This document shows positions 1 to 59,655 of a DNA stretch of 59,655 bases, piece after piece. The position numbers and the translations under genes were made by a program. The DNA lies in the NCBI GenBank assembly GCA_913009655.1, contig CAJVWI010000014.1:1-59655 (forward strand). Reading direction: 5' to 3'. Position 1 is the stretch's first letter, and each line of letters opens with the position of its first letter. Source of the DNA: an uncultured Cryomorphaceae bacterium. Its GTDB lineage: Bacteria > Bacteroidota > Bacteroidia > Flavobacteriales > Schleiferiaceae. The notes beneath the pieces are model-generated. The model had not been told where the DNA came from, searched no databases, and worked only from the letters and a program-made list of their open reading frames with translations.

Positions 1-3000
1 ACCATTGATTACAATTCCATAATAACCGCCTTTAATATGGTTATTGGTTATTGTCACATGCTCCGCATTCAAGCCATAAGAAGTTGGGCTAGTCAAAGAA
101 TTTGTTGCGGTAATTGCAGCAGAGGTTCCTGTTCCTAAAGTATCTCCAATTATAACATTGTTATCCAATGTGATGTACTGCGCTCCGCCGGTAAGGACAA
201 CTGCTGAACCAACAGGACTATAAAGGGTCAATCCGCTTATAGTAACATGCTCAGATCCGTCAAGGGTGACAACTGAAGTGCTACCTAATTGAGCTGTGAT
301 CGTTGCCGTTCCAGTTGAAGGACCATTGAAGGTTACCGTATTGGTAGAGCTACCACCTACTATCTGGCCTAAATTAATGCTTCCAGTATAAGAGCCTGCA
401 GCAACATTAAATGTAACTGGACCTGAAATACCACACGCACCCAAGAACTGAACTGCACTATCAAGAGAAGCGAAGTTATTCGCACCTGTTCCTGCAGTAT
501 CAATAGTATAAACGCCACTTAGAGTTGTAAGACAACTTGTCTTAACTGTAACTGGACCAACCATTGCTGAAGTTCCTGCACCTCCACAAGAATCCTGAAC
601 CCAGAAATCATAGTAGGTGTTGGCTGTTAATCCAGAAATCGTTTGTGGCGTTGTTACTGCACTAACGACAGTTCCAGTAGCTCCGGTTCCGCTGTAGAAG
701 CCTTGCGGTCCCCATGTGATCGTAGAACCTAAAGCAGTTGTTCCTACAGTAGACCATGCCAAGGTTACACTTGAAGCCGTCTGGCCTGTTGAAGTCAATA
801 CCGGATCAGGACATGTGGGAATAAAGCCAACGGCAAAGTTGTCGATGAATACGTCTGGTCCCCACCCTGAAGCACCGTAAAATTCGAAGATAGCGTCATG
901 ACCTACATAAGAAGTATCTAGGTATACACTTTCAGTTACAAATGAACCTGGAGTGGAAATTGCCGACCCTGTTGATCCAAAAGATTGACCATTTAGATAT
1001 ACCAAAGTATCCCAATTAGGGCTTGTTGATTTACGAACTCTTAATGCCAAAGCATCATTGTAAGAGGTATAGTACTGATTCGAGTGAGACCAGTCAAAGC
1101 TTACCGTCGCTGCACTTGAAATAGCAATTGGTCGACTCTCTATAATTGCAGTTAAACCTCCCGGCCAGCTCCAATAATTGTAACGAACCATATTGTTAGA
1201 TGTAGTTGGACTGGTATAAAGCAGAGCAGTATTGGTTCCTTTGTCAATATCCCAACACTGTAAAGGAGTTGGTAACGAAGAATTCCAACTCTGGAAATCC
1301 TCAGTGTAAGGCATCGCTGCTGCTGTACAAGGAGTGCAGAAAGAAACTGGCCCAACCCATGGAGAACCATTGGTTCCGCACATTGACTGAACATAAACAT
1401 CGTAGCATGTTGCAGAGGCCAATGTGTTTAGAGTATAAGTTGAATCATAAGTTGTAACCGTTGAACCTGTTCCTGGAGTAAATCCTGATGGACCCCATGC
1501 AATAACCGTTGGATTTGCAGTATCTGGAACAACCCAGTTAATGGTCGCTCCTGACCCATTAACCCCACTTGATGTTAGGAAGCTAGGACCTGAGCACAGA
1601 ACGTTTTGAACCGATACATTATCTATCGAAAGGTCACCGGTAAATGAGGCACCCTTTTGGGTTCTTAAAGCAATAACGATAGTATCTCCAGCGTACGCCG
1701 CTAGGTTTGTCATATGCTGAGTCCAAGACGCAGATTGAGAAGTTTGCTGAGATCCTACAAGAGAGTCAATAGCAGTAAACGTTGCTCCATTGTCTGTAGA
1801 TACATCAACCCATAATCCTGTGATGGTTGCACCGTACATGTGGTAGTAAAAAGAAAGCTCCGGATTGGTTGTTGCCGATAAATCTAAAGTTGGAAGTTTA
1901 ACCAATGCTGGAGAACCTGCTGAACCAAATGATGATTCTGTGTACAAATAGTTACTTCCACTGTTTGCCGCTAAAGGCCCAGTACTAGAAGATGGTGTGC
2001 CTCCTGAATTTACAAGAAATGCAAAAGAAGAATAAGCTGTTGGCGTTCTATCCCAACAATTATCAAAAACATCATTTTGATAAGATACGTTTGCAGTCCA
2101 ATTTGAACCATCAAAGTTCTCAATGAAACCGGTTGTGCTGGTTACCGCATATGGAAGACATGGTGTAGTAAAACTCACAGGACCATACCATCCAGAATAT
2201 CCGTTACCCGAAGAAACACAATTTGATCTTACATATAAATCATAAGTAGATGAAGAAAACAGGCCAGGAAGTGTTGCACTTGTTGTTGTTGCTGAAGTCG
2301 TGCTTCCTGTTCCTTGAGTGAACCCTGTTAATCCCCACTCTAATTCATAAGCCGAGGATGCACCCATCCATGAAACAGATGCGCTGGTTGCAGAGATTGC
2401 TCCAAATGTCAATGAAGACGGTGTGGCACATGCTGGAGGGACAAACTCATCCGCTCCAATATCCGGAGTTGACGATGAACGTGCATCTCCGTCAAGGTCT
2501 GTAGTAATGTATGATACAGGCTGTGCGTTGTTACTTGCAGCGAGACCTTCAATATGCCAGTCACCAGCGTTCGTGAACTGAGGATCTCCCTCAGAAGACG
2601 TTGAATCGCCTGAAGCAGCCTGGTAAGCAGCAAAAGAAGTTAAATTAGAAGTTCCGTAGTAATAACCTGAAAGACCAGATGTTGGCGTGGAAAAAAGATT
2701 GTTTTCCGAGGTTATATAATTAGAAACGGTTGACGGTATAGAAAAGTAAACAGGGTAACCTTGCACCTCGTTATGGAAAATATTGTTTCTAAGAGTGATA
2801 CTTGGCGTTGGATAACTACTAACACTAGAAGCTAAAACATAAGCAGCCCTGTTTGTTGCATAAGCTGAACCTGTTCTAAATGTATTGTTAGTAACCTCCA
2901 CATTTGAAGGGTGGTAAGCATACAAACCATAGTTGTATGATGATCCGGAGTTTTTGAATACTATAGCATTGTTATATATTGTAGTAGGCGCAGTAGATGG

Positions 3001-3873
3001 AGAATATATGTAATATGCAAAAATACCATAGCCGTAATTTAGACTGATATCGTTGTCATGGACCGTCCATGTGTCCGGGTTTGAATTACCCGACCATCCG
3101 TAGAGTTGAACCCCATAACCGAAACTTGTAGAGGTTGCGCTTTGACGAATTGTATTGTTTGATACATCTCCGGAAATACAATAGGAAGCTCTCACACCGT
3201 AACCATAACTAAAGTCGTTTACCGCATTGTTCCTGAAGACAAAGTTTTCTGACGGAGATGCAGTTGCTCCGGAGACATAAAGAGCGTAAGAACCATCATT
3301 GAACGTACTGTTCTCGATAGTCAATGAATCATAAGAGACAGATATAGCATACCATAGAGCAAAAAAGCTTGATGTAGAACCTACATATCCATTGAAAGTA
3401 CAATTGTCGACATTGATCACATTGTTGGTTGAACCTGTCATGTTGACCAAACGACCATAGGTAGTTCCTGCAGTTGCAACTGTTAAACCATCCATAGTTA
3501 TATAGGCAGCGTTGTTGAACTGAACTGTATAATTAGAGGTAGTTGCCGATGAAGTTGGTGCAAATGTTATGATAGCAGCAGATGTATTTGCCGCATCTGC
3601 CTTAAATGTAATCGTATTGGCAGCAGAGGCTCCTGTGTACGCCCCAAAAGAGACTTGCTCAGTATAGGTTCCCTCTTTAACATTAAAAGTAACGGCGCCA
3701 CTAACACCACTTGTTGTTAAGGCTGCCGTAGCTGCAGTAAAACTCGCGTAGTTAGTTGTTCCAGTTCCGTTTGGATCAATAGTATATGTTCCACTTAATT
3801 GCGCCAGCGATGTCAGTGACATCATGGCAAGAGCAACAATTGACAGGACAATTTTATTAGTAAATTTCTTCAT
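1..3873 (-). CDS. Giant secreted beta-helix / FN3 / jelly-roll surface protein (3' end cut by window)
   Basis: This frame is open for 1291 codons and has no stop, so the C-terminus lies beyond the left edge. The ATG at 3873 opens a clear signal peptide (MKKFTNKIVLSIVALAMMS, cleavage near SLAQ). Residues about 25-470 are rich in Thr, Ser and Asn with repeated NN-x-hydrophobic rungs, as in right-handed parallel beta-helices, and end in a GADEF motif. After that, three FN3-like modules (about 478-565, 760-845 and 1016-1110) alternate with two MAM/jelly-roll-type modules that begin with an acidic-F motif and a C-W pair. A second beta-helix begins near 1115. Proteins built this way in Bacteroidota are usually T9SS-exported adhesins or glycan-binding proteins. 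A sorting domain would be expected past the edge but cannot be seen. The exact ligand is unknown. Confidence 0.8.
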   Translation of the reverse strand, partial: MKKFTNKIVLSIVALAMMSLTSLAQLSGTYTIDPNGTGTTNYASFTAATAALTTSGVSGAVTFNVKEGTYTEQVSFGAYTGASAANTITFKADAANTSAAIITFAPTSSATTSNYTVQFNNAAYITMDGLTVATAGTTYGRLVNMTGSTNNVINVDNCTFNGYVGSTSSFFALWYAISVSYDSLTIENSTFNDGSYALYVSGATASPSENFVFRNNAVNDFSYGYGVRASYCISGDVSNNTIRQSATSTSFGYGVQLYGWSGNSNPDTWTVHDNDISLNYGYGIFAYYIYSPSTAPTTIYNNAIVFKNSGSSYNYGLYAYHPSNVEVTNNTFRTGSAYATNRAAYVLASSVSSYPTPSITLRNNIFHNEVQGYPVYFSIPSTVSNYITSENNLFSTPTSGLSGYYYGTSNLTSFAAYQAASGDSTSSEGDPQFTNAGDWHIEGLAASNNAQPVSYITTDLDGDARSSSTPDIGADEFVPPACATPSSLTFGAISATSASVSWMGASSAYELEWGLTGFTQGTGSTTSATTTSATLPGLFSSSTYDLYVRSNCVSSGNGYSGWYGPVSFTTPCLPYAVTSTTGFIENFDGSNWTANVSYQNDVFDNCWDRTPTAYSSFAFLVNSGGTPSSSTGPLAANSGSNYLYTESSFGSAGSPALVKLPTLDLSATTNPELSFYYHMYGATITGLWVDVSTDNGATFTAIDSLVGSQQTSQSASWTQHMTNLAAYAGDTIVIALRTQKGASFTGDLSIDNVSVQNVLCSGPSFLTSSGVNGSGATINWVVPDTANPTVIAWGPSGFTPGTGSTVTTYDSTYTLNTLASATCYDVYVQSMCGTNGSPWVGPVSFCTPCTAAAMPYTEDFQSWNSSLPTPLQCWDIDKGTNTALLYTSPTTSNNMVRYNYWSWPGGLTAIIESRPIAISSAATVSFDWSHSNQYYTSYNDALALRVRKSTSPNWDTLVYLNGQSFGSTGSAISTPGSFVTESVYLDTSYVGHDAIFEFYGASGWGPDVFIDNFAVGFIPTCPDPVLTSTGQTASSVTLAWSTVGTTALGSTITWGPQGFYSGTGATGTVVSAVTTPQTISGLTANTYYDFWVQDSCGGAGTSAMVGPVTVKTSCLTTLSGVYTIDTAGTGANNFASLDSAVQFLGACGISGPVTFNVAAGSYTGSINLGQIVGGSSTNTVTFNGPSTGTATITAQLGSTSVVTLDGSEHVTISGLTLYSPVGSAVVLTGGAQYITLDNNVIIGDTLGTGTSAAITATNSLTSPTSYGLNAEHVTITNNHIKGGYYGIVING

Positions 3874-4086
3874 CGATTTAGGTGTGTATGATTTGTAAAA
3901 GGTGATTTCCAAGCAACCAAAATAGGAAAATTATCTTGAACGATAGCCCCATTGTGAGTAAATTTTTATCAAAAATTAAAGTTTTAAAAAATTAAATGAA
4001 GAAGATTACTAAAATCAGGAGTCATTTAAAATAATTGAAGTATTTTCGCGCCCTCAAGATTAGGTGGCTGACCTGATTTTGGGCAC

Positions 4087-4162
4087 CGGGAAGTGGCGCA
4101 GGTGGTAGCGCACCTGGTTTGGGACCAGGGGGTCGCAGGTTCGAATCCTGTCTTCCCGACCA
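4087..4162 (+). tRNA. tRNA-Pro (UGG)
   Basis: A full cloverleaf can be drawn. The acceptor stem CGGGAAG pairs with CTTCCCG, the D arm is GCGC/GCGC, the anticodon stem CCTGG/CCAGG encloses loop TTTGGGA (anticodon TGG at 4120-4122), and the T arm contains GGTTCGAATCC. The discriminator A is followed by an encoded CCA. A TGATTTTG box at 4074-4081 (7 of 8 to TAnnTTTG) lies 5 nt upstream. Confidence 0.97.
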
Positions 4163-4192
4163 AAAGCTCTGCATTATGTGCGGGGCTTTTTT
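4162..4192 (+). terminator. Rho-independent terminator after tRNA-Pro
   Basis: Starting at the last base of the tRNA, AAAAGCTCTGCA pairs with TGCGGGGCTTTT around a TTATG loop. The stem is 12 bp including two G-T pairs and is followed by a run of T. It serves as the end of a single-tRNA transcript. Confidence 0.8.
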
Positions 4193-4336
4193 GGTTAAAT
4201 ACATTAATGAGTGCATACTCTCAAAGAATCTTAATTGGCCCATTGTTAAGTATATTTCGCAACTAAAATCAGAACACATGATGTTTTGTTTTAAGATTTG
4301 ATAAATATTTGAAGAAATTCATCCTGAAATAAAGCA

Positions 4337-5776
4337 ATGGTAGATAAAAAAAGAATCGGTCTTTTGTTAGGACCACTATCCTTTTTACTTATTCGTTTTT
4401 TTTTCGAGCCGGAAGGGTTAAACCCAGCAGCAAATGGAGTTTTAGCAGCAACTGCTTGGATTGCCATCTGGTGGATAACCGAGGCCATCCCGATTGAAGT
4501 TACTGCCCTACTTCCAATTGTGTTGTTTCCATTGATTGGAGCTCTTGACCTAAAAGAAACGGGAGCAGCCTATGGACATAAATTTATTTTTCTTTTTATA
4601 GGAGGCTTCATTTTGGCTATCGCTATCGAAAAATGGCAACTTCATAAACGTATTGCAGTACATATTTTAAAAATCGTTGGGACCAGCTTAACCAATATCA
4701 TGCTAGGCTTTATGTTGAGCACTGCCCTTCTCTCTATGTGGATCTCTAATACTGCCACTACTGTTATGATGCTTCCAATTGGAATGGCAGTGATTGATCA
4801 ACTAAAAAGCAAATCGTCAGAGCTTGGGAGTTCTCAATTTGGAAAAGCTCTGATGTTATCAATTGCTTATAGCGCATCCATTGGAGGAATGGCTACTCTC
4901 ATAGGAACCCCACCAAATTTAATTTTTGCTGGGGTTGTTCAAGAGCTTTACGGGATTGAAATCACTTTCTTTCAATGGTTCTCTTTCGGCCTCCCTATTT
5001 CTTTGGTCTTGCTGTTTGTTTGTTGGTATTATCTAGGCAGGTTAGCTTTTCCATTAAAGGACCTAAAGTTACCTGGAGGAAAAGAAATTATAATGAAACA
5101 AGTCAAAGAATTGGGGCCCATGTCAAGAGAAGAAAAGCTTGTCTTGATAGTATTTATAGCGACGGCTCTAGCATGGATTTGTAGATCATTCTTATTAAAA
5201 CAATTTATCCCTGCTATCGATGATACAATTATTGCTGTAATAGCTGCAATAACTCTATTTATTATTCCATCAACAGACAAAGGAAAGGCATTGTTAAATT
5301 GGCAAGACGCTGTTAAATTACCGTGGGGCATATTGATACTTTTTGGAGGCGGAATTGCATTGGCCATTGGCTTTGAAACAAGCGGCTTAGCTTTCTGGCT
5401 TGGCAATCAGTTGAGCAGTCTGAAAGGAATACATCTGTTCTTATTGATTCTAGCAACAGTAACTGCAGTTAACTTTCTTACCGAAATTACATCCAATCTT
5501 GCTACAACAGCCATCCTTTTGCCTGTTCTAGCGACCTTGGCATTGGTTATGGACGTTCACCCTTTCCTATTACTAGCGTCTGCAACCGTTGCAGCATCGT
5601 GTGCTTTCATGTTGCCGGTAGCCACGGCTCCTAATGCTCTAGTTTTTGGGAGTGGGTATATCAAAATGACTGATATGATTCAAAAAGGTGTTTGGTTGAA
5701 TATCATTTCCATAATTATTCTTACCCTCACGATATATTTCTTTTTGCCCTTAGTTTGGGACCTTAGCCCTCTTTAG
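4337..5776 (+). CDS. SLC13/DASS family sodium-coupled anion (dicarboxylate or sulfate) symporter
   Basis: The product is a 479-residue inner-membrane protein with about a dozen hydrophobic segments. It shows the SLC13 hallmark SNTATTVMMLPIG in the first half and the matching TSNLATTAILLPVL in the second half, the two inverted-repeat SNT-type motifs that line the substrate and Na+ sites. GTPPNLIFAG and VATAPNALVFGSG are also family-typical. Members import C4-dicarboxylates, citrate or sulfate with Na+. The motifs do not settle the substrate, but the overall pattern is closest to dicarboxylate carriers. It stands alone, 174 nt after the tRNA-Pro terminator, with no obvious Shine-Dalgarno sequence. 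Confidence 0.88.
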   Translation: MVDKKRIGLLLGPLSFLLIRFFFEPEGLNPAANGVLAATAWIAIWWITEAIPIEVTALLPIVLFPLIGALDLKETGAAYGHKFIFLFIGGFILAIAIEKWQLHKRIAVHILKIVGTSLTNIMLGFMLSTALLSMWISNTATTVMMLPIGMAVIDQLKSKSSELGSSQFGKALMLSIAYSASIGGMATLIGTPPNLIFAGVVQELYGIEITFFQWFSFGLPISLVLLFVCWYYLGRLAFPLKDLKLPGGKEIIMKQVKELGPMSREEKLVLIVFIATALAWICRSFLLKQFIPAIDDTIIAVIAAITLFIIPSTDKGKALLNWQDAVKLPWGILILFGGGIALAIGFETSGLAFWLGNQLSSLKGIHLFLLILATVTAVNFLTEITSNLATTAILLPVLATLALVMDVHPFLLLASATVAASCAFMLPVATAPNALVFGSGYIKMTDMIQKGVWLNIISIIILTLTIYFFLPLVWDLSPL

Positions 5777-5882
5777 ATGATATGAAGATAATTTCACAGG
5801 GCTCTAAAAAACGGCCTTTAAACCTTTCTCTCTGTAAACTGTTTTAATAAATTAAAAGAAATGTATTTCTCAAAAAATTTCT

Positions 5883-6530
5883 ATGATTAAGCCCATTATT
5901 TCAATGTTGTTAGCCATTGTACTCGGATGCGCTTGCAATGCATCTAGAATTGTAAGCCCGTTGGAGAAAGATGAGTGGAGAATAGGAGCTGCACTTGGAG
6001 GGCCCCAAGTAAGCTCTCAGAGACTTCCCTTGATGAGCATATACACGGCAAAAGGAATCACAGAAGAAAAATCATTTTATTCAGGGCTTCAAATCCTCAA
6101 TTTGGGATTTCAATCGTTACAATTAGATGCCGGCCTGCTTACACGCTTGAAAAAACATGAGGGTGTTAGTCCAGAGATAAATTTAAAAACAGGATTAAAC
6201 GGTATGATGAGCTTTCGAGATGCTGCAGCAAGAGTTTATCCCGAAATGGGCATAATAACGGCATGGAAGCTCAAAAAATTTATGCCATACCTGGGAAGTG
6301 ACTTATGGATTGATCCCACATATGGTCTGACAGAATTTGGGAAAGGATCCTTGTTGCATCCATCTTTACAAACCGGAGTGAGATACCTGGGTAGGTATTT
6401 TGAATTTGGAGTAGAGGCAAAATGGCTTAATCCCACACGTACGTTTATAATTCCTCAACAGGAAGTTCCTTCATTCTTGGGGATAGGTGCTCGAGGATTG
6501 TATTTCACAATAGCTTATCGAATGTTATGA
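5883..6530 (+). CDS. Small outer-membrane-type lipoprotein, unknown function
   Basis: The product has 215 residues and I recognise no named family. The N-terminus MIKPIISMLLAIVLGCAC is a lipoprotein signal with Cys near position 17. The mature part has alternating short hydrophobic strands, Gly/aromatic turns and a C-terminal aromatic strand ending YFTIAYRML, which suggests a small beta-barrel or beta-sandwich at the outer membrane. Its stop overlaps the start of the next gene in an ATGA (6527-6530), so the two are translationally coupled and probably act together with the hydrolase lipoprotein. Confidence 0.6.
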   Translation: MIKPIISMLLAIVLGCACNASRIVSPLEKDEWRIGAALGGPQVSSQRLPLMSIYTAKGITEEKSFYSGLQILNLGFQSLQLDAGLLTRLKKHEGVSPEINLKTGLNGMMSFRDAAARVYPEMGIITAWKLKKFMPYLGSDLWIDPTYGLTEFGKGSLLHPSLQTGVRYLGRYFEFGVEAKWLNPTRTFIIPQQEVPSFLGIGARGLYFTIAYRML

Positions 6531-7423
6531 GAAAGATTTCTGTTATTCTGATTTTAATTTTTTCGTGTTACTTGCAAATCAGCTGTGACGTTGATGCTGC
6601 CCTGTTGCAAGGGCAAGAAGTAGAGTATAATTTTCCTCCCGGGGATAGCTCAGATCAATTTTATGTAGATGCTGATAAAATTTTTCAAATCGACTTATTG
6701 TCTCAGGCTGATGAAGAATATGATATTGACGCTGCTATAATTTCTTCACTTTATGTCGGCGACACTTCTTTGATTTCTAGCGATACTGTTTTCCTTTATC
6801 TGCATGGCAATTCAGGATCACTCAACGGATATTGGGAATATATTCGTCAAATAGCGAATATCGGAGGACACCATCGATATGGAGTTTTAGCAATAGATTA
6901 TCGCGGTTATGGACAATCAGAGGGCAACTCAACGAGCATACAAACTATGAGGCAAGATCTATATGCCGCTCTTGATTTCTTGGACTCTAAGGGACTCGAT
7001 GCAAGTCGACTTATCGTCTATGGACTGAGTCTAGGGAGCCTTCCTGGATGTCAGGAAGCCGGTGATCAAATGGGCTCTATTAAAATTGAAAAATTAATTA
7101 TTGAAGCCCCCCAAACTACTGCTGATGTGTTTTTTCAAGACGCCGTTGGTATCTCTGTCCCGAGCTCCTTGGTAACCGATTATAATTTTGACCTTGTTGA
7201 ACGAATTTCACAATATAAAAATAGCCTACTTTGGATGCATGGTGTTAACGATCAAATAGCACTTTTTGAAAATGCACAAGCATTATATGATGCGCACAAT
7301 CCAGATACAATTAACGGAGAATTTAAACAAGCGCATATTCTCCCTTTGGGCGGACACTATTTTAGATGGGATTTTGGTTATGAAAATTGGGGTGCGGCGA
7401 TACTAGATTTCGCCATAAACTAG
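6527..7423 (+). CDS. Alpha/beta-hydrolase lipoprotein
   Basis: The 298-residue protein has a signal ending in ISC (Cys about residue 20), so it is probably lipid-anchored. The hydrolase fold is visible: strand plus oxyanion motif LYLHGNSGS, then DYRGYGQSEG, then the nucleophile elbow YGLSLGS (G-x-S-x-G), then HGVNDQIALF with the likely acid Asp, and LPLGGHYF with the catalytic His. This order is that of the BEM46/serine-aminopeptidase-like group found as esterases or peptidases. The substrate is unknown. It overlaps the preceding lipoprotein gene by 4 nt. Confidence 0.75.
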   Translation: MRKISVILILIFSCYLQISCDVDAALLQGQEVEYNFPPGDSSDQFYVDADKIFQIDLLSQADEEYDIDAAIISSLYVGDTSLISSDTVFLYLHGNSGSLNGYWEYIRQIANIGGHHRYGVLAIDYRGYGQSEGNSTSIQTMRQDLYAALDFLDSKGLDASRLIVYGLSLGSLPGCQEAGDQMGSIKIEKLIIEAPQTTADVFFQDAVGISVPSSLVTDYNFDLVERISQYKNSLLWMHGVNDQIALFENAQALYDAHNPDTINGEFKQAHILPLGGHYFRWDFGYENWGAAILDFAIN

Positions 7424-7496
7424 AACCCATATAGCATTACAACTTAATTTTGGAATTGGTTTTCACAAATATTCCTCATTCCTTTTTGGACCAATG

Positions 7497-7530
7497 AAAA
7501 AGAGCTGCATTTTGTATGCAGCTCCTTTAT
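7497..7530. terminator. Bidirectional terminator between hydrolase gene and tRNA-Arg
   Basis: GAGCTGCAT (7502-7510) pairs perfectly with ATGCAGCTC (7516-7524) around TTTGT. AAAAA on the left gives a T-run for minus-strand transcription from the tRNA, and CTTTAT on the right gives a weaker one for the plus strand. Confidence 0.8.
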
Positions 7531-7532
7531 AT

Positions 7533-7609
7533 TGGTGATTCCGGCGCGATTCGAACGCGCGACCGTCTGCTTAGAAGGCAGATGCTCTATCCAGCTGAGC
7601 TACGGAACC
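7533..7609 (-). tRNA. tRNA-Arg (UCU)
   Basis: Read on the minus strand, acceptor GGTTCCG pairs with CGGAATC (one G-T). The anticodon stem TCTGC/GCAGA holds loop CTTCTAA with anticodon TCT, and the T loop is GTTCGAATC. CCA is encoded. A perfect TAnnTTTG box lies 7 nt upstream. Confidence 0.96.
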
Positions 7610-7616
7610 AAGGGCG

Positions 7617-7624
7617 CAAAAGTA
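7617..7624 (-). promoter_or_regulatory. -7 box of tRNA-Arg promoter
   Basis: TACTTTTG on the minus strand matches the Bacteroidota -7 consensus TAnnTTTG at all fixed positions. It ends 7 nt before the tRNA 5' base, so transcription should start almost at the mature end. No clear TTTG -33 box is seen 19-21 nt upstream. Confidence 0.6.
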
Positions 7625-7741
7625 ATATTAAAATCTATGAATAAAAGGAAAGTATAGCAATCTTGTTAAATCTTGCTGAAAATATATTTGAATGTCATGA
7701 TAAAAATGATATCAGAGCGCGAATAACAATGATGAATTCCG

Positions 7742-8293
7742 TTATGGAGCAAATAGCAATAAAGACCATAGACCGCCCACAAGAGCGGTTATTACAGAAG
7801 CAATTATCCAGTCCAAAGTAGTTAATTTTTTTTCTATTTCTAATTTCGTATCCTCACCCTGTTTATTCAGCTTAGCTATACGAGATTTAATTCTTTCAAA
7901 ATCAAATTCTTCTGGCATATCTATGACCTTCGATTTAACTCTAAAGCCACCATTTCTAAATTCATATTCAAATATTGTCTCGAAGTTCTTTTTCCTTGGA
8001 CACAATTGTAGTATTTCCCCCTGTCCATCTAACTCAATCAATGGAATATCGATTACATAAATTAGAAGATCCTCATCAACATAGCTTTTACATACAATTG
8101 GCAATGCTGAATCAGCTCCCTTGTGAGAATATGCTAAGTCCATACAGTCAGGACTTTCAAAATTGGTGACAAGCCAAATCATGTTTGAAGCGTAGTCTAT
8201 TTCGAAATAAGTGCCTCTAGGGCCCATATCAACTTGCGATATTGCGCTAAAAGCAAATATTTGAAAAGAGAAATAAATTAGAGCCTTTCTCAC
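7742..8293 (-). CDS. Secreted/membrane-anchored protein of unknown function
   Basis: The product has 183 residues in no family I recognise. A signal peptide (MRKALIYFSFQIFAFSAIS, cleavage before QVDMG) leads a 120-residue soluble part with three scattered Cys. A charged helix follows (about 128-155, FERIKSRIAKLNKQGEDTKL-type, likely coiled coil), then a C-terminal transmembrane helix (WIIASVITALVGGLWSLLLF). The layout suggests a periplasmic domain held by its C-terminus. It is monocistronic, between tRNA-Arg and the divergent DUF5683 gene. Confidence 0.55.
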   Translation of the reverse strand: MRKALIYFSFQIFAFSAISQVDMGPRGTYFEIDYASNMIWLVTNFESPDCMDLAYSHKGADSALPIVCKSYVDEDLLIYVIDIPLIELDGQGEILQLCPRKKNFETIFEYEFRNGGFRVKSKVIDMPEEFDFERIKSRIAKLNKQGEDTKLEIEKKLTTLDWIIASVITALVGGLWSLLLFAP

Positions 8294-8461
8294 CAGTTTT
8301 TAAATTTTAAATCTCCAAAAATAAAAATCATATCGAGCCCAAAAGTACGTTTGAATAACAACATCAAAGAACATCAACTGTTAAAGAATATTTATTTCTT
8401 TGGCTTACATAATTTAAACAAAGTCGTATTTTAAGGAAACAAGGTACTTTTACCCCATAAA

Positions 8462-9052
8462 ATGGGAAGCTCCTTTAAAATCCATATTGTTCATCTATGC
8501 CTTATTTTTTTTGGTATGGAATTGAGCGCGCAAGTGGTCTATTCAGATACACTAAGCTCATCTATTGTAGAAACTAGAATACAAGTGCTTGATATAAACA
8601 AAAAAAAATACCGATCTCAGCCCCAAAAAGCCTTTATCTCATCTATGGTTATTCCCGGACTGGGTCAAATACTAAACAAGCAGATCTGGAAATCACCTAT
8701 AGCTCTAGGGGCTATTGGTGGAGTTGGTTTCGTCTTTTGGCAAAATCAAAAAAATGTTTCAAAACTAAAAAATGCAATAGACCTTCGATTTGATGGACCC
8801 CCTGGAAGTGTTGACGAATTTGCTGGAATATATTCGGATAGCCAGTTATTTTCTCTGGAAAATGAATACACTAGACTCAGAGACTACAGCTTTTTAGGGT
8901 TGATTGGCATTCATATGCTTCAGTGCATTGATGCATATGCTGCAGGCTTTTTAGTTGACTTTGATATAAGTCCCGATCTTAACATTGCAACTTCATACTA
9001 CCCAATTCCTAATGCTCCGCTAGGTGCAAAAATCATATTGTCATGGCCTTAA
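8462..9052 (+). CDS. DUF5683 membrane protein
   Basis: The 196-residue protein has a signal or anchor segment and then the DUF5683 core: KAFISSMVIPGLGQILNKQIWKSP, read as the P-G-x-G-Q turn followed by a hydrophobic hairpin, and a second membrane stretch near 145-165. Family members are small Bacteroidota envelope proteins of unknown role, often encoded near parA/parB and dapB. The dapB link is kept here (10-nt overlap), but no par genes are present. A TACTTTTA box (7 of 8 to consensus) at 8446-8453 precedes the ATG. Confidence 0.75.
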   Translation: MGSSFKIHIVHLCLIFFGMELSAQVVYSDTLSSSIVETRIQVLDINKKKYRSQPQKAFISSMVIPGLGQILNKQIWKSPIALGAIGGVGFVFWQNQKNVSKLKNAIDLRFDGPPGSVDEFAGIYSDSQLFSLENEYTRLRDYSFLGLIGIHMLQCIDAYAAGFLVDFDISPDLNIATSYYPIPNAPLGAKIILSWP

Positions 9053-9735
9053 AAATTGCAATTATAGGATATGGAAAAATGGGGCGAATTATTGAGAAAA
9101 TTGCCCTTGAGCGAAAACATATTATTGTTGCGCGTCTTGAAAAAGGTTGGGTTCAAGATGATTTAAATAATGCCGATGTAGCTCTAGAATTCACGGAGCC
9201 TAATTCTGCATACTCAAATATTCAAGAGGCTTTGCGAGCTGGAGTATGTGTGGTTTCTGGTACGACAGGATGGTATGATAAGATTTCTGATCTCAAAAAA
9301 GAATCGCAAAATGCAGGACTCGTATACTCGTCAAATTTCTCATTAGGGGTTAACATTCTTTTCGAACTTAATGACAAAATGGCTGAACTTTTTTCTCATC
9401 ATGATCAGTACAAGGCAAGTATACGAGAGGAACATCATAAAGAAAAAAAAGATATCCCTAGCGGGACTGCAATAACTTTAGCGGAGGGTGTATTAAAAAA
9501 AAGCTCTCTAAATGAATGGAGTATTCATGAAGATTTGGGGAAGCTTACAATTGAATCTATTCGAGAAAAGGATTTACATGGAAACCATTCCATTACTTAT
9601 AAATCAGAAATAGATAAAGTGACATTATCTCATTCCGCTTTTAATAGAAAAGGTTTTGCCTTAGGAGCGATTGTAGCAGCAGAAAAGATTTTTGGAAAGA
9701 CAGGAATTCATAAGTTTAATTCACTTTTGTTCTGA
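9043..9735 (+). CDS. dapB: 4-hydroxy-tetrahydrodipicolinate reductase
   Basis: The enzyme catalyses the NAD(P)H-dependent reduction in the lysine/diaminopimelate pathway, which supplies cell-wall meso-DAP. The 230-residue protein has an N-terminal nucleotide-binding motif IIGYGKMGR, the VSGTTGW segment, SSNFSLGVN, and the diagnostic catalytic/substrate motif EEHHKEKKDIPSGTA with the His pair and the Lys. It is slightly shorter than E. coli DapB (273 aa), as is usual in Bacteroidota. It overlaps DUF5683 by 10 nt and is followed after 3 nt by the PnuC-like gene, so the three form one transcription unit. Confidence 0.96.
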   Translation: MALKIAIIGYGKMGRIIEKIALERKHIIVARLEKGWVQDDLNNADVALEFTEPNSAYSNIQEALRAGVCVVSGTTGWYDKISDLKKESQNAGLVYSSNFSLGVNILFELNDKMAELFSHHDQYKASIREEHHKEKKDIPSGTAITLAEGVLKKSSLNEWSIHEDLGKLTIESIREKDLHGNHSITYKSEIDKVTLSHSAFNRKGFALGAIVAAEKIFGKTGIHKFNSLLF

Positions 9736-9738
9736 ATC

Positions 9739-10449
9739 ATGTCAACAACAAAATCTCAGATTCAAGCATTTACTGAGAGCTCAGGCCTAGATGTATTAGG
9801 TGTTGCTATTGTCATAAGCGTTTCTCTGACATTAGGCTTTCATAAAACAGTTATTGACGAACTGCCCATTGGATTAATGTCCGTGGTGGGAGCTACATTT
9901 TCTATGCTTGCTACACGACTGGTCACCAAAAGAAACAACATTGGGAATCTTATCGGAATTGCTGCTACAATAAATTCAGCTATTGTAGATTACTATCTAG
10001 GCAATCAGGCTGCTTTTCTGACGTATCCGATATCCTTTTTTGGACTGATTGCCAGTTATTTATTCTGGAAAAAGAAAGGGAACAGGACACCGCGTCGCTT
10101 TGATCGTTGGTATTTCATAAATGTTATGATCGCCTTTTCATTGGCATTTGTTCTTAATTATATTGGTTTCACAGGTTACCTCAACCATGATATCATGCCG
10201 GAAGACAAGCTAAAGTTTTGGATAACCGCAATTATAACGGGTCTTACTTTTTCAGGGACGCTGAATATGCCAAGAATGTATGCCGACACTTGGGCATTTT
10301 ATGAAGTTTATAATGGGTTAAAAATATATCAGAACATTCTTTTCGGTAATACTGCTTATGTAGCTAAGTATATTTTCTATCTTTTTAATGCATTACTTGG
10401 ATGGATCGTCTGGCATCAAGTTAGAAGAAAAGAAACCAGTTTAGACTGA
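9739..10449 (+). CDS. PnuC-like membrane protein (possible nicotinamide riboside transporter)
   Basis: This 236-residue integral membrane protein has about seven hydrophobic helices. The middle carries RNNIGNLIGI and INSAIVDYYLGN, and the end has AKYIFYLFNALLGWIVW. These recall the PnuC (SWEET-like, facilitated-diffusion vitamin precursor) family with its conserved N-x-x-G and W residues. The match is by eye and only moderate, since the classical W-x-x-x-W substrate-pocket motif is not clear. It follows dapB by 3 nt and was probably transcribed with it. Confidence 0.55.
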   Translation: MSTTKSQIQAFTESSGLDVLGVAIVISVSLTLGFHKTVIDELPIGLMSVVGATFSMLATRLVTKRNNIGNLIGIAATINSAIVDYYLGNQAAFLTYPISFFGLIASYLFWKKKGNRTPRRFDRWYFINVMIAFSLAFVLNYIGFTGYLNHDIMPEDKLKFWITAIITGLTFSGTLNMPRMYADTWAFYEVYNGLKIYQNILFGNTAYVAKYIFYLFNALLGWIVWHQVRRKETSLD

Positions 10450-10504
10450 TTCCATTTTACGCTAAAACTTTTCTCCATAGTCGGTTGTGTCTAATTTGGA
10501 GGCA

Positions 10505-11152
10505 GTGAGAATCCTTAAACTCTTGTTTTTTCTTGTGTCAATTTCAATGCATGCTCAACCGATGCTTGAAAGCGGTAAAACTATTGGTTCTGGTAATGGA
10601 TATTTAGAATTATCTATTTTGGGTTATCCTGTTAAACTTAATTCACCACAGCAATATTTTCAAAGTCAACTTCAAAAGCAAATTGGGATTGGTGAAAAAT
10701 GGGAAATTAGATATGCTATTGCATCGGGACTAGACTCCGAGATGTTACATTTATCGTTTCTTGCTGGATTGCAATATCGCATCCATGAAAACGCAAATTG
10801 GTCGGGAAGTTTATCGGCGACCGTATCCTATTTAAAAGGAGATCAAATAATTCCACAAAATAAATTTTGGTATTCAGCGAGTCACATATCCAAAAAAAAA
10901 ATTGAGATGAATATAAACTTAGGATTTTGCCAAAATACTCTCGAAGATCCTTTTCATCCATTAATTGCTGCAGGCTGGATTTTCCCCACTACCAATGCGA
11001 GATTTATACATCTTGAAATTTATTTGCAACCCAATGGCAACTCAGCTTTTCAGATAGGTTATGATTTTTCAAAAAACAATAATCAAAATTTATTCATGAT
11101 CGCTTGCAATCCCCAGGGGCCTCCTGCTTTTAGCCTAGTTAGATCTCTTTAG
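10505..11152 (+). CDS. Secreted beta-barrel-like protein, unknown function
   Basis: The protein is about 215 residues long. I chose the GTG at 10505 because it gives a compact signal peptide (MRILKLLFFLVSISMHA, cleavage before QPML). The upstream in-frame GTG at 10487 would only add a polar hexapeptide. The mature protein alternates short amphipathic strands with Gly/Asn turns (for example GSLSATVSYL and FQIGYDF), as in small outer-membrane barrels. No catalytic motif is seen. It is 55 nt downstream of the PnuC-like gene and convergent with coaE. Confidence 0.5.
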   Translation: MRILKLLFFLVSISMHAQPMLESGKTIGSGNGYLELSILGYPVKLNSPQQYFQSQLQKQIGIGEKWEIRYAIASGLDSEMLHLSFLAGLQYRIHENANWSGSLSATVSYLKGDQIIPQNKFWYSASHISKKKIEMNINLGFCQNTLEDPFHPLIAAGWIFPTTNARFIHLEIYLQPNGNSAFQIGYDFSKNNNQNLFMIACNPQGPPAFSLVRSL

Positions 11153-11164
11153 TCTTGTATTTTA

Positions 11165-11770
11165 TTAAGAGAAACGACTCAATAAAGATTCGTGCAAAAA
11201 ATCCACTTGTTTATTCAACTCAAATAAACTCTGATCATTTTCAATTATAAAATCTTTTTCGGTAAGCATAGATCTCTTTTTCGCTTGAGACATTTGACGA
11301 GACATTCTTTGCTTTATCTGTTGCTCATTTAATTCACTTCTGCTCTTTACTCGTTGCAAGCGATTATCCATTGATGCCTCAACCAAAATAATTGAATCAC
11401 AATTTTTATAAGTCCCCGACTCAAAAAGGATAGCCGCTTCTCTAATAACGTATACTGATTCCTGCAGTCGATGCCACTGAGTGAAGTCATCATGAACAGC
11501 AGGGTGAACAAGAGCATTAATTCTAGCAGTAGCTTCAGCCGATGAGAAAGCTCGTTTTGCCATTTCTGCACGTTGAAGAATACCATCAATGTATACACCT
11601 TCACCAAATTCGTGGGTTATAGCATCCTTGAGAGCTGAATTTTCCATCATAAGACGTTTTGCTGAATCATCGGCAAAATAAATAGGAATTCCCTTTTGCA
11701 TTAAAATTTTTGCCACTGTGGATTTACCACTTCCGATAGATCCTGTTAATCCAATATGATGGTTTTTCAT
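11165..11770 (-). CDS. coaE: Dephospho-CoA kinase
   Basis: The enzyme carries out the last step of coenzyme A synthesis, phosphorylating the ribose 3'-OH of dephospho-CoA with ATP. The Walker A motif GLTGSIGSGKST is at the extreme N-terminus. ADDSAKRL follows, with the family's conserved Asp, then LVHPAVHDDF, and IREAAILFESG in the CoA-binding lid region. The length of about 201 residues is normal. An ATG also exists at 11776, but a TACATTTA box (7 of 8) covers its first base, so the second ATG at 11770 is a little more likely. Confidence 0.93.
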   Translation of the reverse strand: MKNHHIGLTGSIGSGKSTVAKILMQKGIPIYFADDSAKRLMMENSALKDAITHEFGEGVYIDGILQRAEMAKRAFSSAEATARINALVHPAVHDDFTQWHRLQESVYVIREAAILFESGTYKNCDSIILVEASMDNRLQRVKSRSELNEQQIKQRMSRQMSQAKKRSMLTEKDFIIENDQSLFELNKQVDFLHESLLSRFS

Positions 11771-11884
11771 AGTCATAAATGTAACATAGGATTATCTTTC
11801 ACTTGGGGCTAAATAATATTTAGTAGGCAGAATTTGCCACCAAACTAAACCTTGTTATTTTTTCTTTAATTGAATTTCACTCTC

Positions 11885-13567
11885 TTACAATACCACGAAT
11901 CTAGCAGTAATGACCCCTTTATTTCTCAATTCAATTGACAAATGATATATCCCGGGCTTTAGTATCAAATTGTTCAATCGAATCAATTGGTTTCGATTTG
12001 AGTTAACGTATCTGTTGTATGATAAGATATGTCTGCCGCAGAGATCCGATACTTGTATCAAAGCATCTCCTCCTTCTTGAACAAACAAGTTAAAATCTTG
12101 ATTCGCTGAAAAACCTGGATTAGGAGAGACTACAATCTGAACAGTAGAATCCAAAACATCATTAGAGCCAGAAGAAGTATCCGTTGTGGTACAATTAATC
12201 CCTTTGGGCAAATTATTATCCAACCATTCCCATCTATCTATTATAAAATCTCTCATTATATTAATCTCTTGCTGGTAAGAGGTAGCTATTGGGTCTGGGT
12301 AGACCCAAATTTGCTGACCAAATATTGGCCATCTATTAAAATGTCGAGTTCTTGCTTCCTGCGTTTCACTGGCGTAATTAGACATTTTTTGAAATATTTT
12401 GGACTCATTCCAAACGGAACCTCTCAAATTTTGCCATCTGCACCCTACTTCGTTTTTAAATATGCTGTCAGTCATCAATCGACCCCACCAAAATGGAACT
12501 GGCCACTGTCCCGCAGGACAAACAGCCTCTAGTTCATATGCAAAACCTTCGGGAGATTCTGCATCACAAAAATTTGCATTAGCAAATGCCAAATCAAAAT
12601 CCCAAAGAGGACCAGCATGAACTCTTCCATTTAAGTCATTTCTATTTTTATGGAAATATGATGAAATTCTGTAACCATCTACATTTCGGTTGATTTCGTT
12701 TACCAGCAAAAAATCAACAAAAGAAGCAGGATCTAAATATCTCCGATACCCATAAATAGTATCATCAAAATTTTCCGAAGCAATTGACATTTCCATGCTA
12801 TCGACATAGGAGATTATATAACTTCTCTGTGAATTAGTAATATTCTCACTTTTAGGGTAAACACCCTGAAAGCTCACTGAGCTTCCTGAGCGAGATGGAT
12901 TAAATAAATTCGAGGCATAACTGGATACCCATGAAAAATCATCCGGACTTTGTTTATCAATTTTGAAAATATACCCTCCCGAAAGATTTATCCCTTCATT
13001 TTCGTCACTCTCTAACTTTTTTATATCAACTCTTTGGGAATCTCTTTTGATCTTCTCAACCAAAACATAGATACCAAAATACTCCGTGTTTATCCAAACT
13101 TCAACAAATTTCGTTTTAGGAGCCCAACCTACAGTTTCTCTAGCCAAATCATAGGTGAGAACATTTCGCATCAAGGATTTATCATAAAAGGTCGAATACA
13201 ATACCCAATCAGATTCCTCAGACATACCTAGCAACTCTAGTTCACGATTTGTTCCATCGTAATAGCGAGTTTCTACGGTCATAGATTTCATGGGAAACAT
13301 CTGGGAACTCTGACCTCTATATTCCACTCCTATAAAACCCATATCATGTGGGGATTGACTCAAGTTGTTTCTAGATCCATCTGCATTCCAATAAACTGCC
13401 CATTGAGCTTGAACTTTTGGTTCATCGACAATGGTGTTACCCATGGTGAAAATGCTAATTATTGGCAGATCACTGCTCCAGTTTAACGGCTGTGAATTAG
13501 CACTTATATGGGACAGAGATATTAAGAAAATTATAAAAGCTACTTGATATAAATTCTTTTGAAACAT
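11885..13567 (-). CDS. CotH-family secreted protein with T9SS sorting domain
   Basis: ATG 13567 gives signal peptide MFQKNLYQVAFIIFLISLSH. The longer frame would start at a TTG at 13585. The body carries the CotH kinase-fold signature: EYRGQSSQMFPMKSM, RNVLTYDLAR, WINTEYFGIYVLVEKIK (the E-K pair), GGYIFKIDK, LLVNEINRNVDG and GPLWDFDLAF. In Bacillus, CotH phosphorylates spore-coat proteins. Secreted Bacteroidota members have unknown substrates. After about residue 480 a type-A T9SS domain begins (VSPNPG, LCGRHIL, LKPGIYHLSI). It is divergent from the SusC operon and shares a 334-nt intergenic region with it, so it may belong to the locus. Confidence 0.85.
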   Translation of the reverse strand: MFQKNLYQVAFIIFLISLSHISANSQPLNWSSDLPIISIFTMGNTIVDEPKVQAQWAVYWNADGSRNNLSQSPHDMGFIGVEYRGQSSQMFPMKSMTVETRYYDGTNRELELLGMSEESDWVLYSTFYDKSLMRNVLTYDLARETVGWAPKTKFVEVWINTEYFGIYVLVEKIKRDSQRVDIKKLESDENEGINLSGGYIFKIDKQSPDDFSWVSSYASNLFNPSRSGSSVSFQGVYPKSENITNSQRSYIISYVDSMEMSIASENFDDTIYGYRRYLDPASFVDFLLVNEINRNVDGYRISSYFHKNRNDLNGRVHAGPLWDFDLAFANANFCDAESPEGFAYELEAVCPAGQWPVPFWWGRLMTDSIFKNEVGCRWQNLRGSVWNESKIFQKMSNYASETQEARTRHFNRWPIFGQQIWVYPDPIATSYQQEINIMRDFIIDRWEWLDNNLPKGINCTTTDTSSGSNDVLDSTVQIVVSPNPGFSANQDFNLFVQEGGDALIQVSDLCGRHILSYNRYVNSNRNQLIRLNNLILKPGIYHLSIELRNKGVITARFVVL

Positions 13568-13901
13568 GCTAGTCGTATTTCTCAAGTCAGGTCTATGCCT
13601 TGTTAAAGGGTTTAAAAATTTTTGATTGCAACAAAAGTCTTAAAAATTTTGTTAACAGATAATATCAATGTCCAATTTTAATGTGAGCAAAAATGAATAA
13701 AGAAAAACAATCTCAATTCTAATTATATGAAGCTAATAATCAGTCAACTATTCTTATTTAGTGTAAAAAATACACTTAGGGTAGTTATCGAACTGTCCAA
13801 CGATTATAAAAGACCGTATCTCCTGTCCCTGTTGAAAAAAACCACAAATAGTTATATATACTTTAAGTGAAATTTGTATCTTGGCTTTAATTATTGTACT
13901 T
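13568..13901. other. Divergent intergenic region between CotH and SusC genes
   Basis: This 334-nt A+T-rich spacer separates the cotH-type and SusC genes. It holds the candidate operator at 13760-13776 and a TATCTTGG element at 13877-13884 (7 of 8 to TAnnTTTG), 17 nt before the SusC ATG. An AAAAATTTTTG-like tract occurs twice near 13616 and 13648. No ORF, tRNA or strong hairpin is seen. Confidence 0.5.
13760..13776. promoter_or_regulatory. Candidate operator upstream of the SusC operon
   Basis: AGTGTA-AAAAA-TACACT is a perfect 6-bp inverted repeat with a 5-bp A spacer. It lies about 126 nt before the SusC ATG and about 190 nt before the divergent CotH-type start. Its size suits a dimeric regulator. 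No hybrid two-component or SusR-type regulator is encoded in the window, so the protein that would bind is unknown. Confidence 0.4.
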
Positions 13902-16900
13902 ATGACTATTACTAAATCGATACATAAAGGGATTCTATTTGCAGCACTTGCATTATTTGGATTCTCAGCAAGCGCTCAAGTTAGCGGAACAATTAAAGAT
14001 GCTGACTCAGGTGAACCACTACCCTCAGTATCAGTAAAAATCAAAGGATCTAAACAGGCGACAATATCTAATTTCGATGGATTTTTTGAGTTAACTGCGA
14101 AACCTAATTCAACCCTAGTCTTTTCTTCTTTAGGATATGCATCAAAAGAAATTCTAATTAATGAATTGAATGAACAACTAAATATCCTTTTAGAAGAAGA
14201 CAAGGAAGGAAATGAATTAGAAGAAGTTGTTGTCGTGGGATTCGGAACCCAGAAAAAAAGCAATGTAACCGGCGCGATATCCTCGGTAAAGGCTAAAGAT
14301 CTAGAGAATATGGCTCTGCCAAGGGTTGAACAGGCACTTCAAGGAAGAACTTCTGGAGTCATAGTTGTTCAGAGCTCAGGACAACCAGGGGCTGGATCTG
14401 TTGTTCGTATTCGTGGAACATCTTCGATCAATGGATCAGACCCACTCTATGTTGTAGACGGTGTCGTTATTGGTGGTGGAATTGATTTCTTAAATCCAAA
14501 TGACATTGCTTCTATTGAAGTTTTAAAAGATGCCGCTTCAGCCGCTATTTATGGTTCTAGATCCGCAAATGGTGTTGTTATCGTAACGACCAAAAACGGT
14601 TCTGGTAAGAAAGACATGGAAGTTTCAGTAAATCGTTACACCGGGGTTCAAAATCCTTGGAAAAAAGTTCCGGTATTGAATTCTTCTCAATATGCAATGA
14701 TTCAAAATGAAATGAATGTGGCTGCTGGACTTCCTGCTATTTATAGCAATGTAGCAGATTTAGGAGTAGGAACAGATTGGCAAGATGAAGTTTTTAATAG
14801 AAACGCTCAAATAAACACTACTGATGTATCTATCGCGGGTGGACATTCTAAAGGATCTTATTTTGCATCCGTTTCCAACTTCGAACAAGATGGAATTGTA
14901 GCTGAAGGCGCATCGAATTATAAAAGATTCTCCGCGAGACTGAATACTGTAACCAATGTAAATAAGCGATTGACAATTGGTTGGAATGCTACCTACACTC
15001 ATAATGAATCCAGAGGTATTTCAGAAAATTCAGAATTCGGTTCACCACTAGGTCGTGCGCTTAACATAGACCCTCTTACTCCTGTTTACGAAAAAGACCC
15101 AAACATATTATCTCAAGCTCCTTACACGGTTGCTGGGGAATTAAGGCATAACCTTGTTAGAGGACCAGATGGTGAATATTTTGCAATTTCCCCGAGAGTA
15201 ACAAGCGAGATTGTGAACCCTGTAGCAGGCTTTCAGAATGCCGATGGATATGGTTGGGCTGATAAGTTTGTGAATAGCACTTATGCTGAGTTCAAGGTCA
15301 CTGATCACCTAAAGATTCGTTCATCAATGGGGATTGATTTAGCCTTTTGGGGTGGACAAAATTTTACTCAACCCTTTTACTTGAATGCAACAAATTATTT
15401 AGATACAAATAATATAAGCATGAACTTTAATAGAGGTTTTACATGGATTTGGGATAACTCGATATCTTATGACTGGAACATTGGAGAACATGCTTTTGAC
15501 ATAATTGCCGGCCACTCCGCACAAGAAGTTAATGGCATGTACATGAGCGGTAGTAAAATGGATGTTCCCACTCAAATTGCTGATGACGCTACAATTGATT
15601 ATGCAAGAAATATTGAATCTATGCAAGTGGGAGGCGGTAAATGGGAACGCTATGCTATTGAATCTTATTTTACACGTTTAAATTATAACTACCAGGATAA
15701 ATATGTAGCAACTGCAATAATGCGAGCAGATGCTTCAGTTCGCTTTGGTCCTAATTTCAGGTGGGGCTATTTCCCTTCCGTATCGGCAGGATGGAACCTT
15801 CATAATGAAGATTTTTGGAGCGATGACTCGAAAATACAATCTCTAAAAATTAGAGCAGGATATGGTTTGAATGGTAGCGATGCTGCGGGTTCATTGGAAT
15901 ATGCATCGACAATATCTGGAGGGAGAGCTTACACCTTTGGATACGGAGAAAGAGTGATTAACGGAACATCACCCTCTCAAGTGTCTAATCCAGACTTAAG
16001 ATGGGAAAGTGTTTCTCAGACTAATGTCGGTATTGACGCGACATTCTTTAAAAATTTTCGTGCGACAATTGATGTTTTCCGTCGACAAACCAATGGGATG
16101 AAAATCAGACCTACCCTACCCGATTACATCGGTAACGAGGCTGCTACTGCCAATGTGGGAGTTATGCTGAACCAGGGTGTTGAATTGGAATTCGGTTGGG
16201 CTAAAACTCTGGCTAATGAGCTTTATTTAAACTTCAGTGGCAATGTAAGCTTCTTACAAAATAAAGTCGTTTTAATAGGTAATGAAAGCGGATTTTTGCA
16301 AGGCGCCGGATGGGGCCCTCAGGGTCTTCAAATTACCCGAACAACTCAAGGTTTACCCATCGGCTATATTTATGGCTACCAAACAGACGGGATCTTCCAA
16401 AACCAAGGAGAGGTAAGTGAATATATCTTGACAGATAGCTTAGGAGTTTCTGGAATTGCTCAGCCCGATGCAGTTGCAGGTGATTTTAAATTCAAGGACA
16501 CCAATGGAGATGGAGTGATCAACGCTGATGACAGAACTATCATTGGTAACCCAACGCCAGACTTTACTTTTGGTCTCACCGCAAATGCTGCCTACAAAGG
16601 TTGGGACGTCTCTATTTTTCTCCAAGGAATGGCCGGTAATGATATTTATAATGCTACCAGACGTTATGATCTTCCAACAGCGAATATGCCGGCGTGGGCT
16701 CTAAATAGATGGACAGGAGAGGGTTCAACAAACGAATATCCAAGACTAACAATGAATGATGTAAATAGAAACTATGCCCGATCCTCAGATTTTTATGTCG
16801 AAGATGGCAGTTTTGCTCGTGTCAAAAATCTACAATTAGGATATAATTTCAAAACCGCATTTCTTGACAAGCTCGGTATCATAAAGTGCAGAGCGTATTA

Positions 16901-17036
16901 TTCTGGAAACAATTTATATACCTTAACAGGCTATTCTGGATTCGATCCTGAGATTGGCTCTGGAGTGGGAATTGATCGTGGAATTTATCCGCAAGCTCGA
17001 ACGCACAGTATAGGCATTAACATTTCTTTTAAATAA
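13902..17036 (+). CDS. SusC/RagA-type TonB-dependent glycan transporter
   Basis: This is the outer-membrane channel that imports oligosaccharides with its SusD lid, powered by TonB. ATG 13902 gives the signal MTITKSIHKGILFAALALFG, and the frame's upstream TTG is unlikely to be used. Next comes a carboxypeptidase-D-like domain (VSGTIKDADSGEPLPSVSV), then the TonB-box region EEVVVVGFGTQ. The plug carries the SusC signature DIASIEVLKDAASAAIYGSR and ANGVVIVTTKNG. A 22-strand-type barrel fills the rest, and the protein ends in an aromatic strand (GINISFK). The length of about 1044 residues is normal. It is the first gene of the utilization locus, 5 nt before SusD. Confidence 0.96.
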   Translation: MTITKSIHKGILFAALALFGFSASAQVSGTIKDADSGEPLPSVSVKIKGSKQATISNFDGFFELTAKPNSTLVFSSLGYASKEILINELNEQLNILLEEDKEGNELEEVVVVGFGTQKKSNVTGAISSVKAKDLENMALPRVEQALQGRTSGVIVVQSSGQPGAGSVVRIRGTSSINGSDPLYVVDGVVIGGGIDFLNPNDIASIEVLKDAASAAIYGSRSANGVVIVTTKNGSGKKDMEVSVNRYTGVQNPWKKVPVLNSSQYAMIQNEMNVAAGLPAIYSNVADLGVGTDWQDEVFNRNAQINTTDVSIAGGHSKGSYFASVSNFEQDGIVAEGASNYKRFSARLNTVTNVNKRLTIGWNATYTHNESRGISENSEFGSPLGRALNIDPLTPVYEKDPNILSQAPYTVAGELRHNLVRGPDGEYFAISPRVTSEIVNPVAGFQNADGYGWADKFVNSTYAEFKVTDHLKIRSSMGIDLAFWGGQNFTQPFYLNATNYLDTNNISMNFNRGFTWIWDNSISYDWNIGEHAFDIIAGHSAQEVNGMYMSGSKMDVPTQIADDATIDYARNIESMQVGGGKWERYAIESYFTRLNYNYQDKYVATAIMRADASVRFGPNFRWGYFPSVSAGWNLHNEDFWSDDSKIQSLKIRAGYGLNGSDAAGSLEYASTISGGRAYTFGYGERVINGTSPSQVSNPDLRWESVSQTNVGIDATFFKNFRATIDVFRRQTNGMKIRPTLPDYIGNEAATANVGVMLNQGVELEFGWAKTLANELYLNFSGNVSFLQNKVVLIGNESGFLQGAGWGPQGLQITRTTQGLPIGYIYGYQTDGIFQNQGEVSEYILTDSLGVSGIAQPDAVAGDFKFKDTNGDGVINADDRTIIGNPTPDFTFGLTANAAYKGWDVSIFLQGMAGNDIYNATRRYDLPTANMPAWALNRWTGEGSTNEYPRLTMNDVNRNYARSSDFYVEDGSFARVKNLQLGYNFKTAFLDKLGIIKCRAYYSGNNLYTLTGYSGFDPEIGSGVGIDRGIYPQARTHSIGINISFK

Positions 17037-17041
17037 GCACT

Positions 17042-18556
17042 ATGAATATTCGTTTAAAATATGCAATCGCATCTGTAGCCCTGAGCATAACTATTGGCTC
17101 ATGCTCTCGTGACTTTTTAGATGTAAAGCCTGTTGGCAGAACTCTTGAAGTGAATCATTATCAAAGTCAGGAACAAGCTTTTGAAGCGCTGGTTTCTATT
17201 TATGACGTTTTGCAATGGAATGACCAAAATGGTTACACCATGCAACATCTTTTATTGAATGTTGCCTCTGATGACACTTATGCCGGTGGAAGTGATGCCT
17301 CTGATCAACCTTCATGGGTAGCAACTAACAACTTCACCTTCGATCCAAACCTCGGACCGCATTCAGGCTTTTGGAAAAAAGCCTACAGAGGAATTTTTAG
17401 AGCCAACTATTATATTCAACTAATAGACAATGTGCCTAACACTTCTGAATCTTTTAAAACGAGGACAAAAGCAGAAGCGAAATTTTTACGTGCTAAATTT
17501 TATTTGGATTTAATGCGTTTATTTGGAAATGCTCCTTTAATTACTGAGCCTCAGGGAGCAGACGACTATTTTAAGCTCGTCATTCCTGGCCCAAGTGGAC
17601 TAATGACACAAATTGCAACGGATTTAACAGAGGCGATTGTTGACCTACCGATAACAGTCTCAGGCAATGAGATGGGACGTGTTACAAAAAGTGCTGCTCA
17701 AGCACTTTTAGCAAGGGCACACTTGTTCTCAAACGATGCCCTTAAGATGAGCGATGTAGCTTCCCTTTGTGAAGATGTTATCAATTCCAACTTGTACTCT
17801 TTAGAGCCAAATTTTGCTGACATATTCGATCGTCAGCACGAGTATGGAGTAGAGTCAATTTTTGAGATCGCTTACACAGAATCATCTCTCCAGGGTTGGT
17901 GGCAATTTGGATCTGGCGGTGGAGAAGGAAATGTTGGCACACAATTTATTGGCATGCGCGACTACAATGGGCCCACTTATGCAACAGGATGGGGCTTTTG
18001 TCCGGTAAGCACTGAATTGGTTTCTGCGATGTCCTCTGACCCAAGATTCACACACACAATTATCGATGCTGCCGCTCTTCAGGGAGCTTCATACACAGCA
18101 GGATATCAAAATACAGGTTACTTTATGAAAAAGTATGCCCCGATTCAGGCAAATGCTGCTCTTGATGGTGATGTGGCATTGAACTGGGGAACAAACACGC
18201 GTATGATACGATATGCTGATGTCTTGTTAATGGCGGCAGAAGGCTTAGCAAGGTCAGGGTCCGAATCCAGTGCATTAATTTATTTGAATCAAGTGAGGAA
18301 CCGTGTAGGGCTTCCCCCACTCAGTTCTTCTGGATCTCAACTCTTGGAGGATATTTATAATGAACGTAGACTCGAGCTTGCTCTAGAAGGTCATAGATTT
18401 CATGACCTTGTTAGAACTGGAAAAGCAGTTGAAGTTCTTGGATCTCAAGGATATCAATCGCACAATCAATGGTTCCCGATACCGCAAAATGAAATTGACG
18501 CAAGCACTGGTGCAAATGGAACTCCAGCACTTACTCAGAATCCAGGTTATAACTAG
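17042..18556 (+). CDS. SusD/RagB-type glycan-binding lipoprotein
   Basis: This surface lipoprotein captures the polysaccharide and caps the SusC barrel. The signal peptide ends in TIGSC (Cys about 22), followed by SRDFLDVKPVG, the usual SusD N-terminus (D-F-L-x-x-x-P). TPR-like helices are visible, including the AEAKFLRAKFYLDLMRLFGNAPL segment and RVTKSAAQALLARAHLFS. The end has the family-typical NERRLELALEGHRFHDLVR and WFPIPQNEI motifs. At 504 residues it has full length. It is paired with the SusC 5 nt upstream. Confidence 0.96.
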   Translation: MNIRLKYAIASVALSITIGSCSRDFLDVKPVGRTLEVNHYQSQEQAFEALVSIYDVLQWNDQNGYTMQHLLLNVASDDTYAGGSDASDQPSWVATNNFTFDPNLGPHSGFWKKAYRGIFRANYYIQLIDNVPNTSESFKTRTKAEAKFLRAKFYLDLMRLFGNAPLITEPQGADDYFKLVIPGPSGLMTQIATDLTEAIVDLPITVSGNEMGRVTKSAAQALLARAHLFSNDALKMSDVASLCEDVINSNLYSLEPNFADIFDRQHEYGVESIFEIAYTESSLQGWWQFGSGGGEGNVGTQFIGMRDYNGPTYATGWGFCPVSTELVSAMSSDPRFTHTIIDAAALQGASYTAGYQNTGYFMKKYAPIQANAALDGDVALNWGTNTRMIRYADVLLMAAEGLARSGSESSALIYLNQVRNRVGLPPLSSSGSQLLEDIYNERRLELALEGHRFHDLVRTGKAVEVLGSQGYQSHNQWFPIPQNEIDASTGANGTPALTQNPGYN

Positions 18557-18603
18557 ACCAATAATTATTTTATAAATAGAATTGTTAATTAAATCAGAAG
18601 AAA

Positions 18604-19515
18604 ATGAAATTCACTAATAAATTTTTACTCTTTGCATCGATAGCCCTAGTAGGTTTATCTGGATGTAACCCAGACACAGACCCTGTTGCACCAGAACTAC
18701 CGGTCGCATCATTCACATGGTCTTATGCAGTTGATTCAGTTGGGGAAATAGACTCCAATACAGTTGACCTTGTCAGCACAGCGACAGGAAGTCCATTCTT
18801 ATTCGATTGGTCAGCTTCAAATGGATCAACTATATCTGGAGAAACCGCATCTATCTTTTTCCAAGATGCCGGAACGTACACAATTACTCATACAGTATTC
18901 AATGCAGCAGGTCAAGCGTCTGATTCTACACAGATAACTATTGCCAATACAGCATCCAATCTTCCATGTGTCGGAGCAGTCCAAAGTTTGACAGATTGCG
19001 GGAGTCGTACATGGAAAATGGCATTTGCTGACTCCGCCCTATGGGTTGGGCCTGCTGATGGTTCTGCTACATGGTGGCAAATCGGTACAGCAGGAATTCA
19101 AGGAAGAAGCTGTCTATGGAATGACGAATGGATATTTGACATCAATGGCTCTATGGAATACAAAACCAATGGTGATGTATGGAGCGAAGGTTATGTTGAT
19201 CCGAATCCTGAGACGTGCCTTGCCGATGCTGACGTTCCTTCTGCGACGCAGGGATGGTTATCAGGCAATCACGCCTTTGAGATAATTGAACCCGCTGCTG
19301 CTGGTCAGCCTACCAAGTTAAAAGTTCTCGGTACCGGTGCTTTTATGGGACTATGCAAAGTAATTAATGGTGCAGAAGTACCTGGAGGTCCTCCTGCTTC
19401 TTCAGTAACTTATGACATAAGAAATATTGTTCAAGTTGGAACCAAGCGTTTCCTTGAACTCGAAATCAATTACACCACTGGAATCTGGCGCTTTGTATTC
19501 GAGTCAGAAGACTAA
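18604..19515 (+). CDS. PKD-domain surface lipoprotein of the polysaccharide utilization locus
   Basis: The 303-residue protein has a lipoprotein signal ending GLSGC (Cys about 21) and acidic residues right after the Cys (NPDTDP), which may act as a surface-export signal. Residues about 30-118 form a PKD-like Ig fold (PVASFTWSYA, the FDWSASNG strand, GTYTITHTVFNAAG). The C-terminal 180 residues (from LTDCGSRTWKMAF) form a beta-rich domain with several Trp (WWQIG, WNDEWIFD, IWRFVFE), as in glycan-binding platforms. Small PKD lipoproteins directly after SusCD are common in laminarin-type loci of marine flavobacteria. A binding role is inferred. Confidence 0.75.
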   Translation: MKFTNKFLLFASIALVGLSGCNPDTDPVAPELPVASFTWSYAVDSVGEIDSNTVDLVSTATGSPFLFDWSASNGSTISGETASIFFQDAGTYTITHTVFNAAGQASDSTQITIANTASNLPCVGAVQSLTDCGSRTWKMAFADSALWVGPADGSATWWQIGTAGIQGRSCLWNDEWIFDINGSMEYKTNGDVWSEGYVDPNPETCLADADVPSATQGWLSGNHAFEIIEPAAAGQPTKLKVLGTGAFMGLCKVINGAEVPGGPPASSVTYDIRNIVQVGTKRFLELEINYTTGIWRFVFESED

Positions 19516-19526
19516 AAACAGTAAAT

Positions 19527-20690
19527 ATGATTAACAACACTCTACCATTTGCATTTCTATTGGGTTTTGGCATTTCATGCCAAAACCCAGAAATGCCTAT
19601 GCTATTGGTAGAAGATGTGGAAATAATGGAACGAGATGTGAATCATACTCACAGGCAAAAAGTTAATATAAGCGCAACCTTTAACAAAGACATCTCTTTT
19701 AGATGTCAAACGACAGGTGTTACTGCCACTGCCGGAGAAGACTTTATCGTTTTTGATGGCTCAGTTACAATTCCAAAAGGAGAAACGGAAGCCTATGTTG
19801 ATGTTCCTATCTTAACGGATACGCTCATGGAGTCTGATGAAGTTATTTGGCTTTCCTTTTCTGATGCCAATAATGTCAGAATTAAAAACCCTCTTTCCGA
19901 GATAAAGATTATGAATGATGATACATTTATGGTCAATGATGATACCTCAGGATACTACTCCCCTCTCTCCTATCCAGGGAAATCTATGGTTTGGTCCGAT
20001 GAATTCAGTCAAAACTCTTTGGACATGAATTCATGGAACTATGAAACTGGCGGATACTGGTATAACAATGAGCTTCAGTACTATCGGGAAGGGACAAATA
20101 ACACAACCATTCAAAATGGGAAATTGGTTATCACAGCCAAGAAAGAAACTTATCAAAATAGAGAACACACATCCGCACGACTTACGACAGAAGGTAAAGT
20201 AGAATACAAGTATGGTCGTATCGATGTCCGAGGGAAATTTCCTAAAGGACAGGGAATATGGCCAGCAATCTGGCTTTTAGGAGATGATCATTCCAGTGTC
20301 GGTTGGCCTGCTTGTGGCGAATTAGACATGGTAGAATTGTTAGGACATACGCCGCAAACAGTCCATGGGTCTATTAACTATGGCCCCCAGGGTAACTCAT
20401 GGGCTTATACAAAGACGACTACTTATACTCTTCCCGGGGAAGATTTTTCTGATAAGTATCATGTTTTTAGTATTTTATGGGAGGAAAATAGCATAAAATA
20501 TTATGTTGACGATAATCTCTACACAACATACACGCCCAACAACATAGTTAGTGGACAAGTTTGGAGATTTAACCATCCTTTTTTCTTCATATTAAATGTT
20601 GCAGTAGGTGGCGATTGGCCTGGCAACCCAGATCAGACGACAACATTTCCTCAACAAATGCTAATTGATTATATTCGCGTATTCCAATGA
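19527..20690 (+). CDS. GH16 endo-beta-1,3-glucanase (laminarinase-like) lipoprotein with Calx-beta domain
   Basis: The 387-residue lipoprotein has a signal ending FGISC (Cys18). Residues about 30-130 resemble a Calx-beta module (TAGEDFIVFDGSVTIPKGE, then DEVIWLSFSDA). The GH16 jelly-roll catalytic domain follows (MVWSDEFSQNSLDMNSWNYE to the end). The active-site motif ELDMVE supplies the nucleophile E265 and the acid/base E270. The extra residue in E-x-D-x-x-E is characteristic of the laminarinase/lichenase-type group rather than the carrageenase types. WPAIWLLG and FHPFFFILNVAVGGDWPG-like segments also fit. It probably cuts long beta-1,3-glucan at the cell surface into pieces for the SusCD pair. 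Confidence 0.92.
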   Translation: MINNTLPFAFLLGFGISCQNPEMPMLLVEDVEIMERDVNHTHRQKVNISATFNKDISFRCQTTGVTATAGEDFIVFDGSVTIPKGETEAYVDVPILTDTLMESDEVIWLSFSDANNVRIKNPLSEIKIMNDDTFMVNDDTSGYYSPLSYPGKSMVWSDEFSQNSLDMNSWNYETGGYWYNNELQYYREGTNNTTIQNGKLVITAKKETYQNREHTSARLTTEGKVEYKYGRIDVRGKFPKGQGIWPAIWLLGDDHSSVGWPACGELDMVELLGHTPQTVHGSINYGPQGNSWAYTKTTTYTLPGEDFSDKYHVFSILWEENSIKYYVDDNLYTTYTPNNIVSGQVWRFNHPFFFILNVAVGGDWPGNPDQTTTFPQQMLIDYIRVFQ

Positions 20691-20761
20691 CCTCATTTTT
20701 AAAACATTAACGATAACTCAATAATAACTCAACAACTTAATAACCCTAATAAATGCTCAAC

Positions 20762-22477
20762 ATGAAAAAAATCTACGCTTTATTAATGCTGACCCTACCT
20801 CTCTTGGGTTTTGCACAGAACACCCACGTAGTGACTTTTAAAGTCAATGCTGCGAATATCACTGTAGGACCAAATGGTGTCTACGCTGGTGGTGGTGTAA
20901 TTGGTGGCTCTGATGCCGTCGCTTTGTCTGATCCTGATGGAGATGGCATTTGGGAAGGAACAGACACCTTAGATGGAACTGCTGGAGGAAACTTTATTTT
21001 CTTTAACAGCCCAACAGGAAGCAGTGACTGGGGAACCAAGGAGAACCTTAATGGCCTTCCTTGTGCTGACCCTGCTAACTATGACGATAGGATTATGCCT
21101 ACGTTTGGCCAAGACACAACTTTAGAGTTTTGTTTTGGAACTTGTGCGCCTAGTACAGTTTGCCCTCCACCTCCACCTCCACCTCCACTTGTAACTTTCA
21201 TCGTGGATATGACTGAGTACACTGGTACTTACACTACTGTTTACGTCAATGGAACTTTTAATGGTTGGTGTGGTACTTGTAACCCAATGACTGACCCTGA
21301 TGGAGACAGTGTTTGGACCGTTGCCTTGCCTATTGATACAGGAGCAATCGAATGGAAATTTACTCTAGACGGATGGACAGCGCAGGAGAACTTCACTGCA
21401 GGTACTTCATGTACAGTAACAAACGGCGGATTCACCAATCGTGGTGGAAATGTAACTGGCGATGAGATATTCAAAGGTGTATGTTTCAACGAATGTTACA
21501 GCTGTGACACAAATGAAGTGTATGCTACATTCCAAGTTAATATGAAAAATCAGACTGTTGACACTACTGGCCTATTCGTAGGCGGTGGAGCTGGAATGGG
21601 AGGACCTACAGACAACATGCTTGAGAATATTGCAGGTACAGAAATGTGGACTGCTACTTTCGTTAAGCCTGTTGGATTCCATTCTGACTACATTTTCTTA
21701 AACGGATTCAACTCCGGTTGGGGAACTAAAGAGAACCTTGCAGGTCTTCCTTGTGCTTATGGACAGTGGAACGATCGTACAACGGACACTATGTTAACAG
21801 ACTGGTCAATTAGAACTTGCTATGAAGTATGTTCTACAGACGGACTTTGTCCTGTACCACCTGTTCAGCAAAGCATTCACTTTGTTGTAGACATGAATGC
21901 ATCTTATGCCCCTACTTTCACCCAGCCATATGTAAGTGGTAACTTCAATAGCTGGTCAGGCGATGCAATGCCAATGACAGAAATTATGGTCGGTATGGTC
22001 GGTACAAATGTTTGGGAATACACTGCAATGATTGATGAGAACACAAGTCTTGAGTATAAGTTTACTTTAGACAACTGGGCAAATCAAGAGCAATTTGATA
22101 CCATCAATCATACTGCATGCACTCAAGATTTCGGTGGTTTTGTCAATCGTGTTTATACGGTTGGAAGTACCGGTGATACTTTGACTTATTGCTTTAACTC
22201 ATGTGCCTCAAATTGTGCTTCTAGCGTAGGAATGGGAGAAGAAGAGTTAAACTTCACTGTAATGCCAAATCCGGCAAATGATGTTCTTAATATCATCGGA
22301 CGTTCATCTGAGAAAATGACTGTTGAAGTTATTTCACTAAATGGCCGTACTATGATGAATGAGTCTACTCAATCAGGTTCAGTTAAGTTGAATGTTAGCT
22401 TCTTGCCACGTGCGCTTTACTTGGTTCATATCACTCAAGGTGATATACACCAGTATAGTCGTGTTAGCTTGAACTAA
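20762..22477 (+). CDS. T9SS-exported protein with four alternating (A-B-A'-B') binding-type modules
   Basis: I chose ATG 20762 (MKKIYALLMLTLPLLGFAQ signal), with an in-frame ATG 9 nt upstream. Counting from that upstream ATG, module A is at about 26-137, an eight-Pro linker at 138-145, module B at 147-245, A' at 258-365 and B' at 372-480. A and A' share SxWGTKENLxGLPCA and an F-x-N-x-x-x-G-W/D strand. B and B' share FNGW/FNSW, WKFTLD/YKFTLDxW and Cys pairs, and look like E-set/starch-binding-type beta-sandwiches. Each module ends in a C-x-x-x-C pair. The end (VMPNPANDVLNIIG, LPRALYLVHI) is a type-A T9SS sorting domain. There is no catalytic motif, so it is probably a secreted glycan-binding protein of the locus. 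Confidence 0.8.
   Translation: MKKIYALLMLTLPLLGFAQNTHVVTFKVNAANITVGPNGVYAGGGVIGGSDAVALSDPDGDGIWEGTDTLDGTAGGNFIFFNSPTGSSDWGTKENLNGLPCADPANYDDRIMPTFGQDTTLEFCFGTCAPSTVCPPPPPPPPLVTFIVDMTEYTGTYTTVYVNGTFNGWCGTCNPMTDPDGDSVWTVALPIDTGAIEWKFTLDGWTAQENFTAGTSCTVTNGGFTNRGGNVTGDEIFKGVCFNECYSCDTNEVYATFQVNMKNQTVDTTGLFVGGGAGMGGPTDNMLENIAGTEMWTATFVKPVGFHSDYIFLNGFNSGWGTKENLAGLPCAYGQWNDRTTDTMLTDWSIRTCYEVCSTDGLCPVPPVQQSIHFVVDMNASYAPTFTQPYVSGNFNSWSGDAMPMTEIMVGMVGTNVWEYTAMIDENTSLEYKFTLDNWANQEQFDTINHTACTQDFGGFVNRVYTVGSTGDTLTYCFNSCASNCASSVGMGEEELNFTVMPNPANDVLNIIGRSSEKMTVEVISLNGRTMMNESTQSGSVKLNVSFLPRALYLVHITQGDIHQYSRVSLN
21164..21187 (+). repeat. CCTCCA hexamer microsatellite
   Basis: Four exact tandem copies of CCTCCA lie inside the module-A/module-B linker and encode eight prolines. 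Loss or gain of a unit keeps the frame and would change only linker length. Confidence 0.9.
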
Positions 22478-22503
22478 ATATTGACTAAAGCTTTTTAAGT
22501 TTT

Positions 22504-22537
22504 AAAAGGAGGGGTGATTTACCCCTCCTTTTTTTAT
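22504..22537 (+). terminator. Strong rho-independent terminator
   Basis: AGGAGGGGT pairs with ACCCCTCCT around GATTT, with flanking A4 and a T7 run. It closes the transcript that begins at SusC and separates it from the GH3-GH5 pair. Confidence 0.92.
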
Positions 22538-22581
22538 TTAAACGTTATTATTGTAAATTTGACTATATCTAAATCACCTAA

Positions 22582-22607
22582 AACTGATTCAGTTAAACAA
22601 TTTTAAC
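22582..22607. promoter_or_regulatory. Two overlapping palindromes upstream of GH3
   Basis: AACTGA-T-TCAGTT (22582-22594) overlaps GTTAAA-CAAT-TTTAAC (22592-22607). Both are perfect 6-bp inverted repeats, about 50-75 nt before the GH3 ATG, and they suggest an operator. A TATCTTTT element (7 of 8 to the -7 box) sits at 22631-22638. Confidence 0.4.
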
Positions 22608-22655
22608 TCCCGCTTTAGTAGAACCAAGTTTTATCTTTTTTAATTCGCGCATCTT

Positions 22656-24428
22656 ATGAAAAAAATTCTATCATCTTTAACTATTCTAGCCCTTTTCAGT
22701 TGTCAACCTGATATATCAATAGACCAAAAAGTTGATGATATTATTAAACAAATGACGATAGCAGAAAAGGTCGGACAGATGACGCAAATAGATCATCGTT
22801 TTTTAGATGATCATGCGGATATAAAAGATTACGCAATAGGTTCATTACTTAGTGGCGGTGGATCACACCCAGAAGAAAATACTCATAAAGCCTGGGTAGA
22901 TCTTTACAACGGTTATCAAGAAAAAGCTTTGGCCTCTCGCTTGGGAATTCCTCTTATTTACGGAATTGACGCGGTTCATGGCCACAATAATGTTAAAGGA
23001 GCTACTATATTTCCTCATAATATTGGTCTCGGAGCAACAGGGAATCCTGAAATTGTAAGATCTGTATCTGAAGCTACCGCAAGCGAGGTCGCTGCTACAG
23101 GAATTAATTGGACTTTCGCACCGTGTATAGCTACTCCTCAAGATTACCGATGGGGCAGAACATATGAAGGCTTTTCAAGTGATCCGAAACTAGTTTTAGA
23201 ATTGGGAGTTGCTGCAGTTGAAGGTTATCAATCCTCAATAAAGAAAAACCCGAGAAAAGTAATCGCTTGTGCTAAACATTTTATCGGTGATGGAAATACC
23301 ACATTTGGAACAGGCTTAAATAATCTTGTCGATAGAGGAAATACGAAACTTACCAAAGAAACATTAAAAGAGACTTTGATTCCTGCATACCAAGCTGCTG
23401 TTGATGCCGGAGTAGAGACAGTGATGGCTTCATACAACTCATGGAATGGTGTTAAATGTCACGGAAGCAAAGAACTGCTTACCGATATACTAAAAGATGA
23501 AATGGGTTTTGAAGGATTTGTCATATCAGACTGGGCTGGGATTGATGAAATACCTGGTGATTATAAATCCGATATTGTTACATCTGTAAATGCAGGAATG
23601 GACATGGTCATGGTATCAGGAGAAGCCGAGCCTTACAAAAAATTTATGGCTCTGCTGACTGAAGCGATTGAAGAAGAACTTATACCTATGAGTCGCATTG
23701 ATGATGCTGTATCGCGTATTCTTAAAGTCAAATTTCGTGCAGGTCTATTTGAAAACCCATTGATGGATTATGATTACTTAACTGAAATAGGATCTGATGA
23801 AAATAGAGAAATCGGACGAGATGCCGTACGCCAAAGTGTAGTATTACTAAAAAATGAATCAGCCCTACCTATTTCAAAGGCCGCAAGAGTAATAGTTGCT
23901 GGCCGTGGCGCTGATAATTTAGGAATGCAATGTGGTGGATGGACTATTGAATGGCAAGGAGGCCAAGGAGATATTACAGAAGGAACGACTTTACTCGAAG
24001 GATTGATAGAAAATGCTCCTGAGGGAATTGAAGTTGTATCAGATCCTCTCGCTAATTCAGTAAAAGGAGATATAGCCATAGTTGTGATTGGAGAAGATCC
24101 TTACACAGAGTTTTTTGGCGATCGAGACTCTCTAAATATAGATGAAGAAGACCTGCAAGTAATAGAAAATGCAAAAGCACAAGGAATGAAAGTTGTTGTC
24201 CTTCTTATCTCAGGTAGACCCATGAATATAGCTCCCCATATACAAAACTGGGATGCTTTTGCCGCCATTTGGTTACCAGGATCAGAAGGAGCAGGCGTCT
24301 CCGATGTGCTTTTTGGAAATTTTAACCCAACGGGAAGGCTTTCTTTCCCTTGGCCCGTTAAAGCTGAAGAAGGTGCTAAATCAGAGTCCTTACTTTATAA
24401 CCTAGGCGCCGGACTATCCTACGAATAA
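22656..24428 (+). CDS. GH3 beta-glucosidase lipoprotein
   Basis: This exo-acting glucosidase removes glucose from the ends of beta-glucan oligosaccharides. The 590-residue protein has a signal ending LFSC (Cys16), so it is lipid-anchored, probably in the periplasm. The N-terminal barrel shows KVGQMTQ, GIDAVHGH, EATASEVAATGINW, ACAKHFIGDG, and the nucleophile motif GFVISDWAGI with D292. The second alpha/beta-sandwich domain has VRQSVVLLKNE, GGWTIEWQGG and VVIGEDPYTEFFGD. It lacks the C-terminal FnIII domain of many GH3 enzymes and resembles the barley ExoI-type beta-glucan exohydrolases in size. It is the first gene of a two-gene unit with GH5 after the terminator at 22504. Confidence 0.94.
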   Translation: MKKILSSLTILALFSCQPDISIDQKVDDIIKQMTIAEKVGQMTQIDHRFLDDHADIKDYAIGSLLSGGGSHPEENTHKAWVDLYNGYQEKALASRLGIPLIYGIDAVHGHNNVKGATIFPHNIGLGATGNPEIVRSVSEATASEVAATGINWTFAPCIATPQDYRWGRTYEGFSSDPKLVLELGVAAVEGYQSSIKKNPRKVIACAKHFIGDGNTTFGTGLNNLVDRGNTKLTKETLKETLIPAYQAAVDAGVETVMASYNSWNGVKCHGSKELLTDILKDEMGFEGFVISDWAGIDEIPGDYKSDIVTSVNAGMDMVMVSGEAEPYKKFMALLTEAIEEELIPMSRIDDAVSRILKVKFRAGLFENPLMDYDYLTEIGSDENREIGRDAVRQSVVLLKNESALPISKAARVIVAGRGADNLGMQCGGWTIEWQGGQGDITEGTTLLEGLIENAPEGIEVVSDPLANSVKGDIAIVVIGEDPYTEFFGDRDSLNIDEEDLQVIENAKAQGMKVVVLLISGRPMNIAPHIQNWDAFAAIWLPGSEGAGVSDVLFGNFNPTGRLSFPWPVKAEEGAKSESLLYNLGAGLSYE

Positions 24429-24465
24429 CCTTCATTAAATGCCTCAATAAAAACTCATCATCATC

Positions 24466-27174
24466 ATGAGAAAGATATTTTTAATTTTTATTCTAATTGC
24501 TTTCTACAATAGTCAACCCTTAATTGCTCAGCATCTATTGCAGACTGATGGAACTGCTATAGTAAATCAAAATCAGGATACAATTATTTTCAGAGGTATG
24601 GGCCTTGGGGGTTGGATGGTACAGGAGGGCTATATGATGCAAACAGCAGGATTCGCCTCGCCGCAGCATAAAATACGTGACACTATACAGGATCTTATTG
24701 GAGCAGCAAATACGGAACTATTTTATCAAAAATGGAGAGAAAATCATGTTAGGAAAATTGATATCGATTCGATGAAAAGTTGGGGATTCAATATGGTCCG
24801 TCTTCCCATGCATTATAACCTTTATACCCTTCCAATTGAAGATGAGCCTGTTTCTGGACAAAATACATGGCTAACAACGGGTTTTGAAATGACAGACTCC
24901 TTACTATCATGGTGTCAGCAAAATGAAATGTATCTCATTTTAGACCTTCATGCTGCCCCCGGAGGCCAAGGTTATGACGAAGCCATTTCTGATTATGATC
25001 CGTCTAAACCTTCCCTATGGGAAAGTGTGACCAATAGACAAAAAGCTGCCTCTTTGTGGAGAAAGCTTGCCGATCGATATAAAAATGAGCAATGGATTGG
25101 CGGCTATGACTTACTGAATGAACCCAATTGGGATTTACCAGGAGGTGCTGCCTTAAGAGCATTCTATGATATGGTAACCGATAGTATAAGATCTGTCGAC
25201 ACAACTCATATAATATACATCGAAGGCAATTGGTTTGCCAATACATTCGATGGGCTTACTCCTCCTTGGGACAGCAATTTAGTATACTCACCGCATAAGT
25301 ATTGGTCTCCGGTATTCAACATATCAGACATTCAATATGGCCTAGATTTGCGTGACAATTACAATGTTCCAATTTGGTTTGGAGAAACTGGAGAAAATTC
25401 TAATGCATGGTACACAGACCTTATTAGATTATTCGAAAGCAATGGCGTAGGTTGGGCATGGTGGCCAGAAAAAAAGCTTGAGACGATCAATGCACCTTTA
25501 TCCTATATAAAAAATGCTGGATATCAAGATTTACTTTATTACTGGAGTGGAGCTGCAAGCAGTCCTCCGACCTCAGCGGTTGCCATGAATTCTTTGATGC
25601 AATTAGCAGAAAATCTGAAACTAGAAAACTGCGTCTACAATAGAGGTGTTGTTGACGCTATGTTTAGGCAGATAAATACAGATGAAACTTTACCATGGGC
25701 ATATCAGTCTATTCCTGGTGTTATATATGCCTCAGAATATGATATGGGACCAATAAATCATGCATACTTCGATACTGAATCTTATCAACTAAACCCTCCA
25801 CCAGCATGGAACTCAGGTTGGATATATCGAAATGATGGTGTTGACATTCAAGAGAATTCTGATACTACAAATAATAATGGATACAAAGTGGGTTTTGTAG
25901 ATACCGATGACTGGATGCAATATGAAGTTGATGTTCAAAATGACTCTGTCTATGACGTTCATGTTAGAGTAACTTGTAACGGATCAACTGGCGGTAATTT
26001 CCATTTTGAAGCTGACGGTGTGCGTATATCCCCTTCTTATTATACTCCAAACACTGGAAGCTGGACGTCTTGGGGCTCTAGAATCATTCCTAATGTTATT
26101 ATGCAAAAAGAAGATACCAAACTGCGTATGGTCGCAGATGGTGGAGGGTTTAATGTGAGCAGTTTTGAATTCATACCGGTTGGCCCGACGAGTGCTCTCC
26201 CCTATGAATTTGTTGATGGGTATATCAATGTACCCAATAGAATATCGATACAACTAAATAAATCGATTCTTCCAGTTCAAGCATCTGGAGCCAATAGTTT
26301 TGTTGTAACATCAAACGGCATAACACAGACTATAACTAGTATTGAAAGTGACTCATTGTATTCAAGAGTACTCCATATTGATTTATCCTCAGGATATAAA
26401 TTTACAGACGTTCTTAAAGTAAGTTTCAATGGAAATATCCTAGCTAAAGATGGAACTTCACTTCAGCCTTTTACTCTTGAAAGTATTGAGAATTTACTTC
26501 CTAGTGTACATTTAATACCAGGAAGGGTTGAGGCTGAAGATTACTTAAATGCTGTGGGTGTTTCTCTAGAGCCATGCCAAGATATTACGGGTGGTCAAAA
26601 TATTGGTTATTTGGACCCAGGAGACTATATAGACTACGAAGTACTTGTCTTAAATACAGGTATGCACAAAGCAGACTTTAGAACAGCCTCTGAAAGCGCT
26701 GGCGCTTTAGATGTTCAAGTTGTTGATTCGACTGGAACAGTATTGAGCACTCTGCTTTCTGCAAGTTTTCCTGCTACCGGAGGATGGCAAAACTGGGAAA
26801 CGTATTCTTATAACATACCCCTTACTGCAGGAGAACAGATACTAAGACTCCATATAACACAATCTCCATTCAATGTGAATTGGATCGAATTTTGGAATGG
26901 AGGAATCCAGATACGTGAAAATGAAATACGTCAAAATATAATTGCCTATCCTAATCCTTCTGTAGATGGTTTAATCACAGTAGAAATGAAACAGCAATTG
27001 AACATACGTTCTTTAGAAGTAAAAAACTATTTGAATCAAGTTGTTCATAGTTCCATGCTCAATCAAGAAAAAGAATCTATCAACTTGAGTTATTTACCGA
27101 AAGGACTTTATCTTTTAGAGTTCCAGAGTGATTCAGGTGAACCTATTGAAGTGATAAAAATCCAACTGCAATAA
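24466..27174 (+). CDS. GH5 glycosidase with two CBM6-like domains and T9SS sorting domain
   Basis: The 902-residue protein has signal MRKIFLIFILIAFYN. The catalytic barrel (about 30-375) has FRGMGLGGWM, MVRLPMHYN, LDLHAAPGG, YDLLNEPNW with acid/base E219, SPHKYW, and WFGETGEN with nucleophile E307. The pattern is close to exo-1,3-glucanase-like GH5 enzymes. A CBM6-like domain follows at about 415-565 (YASEYDMG, VGFVDTDDWMQYEVDV), then an Ig-like spacer (about 570-680), then a second CBM6-like domain at about 683-815 (GRVEAEDY, IGYLDPGDYIDYEV). A type-A T9SS domain ends it (AYPNPSVDG, LPKGLYLLEF). It lies 37 nt after GH3. Confidence 0.92.
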   Translation: MRKIFLIFILIAFYNSQPLIAQHLLQTDGTAIVNQNQDTIIFRGMGLGGWMVQEGYMMQTAGFASPQHKIRDTIQDLIGAANTELFYQKWRENHVRKIDIDSMKSWGFNMVRLPMHYNLYTLPIEDEPVSGQNTWLTTGFEMTDSLLSWCQQNEMYLILDLHAAPGGQGYDEAISDYDPSKPSLWESVTNRQKAASLWRKLADRYKNEQWIGGYDLLNEPNWDLPGGAALRAFYDMVTDSIRSVDTTHIIYIEGNWFANTFDGLTPPWDSNLVYSPHKYWSPVFNISDIQYGLDLRDNYNVPIWFGETGENSNAWYTDLIRLFESNGVGWAWWPEKKLETINAPLSYIKNAGYQDLLYYWSGAASSPPTSAVAMNSLMQLAENLKLENCVYNRGVVDAMFRQINTDETLPWAYQSIPGVIYASEYDMGPINHAYFDTESYQLNPPPAWNSGWIYRNDGVDIQENSDTTNNNGYKVGFVDTDDWMQYEVDVQNDSVYDVHVRVTCNGSTGGNFHFEADGVRISPSYYTPNTGSWTSWGSRIIPNVIMQKEDTKLRMVADGGGFNVSSFEFIPVGPTSALPYEFVDGYINVPNRISIQLNKSILPVQASGANSFVVTSNGITQTITSIESDSLYSRVLHIDLSSGYKFTDVLKVSFNGNILAKDGTSLQPFTLESIENLLPSVHLIPGRVEAEDYLNAVGVSLEPCQDITGGQNIGYLDPGDYIDYEVLVLNTGMHKADFRTASESAGALDVQVVDSTGTVLSTLLSASFPATGGWQNWETYSYNIPLTAGEQILRLHITQSPFNVNWIEFWNGGIQIRENEIRQNIIAYPNPSVDGLITVEMKQQLNIRSLEVKNYLNQVVHSSMLNQEKESINLSYLPKGLYLLEFQSDSGEPIEVIKIQLQ

Positions 27175-27199
27175 AAAAGGCCCCAATTGGGGCCTTTTT
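27174..27199. terminator. Shared bidirectional terminator (GH5 / tRNA-Ser)
   Basis: AAAAAGGCCCC-AATT-GGGGCCTTTTT is a perfect palindromic hairpin with T-runs both ways. It begins at the last base of the GH5 stop codon and ends one base from the tRNA-Ser 3' end. Confidence 0.92.
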
Positions 27200-27200
27200 G

Positions 27201-27287
27201 CGGTGAGAGCGGGATTCGAACCCGCGGTACGGTTGCCCGTACGCCAGTTTAGCAAACTGGTGGTTTAAGCCTCTCACCCATCTCACC
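27201..27287 (-). tRNA. tRNA-Ser (GCU)
   Basis: Minus-strand cloverleaf: acceptor GGTGAGA/TCTCACC, anticodon stem CCAGT/ACTGG with loop TTGCTAA (anticodon GCT), a long variable arm (CGTACGGGCAACCGTAC) typical of serine tRNAs, and T loop GTTCGAATC. The discriminator is G. CCA is not encoded, because the DNA continues CAAAAA into the terminator. Confidence 0.96.
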
Positions 27288-27502
27288 TTTACTCCCTTAC
27301 ACCAAAACAATAAAAGATTTGCTTAAATAGTATTTATAAAAACAAGCCGTTTTTTATATCTGGCTGGGGTCGGCAAATATATACTTAGCTAAGCAATTAA
27401 GCCCAAATAAAATTCAAAAGTTTTATGAAAAATCAACACGTTTAATCCGTTCAAAGAATATCACTTTATCTTAGCTTCAAATTTGAACCCACCCTTGATA
27501 AA

Positions 27503-28681
27503 ATGAAAGAAGTCGTTATAGTTAGCACAGCAAGAACTCCCATAGGAAGTTTTAATGGTGCATTAAGTAGTGTTAGTGCTACTAAACTTGGAAGTATAGC
27601 TATTAAAGGAGCTTTGGATAAAATAGGCCTAGAACCGAGTCAAATTCAGGAAGTCTATATGGGCTGTGTGCTTCAAGCTAATTTAGGAATGAATCCTGCC
27701 AGACAATCAGCATTAGAAGCTGGGCTGTCAAATAAAGTTCCGTGTACTACAGTTAACAAAGTTTGTGCATCAGGAATGAAATCCATCGCGCTTGCAGCAC
27801 AGTCCATAAGATTAGGCGAAGTGGATATTGCGATAGCGGGAGGCATGGAAAACATGAGCCAGGTTCCTCATTATATTCCAGGAAGTAGATCAGGATTTAA
27901 ATTCGGGAATACAAACCTTGTAGATGGAATCATAAAAGATGGATTATTAAATGTCTATGATCAAAATGTTATGGGTGTTTTGGCGGATCATTGCGCGAGT
28001 AAATATGAGTTTTCTCGAGAAGAGCAAGATAACTATGCCCTTCAGAGCTACCATAGAAGTTCAGAAGCATGGAAGGAAGGGAAATTTGATGAAGAAGTTA
28101 TTCCTGTGGAAATAAAAGATCGACGGGGAAACATAACTATTGTCAACAGAGATGAGGAATTTGAAAACATAAAAACTGAAAAGGTTTCTAAGCTGAGGCC
28201 GGCCTTTACAAAAGATGGGACAGTAACTGCTGCAAATGCTTCAACCCTTAATGATGGTGCCGCAGCTCTAATATTAATGTCATTAGAAAAAGCAGTAGAA
28301 TTGAATTTAAAACCAATCGCAAAATTATTATCAAGTGCAGACTCCTCTCATGAACCAGAGTGGTTCACGACTGCACCTTCGAAAGCAATTCCAAAAGCAA
28401 TCGAATCAGCAGGATTAAATATTAGAGAAATAGATTTTTTTGAATTAAATGAAGCCTTTTCTGTAGTTGGATTGGTAAACATGAAACTTCTGGGCATTAA
28501 TTCAGACATAACGAATATAAATGGTGGAGCTGTTTCTCTTGGACATCCACTCGGATGCAGCGGAGCCAGAATAGTTGTTACTCTTCTCAGTATTATGAGA
28601 CAAAACAGTGGAAAATATGGAGCCGCAGGAATTTGTAATGGAGGCGGCGGAGCTTCGGCAATAGTCATAGAAAAACTTTGA
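27503..28681 (+). CDS. Acetyl-CoA C-acetyltransferase (thiolase)
   Basis: This enzyme makes or cleaves acetoacetyl-CoA. The 392-residue protein has normal length. The nucleophilic Cys is C88 in NKVCASGMKS, followed by GGMENMSQ, NASTLNDGAAAL, the NEAF motif (ELNEAFSVVGL), GHPLGCSGAR with the catalytic His, and the second Cys in GICNGGGGAS. The short N-terminus and the C-terminal GGGGAS favour the biosynthetic/degradative acetoacetyl-CoA type over the long-chain FadA type. It is followed after 4 nt by the NlpC/P60 gene. A perfect 12-bp palindrome TTCAAATTTGAA lies about 16 nt upstream of its start. Confidence 0.93.
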   Translation: MKEVVIVSTARTPIGSFNGALSSVSATKLGSIAIKGALDKIGLEPSQIQEVYMGCVLQANLGMNPARQSALEAGLSNKVPCTTVNKVCASGMKSIALAAQSIRLGEVDIAIAGGMENMSQVPHYIPGSRSGFKFGNTNLVDGIIKDGLLNVYDQNVMGVLADHCASKYEFSREEQDNYALQSYHRSSEAWKEGKFDEEVIPVEIKDRRGNITIVNRDEEFENIKTEKVSKLRPAFTKDGTVTAANASTLNDGAAALILMSLEKAVELNLKPIAKLLSSADSSHEPEWFTTAPSKAIPKAIESAGLNIREIDFFELNEAFSVVGLVNMKLLGINSDITNINGGAVSLGHPLGCSGARIVVTLLSIMRQNSGKYGAAGICNGGGGASAIVIEKL

Positions 28682-28685
28682 TAAA

Positions 28686-29474
28686 ATGGTAACGAGTTAC
28701 GGATTTTCGTTATTTAGCATTTTAGCTGTTCGCCAGGAACCTAGCCATAAAGTGGAAATGGTAAATCAGGCTCTTTTTGGAGAACCCTTTGAGATCATTG
28801 ATGAAAATGAAGAATGGAGTAAGATTCGACTGGCACATGATGGTTACATCGGTTGGGTCTTAACTCAACAAATTCAGCAGATCAACTCTAATGAGTACCG
28901 CCAATTGATCGACACACCTCAACACCTAGTAAGCGACACGTTAGATCTATTAGAACATAATTCACCGAATAAGACTAGAACCGTAGTTGCAGGCTCTCAA
29001 TTGCCTTTTTACAATACTGAAGAAAAAACAGTTATTGTAGGATTGCAAACATTTACTTTTAATGGAAGAATCTCTTTGCGCAAAAGAACACGTAAAGAAT
29101 TGTTAATGAATGCCTACTTGTATTCGAATGCTCCATATCTATGGGGAGGAAGAAGTGCTTTTGGCATTGATTGTAGTGGACTGACACAAATGGCTTACCT
29201 ATTAACTGGAATGTCACTTCTAAGGGACGCTAGCCAGCAAGCAACCCAAGGAAAGACTATCGATTTTCTGGAAGAAGCCAAGGCTGGAGATTTACTCTTT
29301 TTCGATAACGACGAGGGAGTTATAACTCATGTTGGAATCTATGTAAGAGAAAATCGTATTCTTCATGCCAGTGGAAGTGTGCGTATCGATGGTATTGATC
29401 AAACAGGTATTTATAATTCCGAGCTAGGAAAGCACACCCATAAGTTGCGCCTAATTAAAAATTATTTTGACTAA
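28686..29474 (+). CDS. NlpC/P60 cysteine peptidase with N-terminal SH3 domain
   Basis: The 262-residue protein is a predicted gamma-D-Glu-DAP endopeptidase acting on peptidoglycan peptides. Residues about 10-65 are SH3-like (AVRQEPSHKVEMVNQALFGE, then WSKIRLAHDGYIGWV). The NlpC/P60 domain begins near 135 with YLWGGRSAFGIDCSGL (catalytic C163) and HVGIYV (H215), and HASG supplies the third polar residue. There is no signal peptide, which is common for this Bacteroidota family and suggests action on imported, recycled peptides. It is co-transcribed with the thiolase (4-nt gap), with no obvious functional link. Confidence 0.9.
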   Translation: MVTSYGFSLFSILAVRQEPSHKVEMVNQALFGEPFEIIDENEEWSKIRLAHDGYIGWVLTQQIQQINSNEYRQLIDTPQHLVSDTLDLLEHNSPNKTRTVVAGSQLPFYNTEEKTVIVGLQTFTFNGRISLRKRTRKELLMNAYLYSNAPYLWGGRSAFGIDCSGLTQMAYLLTGMSLLRDASQQATQGKTIDFLEEAKAGDLLFFDNDEGVITHVGIYVRENRILHASGSVRIDGIDQTGIYNSELGKHTHKLRLIKNYFD

Positions 29475-29486
29475 CTCAAGGATCCC

Positions 29487-29879
29487 TTAATTATTACTTA
29501 TCTCTAAAAGGCTGTCAGAAAGAAATTTTAATCTATCACTATCTTGCTTCAATCGAATAGTCTCGATCCGCCATACATCCCTCTCAATACTTGTTTTTTT
29601 CAATCGAGGAACTATTGAATCTAACTCAAGCTTAAAATCATCTAGAACGATTTTCATTGAGTCAATTTGAAAAATTAACTCTTTTGTTCCTTTCTCGGTA
29701 AGTTCAAGACTCTTTTCAAGAGAATCATTATTTGCATTAATTACATTTAATCTCGTAGATAATTTCAAGCTATCTCTTTGCAAATTCATTATGTGAGTCT
29801 GCTCTAAAATCAGATGATTTTTTGGCACCAAACAAGAGGACAAAGTAAATAATAAAATAAAAACAAGAACATTACGCAT
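29487..29879 (-). CDS. Small coiled-coil lipoprotein, unknown function
   Basis: The 130-residue protein has signal MRNVLVFILLFTLSSC with Cys16 as lipid anchor. The rest is almost entirely charged heptad-like helix (about 25-125, Leu/Ile/Val at a/d-type spacing) with no Gly-rich or catalytic segments, so a coiled-coil rod or oligomer is likely. It is monocistronic. A perfect TATCTTTG box ends four bases before the ATG, so the mRNA is probably leaderless or nearly so. Confidence 0.6.
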   Translation of the reverse strand: MRNVLVFILLFTLSSCLVPKNHLILEQTHIMNLQRDSLKLSTRLNVINANNDSLEKSLELTEKGTKELIFQIDSMKIVLDDFKLELDSIVPRLKKTSIERDVWRIETIRLKQDSDRLKFLSDSLLEISNN

Positions 29880-29883
29880 AGGA

Positions 29884-29891
29884 CAAAGATA
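29884..29891 (-). promoter_or_regulatory. -7 box four bases before an ATG
   Basis: TATCTTTG-TCCT-ATG on the minus strand matches TAnnTTTG at every fixed position and puts the expected start of transcription at or within the start codon of the coiled-coil lipoprotein. Confidence 0.55.
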
Positions 29892-29929
29892 TGTAGGTCA
29901 AACTTACTGTGCAGTTGTATCTTGTGCAT

Positions 29930-30907
29930 ATGCCAATAATTGATGTTAGGAGCCCAGGAGAATTCGCCAAAGGTCATGCGACTGGAGCAATCTCTATTCC
30001 TTTATTTTCTGATCAAGAGAGAGCAGATATTGGCACTATATATAAGAAAAAAGGGTCGGACAAGGCCATTAGATTGGGACTTGAATATGTTGGACCTAAA
30101 ATGTCTAAAATTGTTGATTCCGTTGATAAGGTATCCAAAATCAGCCCAATAGAACTGTATTGCTGGAGAGGTGGAATGCGCAGTCAATCCGTAGAATGGT
30201 TGCTGAATACTGCAGGACATGAAGTTCATCGATGGAAAGGTGGTTATAAAGTATACAGACAAAAAGTTTTAGAAATATGGGGTTCAGAGCGATCATATAT
30301 GATACTCAGCGGACTCACCGGAAGTGCTAAGACTGAAATATTGCGGGAAATGATACTTCTTGGTGCCCCGGTAATCGATTTAGAAGGCCAGGCGAATCAT
30401 AAAGGTTCCGCTTTTGGACACATCGGTGAAATCTCACAGCCCACAGTAGAACAATTTGAAAATGACACATCGATTCAATTCGAAGATTTAAAAAAATCAA
30501 AAAGAATATGGCTCGAAGATGAATCACGTTCAATCGGACGTATTTGGCTACAAAACAGCTTTTTCGATATAAAAAAAAGAGCCCCAATTGTTTTAATAGA
30601 GAGAAGTAGGGAGGAAAGAATTGAACACCTTGTTTCTTTATATGGGCAGGCTGATCCAATAGAATTAGAATCAGGTTTTGATAAAATAGCTAAAAGATTA
30701 GGTCATCAAAACGCTAAAAAAGCAGCAGAACACATAGGTGCAGGAAGACTAGACTTAGCTGCTGATTTAGCACTTGCTTATTATGATAAAACATATAGCC
30801 AAAGCATCATAAAAAAACAAAGTCAGGTACTAATAAAAATTGACATTACCGGTTGTAACCACTCACAAGCAGCAATAAAAATACTGGATCAAACTAAAGA
30901 ATTATGA
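29930..30907 (+). CDS. mnmH: tRNA 2-selenouridine synthase
   Basis: MnmH (SelU/YbbB) replaces sulfur by selenium at the wobble uridine of certain tRNAs, using selenophosphate. The N-terminal rhodanese domain begins with IDVRSPGEFAKGH and has active C78 in YCWRGGMRS. The C-terminal P-loop domain carries GLTGSAKT (128-135), where the usual second Gly before Lys is Ala. LEGQANHKGSAFG and ILEDESRSIG are family motifs. I chose ATG 29930 over the GTG at 29909 because a TATCTTGT element lies just before it. The selD start overlaps the stop in an ATGA. Confidence 0.93.
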   Translation: MPIIDVRSPGEFAKGHATGAISIPLFSDQERADIGTIYKKKGSDKAIRLGLEYVGPKMSKIVDSVDKVSKISPIELYCWRGGMRSQSVEWLLNTAGHEVHRWKGGYKVYRQKVLEIWGSERSYMILSGLTGSAKTEILREMILLGAPVIDLEGQANHKGSAFGHIGEISQPTVEQFENDTSIQFEDLKKSKRIWLEDESRSIGRIWLQNSFFDIKKRAPIVLIERSREERIEHLVSLYGQADPIELESGFDKIAKRLGHQNAKKAAEHIGAGRLDLAADLALAYYDKTYSQSIIKKQSQVLIKIDITGCNHSQAAIKILDQTKEL

Positions 30908-31950
30908 GTGATAATAACATTAAACTAACCTCTTTTAATCCTGGTTCTGGATGTGGTTGTAAAATTGAACCCAGTAAACTTCATGAAGTATTAGAATCCT
31001 CTAACTTCGATCCAAGCCAGTCATTTGATAAATTGATTGTCGGACATGATCAAAATGATGATGCTGCTGTTTTGGATATTGGAAATGGACAAGCTTTAGT
31101 TCATTCTACAGACTTCTTTACCCCTATTGTAGATGACCCTTTTGAGTTTGGGAATATTGCTGGATCTAATGCCATAAGTGATATTTATGCCATGGGAGCT
31201 ACCCCTGATATGGCTTTAGCAATTTTAGGTTGGCCCATCGATAAATTGGGATCTGAAATGGCTGGGAAAGTTTTGGCTGGGGCTAGAGAGGCATGCAAAA
31301 AAGCGGGGATACCATTAGCGGGAGGCCATAGTATAGACATCCCCCAACCTATTTTTGGTTTAAGTGTAACTGGCCGAGTAAGAATCGGAGAATTGAAAAA
31401 AAACAATGGTGCCAAGCCCGGGGATTTATTATATCTAACAAAACCTCTTGGCATTGGAGTGATTGCTACAGCAATGAAAAAAGAGTTGGCCAATGACAAT
31501 GATACCCAATGGGCGCTAGACACAATGAAAAGGCTCAATTTTGAGGGTGCAGAACTGGTGAGAATTAGTGGTATTAATGCAATGACAGATATTACTGGTT
31601 TTGGTTTGGCTGGACATCTGCATGAAATGATGAAAGCTTCAGACTGTAGCGCAAGAATTGACTTTGATAAGATTCCAAAATATGATTACGCAAGGCTAAA
31701 AGAACTATATTCTCTGCAATGCATGCCCACAGGAACCACAAAGAATTATCTAGCATACCACAAAGACATATCAAAAGTTAATGGGGAAGAACTTTTTATT
31801 CTATTTGATCCTCAAACCAGTGGGGGTTTATTAATTTCTGTTGACCCAAAGAATAAATTGGAAACGGAAAATATTCTTCAAAAATACGGTTCAGTAAATT
31901 GCATTGGAACTGTTACAAAGCGAAATGAAATATTAATTAACTTAATATAA
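30904..31950 (+). CDS. selD: Selenide, water dikinase (selenophosphate synthetase)
   Basis: SelD makes selenophosphate from selenide and ATP, the donor for MnmH. The Gly-rich active-site segment GSGCGCKI places C17 and K20 exactly where E. coli SelD has its catalytic Cys17 and Lys20. The residue is Cys (TGT), not selenocysteine. QNDDAAV, TDFFTPIVDDP, IYAMGATPDMAL, GGHSI and DITGFGLAGH follow in the expected order. The 348-residue length is normal. It sits between mnmH (4-nt overlap) and an OsmC gene (4-nt gap). No selA, selB or tRNA-Sec is seen nearby, which fits selenium use in tRNA. Confidence 0.97.
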   Translation: MSDNNIKLTSFNPGSGCGCKIEPSKLHEVLESSNFDPSQSFDKLIVGHDQNDDAAVLDIGNGQALVHSTDFFTPIVDDPFEFGNIAGSNAISDIYAMGATPDMALAILGWPIDKLGSEMAGKVLAGAREACKKAGIPLAGGHSIDIPQPIFGLSVTGRVRIGELKKNNGAKPGDLLYLTKPLGIGVIATAMKKELANDNDTQWALDTMKRLNFEGAELVRISGINAMTDITGFGLAGHLHEMMKASDCSARIDFDKIPKYDYARLKELYSLQCMPTGTTKNYLAYHKDISKVNGEELFILFDPQTSGGLLISVDPKNKLETENILQKYGSVNCIGTVTKRNEILINLI

Positions 31951-31954
31951 AGTA

Positions 31955-32371
31955 ATGATAACTGCAGAAACTAAGTATTTAGGAAAATTAAGATGCAATA
32001 ATGTGCATTTAAAAAGCGGCGCTCAACTCATTACTGATGCCCCGATTGATAATCAAGGGATGGGTTCATCATATTCACCCACCGACCTAACTGCCTTGAG
32101 TTTAACAACATGTATTATCACGACAATAGCCATCTATTCAGATTATAAAAAAATCGATATACTTTCTATAGAAGGAACAACAACAAAGAAAATGTCCAAT
32201 ACCCCTCCCAGAAGGATAGATTCAATTGACGTAACTATCCATGTAAAACTTCCCGTCTACTCTGAGGAAAGAGTAAAAACTGGAATTGAAAGAGCTGCAC
32301 ATGCCTGCCCCGTTTCTAAATCACTACATCCCGAGATCAATCAAAATGTCGTAGTAAATTTTATTCAATAA
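31955..32371 (+). CDS. OsmC/Ohr-family protein
   Basis: The 138-residue protein has the two family cysteines: one in LSLTTCIITTIA at the start of the long central helix, the other in AHACPVSKSL. Family members reduce organic hydroperoxides using this Cys pair, but some small single-domain forms have no known substrate. It starts 4 nt after selD and ends in a 7-nt convergent overlap with the gamma-glutamyltransferase gene. Being the third gene of a selenium operon suggests a role in handling reactive selenium/sulfur species or in protecting the pathway, which is inference. Confidence 0.88.
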   Translation: MITAETKYLGKLRCNNVHLKSGAQLITDAPIDNQGMGSSYSPTDLTALSLTTCIITTIAIYSDYKKIDILSIEGTTTKKMSNTPPRRIDSIDVTIHVKLPVYSEERVKTGIERAAHACPVSKSLHPEINQNVVVNFIQ

Positions 32372-33990
32372 AATATAACGCGGCCAGAAGAATCTCCTGT
32401 CCTTAATAGATCTGGAGCTATCGTTCCATTAGACACTGCTTGAAATCTACCTATCTGTTTTTTGAATTCAATTTTATGGCCTTTCTTTTTTAACTTCCGT
32501 AGTACCTTTTTCGTATACGAACCTTCTTCCAAGTATAGAACTTCAGGCCATGCTTGAGCATGTACTTTTTTGCTATTAACCGACTCTTGAAGAGTCTGAC
32601 CAAATCGGCAAAACCTTCTAATCACGTGAAAAACATTTGTGATTATAGTACTTCCACCTGGTGTTCCCAAAACAACTTTTTGATCTCCCTTGACCAAAAT
32701 TGTTGGTGTCATACTAGATAACATTCTTTTACTCGGCTCTATTGAATTCGCCTCAAAACCTATTAAACCAAATTGATTAGGGACACCTGGAGAAATAGAA
32801 AAATCATCCATTTCATTATTCATAAAAAATCCAGAGACCCATCTCTTACTCCCATATGAAGCATTTAATGTGGTGGTTATAGCCACAGAATTCCCATCCT
32901 TATCAAGGATACTAAAATGGGTCGTCTCTGAAGATTCCTCGCTAAGAGGAACTGCTAAATTTGGGCTCTTCCCTGCTCTCTTTGGATCAATATTTGCGAA
33001 CCTCTTATATAGATAAGAGGTGTCCAAAAGATCCGCTGTTGTCGTATTCATATAATCTGGATCACCTAGATGTCTTGCTCTATCTTCATATACAATTCTC
33101 GTGAGCTCAGTAAAGTCATGATATGAAGCAACACTCTCGAGCTCTTGCATCGTATTTAAATCTCTTTCAGAACCGCACAGCAACTGCAATAAAGCAACTC
33201 CTCCACTTGATGGTGGGGGCATAGTAATGACTTCCCAACCCATATACTCACCAATTAGTGGTTTCCGCCACCGAATTTGATAAGATGCCATATCTAACAT
33301 TGTGAAATAATTCTGTTCAACTAACTGTTTGGCAACCGGGCCGTAATAAAAATAGTTAGGGCCAATATCTCTAATACCTTTTAATGTTTCGGCTAATTCT
33401 GATTGAACAAGTCGCATTCCTTGCTCCCAAATAAACCCCTTACAAAAGGGACCACAGCCATTTGGATTTTGTGAAATAAAATCAGAAGAATTGTAGTTTA
33501 ATTCTTCTGATAATTTTTTCGTAACGAAAAAACCAGTGTCTGCCAACATTATTGCTGGAGTTAATAAGTCCGACCAGGATAGATTGCGAGACCCATAACG
33601 TATGTATAAATCCCACATTCCCTTAACACTACCCGGTACTCCTGAAGCTAATTTAGATGTTAAGCTGGAATTGTCATTCTCATATCTGATAAACATATCC
33701 TTTGAAGCAGCCAATGGTGCTATTTCTCTGAAATCTAAGGTTGCTGCTTCAGCATTTGAAGTATGAATTACTGCAAATCCCCCACCGCCAATATTCCCAG
33801 CTCGTGGAAGTACAACAGCAAGTGAAAAATGAGCTGCTACAGCCGCATCGTAGGCATTTCCTCCTTTTTTCAAAATAGACTCTACAACATCGACGGCGAG
33901 AGGATGAGCTGCAGCAACACTTGCGCTCTGAGCAAAAACGTTCCCAACAAATAGAAAACATAATGAAACTAAAATGATGATTCTATTCAT
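32365..33990 (-). CDS. ggt: Gamma-glutamyltransferase
   Basis: This periplasmic Ntn-hydrolase breaks gamma-glutamyl bonds (glutathione and similar). The 541-residue precursor has signal MNRIIILVSLCFLFVGN. The large-subunit start has ASVAAAHPLA, GGNAYDAAVAA and GNIGGGGF. The autocleavage site is ETTHFSILDKDGN, where the second Thr would become the nucleophile of the small subunit. VAITTTLN and MLSSMTPTIL follow, and the oxyanion loop is GTPGGSTII. All key motifs are intact. Its ATG overlaps the stop of the upstream secreted-protein gene (ATGA), so it is translated with it from the promoter at 36578-36624. Confidence 0.95.
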   Translation of the reverse strand: MNRIIILVSLCFLFVGNVFAQSASVAAAHPLAVDVVESILKKGGNAYDAAVAAHFSLAVVLPRAGNIGGGGFAVIHTSNAEAATLDFREIAPLAASKDMFIRYENDNSSLTSKLASGVPGSVKGMWDLYIRYGSRNLSWSDLLTPAIMLADTGFFVTKKLSEELNYNSSDFISQNPNGCGPFCKGFIWEQGMRLVQSELAETLKGIRDIGPNYFYYGPVAKQLVEQNYFTMLDMASYQIRWRKPLIGEYMGWEVITMPPPSSGGVALLQLLCGSERDLNTMQELESVASYHDFTELTRIVYEDRARHLGDPDYMNTTTADLLDTSYLYKRFANIDPKRAGKSPNLAVPLSEESSETTHFSILDKDGNSVAITTTLNASYGSKRWVSGFFMNNEMDDFSISPGVPNQFGLIGFEANSIEPSKRMLSSMTPTILVKGDQKVVLGTPGGSTIITNVFHVIRRFCRFGQTLQESVNSKKVHAQAWPEVLYLEEGSYTKKVLRKLKKKGHKIEFKKQIGRFQAVSNGTIAPDLLRTGDSSGRVIFY

Positions 33991-36572
33991 GGAAGGGCAG
34001 TTAATATCATTTGAAGGACTTTTGAAGAGCGACCTACAATTTCAGGATATATTAATCTAACAATATATACTCCTGTGACTCCATTAGATGGAGACCAGCA
34101 TTGCTCGGGAAGGGCACTATGCACGAGATTCCCCCAACGGTCATATACTTCATACCTAATGGCCTTGCCATAGCTAGAGTACAAACAAAATTCGTCATTT
34201 AAACCGTCATCATTTGGAGTAAATGCATTAGGAGCCCAAATAAAATCTTGACCTGTACAGAAATAGGGCAATGAAAGATCAATCGTATCTTGATTTCCGC
34301 AAAGGTCTATAACTGGAATTTTTGCAGAGTATACACCATCAAATGGAAATGATATTGTAGCGGAATCAACACTAATATTATTCCCCTCGATTGAATAAGG
34401 AATTAAGGAACTTATGTCTTTTAAAATTATAGTCACATCAGGACAATCATATATGAGCTCATATTTAGGGTTAGGGTTGATTTTAATTTCTACTGACTCA
34501 TAAGTGACACAATTGTCTGAATCATATATCTCTAAAACGTATACTCCTGGCTCTGGAACAGAATATTCCCATAGTCCGGTTAATACATTAAAATTTCCCG
34601 CACCACTATTTAATGGATCCGCACTTCGATAAAAAATACTATCAATTGGAAGAGCAATTCCGAGAGGAGGAGAAAATGAGATTACATAAATAGAATCACA
34701 ACTAAGAATTGTATCTGGCAAAACATCAGGAATTGAGTTTTTAGAAACTACCCAAACGGTGTCTACAAAAGAACATGAATCTGAGCTAGCATATAAAATC
34801 AACGGAGCTGACTGTCCATATTCTATGGTTTGAGTAGTCTCTCCAGTACTCCAGTTATATTGTTTCATACCGAAGGGAGCTGTTATTGTAGCCGGGCTTC
34901 CAGGGCATCCAAAAACTGTATCAGGTAGAAGGTCTGCACCTTCAGTATAAAACGGCATTCTCATTAAAACGGAATCAATCGAACCTGATGCATCTTTAGC
35001 AACAAGCTTAATCCATATATCACCAGAGAAACCTAATGCAGGATTGACATCAATTAAGGTGTCAAAAGGATTTGGGTCAGAAACTGTTGCCTGCCCACTC
35101 ACAATTTCTGTTTTAATAATCTGGACAGGAGGCAAACAGGTTTGTAATCCAAAAAATCCCTTTAAAGGTTTTGTGCAACGAACAGGGAAATTTAAAATAC
35201 TCGAACCCACATCTAAATAAGGATCAAGAATATCAAGTCCGGAGTCGAATCCAGAATAAAAACCGCAGAGACCTGTTGCTGTGCCCAAACCAGCAATGAC
35301 CTCTACATGAAATTGATTGCGACATGTCAAAGAAAAGGTATTAGTGACTGAAGCATCAGGAATATAAAAACTCGTGGTATTTTGAACCGTTATTAAAACA
35401 TGATTCTGACTCTTAAAATTATATGAGGAAATTGGAATTCCATTGTATTTCATTGATCCTACGTCGCTCGTTGGAACCAATACCAAAAGGTGAGTATTCA
35501 ACCCAGCCATTCTTGAAGCATAAACAGCTCTAGATCCAGTGCAATTGGCAGGAGGGACGAGTGACAACCCCAGTTCCGGAGCGGACTGATTAGAGCCTGT
35601 AGTTACATGAAAACAATAAACCGGCTTATCAGTCCAAATTTCAGTAATCTGCACTACAGATCCTGGCCCACCTGGCAATGTGTATTCAAAAACTTCAGAT
35701 TTGTTTTTAGTCGCTGATAGGACTCCGTTTGCCCAAATATTGGTATTGTTATCGGTAGGTATGATTACCAGATAATCAAGACTTGCTGGAGATAGTCCCC
35801 TAGCAACGACATATTCCTTACCTACCAGTTCTTCAGGGACCAATTGGTCGAATCCACCATCTTGCTCAGGGCCACCAAGATTCTGTTTCAAATGGTTCGC
35901 TCCGGTCGTTACGGAAATAGGTTTATTTGATATAATTGCAGCTCCAGCAAACTGCTCATCCTCATCCAGAGTTACAGTATAAGATTGCCATTTATTTAGA
36001 TTACAAGAAATAATATTATTTCCCAACTTGTCAGTAATACCTGGTGGTAGGTTTACCGTTACAACAGTATTGTTTTCAATAGCAACAAATGAGATAAAGC
36101 CCAGGGCCGCTTCACCTGCAGGAGGAGCATTGACAATTTTAGTTTGATTCCCCGCTAAAAAACTTAGCCCTAGCGCCCTTGTTCCTTTGGCAGAAATAAG
36201 ATCCTGATTATACTGTTGAACAACTCTCTGTGTAAGTACAATATCCCGATCGCTTCTTATAAAAAGAGCTGCTCTATCCACAACTTGATTTCCAAGCTGG
36301 GTAGAAATAGCTCCATAGGTACTTTGAAGTCCCTGAGCAGTACTGTTTAGATATACGGTCTGAGGAACCCCTTGAGCAAGAATGATATTTTTAAAATAAG
36401 AGCTGTCAGAATTGAAGATAACAACATCGGCATCTGGAAATGGAGTGCTTATTGTTAATTCCTGAATTTGATTTGACCACTCAGGAATTGGAGCTAAATA
36501 AAATGCAGTATCCAACTGTGCATAGATCACAGATGTACACATAAAAGCAAATAAAGTAAGCAAATAACGCAC
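33987..36572 (-). CDS. IgGFc-binding-like secreted protein with type-B T9SS (CHU_C) domain
   Basis: The 861-residue protein starts at GTG 36572, which opens signal MRYLLTLFAFMCTSVIYA. Residues about 40-290 have the pattern of the IgGFc-binding N-terminal family (VNLPPGI, ISVTTGANHLKQN, FDQLVPEELVGKEYVV). A long beta-rich region with Ig-like repeats follows, and VFGCPGSPATITAP and LSCDSIYVI introduce gliding-motility-type modules. The end is a type-B sorting domain (WAPNAFTPNDDGLNDEF, VYDRWGNLV, GVTGVYIVRL). It is probably secreted or surface-attached and may bind protein or glycan. The promoter and the first 11 codons are duplicated, in decayed form, at 48906-49006. It overlaps ggt by 4 nt. 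Confidence 0.78.
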   Translation of the reverse strand: MRYLLTLFAFMCTSVIYAQLDTAFYLAPIPEWSNQIQELTISTPFPDADVVIFNSDSSYFKNIILAQGVPQTVYLNSTAQGLQSTYGAISTQLGNQVVDRAALFIRSDRDIVLTQRVVQQYNQDLISAKGTRALGLSFLAGNQTKIVNAPPAGEAALGFISFVAIENNTVVTVNLPPGITDKLGNNIISCNLNKWQSYTVTLDEDEQFAGAAIISNKPISVTTGANHLKQNLGGPEQDGGFDQLVPEELVGKEYVVARGLSPASLDYLVIIPTDNNTNIWANGVLSATKNKSEVFEYTLPGGPGSVVQITEIWTDKPVYCFHVTTGSNQSAPELGLSLVPPANCTGSRAVYASRMAGLNTHLLVLVPTSDVGSMKYNGIPISSYNFKSQNHVLITVQNTTSFYIPDASVTNTFSLTCRNQFHVEVIAGLGTATGLCGFYSGFDSGLDILDPYLDVGSSILNFPVRCTKPLKGFFGLQTCLPPVQIIKTEIVSGQATVSDPNPFDTLIDVNPALGFSGDIWIKLVAKDASGSIDSVLMRMPFYTEGADLLPDTVFGCPGSPATITAPFGMKQYNWSTGETTQTIEYGQSAPLILYASSDSCSFVDTVWVVSKNSIPDVLPDTILSCDSIYVISFSPPLGIALPIDSIFYRSADPLNSGAGNFNVLTGLWEYSVPEPGVYVLEIYDSDNCVTYESVEIKINPNPKYELIYDCPDVTIILKDISSLIPYSIEGNNISVDSATISFPFDGVYSAKIPVIDLCGNQDTIDLSLPYFCTGQDFIWAPNAFTPNDDGLNDEFCLYSSYGKAIRYEVYDRWGNLVHSALPEQCWSPSNGVTGVYIVRLIYPEIVGRSSKVLQMILTALP

Positions 36573-36697
36573 TAGACTAAAGGTAAGGCGAACTAGAACT
36601 ATAAATTATGTAACATTTATCACATAAAACCCTGTTAGATTTCAGCAAATAAATTTACTCTTGAGCTTAATTTATCTAATTCTTTATTTTTAAAATC
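36542..36697 (-). repeat. Junction repeat, copy A (intact)
   Basis: On the minus strand this segment runs from the last 20 codons of the PLP decarboxylase, through the intergenic promoter, into codon 11 of the type-B T9SS gene. It aligns with 48848-49001 (plus strand). By hand count, 86 of 96 bases match without gaps from the decarboxylase stop onward, and about 50 of 60 columns match, with two one-base gaps, in the coding part before it. Confidence 0.9.
36578..36624 (-). promoter_or_regulatory. Promoter with Crp-like palindrome ahead of the type-B T9SS gene
   Basis: TGTGA-TAAATG-TTACA (36609-36624) matches the Crp pattern TGTGA-N6-TCACA at 9 of 10 positions. TACCTTTA (36578-36585) matches TAnnTTTG at 5 of 6 fixed positions and ends 5 nt before the GTG start. 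If the box is centred on -7, the palindrome is centred near -41.5, the classical class-II activator position. No -33 TTTG is present, as expected for an activated promoter. Confidence 0.5.
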
Positions 36698-37888
36698 AAC
36701 TCCAAAGAATGAAGGTATTGATCTAGAGCAATGCCTAGACCACAATCCATAACTATTCGAACCAGTACCAGTTAAAAGTAGTAAGTCACTTTCTTCTGCA
36801 ACAGGGAGTTCAATGTTCTTAGCTAAATAATCTCCTGCAAAACATAAAGGCCCAGCAATATCATGAACCACTTTTTTTGTTGTTTTAGGGTTAGCGTTTG
36901 AATCTAAGACCTTAAATGATATCCCCCTTGGTTTAACATATGCGTCTCTGAGGAGAAAATCAGCTCCAATATGAATGTAGGTGATATACTTGGTGCCTTT
37001 AAGTATTGAATATTCTATCTTAGAAATTGCATAACCAGTATAAAAGTAGTTCCATTGCCCAAATTCTGTAATCAACTCAAATTCCCATAATTCAGGACAT
37101 CTAAGTCTTAGACTAGAAGCATACTCTTGCATTTTTGAAGTTTGTCCGAGTATTAATTTTTCCGGAACAAGCCCCCCGCCTATATCAAGTGTTTGTATCC
37201 TTCGAGAAGATCCATCCGATTGCAATCGATGATTTGCTTCTAAAGCAATATCTCTGAGCAAGCAAATGGCATTTACGGCTGAGTCTAAATTTGCCATTTG
37301 ACTTCCTGAATGAATATGTAAAAGCGTCACTGGATATTTTATAATCGCATTAATTATTATATCTTTTTCAGAAATTGGTACTCCGAATTTAGATTCATCG
37401 TTGCTGACATCATAAACCTCTGGAGCTCCAGTTTCTACCTGAGGGTTGATCCGAATACCCACCTGAAAATTCGGGTTTTCAGGAATCCTATTTAACTCTT
37501 CAATACTATTTACATTTAGCCTTATACCCTTTACCTTTTCATGACAATATAATATTTCCTTTTTCGTCTTAACTGGAGAATCAAAAACAATTTTATCAGG
37601 AGAAACTCCAGCATTCAATGCCTTTTTAACTTCCTCCATAGAGGCAGCCTCTAGGCCGAGACCCCAATCAACAATTCTCTCTAAAACTTTCGGGTGTGGC
37701 TGGGTTTTTATCGCGACGGCATGCAACGCATTGGGGTGCGAAAAAGAATCAATCAAATGCTGGGTATACAATTTTAGTCGATCCCATGATTGAAATAGAA
37801 CGGAAGTGTCATCTTCATCAATGAGCCCCATTGAAACCGCATTACGCCATGACCATTTTGCCTCATCGATTATTGAACTATTATCCAT
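36635..37888 (-). CDS. Fold-type-III PLP decarboxylase (DapDC/OrnDC-like, divergent)
   Basis: The frame reaches up to 37933, but ATG 37888 lies one base after the upstream stop (TGA-A-ATG) and removes a 44-nt overlap, so it is preferred (417 aa). PLP Lys is K61 in AVAIKTQP, and LEAASMEEV follows. HIHSGSQ is the barrel strand that packs on PLP, DIGGGL binds phosphate, and DIAGPLCFAGD has the catalytic Cys C349. These fit meso-DAP/ornithine-type decarboxylases. The usual C-terminal G-A-Y-x-x-x-M/F segment is replaced by TGTGSNSYGLWS, so the substrate is probably not DAP. It is the third gene of a compact unit with a second PLP enzyme. Confidence 0.8.
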   Translation of the reverse strand: MDNSSIIDEAKWSWRNAVSMGLIDEDDTSVLFQSWDRLKLYTQHLIDSFSHPNALHAVAIKTQPHPKVLERIVDWGLGLEAASMEEVKKALNAGVSPDKIVFDSPVKTKKEILYCHEKVKGIRLNVNSIEELNRIPENPNFQVGIRINPQVETGAPEVYDVSNDESKFGVPISEKDIIINAIIKYPVTLLHIHSGSQMANLDSAVNAICLLRDIALEANHRLQSDGSSRRIQTLDIGGGLVPEKLILGQTSKMQEYASSLRLRCPELWEFELITEFGQWNYFYTGYAISKIEYSILKGTKYITYIHIGADFLLRDAYVKPRGISFKVLDSNANPKTTKKVVHDIAGPLCFAGDYLAKNIELPVAEESDLLLLTGTGSNSYGLWSRHCSRSIPSFFGVDFKNKELDKLSSRVNLFAEI

Positions 37889-37889
37889 T

Positions 37890-39296
37890 TCAGCTTGCAA
37901 AAATTTTTGTGACATGCTCCTCAATAATCTCAATGAGTCTTATATCATTCCTAGTATCAAATTTCTTATTTTCCATTTGTTTTCTAATCGAATAAGAACC
38001 AATTGCAAGGCGAATGAACGACTTCTCTCCATACTGAACTGGCTGCCCAATGAAAGCACGATCAAAATCAACTAAACCTTCATGCTTATTTAGTATGAGC
38101 TCGTTGAATAATTTTTTCAACTCCTCGCTGACAAGAGCCCTTCCATTTACTAAAACCATAAATGAAACAATACTGTCGTTGGTTAATTCGATATCGGGCA
38201 TCAAGCGAAATGTATCACTCATCGCCAATCTTCCTATGATTACCTGACTCCACCTTCGGATTAAAGCATTTGTTTCGCTCGAGTCAAAGGACATGTATTC
38301 TTCCATTTCTCTCAAGGCAATTTCCCATCTCATGCGAAGACCCTGATTTTTAAAATCTTTTAGATGCATCCGAATATTCGGCATTGCCAAAGGAATATCA
38401 GAGGAGCAAAATAATTGTGATAACCCAGAAGCAGCATCTGCAGGAAGGTCCTTCATTAAATTTGACCAAACCTTAGGAACAAGCAAAGCACCACAAAATG
38501 GAGGTGCCTGATAAAATTTTGAACCTGTAACCATTACCATGACACCCTTATTTATTAGGTTATGTATCAATTTACGGTCTGTACGAAACTGGCACATATC
38601 AACTACCCACATGACCCCATCAGTAAATTCATCAATAATATCAAGGTCATCTTTAATTCCTGACTTACTGCCAAAAACAAGATTACCAATAATTGGTCGA
38701 TTAGGATATTGATTTATCAATTCTCGAATTGCTTTTTTTCTATCAAGTACAGAACCATCAATTGCTCTAGCTGGCAAAAAATGAACATCAGATTCAATAA
38801 GCTCAGAAACTTTTTCTGCAATTGGAATACGTTCTCCAAACTGATTCCACTCAGAATAATATTCGCCCTTTGCTGCTGATTTAGAACCTGACCCAAGCTC
38901 TTCAGGGCAAGAAACAATATTAATAATTGAATTATCCGGGTTGAGTATTGCTTGAAAAAGCAATGGTAAGTACATCAAATCACTGCCACTAGGACCATAA
39001 TAAACATGAAATTGGTCTTCATCACTTTCCCGAAGTAGCGCCTGTAATCTTTTGGTTTGTCCCTTTAAAATTTCTGGATAATCTGATTTCTTATAAGATA
39101 AAGCAAATTCTTTTGCTACCTCTTGACCAAAAGGTGTCAGTGTACCACATGTGCATGAACCTCGATGAAACAGACCAGAAAAATTAATTGGGTTTAGATG
39201 ATATTTATTTGCTTGAGTTTCTTCACGTAGAAAAATGCGTTCATCGCAACCAGATGTTAATATTTTTAGTAGTTCTTCTTCAGAAAATTCTGACAT
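37890..39296 (-). CDS. Unassigned fold-type-I PLP enzyme
   Basis: The 468-residue protein has a fold-type-I PLP layout. YYGPSGSDLMYLP recalls the phosphate-binding loop, VVDMCQFRTD holds the Asp (D233) that pairs with the PLP nitrogen, and MVTGSKFYQAPPFCGALL holds the likely Schiff-base lysine K260. The surroundings (D-x-C-Q, G-S-K-F, P-P-F-x-G-A-L) do not fit any aminotransferase, desulfurase or decarboxylase subgroup I can name. PNIRMHLKDFKNQGLRMRW is another distinctive stretch. The N-terminus has a C-T-C-G motif (about 48-51). It lies 8 nt after the papain-like gene and 1 nt before the decarboxylase, so all three are one operon. Confidence 0.7.
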   Translation of the reverse strand: MSEFSEEELLKILTSGCDERIFLREETQANKYHLNPINFSGLFHRGSCTCGTLTPFGQEVAKEFALSYKKSDYPEILKGQTKRLQALLRESDEDQFHVYYGPSGSDLMYLPLLFQAILNPDNSIINIVSCPEELGSGSKSAAKGEYYSEWNQFGERIPIAEKVSELIESDVHFLPARAIDGSVLDRKKAIRELINQYPNRPIIGNLVFGSKSGIKDDLDIIDEFTDGVMWVVDMCQFRTDRKLIHNLINKGVMVMVTGSKFYQAPPFCGALLVPKVWSNLMKDLPADAASGLSQLFCSSDIPLAMPNIRMHLKDFKNQGLRMRWEIALREMEEYMSFDSSETNALIRRWSQVIIGRLAMSDTFRLMPDIELTNDSIVSFMVLVNGRALVSEELKKLFNELILNKHEGLVDFDRAFIGQPVQYGEKSFIRLAIGSYSIRKQMENKKFDTRNDIRLIEIIEEHVTKIFAS

Positions 39297-39304
39297 AAGT
39301 TAAA

Positions 39305-40351
39305 TTATTTGTTTAAACGTAAGCACCGTAATTGCTTACCTGATAATTTAGAACGCAAGGTAATCCATGCAAAATGGGTATCATGAACCAACTCACACTG
39401 GTCATTTGCAAACTCCAAAACCCATGATTTTAAAACCTTATAATCAGCACTGAATTCTAAAACTCCCGCAGCAGAATATCTTTTCATTTGAACGATTTCT
39501 TCATCAACTATTTCCAAAAAATGCCAGGCACCCTCTCCTATTCCACCAATATATGTAGCATTATCAGCAACAGATGAAGGTCTTGGTTTAGGAGGGTATA
39601 ATTGTCCTGCTTTTTTATCAGAAGGTAATTTTGTCGCTTTACTCTTTCTAAATGCATGTGTTAGATTACCAAGGATCTGCGTTAACCCGTGCAGTTTTGG
39701 GCGGTTATGAAAAGTTGCTACACCATTAAGAAAAATACAATACCCCTCGCCAGATGCGCCCGTTAATACATTTGAATACGGGGTCGGAGCAATTATTGTC
39801 GCTGGAAATCTAAATTTCATAAACTCTTTCGAATTTGATGGAAGACCTGCCATCATCGCGCGGGTGACGAAACGGGCACAATTGGTGCATTTTCTGTCTA
39901 TGCCATTGTAACCTGTGAATCCAAGATCTTGAATAGAATAGGCATAATCTAAAACTTTATTTACATCGGCTTCATAGTAAACACTTGCGTATATAGAGCC
40001 TTCACCATGAGTAGCTTCGGCATTATTTTCAAGTTCCTTTAAAATTTCGACAAAATTTATAAGCTCCCCGTTATCACCCCACTTAGGTAAAGTGCTCAAT
40101 TTTAATTTCGGATCTGTTCGAGAACTTCGGGCCCTGCCCATGGTTTTTGGTGTTATGTATCTCCCAAAATCAAAATATTCTAGATTATCATGCTCAACGA
40201 TAATCATTCCAGCATGACCAACAAGGAGATTTATATTTTTTATTATGCCTAATTTTCTGAGATGATCCCATATTTTCTCAGAACCCCTGGCGGTCATTTC
40301 TGGCCAGCCAATTGGAATTATGGCGCCCGCTTTTTCTATAGGGTTAGACAT
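39305..40351 (-). CDS. Putative permuted papain-like (NlpC/P60 or LRAT-type) protein, DUF6695-like
   Basis: ATG 40351 gives 348 residues, and an ATG at 40366 lies upstream of or inside the promoter box. Near the N-terminus LLVGHAGMIIVEH places a candidate catalytic His (H46) in a strand, followed by YFDFGRYI and GRARSSRTDP. The candidate Cys follows much later in DRKCTNCARFV (C155/C158). The order His then Cys is that of circularly permuted NlpC/P60-like enzymes, which act as amidases, peptidases or acyltransferases. I recall similar G-H-A and D-F-G-R-Y motifs from the DUF6695 family, but this is from memory. There is no signal peptide. It is the first gene of a three-gene unit with two PLP enzymes. 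Confidence 0.6.
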   Translation of the reverse strand: MSNPIEKAGAIIPIGWPEMTARGSEKIWDHLRKLGIIKNINLLVGHAGMIIVEHDNLEYFDFGRYITPKTMGRARSSRTDPKLKLSTLPKWGDNGELINFVEILKELENNAEATHGEGSIYASVYYEADVNKVLDYAYSIQDLGFTGYNGIDRKCTNCARFVTRAMMAGLPSNSKEFMKFRFPATIIAPTPYSNVLTGASGEGYCIFLNGVATFHNRPKLHGLTQILGNLTHAFRKSKATKLPSDKKAGQLYPPKPRPSSVADNATYIGGIGEGAWHFLEIVDEEIVQMKRYSAAGVLEFSADYKVLKSWVLEFANDQCELVHDTHFAWITLRSKLSGKQLRCLRLNK

Positions 40352-40355
40352 TTGG

Positions 40356-40386
40356 CAAAGATGCATTGAAACATATTACTATCAAA
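40356..40386 (-). promoter_or_regulatory. Promoter of the three-gene PLP operon
   Basis: On the minus strand, TTTG (40383-40386), a 19-nt spacer and CATCTTTG (40356-40363, one mismatch to TAnnTTTG) are followed by CCAA and the ATG at 40351. Both boxes and the spacing fit the Bacteroidota housekeeping promoter, and the transcript would be leaderless. Confidence 0.6.
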
Positions 40387-40568
40387 AGGAATAATTTTCT
40401 TTTTCATTATTTTTACGATTCTCAATCCCTGCAGAAACCTTCACTTATAATATAAAATCAATACCAAAAACTCGTCAAAAAAAGGTTTATCAAAATCTAA
40501 TGCTTGGATTTATACCTTTGACAAAGAATTATTTTATTACTCCAATAAGTTTATTTCAAGAAAAAAAT

Positions 40569-42074
40569 ATGAACAAAGCCTCTCATATCCACCAGATTTA
40601 TACCGGATGCCTTTCTCAAGGTTCTTATTTTATCCACAGCGATGGTGAAGCGATAGTAATAGATCCTCTCAGGGAATCTGAACCATATATTGAAAAGGCT
40701 AAATCTCTCGGTGTTAAAATTAAATATGTCTTAGAGACTCACTTTCATGCTGATTTTGTGTCTGGTCATGTCTCATTAGCGGAGAAAACAGGAGCAACCA
40801 TTATTTATGGACCTGGAGCAAAAACTGAATTTAAAGTCCATATTGCAGAGGATAATGAAGAAATAAAATTTGGGAATCTCCGTATGCGTGTTCTTCATAC
40901 TCCTGGCCACACTCTGGAGTCCACATGTTACTTGTTAATTTCTAAAGAAGGAAAGGAAGAAGCTATATTCTCTGGAGACACATTGTTTTTAGGAGATGTA
41001 GGAAGGCCAGACCTTGCTCAGAAATCGGGAACAATAACCCAAGACGAACTGGCAGGAATGCTATTTGACTCTCTAAGAGAAAAAATAATGGTACTACCTT
41101 CCGATTTAATAATTTATCCTGGCCATGGTGCAGGCTCTGCATGTGGCAAAAACCTTAGTAAGGAAACGGTAGGGACTCTAAAAGATCAGCTTGAAAACAA
41201 TTATGCCTTGAGAATTGACATGAGCCGTGAAGAGTTCATAAGTGAGGTGACAGATGGCTTATTGCCTCCCCCAGCTTATTTTCCGTTGAATGTCGCGATG
41301 AATAAAAAGGTTATTCCTCAATTAGAGGATATTTTTAAAAATGCTGATAAATCTTTTGAACCAATAGCATTTGAAGCAATGGCCAATGAAATGAATGCTC
41401 TTGTTCTAGATACAAGAAAACCTCAGGAATATGCAGCAGGACATATCCCAAGATCTGTAAATATTGGACTAGATGGTCAGTTTGCCCCATGGGCAGGTGT
41501 TCTGATTCCTGATATTGATCAAAAAATTCTCATCGTAACTGAAGAAGGTCGAGAAGAAGAAACTATCAGGAGACTATCGCGAGTTGGATATGACAATGTT
41601 TTAGGCTTTTTAGAAGGAGGTTACAATTCCTGGAAACAGTCAAAAAAAGAGACTGACACAGTTGAAAGCATTGATGCTGAGGAATTTGCAAATCGCATAT
41701 CTAAAAATCCAAAAGCTGTGATTTTAGATGTAAGAAAAGATGGCGAATACAGATCCGAGAGAATGATGTCTTCAAATCACATTCCATTGGATGATCTAAA
41801 TACTCGCTTCAATGATTTACCAAAAGGAGATCCTATTTATATTCATTGTGCCGGAGGATATCGTTCCATGATTTTTAGCTCTATTCTAAAAAAGCGAGGA
41901 ATTCATAACATTGTAGACATACAAGGTGGATTTGGTGCTATAAAAAAAACCGAAGGTCTTGAAACTACTGATTATATATGCCCAAATACCAATGTGCCCA
42001 AAAACCCTGAAGATTCAAGTATCAAGGGGCAATCCACATTGCGCTCGTTCCTGAAAAGACTCCTAGGCCGTTAG
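40569..42074 (+). CDS. CstB-like persulfide dioxygenase / rhodanese fusion
   Basis: ATG 40569 gives about 501 residues. In-frame codons back to 40500 do not look like a signal. The metallo-beta-lactamase domain has THFHADFVSGH (H58, H60, D62), LHTPGHTLES, FSGDTLFLGDVGRPDL and IYPGHGAGSACG, as in non-heme-iron persulfide dioxygenases. Two rhodanese domains follow. In the first, the active-site loop reads VTEEGREE with Thr (about 324) in place of Cys, so it is inactive. The second has IHCAGGYRS with C427. This order (dioxygenase, dead rhodanese, active rhodanese) is that of CstB, which oxidises low-molecular-weight persulfides to thiosulfate. It overlaps the DUF4249 gene tail-to-tail by 53 nt. 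Confidence 0.88.
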   Translation: MNKASHIHQIYTGCLSQGSYFIHSDGEAIVIDPLRESEPYIEKAKSLGVKIKYVLETHFHADFVSGHVSLAEKTGATIIYGPGAKTEFKVHIAEDNEEIKFGNLRMRVLHTPGHTLESTCYLLISKEGKEEAIFSGDTLFLGDVGRPDLAQKSGTITQDELAGMLFDSLREKIMVLPSDLIIYPGHGAGSACGKNLSKETVGTLKDQLENNYALRIDMSREEFISEVTDGLLPPPAYFPLNVAMNKKVIPQLEDIFKNADKSFEPIAFEAMANEMNALVLDTRKPQEYAAGHIPRSVNIGLDGQFAPWAGVLIPDIDQKILIVTEEGREEETIRRLSRVGYDNVLGFLEGGYNSWKQSKKETDTVESIDAEEFANRISKNPKAVILDVRKDGEYRSERMMSSNHIPLDDLNTRFNDLPKGDPIYIHCAGGYRSMIFSSILKKRGIHNIVDIQGGFGAIKKTEGLETTDYICPNTNVPKNPEDSSIKGQSTLRSFLKRLLGR

Positions 42075-42930
42075 TTATATTAGAATAAACTGTAACAGGC
42101 TGAGTAAAGGGATTTCTTGAGTCCTGGTATAAATCAAAAGAGGAAAGATAATTGTAATATCCATTATCCATCTTTACGATTTTAAATACCTTCTGCATAG
42201 AAAAAGGAACAGGATTATCCCTTCTTTCCGAGACTCTTATATCAAATGTTCGTTTTTCTCCGAGAAAAAGATTATTCGAAACGTATAATCTGTTTTTTAT
42301 TCTCACAAAAGAGGGATCATCTGATTCTATCTCCATCATATCCTTCGGTACAGAAATAGAATCGACTGGCCTTTGGTAAGCTTCAATCATATAATAGCCT
42401 GGCTCACCATCATCATCAATTTCAAGATCAAAAGAAATAGAAGGCTTGTCTCCACCAGGACCTCCGCCACTTCCTAGACTGGTATCTCCTGGAATTACAG
42501 TTATATCCATTGGTAAATTAGGAACAGTTGAAGTAGCAAAAATTTCATCCAACCCAGTTTCTTTTCCAAACAAATTATATGTATGCCCAGTTATTACTTT
42601 CATGTTAGGAGCTCTATATCTCCCTCCTCCACCAAGAGAAACCAAAGTATCAACCTCTGAAGTATTGTTATCCACAACCCATAGAGTAGCTGCATCTAAA
42701 AAAATAGGATTTGAATTATCTAAGATTCCAACACTTCGAGAAACAACGGCATCAATTGGATCTGCATCTACAATATTCGTCATCACTCCAAAGCCAACGC
42801 CATATCCAGTTGCAGAGGCAAGGGAATAAACAGTCATCTTGGGATCTGTATCTTCTGGTGAAAATGGGATTATTCGCTCACAGGAGATAAAAGCAAGGGT
42901 TATAAAGTAGATATATATGTATTTTTTCAT
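42022..42930 (-). CDS. DUF4249 outer-membrane lipoprotein
   Basis: The 302-residue lipoprotein has a signal ending AFISC (Cys17). It shows the DUF4249 pattern: an early strand MTVYSLAS, DAVVSRS, DAATLWVVDNN, RAPNMKVITGHTYNL, the EPGYYMIEAY strand and a C-terminal NGLGVFSG. Family members are nearly always encoded beside a TonB-dependent receptor with a carboxypeptidase-like N-terminal domain and probably form its surface partner. That receptor is 5 nt upstream here. Its last 53 nt overlap the end of the CstB-like gene on the other strand, an unusually long convergent overlap. Confidence 0.85.
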   Translation of the reverse strand: MKKYIYIYFITLAFISCERIIPFSPEDTDPKMTVYSLASATGYGVGFGVMTNIVDADPIDAVVSRSVGILDNSNPIFLDAATLWVVDNNTSEVDTLVSLGGGGRYRAPNMKVITGHTYNLFGKETGLDEIFATSTVPNLPMDITVIPGDTSLGSGGGPGGDKPSISFDLEIDDDGEPGYYMIEAYQRPVDSISVPKDMMEIESDDPSFVRIKNRLYVSNNLFLGEKRTFDIRVSERRDNPVPFSMQKVFKIVKMDNGYYNYLSSFDLYQDSRNPFTQPVTVYSNITNGLGVFSGTSAMWIAP

Positions 42931-42935
42931 TTTTT

Positions 42936-45323
42936 TTAAAATTTAAAACTATATGATATTGATGGAATTATAGGAAATAATCCATATCCTTTTAAGACCG
43001 TATTACCATTATTGTCGGATCCAAAATCCATAAAGAAGGTATTTATGCGATTATAAGCATTATAAACCCCAAATTGCCAACTTACATCTCCCCATTTTTT
43101 CTGTCGGTGATAGGTCATTCCTAAATCCAACCGGTGATATGCTGGTTCTCTGAAATTATTCCTCCCTGATGTTTGCTCAATAACGTTGTTAAAAAAACTA
43201 TTAATATCTGTAAAACCATAATATTTTCTTGTAGCTATTGAAGTTGCTTTTCCTGTTCCATATATCCATACCAATCCACCACTCCATCGGTCGTTAAACT
43301 CATGAGATACAGTCAAAGAAATGTCATGCCTTCGGTCATAAGTGTAAGGATAGGGATCTCCATTATTTATGTCCGTAAATTGACGATCACTCTTGGCCAA
43401 TGTATACCCTAACCAACCTGTTGTTTTGCCTGTTTTCTTTTCTACTAAAAATTCTAAACCATAGGCCCACCCTCTTCCTGTAGTAACCTTTTGCTGCCAA
43501 TCTTCAGCTGAGGTAAGAAACGAAGAGCCTTCTTTATATTCGATTAAGTTTTGCATATCCTTATAATAACCCTCTAGGGTAAGCTCCCAACCCTTTCCAA
43601 GGTTGTGGGCATAACCAATAGCTGTTTGCCACGCTTCCTGAGGTTTAATATTCTGGGTGACGGGCACCCATAAATCTGTGGGCAAACCAATAGACTGATT
43701 AGAAAGCAGGTGCATGTATTGGACCATTTGTACATAACTCCATTTTATCGAATTATTCTTACCAAGCATATACCTAGCAGAAAATCTCGGCTGTAAACTT
43801 TGATAATCTACTCCAGTTTCAGAGTCTGAGCTTAAAACGCTAAAACCATTAAAATGAATTCCAGCATTCACCTTCAACCGATCTGTCAGCTCCCAATCAT
43901 CTTGTAGATAAAAAACATAATCCAATGCATCTTGAGGGAATGAGCCAAAAGTAGTATCCAGACTCTGACTTCCCGATGATATAGCAATTGAACTAACTCC
44001 AGGCTTGTATGCATGTCTTGTTAATGAAGCGCCGTATTTTATGGCATGATTCGGATCTGGTGCATAATCAAAATCCCATCTCACACCTCTATCTTCAATC
44101 TCTGAGAGATAGTCAATACCAAAACCATTGGTCTCAGACACTAAAGTAGCGAGATCGGTTTGAGTCTCGGAACTATTGATAACAGTATTGAACTTATATC
44201 GACTATACGTTGTTGTGATATTCGAAAACAGCTTGGGAGATATAATCCAATTCCAACGCAATGTGGCAATTCTATTTCCCCAATTTAATGAGTTATTCAG
44301 TTCTTCTAGTCTTCGAATCCCGACTTCTTCATAATTATTTTTTTGACGCAAATAGGCCTCATCAAATCCATCGTAAAAGCTTAAATAGAGTTGATTATTA
44401 CGATTAATCTTATGATTAATCTTGGCATTTAAATCGTAAAAGTAATATCCTCCAGCTGACCCATCTGGACTATTTTGCGCAATCAAGGGTTGAGCTAAAA
44501 CATCCAAGTAAGTTCTTCTTCCTGAGAGCAATACTGAGGTTTTGTCTTTCCATAAAGGGCCTTCCAAAGTGAGCTTACTCGAAATTAAACCCACAGATCC
44601 ACTACCATGCCATTCCTTCATATTTCCTTCTTTTAAACGCACATCTAGGACAGAAGAAAGTCTGCCACCATATTCAGCAGGAAATCCTCCTTTAATAAGT
44701 TGAACATTATTTATGGCATCTGTATTAAAGACAGAAAAGAAACCAAACAAATGAGAAACATTATAGACTGGGACTCCGTCAATGAGTATTAAATTTTGAT
44801 CAGGCCCTCCTCCACGAACATAAAATCCCGAAGTGCCTTCTGTTCCACTCTGAACCCCTGGGAGTAATTGTATTACTTTTAAAAGATCTGTCTCTCCCAA
44901 TAAGACAGGTAAGTTTTTTAAAGTTTTCATATTTAGACTTACCGAAGACATCTGCGTCGTTTCTTGAATATCGCTTACTCCAACTACGGTGACCTCATCG
45001 AGAATATTATCAGAAGATGTTAATTCAATATCTAATTCTGTGACAATTTTTCTATTTAAATCAATAGCATTAACCGAAGGCCTGTACCCAATATACTGCA
45101 CTTCAATCGCTGCAGTATCTCGACCTAAGGTCATCGAATAAAATCCATAAGAATTAGTGGTGACACCTTTTTTGCTCACCTGATCAAACACATAAGCATT
45201 GATCAATTTTTCTCCTGTATCAAAGTCCTTTACAAATCCATTTATTGTATAACTACCCCTATTTTGTCCAAACAGAGTTGAGGAAATAATAGTAAGGGTG
45301 ACTAGCAATATTAGTCTACGCAT
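42936..45323 (-). CDS. TonB-dependent receptor (DUF4249-associated)
   Basis: The 795-residue receptor has signal MRRLILLVTLTIISSTLFG, then a carboxypeptidase-D-like domain (YTINGFVKDFDTGEKLINA, YGFYSMTL, YIGYRPS). The plug has FYVRGGGPDQNLILIDGVPVY, LIKGGFPAEYGGRLSSV and VLDVRLKEGN. The barrel ends in an aromatic C-terminal strand (SISYSFKF). Receptors of this subgroup (GGGPDQNLIL, GG-F-P-A-E-Y-G-G) work with DUF4249 lipoproteins. Siderophore, peptide or metal uptake has been proposed, but the substrate here is unknown. Confidence 0.93.
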   Translation of the reverse strand: MRRLILLVTLTIISSTLFGQNRGSYTINGFVKDFDTGEKLINAYVFDQVSKKGVTTNSYGFYSMTLGRDTAAIEVQYIGYRPSVNAIDLNRKIVTELDIELTSSDNILDEVTVVGVSDIQETTQMSSVSLNMKTLKNLPVLLGETDLLKVIQLLPGVQSGTEGTSGFYVRGGGPDQNLILIDGVPVYNVSHLFGFFSVFNTDAINNVQLIKGGFPAEYGGRLSSVLDVRLKEGNMKEWHGSGSVGLISSKLTLEGPLWKDKTSVLLSGRRTYLDVLAQPLIAQNSPDGSAGGYYFYDLNAKINHKINRNNQLYLSFYDGFDEAYLRQKNNYEEVGIRRLEELNNSLNWGNRIATLRWNWIISPKLFSNITTTYSRYKFNTVINSSETQTDLATLVSETNGFGIDYLSEIEDRGVRWDFDYAPDPNHAIKYGASLTRHAYKPGVSSIAISSGSQSLDTTFGSFPQDALDYVFYLQDDWELTDRLKVNAGIHFNGFSVLSSDSETGVDYQSLQPRFSARYMLGKNNSIKWSYVQMVQYMHLLSNQSIGLPTDLWVPVTQNIKPQEAWQTAIGYAHNLGKGWELTLEGYYKDMQNLIEYKEGSSFLTSAEDWQQKVTTGRGWAYGLEFLVEKKTGKTTGWLGYTLAKSDRQFTDINNGDPYPYTYDRRHDISLTVSHEFNDRWSGGLVWIYGTGKATSIATRKYYGFTDINSFFNNVIEQTSGRNNFREPAYHRLDLGMTYHRQKKWGDVSWQFGVYNAYNRINTFFMDFGSDNNGNTVLKGYGLFPIIPSISYSFKF

Positions 45324-45533
45324 GACTTAAAGTATTTGTGCAAACAAAAAAACTATCCAATAATAATGCCAGTAAATACAGGCATCATAAAAATATACAA
45401 GAATCTATTTCATGATAATGGGTTAAACTTGAACATTTTCAAAACCTGATTTCTTTGCTCCGATAATTGATGTTTTACGATAAAAGACTATAATCTCATA
45501 CCTTTAAAAGACCTAAACAAATTAAGAATTAAG

Positions 45534-47960
45534 ATGAATCGAATCTACTTAAACCTTATTCTTCTCATTTTCAGCACTTCAGTCTTTTCTCAGACTCTTA
45601 CTCAAACCGTAAGAGGTACTGTTGTCGATGCTGACTCAAAATTCCCATTAATGGGTTCTCTAGTTAGTATTGGTTCGAAAGAAGTATCTACTAAAAACGA
45701 TGGTTCTTTCAAAATAAACAACGTTCCAATAGGTAGAAATTCAATATCCATATCTCTCTTTGGATATAAAAAACAAACTCGATCATTAGAGCTTAATTCG
45801 GCTAAAGAAGCAGTTCTAACAATTTCCTTAATAGAATCTGCAACACAACTTGGTACCGTAGATGTGATAGCTGTGCAATCAGGGCAGGCAAAAAATGAGA
45901 TGGCGACAGTTTCATCTAGGCAATTTTCTGTTGAAGAAACAAATCTCTATGCTGGAAGTCGAGGAGAGCCAGCAAGAATGGCAACAAACTTTGCAGGAGT
46001 TCAAGGGTCAGACGACCAGAGAAATGATCTTGTCATAAGAGGCAATACCCCAGCTGGTGTATTATATCGAATGGACGGAATTAATATCCCGAACCCAAAT
46101 CACTTTAGTATTCCTGGGACTGGAGGCGGTCCAGTAACTATTTTGAACAATAAGTTTCTTGCCAATTCTGATTTCTTTACTGGTGCTTGGCCTGCAGAGT
46201 ATGGCAATGCCATAGCTGGAGTATTTGACTTAGAAATGAGGGATGGTAATAACGAGAAATTTGAGGGAAGTGCTCAATTGGGCCTTCTGGGAACAGAGCT
46301 AATGCTTGAAGGGCCACTTGGGAAAAAGAAAGGTCGTCTGGCTCCATCATTTTTAGGAGTTTATCGCTACAGTACCCTATCTCTTTTTGAATCACTAAAT
46401 ATTCCGCTTGGAACAAATGCACTACCACAATATCAAGATGGCGCATTTAGGCTCACTTTTCCTCAGGAAAATGGAGGTAAGCTTGCACTTTGGACAATGT
46501 TCGGACAGAGTAACATAGATATTTTAATAAGCGATCAAATAGATACAAGCGGATTTGAAAGTTATGGGGATGCAGATCGTGATTCTTATTTTGGAAGTGA
46601 TATGATAGTTGGAGGATTAAGTTATTCTAAACCTATCAATAAGAGATCATTTATTAAAGCTGGAATCGGAGCATCTCACTCTCAAGTAAGAGCTGTGAAT
46701 ACCAAATTAGGTAGGAATGTAACAGAGCAGCCAGATGGATCTTTTGGATGGAATATTCTCTCCAATGATACTATGCTAAACTATACATTCACAGAAAACA
46801 AACTTCATGCTTACATAGCTTTTAACCAAAAAATAGGATCTCGAGGAACCATTCAATATGGTGTAAATGCTGATGTCTATTTTTTGAATTATCAAGACTC
46901 CATTCGCGATTTTGATGGCTTAACTAGCACTTTGCCTCCTTGGAGGGTTCAATGGGCATCTCAAGCCTCTTGGCCTGTCATTCAGCCGTATATATCATAT
47001 AAATCCAGGCTTACAGAAAAAACAACATTCACAGCGGGAGCAACTTCTCTTTATTCAGGAGTTAATAATGAATCTTTTATGCCTCTCGCCCCTCGTCTCG
47101 GCCTAAGCTATCAAGCAAATGATAACGATCGATTCTTTGCTGGAACGGGATTGCATGCACAAGGCCAAGCGCCATACCTATATTATTATGCCTTAACTAC
47201 AGTGAACCATGATCCACAAGAGCATAATACAGACAGAATTGGCTTAATGAAGAGTCTGCAATTTGCTGGAGGATGGGAACGTAATTTTTCAGGATCACCC
47301 ATTAGAACCAAGATAGAGGCATACTACCAATATCTTTATGATATTCCTGTAGAAGTTCGGCCGAGTAGTTTTTCTATGCTTAATACTGGATCAGGATTTG
47401 GTAGGATTTGGCCTGACACTCTTGAAAACTCAGGAACTGCAAGAAATTATGGTGTTGAATTAACCGCAGAAAGATTTTTCTCCAAAGGTTTTTATTTTCT
47501 TACCACAACAAGTCTCTTTGATGCAAAATATCGAGGTTCCGATGGCATCCAAAGAAACACTGTATTCAATGGTAGGTATGCTATCAATATACTTGGAGCC
47601 AAGGAATTCAAACTTGGTGCCAATAACCGATTCACATTAGGAAGTAAATTCACAACTGTTGGTGGTCGATGGTTTGGGGAAGAAGTGGATAAAACGGAAT
47701 CGATAAGAACAGGTGAAATTGTTTTTGTAGATGCTACAAATAACTTTAAGCAATATCGACCATATGTTCGGTTAGATTTAAAACTGGGATATAAATGGAA
47801 CCACCCAAAAACAGCGTGGGAATTTGGCCTAGATATTTCTAATATTACCGGACACAAGAATATCCTTACGCTTACCTATGTAGACGGCCTCCCTAATCCT
47901 GAGAGGGAAGAGTACCAACTAGGATTGTTTCCAGTATTTTACTTAAGATGTGATTTCTAA
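45534..47960 (+). CDS. TonB-dependent receptor
   Basis: The 808-residue receptor has signal MNRIYLNLILLIFSTSVFSQ, a carboxypeptidase-D-like domain (VRGTVVDADSKFPLMGS, KNDGSFKINNVPIG), and a plug with LVIRGNTPAGVLYRMDGINI and FFTGAWPAEYGNAIAGVFDL. The barrel ends LFPVFYLRCDF. It is transcribed divergently from the preceding receptor and has no SusD or DUF4249 partner beside it. A TACCTTTA box (7 of 8) lies about 27 nt upstream of the ATG. The substrate is unknown. Confidence 0.92.
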   Translation: MNRIYLNLILLIFSTSVFSQTLTQTVRGTVVDADSKFPLMGSLVSIGSKEVSTKNDGSFKINNVPIGRNSISISLFGYKKQTRSLELNSAKEAVLTISLIESATQLGTVDVIAVQSGQAKNEMATVSSRQFSVEETNLYAGSRGEPARMATNFAGVQGSDDQRNDLVIRGNTPAGVLYRMDGINIPNPNHFSIPGTGGGPVTILNNKFLANSDFFTGAWPAEYGNAIAGVFDLEMRDGNNEKFEGSAQLGLLGTELMLEGPLGKKKGRLAPSFLGVYRYSTLSLFESLNIPLGTNALPQYQDGAFRLTFPQENGGKLALWTMFGQSNIDILISDQIDTSGFESYGDADRDSYFGSDMIVGGLSYSKPINKRSFIKAGIGASHSQVRAVNTKLGRNVTEQPDGSFGWNILSNDTMLNYTFTENKLHAYIAFNQKIGSRGTIQYGVNADVYFLNYQDSIRDFDGLTSTLPPWRVQWASQASWPVIQPYISYKSRLTEKTTFTAGATSLYSGVNNESFMPLAPRLGLSYQANDNDRFFAGTGLHAQGQAPYLYYYALTTVNHDPQEHNTDRIGLMKSLQFAGGWERNFSGSPIRTKIEAYYQYLYDIPVEVRPSSFSMLNTGSGFGRIWPDTLENSGTARNYGVELTAERFFSKGFYFLTTTSLFDAKYRGSDGIQRNTVFNGRYAINILGAKEFKLGANNRFTLGSKFTTVGGRWFGEEVDKTESIRTGEIVFVDATNNFKQYRPYVRLDLKLGYKWNHPKTAWEFGLDISNITGHKNILTLTYVDGLPNPEREEYQLGLFPVFYLRCDF

Positions 47961-47981
47961 AAGAAGAGATAAGCATAACTG

Positions 47982-48012
47982 AACCGCATCTCTACAGATG
48001 TGGTTTTTTTTT
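47982..48012 (+). terminator. Rho-independent terminator after TonB receptor
   Basis: AACCGCATCT pairs with AGATGTGGTT (one G-T) around CTAC, followed by T8-9. It lies in the gap between the convergent receptor and SDR genes. Confidence 0.88.
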
Positions 48013-48022
48013 TGCAAAAAGG

Positions 48023-48811
48023 CTATGCTTCGGCGGTGTTTTTTGAATTCTGAATGTAATTGAGAATACGTAATTGTAGAAATCTTGGGACCAATAGAGG
48101 GGAGATCGTAAAAATATAATTAATAATCCCAGGCACTACTCTTCTCTTCCCATTAAGGGCACCTTCAATTCCCTTTAAAGCAACCTCATATGAACTCATA
48201 TGAGGAATTAATGGTCCATTCATCAATGGTGATTTTTTCAATCCTGCTCGTTCAAAAAATTTGGATTTTGTGGGGCCCGGACACAACGTGGTTACCGTGA
48301 CCTTAGTTTTTCTTAGTTCATGGTTAAGTGCTTCCGAAAAGGAGAGAACAAACGCTTTACTCGCATAGTAAGCGGCTAAGTGAGGACCTGGGAAAAAAGC
48401 AGCAATAGAAGCAACATTCAATATTTTACCGCTTCCTCTTTTTACCATTCTTTTTGCAAACTCTGCGGAAAAATGCAACAGTATTTCCACGTTGAGCTTT
48501 ATCATATTCTCCAACTCTCCTTTTTCAGATTTCACAACTTCTTTCCAAACCCCGTAACCAGCATTGTTAATCATTAAATCAATAGGAGTCGTATTTACCC
48601 ATGACCAGAAATCTTCTAATCCTTTTTCTTCAGAAAGGTCTGCAGAGAGCGCTTTGCATGAAGGGAATTCTTTTTTTAATCCTTCAATAGCTTCAAAGTT
48701 TCGGCCTGTTAACCACAGTGAATAACCTTTTAAATGGAGAATCTTTGCCATCTCATATCCTATACCTGAAGTAGCACCAGTAATTAATGCTGTCTTTGAT
48801 TTACTTTCCAT
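48023..48811 (-). CDS. Short-chain dehydrogenase/reductase
   Basis: This classical SDR has 262 residues. The cofactor loop is TGATSGIGYEMAK (TGxxxGIG), the structural motif MINNAGYG (NNAG), and the catalytic YYASKAF (Y-x-x-x-K) follows VASIAAFFPG with the Ser. CPGPTKSKF is the substrate-loop start, and the basic residue in TGRNF suggests NADP(H). The C-terminal hydrophobic, proline-rich tail is of the DltE/SDR type found in lipid-related reductases. The substrate is unknown. Its start abuts the pseudogene remnant at 48831. Confidence 0.92.
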   Translation of the reverse strand: MESKSKTALITGATSGIGYEMAKILHLKGYSLWLTGRNFEAIEGLKKEFPSCKALSADLSEEKGLEDFWSWVNTTPIDLMINNAGYGVWKEVVKSEKGELENMIKLNVEILLHFSAEFAKRMVKRGSGKILNVASIAAFFPGPHLAAYYASKAFVLSFSEALNHELRKTKVTVTTLCPGPTKSKFFERAGLKKSPLMNGPLIPHMSSYEVALKGIEGALNGKRRVVPGIINYIFTISPLLVPRFLQLRILNYIQNSKNTAEA

Positions 48812-48830
48812 CTAAGATTTGAACAACAAG

Positions 48831-48908
48831 CCATCTATCTTTGTTTAGATTTTGAAAACAAGAATTAGATAAAGTAACCTCAAGAATATATTTATTAGCT
48901 GAAAATAA
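48831..48908 (+). pseudogene. Remnant of a PLP-decarboxylase 3' end
   Basis: Read along the alignment to the intact decarboxylase, this stretch gives DFENKELDKVTSRIYLLAE against DFKNKELDKLSSRVNLFAE, with weaker similarity before it (PSIF against PSFF). A one-base deletion after DFEN breaks the frame, and the region preceding GATTTT has lost bases. No full gene remains upstream because the SDR start follows at once. The amino-acid-level substitutions suggest the parent was a diverged paralog or an older copy. Confidence 0.75.
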
Positions 48909-49001
48909 CAGGGTTTTATGCAATAAATGTCACATAATTTGCAGTTCTAGTTCGCCTTAACTTTAGTCTAGTAAGTTATCTGCTTACTTTATTTGCCTTT
49001 A
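48848..49001 (+). repeat. Junction repeat, copy B (decayed)
   Basis: This is the partner of 36542-36697 in inverse orientation. It holds a broken decarboxylase tail, the intergenic promoter (TAACAGGGTTTTATG start, 86 of 96 bases identical) and a broken signal-peptide start. The two copies face away from each other and bound a 12.2-kb block. Confidence 0.9.
48919..48965 (+). promoter_or_regulatory. Promoter with Crp-like palindrome ahead of the DUF5916 gene
   Basis: TGCAA-TAAATG-TCACA (48919-48934) matches TGTGA-N6-TCACA at 8 of 10 positions with a perfect right half. TAACTTTA (48958-48965) keeps the five matching fixed bases of the -7 box seen in copy A, the one change in it falling at an 'n' position. 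Spacing between site and box is identical to copy A. A transcript from it would have roughly 45 nt of leader before TTG 49019. Confidence 0.45.
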
Positions 49002-49006
49002 CATAG
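48971..49006 (+). pseudogene. Remnant of a type-B T9SS gene start
   Basis: Aligned to the intact gene, the start codon GTG has become GTA and the codons read (V)SYLLTLFAFT followed by TAG at 49004-49006, against (M)RYLLTLFAFM in the intact signal peptide. It cannot be translated as a protein start now. Everything beyond codon 11 has been lost or replaced by the DUF5916 gene. Confidence 0.7.
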
Positions 49007-49018
49007 AATTAATTGATA

Positions 49019-51205
49019 TTGAAAAAATTCATTTTTATAGCCTTTTACCTCTCATTTTTGGCATTCAATTTATCAGGACAAGATGTTAAAGATTTAGATG
49101 TTCCATATCTTCCTGGAGACCATCTTCTTGATGGATATGTAAGTCCAGAAAAATATTCAGGTGCTATTGAATTGGATTTAAAGTATGAAGTGAGTCCCGG
49201 AACCAACACACCAAGTCCTTTTCTAACAAAAGGGTATATTTTTAGAACAGATCAAGCTTTAATTGTGGGATTTATTGCGGAGTTTGACCCTAAAAGTTTT
49301 CGAGCAAATCTTCAACGCAGAGATGAAGCATGGGATGATGACGTGATAGGCATTGCTCTAGATGTTTATGGTGACACTAGAAACATGGTTTTTATAGGTA
49401 GTAATGCATATGCCGTTCAATTGGATGTCAGAAAGAATGATCCTGCCAACAACAGAGGAGATGATCAATTTGATGAATCATTCGATTGTAATTACGAAAC
49501 CTGGGCTAAACGATATGATTCATCATACACTGTTGAAATGCGAATACCGTTTAATTCGTTACAGTTTGGAGGGTCTAACGAGCAACGTTGGAAATTTTCT
49601 TTCTGGAGGAAGGCATTCAATGGATCTCAGGAAATTGAAATCCAAACATTTTTGCTAGACCGAGCGAATCCCTGTAGTGATTGTCAATACGCGCATGCAT
49701 TAATCTTAGATGGAATAAAACCCAAATTACGTAGCACTATTCTTCCTTATACATTTGGTGCTATTGGTTCTTTGCCTTTAGAGAAAATATCTAGTGTTGG
49801 GAAAATAGGAGGTTCAGCATTCATAGCAATTACTCCAGCGACTTCAATTGAAGCGGCTCTAATTCCCGATTTTTCGCAAGTAGAAGCAGATGTGGCTCAA
49901 GTTAGCATTAACTCACCCTTTGCATTGTTTTATCCGGAACGACGTCCATTTTTCATTGAGGGAAGTGATCTTTTTGAGTCTAGGTTAAAATATGTATACA
50001 CCAGAACAATAAGTCAGCCACTCGGATTATCTAAAGTTAATTTCCAAAGTAAAAAATTAAGATTATATGCTCTTACTGGATATGATCCATCATCACCTTA
50101 TTTGGTTCCAGGAGAAAATTTTTCAGACTATGGAACATCCACCGGAAACTGGTCCACTATATTAAGAGCTGAACATCCAATGGCGAACGCATCAAGTTTT
50201 GGATTTATGTCAACTCATAGAATATATGATCAAGGTGGTTTTGGCCATACACTAGCTCTTGATTTAAATACTCAAATTAGTTCGCGATGGAGATACAAAT
50301 TAGAGTTAGCAAGAACAGAAACTTTGGAACCTGAGGAAGATTGGATTTCTTCAAGTGAAATATTCTCTGAGCACACCGCAGAATTAAATGGTGAAAGATT
50401 TTCCGGATACAGTCTATTTTCTGGAATATATAGACAATCTACAAATTGGAAGACTCGAGCAGACATTATGCTTCTATCTCCAACCTTCCGACCGGAAATG
50501 GGGTTTGAGCCCCGTAACAATTTTCGTCGATTAGAAATTGGACAACAGTACAGAGGCTTCCCAAATGGTAAATACATAAAAAACTACTCGATTTACGCTG
50601 AAACTTCTTTGTACACAAATTACAGCAACGTAATCAAAGAAAGATCTACATTCACATTTGCTAGAATGCAATTATTGGGAAATGTCAATTTATCCTACAA
50701 TGGAAAATTTATTGAGAAAGAGAACTATCTAAATATCAATTATGAAAATCTTTTCAATGGAAGATTGAATATATCTTGGTCACCAAATCAGGCTTTTAGC
50801 GTCGGAGCTGGAATTGGAGGCGGCAGACAAATCGCCTATAATGAAAGCTCCCCCAGAATTGGTATTTCTAGGAGAAGAGGAATTGATCTTGATCTGCAAG
50901 CGAAAGGAAAATTTCAATGGAATTTAGATTTTGACTACGAAGAGATGAATGAATTATACGACCCTAGAATATCAATTTATAGAGGTTTCTTATTTCAGTC
51001 GGTATTTAAATATACTCTTACCCGAGCTCTAGATATTAGATTGGTGAGTCAACTCAATAATTTTAATTCCGATGAGCTCAATATTTTAATCCAACCACTG
51101 ATTCAGTATCGACCATCTGCTTTTTCTCTTTTCTATATCGGTGGAATGTTTCAAAATGGCCAGCTTCAAGGATACCTGAAATGGCAAAAGCAGATTGGCA
51201 ATTAA
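49019..51205 (+). CDS. DUF5916 outer-membrane-type protein with N-terminal CBM9-like domain
   Basis: The protein is about 728 residues. No ATG is near the N-terminus. TTG 49019 gives signal MKKFIFIAFYLSFLAF, and a TTG at 49013 is the alternative. Residues about 35-225 fit a CBM9-like domain (DGYVSPEKYSGA, WDDDVIGIALDVYGD, YTVEMRIPFNSLQFG). The DUF5916 hallmark PDFSQVEADVAQVSINSPFA plus FYPERRPFFIEG follows at about 280-315, then a beta-barrel-like region to the end. The family is common in Bacteroidota and its function is unknown. Its upstream region is the duplicated promoter copy B. Confidence 0.85.
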   Translation: MKKFIFIAFYLSFLAFNLSGQDVKDLDVPYLPGDHLLDGYVSPEKYSGAIELDLKYEVSPGTNTPSPFLTKGYIFRTDQALIVGFIAEFDPKSFRANLQRRDEAWDDDVIGIALDVYGDTRNMVFIGSNAYAVQLDVRKNDPANNRGDDQFDESFDCNYETWAKRYDSSYTVEMRIPFNSLQFGGSNEQRWKFSFWRKAFNGSQEIEIQTFLLDRANPCSDCQYAHALILDGIKPKLRSTILPYTFGAIGSLPLEKISSVGKIGGSAFIAITPATSIEAALIPDFSQVEADVAQVSINSPFALFYPERRPFFIEGSDLFESRLKYVYTRTISQPLGLSKVNFQSKKLRLYALTGYDPSSPYLVPGENFSDYGTSTGNWSTILRAEHPMANASSFGFMSTHRIYDQGGFGHTLALDLNTQISSRWRYKLELARTETLEPEEDWISSSEIFSEHTAELNGERFSGYSLFSGIYRQSTNWKTRADIMLLSPTFRPEMGFEPRNNFRRLEIGQQYRGFPNGKYIKNYSIYAETSLYTNYSNVIKERSTFTFARMQLLGNVNLSYNGKFIEKENYLNINYENLFNGRLNISWSPNQAFSVGAGIGGGRQIAYNESSPRIGISRRRGIDLDLQAKGKFQWNLDFDYEEMNELYDPRISIYRGFLFQSVFKYTLTRALDIRLVSQLNNFNSDELNILIQPLIQYRPSAFSLFYIGGMFQNGQLQGYLKWQKQIGN

Positions 51206-51335
51206 TTCAGGTAGAGAGATATTAAATTCAAATTATATATTTTTAATTTTTTGTAAAATTTAACCTAATGATTTGTCTTTTAAAAAATCTTAAATTGTAG
51301 CAAAATGTATTCAGAATGAGTTAATTAAAAATATA

Positions 51336-52655
51336 ATGTCACAATTATTAAGAGTTCTTTTAGTTAGCTCATTGTTCTTTCTTCTTAGCACACTCGATCT
51401 TTTTACACCGGGACAATTTATGGATGGTGCTACCTATGCTTCAATTTCCAGGAACCTTTCCCAAGGCCTAGGTAGCTACTGGGATCTTTTTTACACACCT
51501 CATCTTTACCCGCATTTCATTGAGCATCCTCCACTCTTTTTTGGAATTCAATCACTGTTTTTCTCTTTTTTGGGCGACTATTGGTATACCGAAGACATTA
51601 TGGGTTTGTTCCTCTGGGTTATTACTGCACTTGGTATAGATAGAATATGCCGATGGTCTGGCCTATCATCAAGAGGCACTCAGTGGGCACTTATATTTTG
51701 GACCATTGTGCCTGTTGTTTCATGGTCATTTGGAAATAACCTTCTAGAAACCTTAGTTAGTCCTCTAACTGTCTGGTCCGTAGCCCTATCGATTTATGGT
51801 ATGAGAAGGAAGCAATCTTTTACTCTGGCATTGACAGGGATACTAATTATAGGAGCTTTCCTGACTAAGGGTCCTGTTGGTCTTTTTCCTCTGGCATTTC
51901 CCTTTTTCTGGCACATAACATCGAGTTCAAGTCAAAAATTCAGATTCTTAATAAGAGACAGTCTATTTGTATTAATTGGAGCGCTACTGACCTTAGGTAT
52001 AATTCTCCTATCCAAAGATGCGATTGCCGTCATCAATTCTTATTGGGCAAAGCAAATAGTCAAAAGCATTTTAAATATTACCACTGTAGAAACTCGTTTT
52101 TATATTGTAATAGTATTTCTCTTACAGTTGGCATTACCATTATTATTGGCTCTTATTATTAGATTATTCAACAAAGGCTTAAGTCCAAACAAGAAAACAC
52201 TTTCTAGGAGCTTAACATTTGGCTTATTCTCATTATGCGCAATACTCCCTATGATAGTGTCACTAAAACAGAGTGATTTTTATTCTACCCCGGCATATCC
52301 ATTTGCGGCAATATCAATTGCGTTCTATATAGAGCGTTGTCTTATTCAATTTAACCGAATCAAACCAAGAATATTTTTTCAAATCATCATATCATTCTTT
52401 GCTATTGGGATTTTGCTCAGATTACTTCCGTTTGTTCAAGACCATCGCGATTTACAATTACGAGAATCTATTGAATACCACGCAAATCAATACCGAGGGG
52501 ATACTGTATTTGTGAATAATGATTTATTTACTAATTGGAGCCTTCACGCAAATTGCGCGAGAATTGGCCAAATATATCTGAGTAATGACAAGAACAATAT
52601 AGCATACCCTAATCTCATTCAGAAAAAAAATGGCAGAATTATTATAACTCCATAA
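51336..52655 (+). CDS. GT-C (ArnT/PMT-like, GT39/GT83-type) membrane glycosyltransferase
   Basis: The 439-residue protein has about ten transmembrane segments and a short soluble C-terminus. The first periplasmic loop has FMDGATYASISRNLSQG, containing the acidic residue (D) expected for lipid-linked-sugar transferases, and HFIEHPPLFFG, where E-H-P-P recalls the ArnT/PMT loop. LTKGPVGLFPL is another family segment. Such enzymes move a sugar from a polyprenyl phosphate to lipid A, protein or glycan. It stands alone, before a terminator shared with tRNA-Ser. Confidence 0.8.
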   Translation: MSQLLRVLLVSSLFFLLSTLDLFTPGQFMDGATYASISRNLSQGLGSYWDLFYTPHLYPHFIEHPPLFFGIQSLFFSFLGDYWYTEDIMGLFLWVITALGIDRICRWSGLSSRGTQWALIFWTIVPVVSWSFGNNLLETLVSPLTVWSVALSIYGMRRKQSFTLALTGILIIGAFLTKGPVGLFPLAFPFFWHITSSSSQKFRFLIRDSLFVLIGALLTLGIILLSKDAIAVINSYWAKQIVKSILNITTVETRFYIVIVFLLQLALPLLLALIIRLFNKGLSPNKKTLSRSLTFGLFSLCAILPMIVSLKQSDFYSTPAYPFAAISIAFYIERCLIQFNRIKPRIFFQIIISFFAIGILLRLLPFVQDHRDLQLRESIEYHANQYRGDTVFVNNDLFTNWSLHANCARIGQIYLSNDKNNIAYPNLIQKKNGRIIITP

Positions 52656-52695
52656 TTACATCACTGAAATTAGATTTACTAAAAATATCGAAAAT

Positions 52696-52722
52696 AAAAA
52701 AGCCGATGTATCACACCGGCTT
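52696..52722 (-). terminator. Terminator after tRNA-Ser (UGA)
   Basis: On the minus strand AAGCCG pairs with CGGCTT around an 11-nt loop and is followed by T5. In the plus direction the hairpin is followed only by a weak T-run, so it mainly serves the tRNA. Confidence 0.7.
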
Positions 52723-52732
52723 CCTTTCTGTG

Positions 52733-52817
52733 CGGAAGATGAGGGATTCGAACCCCCGGACCTGTTACAGTCAATAGTTTTCAAGACTACCGCAATCGAC
52801 CACTCTGCCAATCTTCC
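52733..52817 (-). tRNA. tRNA-Ser (UGA)
   Basis: Minus-strand cloverleaf: acceptor GGAAGAT/ATCTTCC, D arm with GCAGAGTGGTCGATTGC, anticodon loop CTTGAAA (anticodon TGA), long variable arm with TTGACTGTAACAGGTCCG, and T loop GTTCGAATC. The discriminator is G and CCA is not encoded. Confidence 0.95.
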
Positions 52818-52821
52818 GCGG

Positions 52822-52829
52822 CAAAAGTA
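52822..52829 (-). promoter_or_regulatory. -7 box of tRNA-Ser (UGA)
   Basis: TACTTTTG on the minus strand is identical to the box of tRNA-Arg and ends 4 nt before the tRNA 5' base. Confidence 0.55.
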
Positions 52830-52844
52830 CGTAACTTCGCGCTT

Positions 52845-54320
52845 ATGAAAAAGATGCTTTTTGGACTATTTCTACTATATACATCTTTACTGCTGGCTCA
52901 AAATGTAAATATCAATAACAATATTGATGTACCTATTGGTATAGATGTAACACCATACTGGGATACAGGAAATGATCCTTACATACAAATATGCATTTCC
53001 GTTAATGCAAAAAATTTATATTCTCAAGTAGGAGATGTTAAAACTCAGCACTTAACCTTTATAACTTATTTAACCAACAATACTTCCCAAAAGATTGTAG
53101 ATATAGACAAAATAAAACTCACCTGCCCAAGGCAAGACTCATTAAAAAATCAATACATAATTAGTCATAGCATATTTCTTGGCGCTGACACTGGAGGTAT
53201 GAAATTGAGCGTTTTATATGGAGTAGGTGACACTATAACTGACACTCTAACAGGAGTGTTTACAATTACAGATATTGCAGGAAAATCTTCCTTAGCCCCA
53301 TTGAGATTCGTAGAAAAACAGGTTGATAACCCTTTTGGAGCTCGGCCCCAATTTGGTGTAGCTTCTTTTTATGGAGATGATGATATATTAAAATTCTATA
53401 CCGAAGCTTACAAGCTTCCTGAAAATGAAAAATCTTATTATTCATATCAACTTTTTTCTTTAAAAACAAATTCGGCAATTCAAGGATTCGGTGCAGTAAA
53501 TCGTATTAACGATTATGAGTCATCTGATAAAAATATCCTATTGAGCTCATTGAAAATAAAAGACCTTCCAAGTGGGCATTACGAGATTCGGGCTATTTTA
53601 AATATTGAAAAAATGAATCCACTCTATTATCCTAGACAAAGTATTCAGTTTTACCGAATAAACCCAAATGACATTGTTTTGATTAAGAGCTCAGAAGCAA
53701 TAGACCCAAGATGGTCAGAAACAATTGGTCTTGGTGAAAAGCTAAATTGGTACATTAATGGTTTATACCCCATAGCCAGCGGATTAGAAAGAAAGCAAAT
53801 TGAGTATTTAAGCGACTCTAAGAATGACACTACAAAGCAACGTTTTATTCAGTATTTCTGGGAATCTAGAAGTCCGATTAAATCTTTTGAAGAAGCTGAA
53901 AAATATCTCAACATATTAAACCAGGTTGAAAACAAGTATTCAAGCCGGGCAGTTTCTGGATACGCAACGGACAGAGGTCGAGTATTTCTTCAATATGGCC
54001 CTCCTACTCTCACAGAAAAAAGACCATTTGAGAGTGATGGTTACCCTTTCGAGATTTGGCAATACAATACCCTAGAAGCTCCTAATGCCCCTTACCAAAT
54101 AAATAAGCTTTTTGTCTTTGCCAATTATGCAGTAGCAGGAAGAAATTATGAACTACTTCATTCCGATGCAATAGGTGAAATAAAAAACCCCAAATGGAGA
54201 ATTGCAATACAAAAAAGAAGTTATATGTCAAATGATATTGATGATAATGGAAACGGTAGATCAAGCGAATTTGGTTCAAGAATAGATAATAATATTTTCT
54301 TTAATAGCGGTGGACGGTGA
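52845..54320 (+). CDS. GWxTD-domain protein
   Basis: The 491-residue secreted protein has signal MKKMLFGLFLLYTSLLLA. The N-terminal 350 residues are beta-rich. The C-terminal domain carries the name motif in variant form, SGYATDRGRVFLQYGPP (GWxTD reads G-Y-A-T-D), followed by PFEIWQYN and FVFANYAVAG. A helical lead-in (RFIQYFWESRSP, EEAEKYLNILNQVE) is typical. The family is widespread in Bacteroidota and some other phyla. Its function is unknown. A TAACTTCG element lies 5 nt before the ATG. The stop overlaps the next gene in GTGA. Confidence 0.85.
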   Translation: MKKMLFGLFLLYTSLLLAQNVNINNNIDVPIGIDVTPYWDTGNDPYIQICISVNAKNLYSQVGDVKTQHLTFITYLTNNTSQKIVDIDKIKLTCPRQDSLKNQYIISHSIFLGADTGGMKLSVLYGVGDTITDTLTGVFTITDIAGKSSLAPLRFVEKQVDNPFGARPQFGVASFYGDDDILKFYTEAYKLPENEKSYYSYQLFSLKTNSAIQGFGAVNRINDYESSDKNILLSSLKIKDLPSGHYEIRAILNIEKMNPLYYPRQSIQFYRINPNDIVLIKSSEAIDPRWSETIGLGEKLNWYINGLYPIASGLERKQIEYLSDSKNDTTKQRFIQYFWESRSPIKSFEEAEKYLNILNQVENKYSSRAVSGYATDRGRVFLQYGPPTLTEKRPFESDGYPFEIWQYNTLEAPNAPYQINKLFVFANYAVAGRNYELLHSDAIGEIKNPKWRIAIQKRSYMSNDIDDNGNGRSSEFGSRIDNNIFFNSGGR

Positions 54321-55333
54321 AAACATCGGTGATTATATTAAATTGGAATGGAAAAAAATGGCTAGAGCTATTTCTCCCTTCTGTGATTGAAAGAACCTCT
54401 GAAGCTCTAATTGTAGTTGCTGATAATGGCAGCACAGATAACTCAAAAGAGTTTACAAATCTTCATCACCCTGACGTCCTATTCATAGAAATAGGAAAAA
54501 ATTTAGGATATTCTGGAGGATACAACGAAGCCTTAAGGGTAGTGCAAGAAAAGTATCCTGATTTAAGATTTTCTGTTCTCCTTAATTCAGACGTAGAGCC
54601 TCAAGAAGGTTGGCTAGCGCCAATGGAGAAACGCATGGAATTGGAGCCTAACATCGGAGCTATTCAACCAAAAATTCTTGATTACAGTAAACCTAATAAT
54701 TTCGAATATGCTGGCGGGGCAGGAGGGTTAATGGATAATTGGGGGTATCCTTTTGCTCGAGGACGTATTTTTGACCATACCGAAGAAGACAAAGGCCAAT
54801 ATGACTCTCCAGAATTTTCCAAAATATTTTGGGCCTCGGGAGCATGTTTAATGATAAGAGTTTCGGCATTTTTTGAATCTGGATTATTGGATGAAAGACT
54901 TTTTGCTCACATGGAAGAAATTGATCTCTGCTGGCGCATGAACATTAAAGGTTATGATATTGAATGCTGCACTAGCTCTTCTGTATTGCATGTCGGAGGT
55001 GGCACTCTTGGTTCTCTATCCCCTCAAAAAACATATTTAAATTTCAGGAATAGTCTTTTAATTATTGCTAAAAATGCGCCTACAATAGTTGCTTTACGAA
55101 TCATTTCAGGGCGTCTTTTTTTTGATGCAGCTGCTGGAGCTTTATTTATAATCAGAAGACAACCACAACATCTTATTTCAGTCATTAAAGCGCACTTCTC
55201 TTTTTATAAAATGTTTAGCAAGTTTGCTTTTAATCCAAAAAATGAAAAAAAAGCATGGCCTAAGCATGGACTTTATCATGGCTCAATCGTCTGGAGCTAT
55301 TTTATTCGAAAGAACAAAAGGATTAACTTCTAG
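54317..55333 (+). CDS. Family 2 glycosyltransferase (rhamnosyltransferase-like)
   Basis: The 338-residue protein starts at GTG 54317, inside the stop of the GWxTD gene. The GT-A fold is clear: SVIILNWNGKKWL, VVADNGSTDNS, NLGYSGGYNEAL, LLNSDVEP (the D-x-D-like metal site), FWASGACLMIRVSAF, and ERLFAHMEEIDLCWR with the catalytic acidic residues. The pattern is that of WcaA/RfbN-like rhamnosyl- or galactosyltransferases of surface polysaccharide synthesis. There are no transmembrane helices except weak C-terminal hydrophobic patches. It overlaps xerD tail-to-tail by 11 nt. Confidence 0.92.
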   Translation: MKTSVIILNWNGKKWLELFLPSVIERTSEALIVVADNGSTDNSKEFTNLHHPDVLFIEIGKNLGYSGGYNEALRVVQEKYPDLRFSVLLNSDVEPQEGWLAPMEKRMELEPNIGAIQPKILDYSKPNNFEYAGGAGGLMDNWGYPFARGRIFDHTEEDKGQYDSPEFSKIFWASGACLMIRVSAFFESGLLDERLFAHMEEIDLCWRMNIKGYDIECCTSSSVLHVGGGTLGSLSPQKTYLNFRNSLLIIAKNAPTIVALRIISGRLFFDAAAGALFIIRRQPQHLISVIKAHFSFYKMFSKFAFNPKNEKKAWPKHGLYHGSIVWSYFIRKNKRINF

Positions 55334-56216
55334 GGTGAAACTTTAAAACTGTGTCTCTGAGATGACTCTGCTCAAGATGCGTATATATCTCTGTAGTGGT
55401 TATACTCTCATGCCCTAAAAGAGATTGTATTACGACTATATCAGCACCATTTTGAATTAAGTGAGTTGCAAAAGTGTGACGCAGGGTGTGTGGGCCTATT
55501 TTCTTTTTAATACCTGCTTGAGAAGCCAAAGTTGAAATTCGCTTGAACACATAGACGCGGCTTATAGCTTTTCCACGCCGGTTAAGAAAAACAAAATCTT
55601 CAAAACCTTTTTGCACTTCGATATGATTTCTAATTTCTTTGATATATAGATTTATTGCATTTAGGGCTTTGGAATATATTGGAACAATCCTTTCCTTATT
55701 TCCTTTTCCAATAACTCTTATTAATCCATCACTCTGATATATATCTCTAATCTTAAGACTAATTAATTCGCTGACTCTTAAACCACAAGCGTAAAGAATC
55801 TCAACCATCGCATAATCTCTTTCCCCTTTAGGACTTGATCTATCAATAGCGGCAATTAAAATATCTATTTCCTGAATAGAAAGATATGTTGGAAGCTTTC
55901 TACCAATCTGAGGAGAAGCTAAGCCTTCAACAGGGCTGTCTTCCCTGAGCTCTTCTTCTTTTAAAAACCCATAAAATGTTCTTAACGTGCTGCGCATTCT
56001 AGCCTGAGTTCTGGGTGATTTTCCCTCACTGGCCAAATTTTGAATAAAAGATCGAATAGTCTCTTTATCAATCGTAATGCAACTTTCATCTAGAGGCCCT
56101 GCCCACAAAGCTAATTTTGCAATATCACGACCATATGCATCTATTGTATTTGAACTAAGACCCCGTTCAAGTCTTAAGTAATTTCCAAATTGCTTGATTG
56201 CCAAAGGCCATTTCAT
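55323..56216 (-). CDS. xerD: Tyrosine recombinase XerD (or XerC/D-type)
   Basis: The recombinase resolves chromosome dimers at dif. The 297-residue protein has an N-terminal SAM-like domain (FGNYLRLERGLSSNTIDAY) and the full catalytic set: Arg in CGLRVSEL, Lys in GKGNKERIVP, His-x-x-Arg in PHTLRHTFATHL, His in LLGHESITTTEIYTH and Tyr in the same stretch. Length and motifs fit housekeeping XerD rather than an integrase of a mobile element, and no att-like repeats flank it. aroQ lies 21 nt upstream on the same strand, and XerD next to a type-II dehydroquinase is frequent in Bacteroidota. Confidence 0.92.
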   Translation of the reverse strand: MKWPLAIKQFGNYLRLERGLSSNTIDAYGRDIAKLALWAGPLDESCITIDKETIRSFIQNLASEGKSPRTQARMRSTLRTFYGFLKEEELREDSPVEGLASPQIGRKLPTYLSIQEIDILIAAIDRSSPKGERDYAMVEILYACGLRVSELISLKIRDIYQSDGLIRVIGKGNKERIVPIYSKALNAINLYIKEIRNHIEVQKGFEDFVFLNRRGKAISRVYVFKRISTLASQAGIKKKIGPHTLRHTFATHLIQNGADIVVIQSLLGHESITTTEIYTHLEQSHLRDTVLKFHPRS

Positions 56217-56237
56217 AGGATCTAATTATTTCATTCG

Positions 56238-56678
56238 TCAATCTTTTTGAAGACTCAAAAGCGCCTCAATTCCAAGACGATAACCAATCCACCCGAGACC
56301 GGATATTGTTCCGCAAGTATGAGCTGCTAAGAGAGAGTTTCGCCTGTATGACTCTCTGGCATAGGTATGGCTTAAGTGAACTTCTAAAACTGGGCTTTCT
56401 AGTCCAGCTATACTATCACTTATAGCCACTGAGGTATGCGTAAAAGCACCAGGATTGATAAGAAATGCATTACCTGATCCATTATTTGAATGCATATAAT
56501 TAATAATTTCTCCTTCAATATTACTTTGAAAAGATTTCAATTCAACATTTGGCCAATGCTTATCTAACCATCCTTTTAAAATAGGAACTTGATCATCTAA
56601 AGTATGGCTGCCATAAATATCCAATTGACGATTTCCTAAGCGGTCTAAATTAGACCCATGGACGATGTGTATTACCAT
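56238..56678 (-). CDS. aroQ: Type II 3-dehydroquinate dehydratase
   Basis: The enzyme catalyses the third step of the shikimate pathway to aromatic amino acids. The 146-residue protein has the expected size of the dodecameric type II enzyme. VHGSNLDRLGNRQLDIYG contains the flexible lid with Arg and catalytic Tyr, SFQSNIEGEI binds the substrate, INPGAFTHTSVAISD follows, and VHLSHTYARESYR has the catalytic His region. The usual N-G-P-N is H-G-S-N here. A perfect TATATTTG box (56683-56690) ends 4 nt before the ATG, suggesting a leaderless mRNA that probably continues into xerD. Confidence 0.95.
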   Translation of the reverse strand: MVIHIVHGSNLDRLGNRQLDIYGSHTLDDQVPILKGWLDKHWPNVELKSFQSNIEGEIINYMHSNNGSGNAFLINPGAFTHTSVAISDSIAGLESPVLEVHLSHTYARESYRRNSLLAAHTCGTISGLGWIGYRLGIEALLSLQKD

Positions 56679-56682
56679 AATT

Positions 56683-56690
56683 CAAATATA
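56683..56690 (-). promoter_or_regulatory. -7 box of aroQ
   Basis: TATATTTG-AATT-ATG on the minus strand is a full match to TAnnTTTG with the same 4-nt gap to the start codon as at 29884 and 40356. Confidence 0.55.
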
Positions 56691-56702
56691 CCCAATGTAG
56701 AT

Positions 56703-57680
56703 TTAGCCGCGCCTCTTGTGAGCCCCTCTTCCAAATAAAGCCTCCAAAAAACCAAAAGCATAGCCAAGCATCATAACAAACGTAGTGGAAATTGAAAAGA
56801 TTCCGACCACAAGAGATCTACTCTTGATACCACTTAGAACGAAAGGGAATAAGAAATAAAACACCCCAACAAATAAGGGGTAAACAGAATTATTCAATCC
56901 AAATAAAAAACTTATGATTAAAAAAGAAATTATAAAGACAGGAAAGATATGGGTAAGTTTGAGTTGACCCTCATGCTTGCGGGACAAATGCCATCTGGCT
57001 CCACCAAATCTCCGAACTTGTTTAAAAAAACTAAACAATGTTGATCGTCTTTTATGAAAAACAAAAGCCTTAGGAATAAGTCCCACTTTATACTTAGCCT
57101 CAACAAGACGAATACTCAATTCCACATCTTCACCAGTCTTAAATTTAGTGTCAAAGCCTTTCATTTTTATGAAAATGTCTTTTTTTACCCCCATATTAAA
57201 ACCTCTAGGATAATATTTTGAGGTAGCTATTTTTCCCCCTCGAATCCCACCTGTCGTCCAAAAACTTGTCATACTAAAACTAATAGCCTTTTGCAAAGCA
57301 CTGAATTCTGGAGGAGCCGCATCAGGACCTCCAAATGCTTCCCACGATGAATCTGCTAAACCACTATCTATTTCATTCAAATAATCTATTGGTATTATAC
57401 AGTCACTATCGAAAAATATCAAATATTCCCCATGTGCTATTTCTGCCGCAGCATTTCTTGCTTCTGAAACAGGTAAATATTCCTCATGGATTACTTTTAT
57501 TGACAACTTACACTTTTTACTCTCTCGGTCTATAATTGGCCTTAACGTATCACCAGGTGTGCCATCTGCCAATATCACTTCAAATAAATCTTGAGAATAA
57601 TTTAACTTTGAAACAGAAATTATAAATTCCTGAACCTCTTCTGGCCTATCAAATGTTGGGGAGATTAGTGAAAAACGCAT
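56703..57680 (-). CDS. Family 2 glycosyltransferase with C-terminal membrane helices
   Basis: The 325-residue protein has GT-A motifs: FSLISPTFDRPEEV, ILADGTPGDT, SEARNAAAEIAHGEYLIFFDSDC (the D-S-D metal site), YPRGFNMGVKKDIF, and TGEDVELSIRLVEA with the catalytic E-D. KRRSTLFSFFKQVRRFGGARW is the Q-x-R-R-W-like product-binding segment of processive or membrane GT2 enzymes. Three C-terminal hydrophobic helices (about 235-315) anchor it. It probably works on lipid-linked glycans. It lies 9 nt after the next-described GT2 gene on the same strand. Confidence 0.9.
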   Translation of the reverse strand: MRFSLISPTFDRPEEVQEFIISVSKLNYSQDLFEVILADGTPGDTLRPIIDRESKKCKLSIKVIHEEYLPVSEARNAAAEIAHGEYLIFFDSDCIIPIDYLNEIDSGLADSSWEAFGGPDAAPPEFSALQKAISFSMTSFWTTGGIRGGKIATSKYYPRGFNMGVKKDIFIKMKGFDTKFKTGEDVELSIRLVEAKYKVGLIPKAFVFHKRRSTLFSFFKQVRRFGGARWHLSRKHEGQLKLTHIFPVFIISFLIISFLFGLNNSVYPLFVGVFYFLFPFVLSGIKSRSLVVGIFSISTTFVMMLGYAFGFLEALFGRGAHKRRG

Positions 57681-57689
57681 ATTGCCTTC

Positions 57690-58661
57690 TTACTCTTTTA
57701 CATTCAGAACCTCAGAAATAGAATAATGAACCTTTTTATTGCTCTGCCTTACCATCAATTCAGCTAATAAACCCGTCACGAACAATTGTGTCCCCAAAAC
57801 CATCGCAGTTAAGAAAATATAAAACCAAGGATCATCTGCAACTAAGCCTGGCCTGAAACCTTGAGCTAATCGATATAGTTTTAAAAATCCCATGGCCAAT
57901 AGAGCAATCCCGCTAGCAACAAACATTAAAGTACCTAGTGTTCCAAAGAAATGCATTGGACGACGCTGGAAACGGCTTACCATGCTTAAAGTGACTAAAT
58001 CGAGCATTCCGTTTATGAAACGATTTAAACCAAATTTAGTCGTGCCATATTTTCTAGCTTGATGCTGGACTACTTGTTCACCGATATTACTAAAACCTGA
58101 CATCTTAGCTAAGACAGGAATATATCGATGCATCTCCCCTTGAACCTCAATATTTTTAATGACTTCGTTTTTATAAGCCTTGAGACCACAGTTAAAATCA
58201 TGAAGTTTAATTCCAGACATTCTTCGTGCCGCCCAATTAAATAATTTTGTTGGTAAAGTTTTAGAAATAGGGTCATAACGCTTTTTTTTCCACCCACTTA
58301 TCAGGTCTAGATTTTCAGAATCTATTCTTCTAACAAGTTCTGGGATTTCATCAGGACTATCCTGCAGGTCAGCATCCATGGTAATTACAACTTCACCTAA
58401 AGCCTCTTGAAACCCAACGTGCAAAGCTGCAGACTTACCATGATTTCTTCTAAACTTAATTGCTCGAATGAAAGAATAATCTTTTTCTAAGTCAAGAATG
58501 ACATTCCATGAGTTATCTGAGGAACCATCGTCGATAAATATAATTTCATAAGAAAAATTATTCTCTTTACATACACGATGTATCCATGAGGTTAGTTCAG
58601 GGATGGACTCCTCTTCATTTAGTAGAGGAATAACAATCGAAACATCTAAATTGTTACTCAA
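57690..58661 (-). CDS. Dolichol/undecaprenyl-phosphate sugar transferase-like GT2
   Basis: The 323-residue protein resembles DPM1/GtrB enzymes that load a sugar onto polyprenyl phosphate. SIVIPLLNEEESIPEL, IIFIDDGSSDNSW, RNHGKSAALHVGFQEA, VITMDADLQDSPDEIPEL and DFNCGLKAYK are the standard motifs. Two C-terminal transmembrane helices (about 230-255 and 270-300) are typical of GtrB. The only suitable start is TTG 58661, which overlaps the end of the DUF4199 gene by 8 nt. Its product could feed the GT-C enzyme encoded at 51336, which is inference. Confidence 0.92.
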   Translation of the reverse strand: MSNNLDVSIVIPLLNEEESIPELTSWIHRVCKENNFSYEIIFIDDGSSDNSWNVILDLEKDYSFIRAIKFRRNHGKSAALHVGFQEALGEVVITMDADLQDSPDEIPELVRRIDSENLDLISGWKKKRYDPISKTLPTKLFNWAARRMSGIKLHDFNCGLKAYKNEVIKNIEVQGEMHRYIPVLAKMSGFSNIGEQVVQHQARKYGTTKFGLNRFINGMLDLVTLSMVSRFQRRPMHFFGTLGTLMFVASGIALLAMGFLKLYRLAQGFRPGLVADDPWFYIFLTAMVLGTQLFVTGLLAELMVRQSNKKVHYSISEVLNVKE

Positions 58662-59208
58662 ATTCTGGAGGGTTTTTCTTACTAACAGCGGCAGCTATTA
58701 GCGCAATAAACGCAAAAAATATAAAACCAAAGGCTGAGGATTTTAGCTGTCCCACAACGGTCATATTCTTCTTTGCATCATTAATAATTTTATCTTCTAG
58801 ATCGTCAATTGAGTCAATTCCCATAAATTGGATAGTTGTCTGCAATTGCTCTTCAGGCATCTCCATCATTGCTTCAAAAGCCATCTCCCCCTGTCGAGAA
58901 GATAATTCTGAATCAATAACGTTGTACATCAACAAATTGAATATCAAAGACACAAATAATGAAAAAATAACAGGAAGCATATATGCGGAAAATGACTCAC
59001 GAAAAGTAGCAAAACCATTATTTAAGTTCTTATAAGATCTAATCGCGAAAAATGGAATGGCTATCGAAATAATCATAACCGAAACACTACCGAAAGGATT
59101 AACAAACAAAGATTCATCAATAATGTAACAGCCTAGAGTAAATACAATTCCTATTGAGGCCGTTAATAAACCATAATTTATCGCAACTTTTTTCATATTT
59201 TCATTCAT
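58654..59208 (-). CDS. DUF4199 membrane protein
   Basis: The 184-residue protein has four predicted transmembrane helices: two at the N-terminus (GLLTASIGIVFTLGCYII, VSVMIISIAIPFFAI), one near 78-100 and one near the C-terminus (SAFGFIFFAFIALIAAAV). Between them lies NGFATFRESFSAYMLP, the conserved DUF4199 core, and an acidic periplasmic or cytosolic loop. The family has unknown function and usually sits just before a DPM1-like GT2 gene, as here. Confidence 0.85.
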   Translation of the reverse strand: MNENMKKVAINYGLLTASIGIVFTLGCYIIDESLFVNPFGSVSVMIISIAIPFFAIRSYKNLNNGFATFRESFSAYMLPVIFSLFVSLIFNLLMYNVIDSELSSRQGEMAFEAMMEMPEEQLQTTIQFMGIDSIDDLEDKIINDAKKNMTVVGQLKSSAFGFIFFAFIALIAAAVSKKNPPEFE

Positions 59209-59228
59209 ACCATCTCTATTTAAAAGCC

Positions 59229-59655
59229 TTATAAAGGTTGAGCAAATTTACAAATAGTAGTTTGACCATCCCGCATAATTCTTAACCATCCCATTTTTGG
59301 TACAGAAATAAGCCAGTCAATTGAACTTGATGGTGACTGATTTAACTGTTTCCTTGCTATCATGCGTCCTTGTGCATCAACTAATTCTAATTTTTCTTTT
59401 CCCGAGAGTGCAAAAATCCTGATACCACCATCAATGATTGTTATCATATCTTTTGGAATCCATGACTCTTCTTCTAATCCTAACTTAGTCTTGCTTCTGA
59501 TTGGGATTTTCACTGAGCTAAATCCTGAAGAATATGTAGATAAAAAAGTCAATGAATCTTGAGAATAAATATTAGATGAATTATAATCGATAGTTACCGC
59601 AAAATGCTCACCAGGCTCCAAGCTTTTTGGAGATCCACCACTTAAGATATTTAAT
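59229..59655 (-). CDS. C-terminal part of a secreted protein (5' end cut by window)
   Basis: The frame is open to the right edge, so the true start is outside (at least 141 codons shown). SPKSLEPGEHFAVTIDY followed by SLTFLSTYSSGFSSVKIPI resembles an ASH/choice-of-anchor Ig-like domain. The last 60 residues (GGIRIFALSGKEKLELVDAQ, GRMIARKQL, GWLRIMRDG) look like a type-A T9SS sorting domain. The N-terminal domains and any catalytic part are not visible. It is 20 nt upstream of the DUF4199 gene on the same strand, but the pairing is probably incidental. Confidence 0.6.
   Translation of the reverse strand, partial: LNILSGGSPKSLEPGEHFAVTIDYNSSNIYSQDSLTFLSTYSSGFSSVKIPIRSKTKLGLEEESWIPKDMITIIDGGIRIFALSGKEKLELVDAQGRMIARKQLNQSPSSSIDWLISVPKMGWLRIMRDGQTTICKFAQPL

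Follow-up and report, generated by a model that had tools for sequence, protein, structure and literature searches.

Putatively mobile promoters and the propagation of promoters in prokaryotes are reportedly the subject of Matus-Garcia et al. 2012 and van Passel et al. 2014, and Oren et al. 2014 are said to have dealt with noncoding DNA transfer and regulatory rewiring in bacteria, between strains. The locus described here resembles the former in that a short upstream sequence stands before two unrelated genes of one genome, but differs in having two copies only, one of them a native junction with coding ends, and in that its promoter activity is putative. With the latter it shares the pattern of regulatory DNA replaced or added in front of an unchanged gene; here, however, the change lies within one genome. 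The two works on mobile promoters are cited in PMC8049555. MITEs are likewise short and partly noncoding and may carry promoters, whereas the present case has no inverted repeat at its exact ends, no clear target duplication and no family of copies. Homology-facilitated or double illegitimate recombination, which has been studied in Acinetobacter baylyi, would also place a short piece at a site of low homology; it often replaces target bases, in contrast to this locus, where none was lost. Finally, microhomology template switching of the MMBIR type has in common with this locus a short inverted copy of a distant locus, the absence of target loss and a possible A+T-rich homology at one seam, but here the other seam is no more similar than expected by chance. 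The papers found on microhomology template switching concern human genomes and Triticeae, not bacteria.

The window (the whole stretch analysed, 59,655 nucleotides) is a contig of a 1.72-Mb draft genome that is about 90% complete, and the insertion is known from the assembled sequence alone. Two intergenic regions 12 kb apart are involved. At the first, a PLP-dependent decarboxylase gene (36635-37933, minus strand; Orn_Arg_deC_N and Orn_DAP_Arg_deC) is followed by a gene for a secreted protein (33987-36572, minus strand; IgGFc_binding and a CHU_C type IX secretion signal). The latter protein is large, and its listed ORF starts with GTG. On the other side, the ORF listed for the decarboxylase is overlapped by that of a 468-residue protein (37890-39296) for which Pfam gives no match at E 0.001. 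At the second region, a short-chain dehydrogenase (SDR) gene (48023-48811, minus strand) lies to the left and a DUF5916 gene (49013-51205, plus strand, with a TTG start at 49013 or 49019) to the right. The closest named records of the DUF5916 protein come from Cryomorphaceae, Flavobacteriales and Owenweeksia sp. TMED14 bins, and the organism itself is presumably related to them and marine.

A sequence-only reading had proposed that the decarboxylase/secreted-protein junction is duplicated 12 kb away, 36542-36697 of the minus strand aligning with 48848-49001 of the plus strand. This duplication is borne out, with coordinates exact to the base and with hand counts (86/96 from the decarboxylase stop onward, 50/60 before it) that were equally exact. 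The two copies, which are inverted relative to each other, are identical in 136 of 156 columns. Self-comparison of the window by blastn returns them as 36542-36697 vs 49001-48848 (87.2% over 156, E 6e-47), the strongest repeat by a wide margin, the next best being 39 bp long with E 1e-4. Their local alignment score of 209 is well beyond the maximum of 34 reached by 500 mononucleotide shuffles, so that the similarity is not that of shuffled DNA. A 17-base exact inverted match between the decarboxylase gene (36721-36737) and the DUF5916 gene (49347-49363) lies outside this repeat, has an E of 0.86 and is probably due to chance.

Copy A, the source segment (36542-36682, minus strand), consists of the last codons of the decarboxylase, which donated the tail, the intergenic sequence, and the opening codons of the gene for the secreted protein (IgGFc-binding/CHU_C), which donated the signal-peptide start. 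Copy B is a 142-bp insertion on the plus strand, absent from relatives, whose boundary is ambiguous by one base (48862-49003 or 48861-49002); 125 of its 142 columns equal copy A. The first 14 aligned bases (48848-48861) are native target sequence that is also present in relatives. One of the two alignment gaps sits at the left seam, and the second, of one base, lies inside the insert, adjoining the decarboxylase stop. The earlier description of the decarboxylase tail in copy B as frameshifted is partly a seam effect, since the first 14 bases of the alignment are target DNA. The signal peptide was correctly described as having lost its start codon, the GTG of the secreted protein being GTA in copy B, and as being followed by an in-frame TAG.

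Both places were compared with genomes of the same genus, of which G011 and G015 are the closest (about 84% identical here) and G013 and G016 are more distant (about 73-76%, aligned as blastn pieces). All four are collinear with our genome around both places and over the 12 kb between them. In each of these four, the relatives with alignable flanks, the SDR and DUF5916 genes are separated by an unbroken stretch that lacks copy B. Base 21201 of G011 belongs to both flanks of copy B, and in G015 the flanks stop one base apart, at 45087 and 45089. Between the starts of the SDR and DUF5916 genes, the gap measures 59 bp in G011 and G015 and 201 bp here; in G013 and G016 it is likewise short and uninterrupted. 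Compared with G011 and G015, no target bases were lost at the insertion. The junction of copy A is in its native place in all four relatives: the whole 501-bp query matches G011 and G015, and in G013 and G016 the decarboxylase side only, the remainder being aligned separately. The gap of a fifth genome, G009, is too divergent for presence or absence of the insert to be judged. Of the 16 other genus members, six (G002, G003, G005, G006, G012 and G020) were searched with the site DNA as query and gave no match at E 0.01; the insert sequence itself was searched in all 22 genus members and turned up solely as A and B in our genome and as A in G011 and G015.

Because the site is empty and uninterrupted in relatives, copy B is a short insertion rather than the remnant of a deletion. 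The sequence-only reading had held that the whole decarboxylase/secreted-protein locus was once present twice and that deletion reduced one of the two to its promoter, and copy B does keep parts of both genes in the right order. It had looked to blastn against relatives for a strain with two complete loci; what the relatives have instead is an empty site, in four of four. The proposal would need a large insertion followed by a large deletion that spared the target flanks, both in this lineage alone, at a site that is unbroken in near (two) and more distant (two) relatives alike, within 12 kb of collinear DNA. When set against the two closest relatives, copy B adds 142 bp cleanly to a gap of 59 bp, and there is therefore no sign of a former second complete locus at this place; among the best 15 matches of the self-comparison, the 17-base one (E 0.86) is the sole additional match to the decarboxylase or secreted-protein gene beside copy B. 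We reject duplication and loss of the full locus, which is highly improbable given the empty sites. An inversion scar, in which staggered breaks leave inverted duplicates at both ends, would account for two inverted copies flanking 12 kb, but relatives without copy B are collinear over this stretch, and neither side of junction A is disrupted. Collinearity thus rejects this explanation, to which we attach practically no weight.

We conclude, with a probability of roughly 0.92, that copy B arose by a short templated insertion, in which 142 bp of the native junction were copied in inverted orientation into a 59-bp gap 12 kb away, after the split from the nearest sequenced relatives and with the target left intact. 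Copy B is the only insertion of at least 12 bp relative to both G011 and G015 in about 19 kb, the sole insertion of at least 15 bp relative to G011 in about 32 kb and the largest of three of at least 15 bp relative to G015 in about 49 kb. Elsewhere in the window, a 55-bp stretch (11790-11844) is absent from G015 and has no second match in its own genome at E 0.01, and a 34-bp insertion lies at 13655-13688. Near 23524-23679, G015 has an extra stretch that matches nothing else in its own genome and only 31 bases in G011.

The substitutions in the 156 columns bear on the history of the copy. At 26 columns A and B agree with each other against an identical base in G011 and G015, at 14 B alone differs and at 4 A alone differs, with 5 differences between G011 and G015, gaps in two columns and 105 invariant columns. 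The 26 shared sites imply that A and B have a common history after the split from G011 and G015; the alignments show that the copy was gained in this lineage. Two of the 14 differences specific to B fall in native target sequence and 12 inside the insert. The faster drift of B compared with A (12 vs 4) is a trend only (binomial p 0.077). As judged from these columns, copy B has drifted since its insertion, with loss of the start codon (GTG to GTA).

In our own genome, nothing but A and B matches with E below 0.05, and in 88 family genomes searched at E 1e-4 we find only A and B here and copy A in G011 and G015. Neither search thus gave further copies or a second new site, and an element recurring before many unrelated genes, the outcome that would have spoken against a gene remnant, was not what these searches returned. 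The same short upstream sequence precedes just two unrelated genes, those of the secreted protein and of DUF5916. A dispersed element was rejected on these counts. A phage or plasmid origin was rejected too, no phage or plasmid match being obtained at E 1e-5.

These observations bear on whether a MITE-like miniature element or a repeated mobile promoter jumped from A to B. The copied piece is short and partly noncoding and has a promoter-like box and, 7-11 bases inward from its ends, an imperfect inverted repeat (10/11 in A, 9/9 in B). In tests chosen after looking at the sequence, this subterminal repeat was equalled by 85/5000 (A) and 77/5000 (B) random segments, a single set matched to the ends of A serving for both, and the 9-base repeat of B by 3/1000 shuffles. 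In copy B the perfect 9-base repeat occupies 48869-48877 and 48984-48992. Against such an element stand its two copies in the genome, one of them native, with none further in the 88 family genomes. Copy A, moreover, is ordinary coding and intergenic sequence that aligns over its full length in G011 and G015, where its inverted repeat is missing. The exact ends carry no inverted repeat and there is no clear target duplication: by eye it amounts to at most about 3 bp (ACA) and is ambiguous, and of the 7-bp AGAATTA found at both seams the left one belongs to copy A. Copy number and ends therefore disfavour a transposon, and we regard a jump of this kind as very unlikely.

The likeliest mechanism of the templated insertion would be one that acts at short homology. 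After the split from the nearest sequenced relatives, the decarboxylase/secreted-protein junction (copy A) would have served as template, and 142 bp would have entered the SDR/DUF5916 gap in inverted orientation, with the target bases all kept, when a polymerase switched templates or a short strand was captured at a brief A+T-rich homology at the left seam. The native target-site sequence at 48848-48861 (plus strand) resembles the decarboxylase tail (GATTTT.AAAA..) and may, with the right flank (AGAATTA), have provided microhomology at the left seam. Here source and empty target share a 22-column match (GATTTT.AAAA.AA-AGAATTA) that, in a test also chosen after looking at the sequence, was equalled by 41/5000 AT-matched stretches. 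At the right seam homology is at chance, 2471/5000 random stretches scoring as well. When 141 bases are left out instead of 142, 77/2000 score as well at the left and 1001/2000 at the right. The left seam lends modest support to a microhomology insertion. Because the right seam is at chance and neither G011 nor G015 shows the left-seam match at its empty site (2544/5000), we infer the mechanism rather than read it from the seams.

The subterminal inverted repeat leaves room for another route than a template switch. A free single strand delimited by an imperfect hairpin stem of its own might have been copied as a unit, giving DUF5916 a second working promoter; this we think distinctly unlikely, but it would, if true, be a one-step promoter transplant without a transposase, caught between close relatives. 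Folding of the two copies revealed no strong RNA structure (z -1.34 for B and -0.26 for A). A known RNA family was rejected, as Rfam gathering scores give only four tRNAs in the window.

According to PMC9723704, the flavobacterial −7 consensus is TAnnTTTG, the usual leader length has a median of 24, and almost leaderless mRNAs are uncommon (5.5% of mRNAs examined). Upstream of the insertion, a putative native −7 box of DUF5916, TATCTTTG (48836-48843, plus strand), is identical here and in G011, G015, G013 and G016. It fits the consensus, and its distance from the TTG start, 169 nt here, is 27 nt in G011 and G015, where the site is empty, a spacing that fits the usual leader lengths. Within copy B, a TAnnTTTG-like box, TAACTTTA (48958-48965, plus strand), lies 47 nt upstream of the TTG start (49013) and is a candidate transplanted promoter, although an imperfect match. 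Its counterpart in copy A, TACCTTTA (36578-36585, minus strand), lies 5 nt before the GTG start and is kept in G011 and G015. Use of this box would make the mRNA of the secreted-protein gene almost leaderless; alternatively, the gene at A may be read through from the decarboxylase, as part of an operon without a promoter of its own. Neither promoters nor terminators of the E. coli sigma-70 type were predicted in 48700-49200, where shuffles average 2.0 and 0.2.

It is conceivable, though doubtful, that copy B is an active transplanted promoter that drives DUF5916 and has been kept by selection. In favour of such a capture, TAACTTTA faces the gene as its counterpart does in A and resembles the consensus of PMC9723704, and the insert holds two TAnnTTT[GA] boxes, a number that about 5% of AT-matched stretches reach. 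Yet the box is an imperfect match in A as well as in B, and A may lie inside an operon and lack a promoter. A strict TAnnTTTG occurs within 100 nt upstream of only 4/42 listed ORFs of the window, which makes box matching a poor promoter guide here. Drift in copy B is similar in the tail (4/44 ungapped columns), the intergenic part (4/65) and the signal-peptide part (4/31), so that the promoter part alone shows no sign of preservation. Since the native TATCTTTG box survives upstream, the insert can have brought no more than an additional promoter. The effect of the insertion is most likely modest, the stretch from native box to start having grown by 142 nt with a second, weak promoter-like box nearer the start.

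This lineage-specific, short inverted paste-in between genes is ordinary in kind and cleanly resolved. It illustrates how a gene-junction 'fossil' can be misread as a lost locus when the empty site of relatives is missing from the comparison. It is also a polarised example of how a short and apparently non-mobile stretch of DNA with a possible promoter came to lie before an unrelated gene in a small marine genome (1.7 Mb draft).
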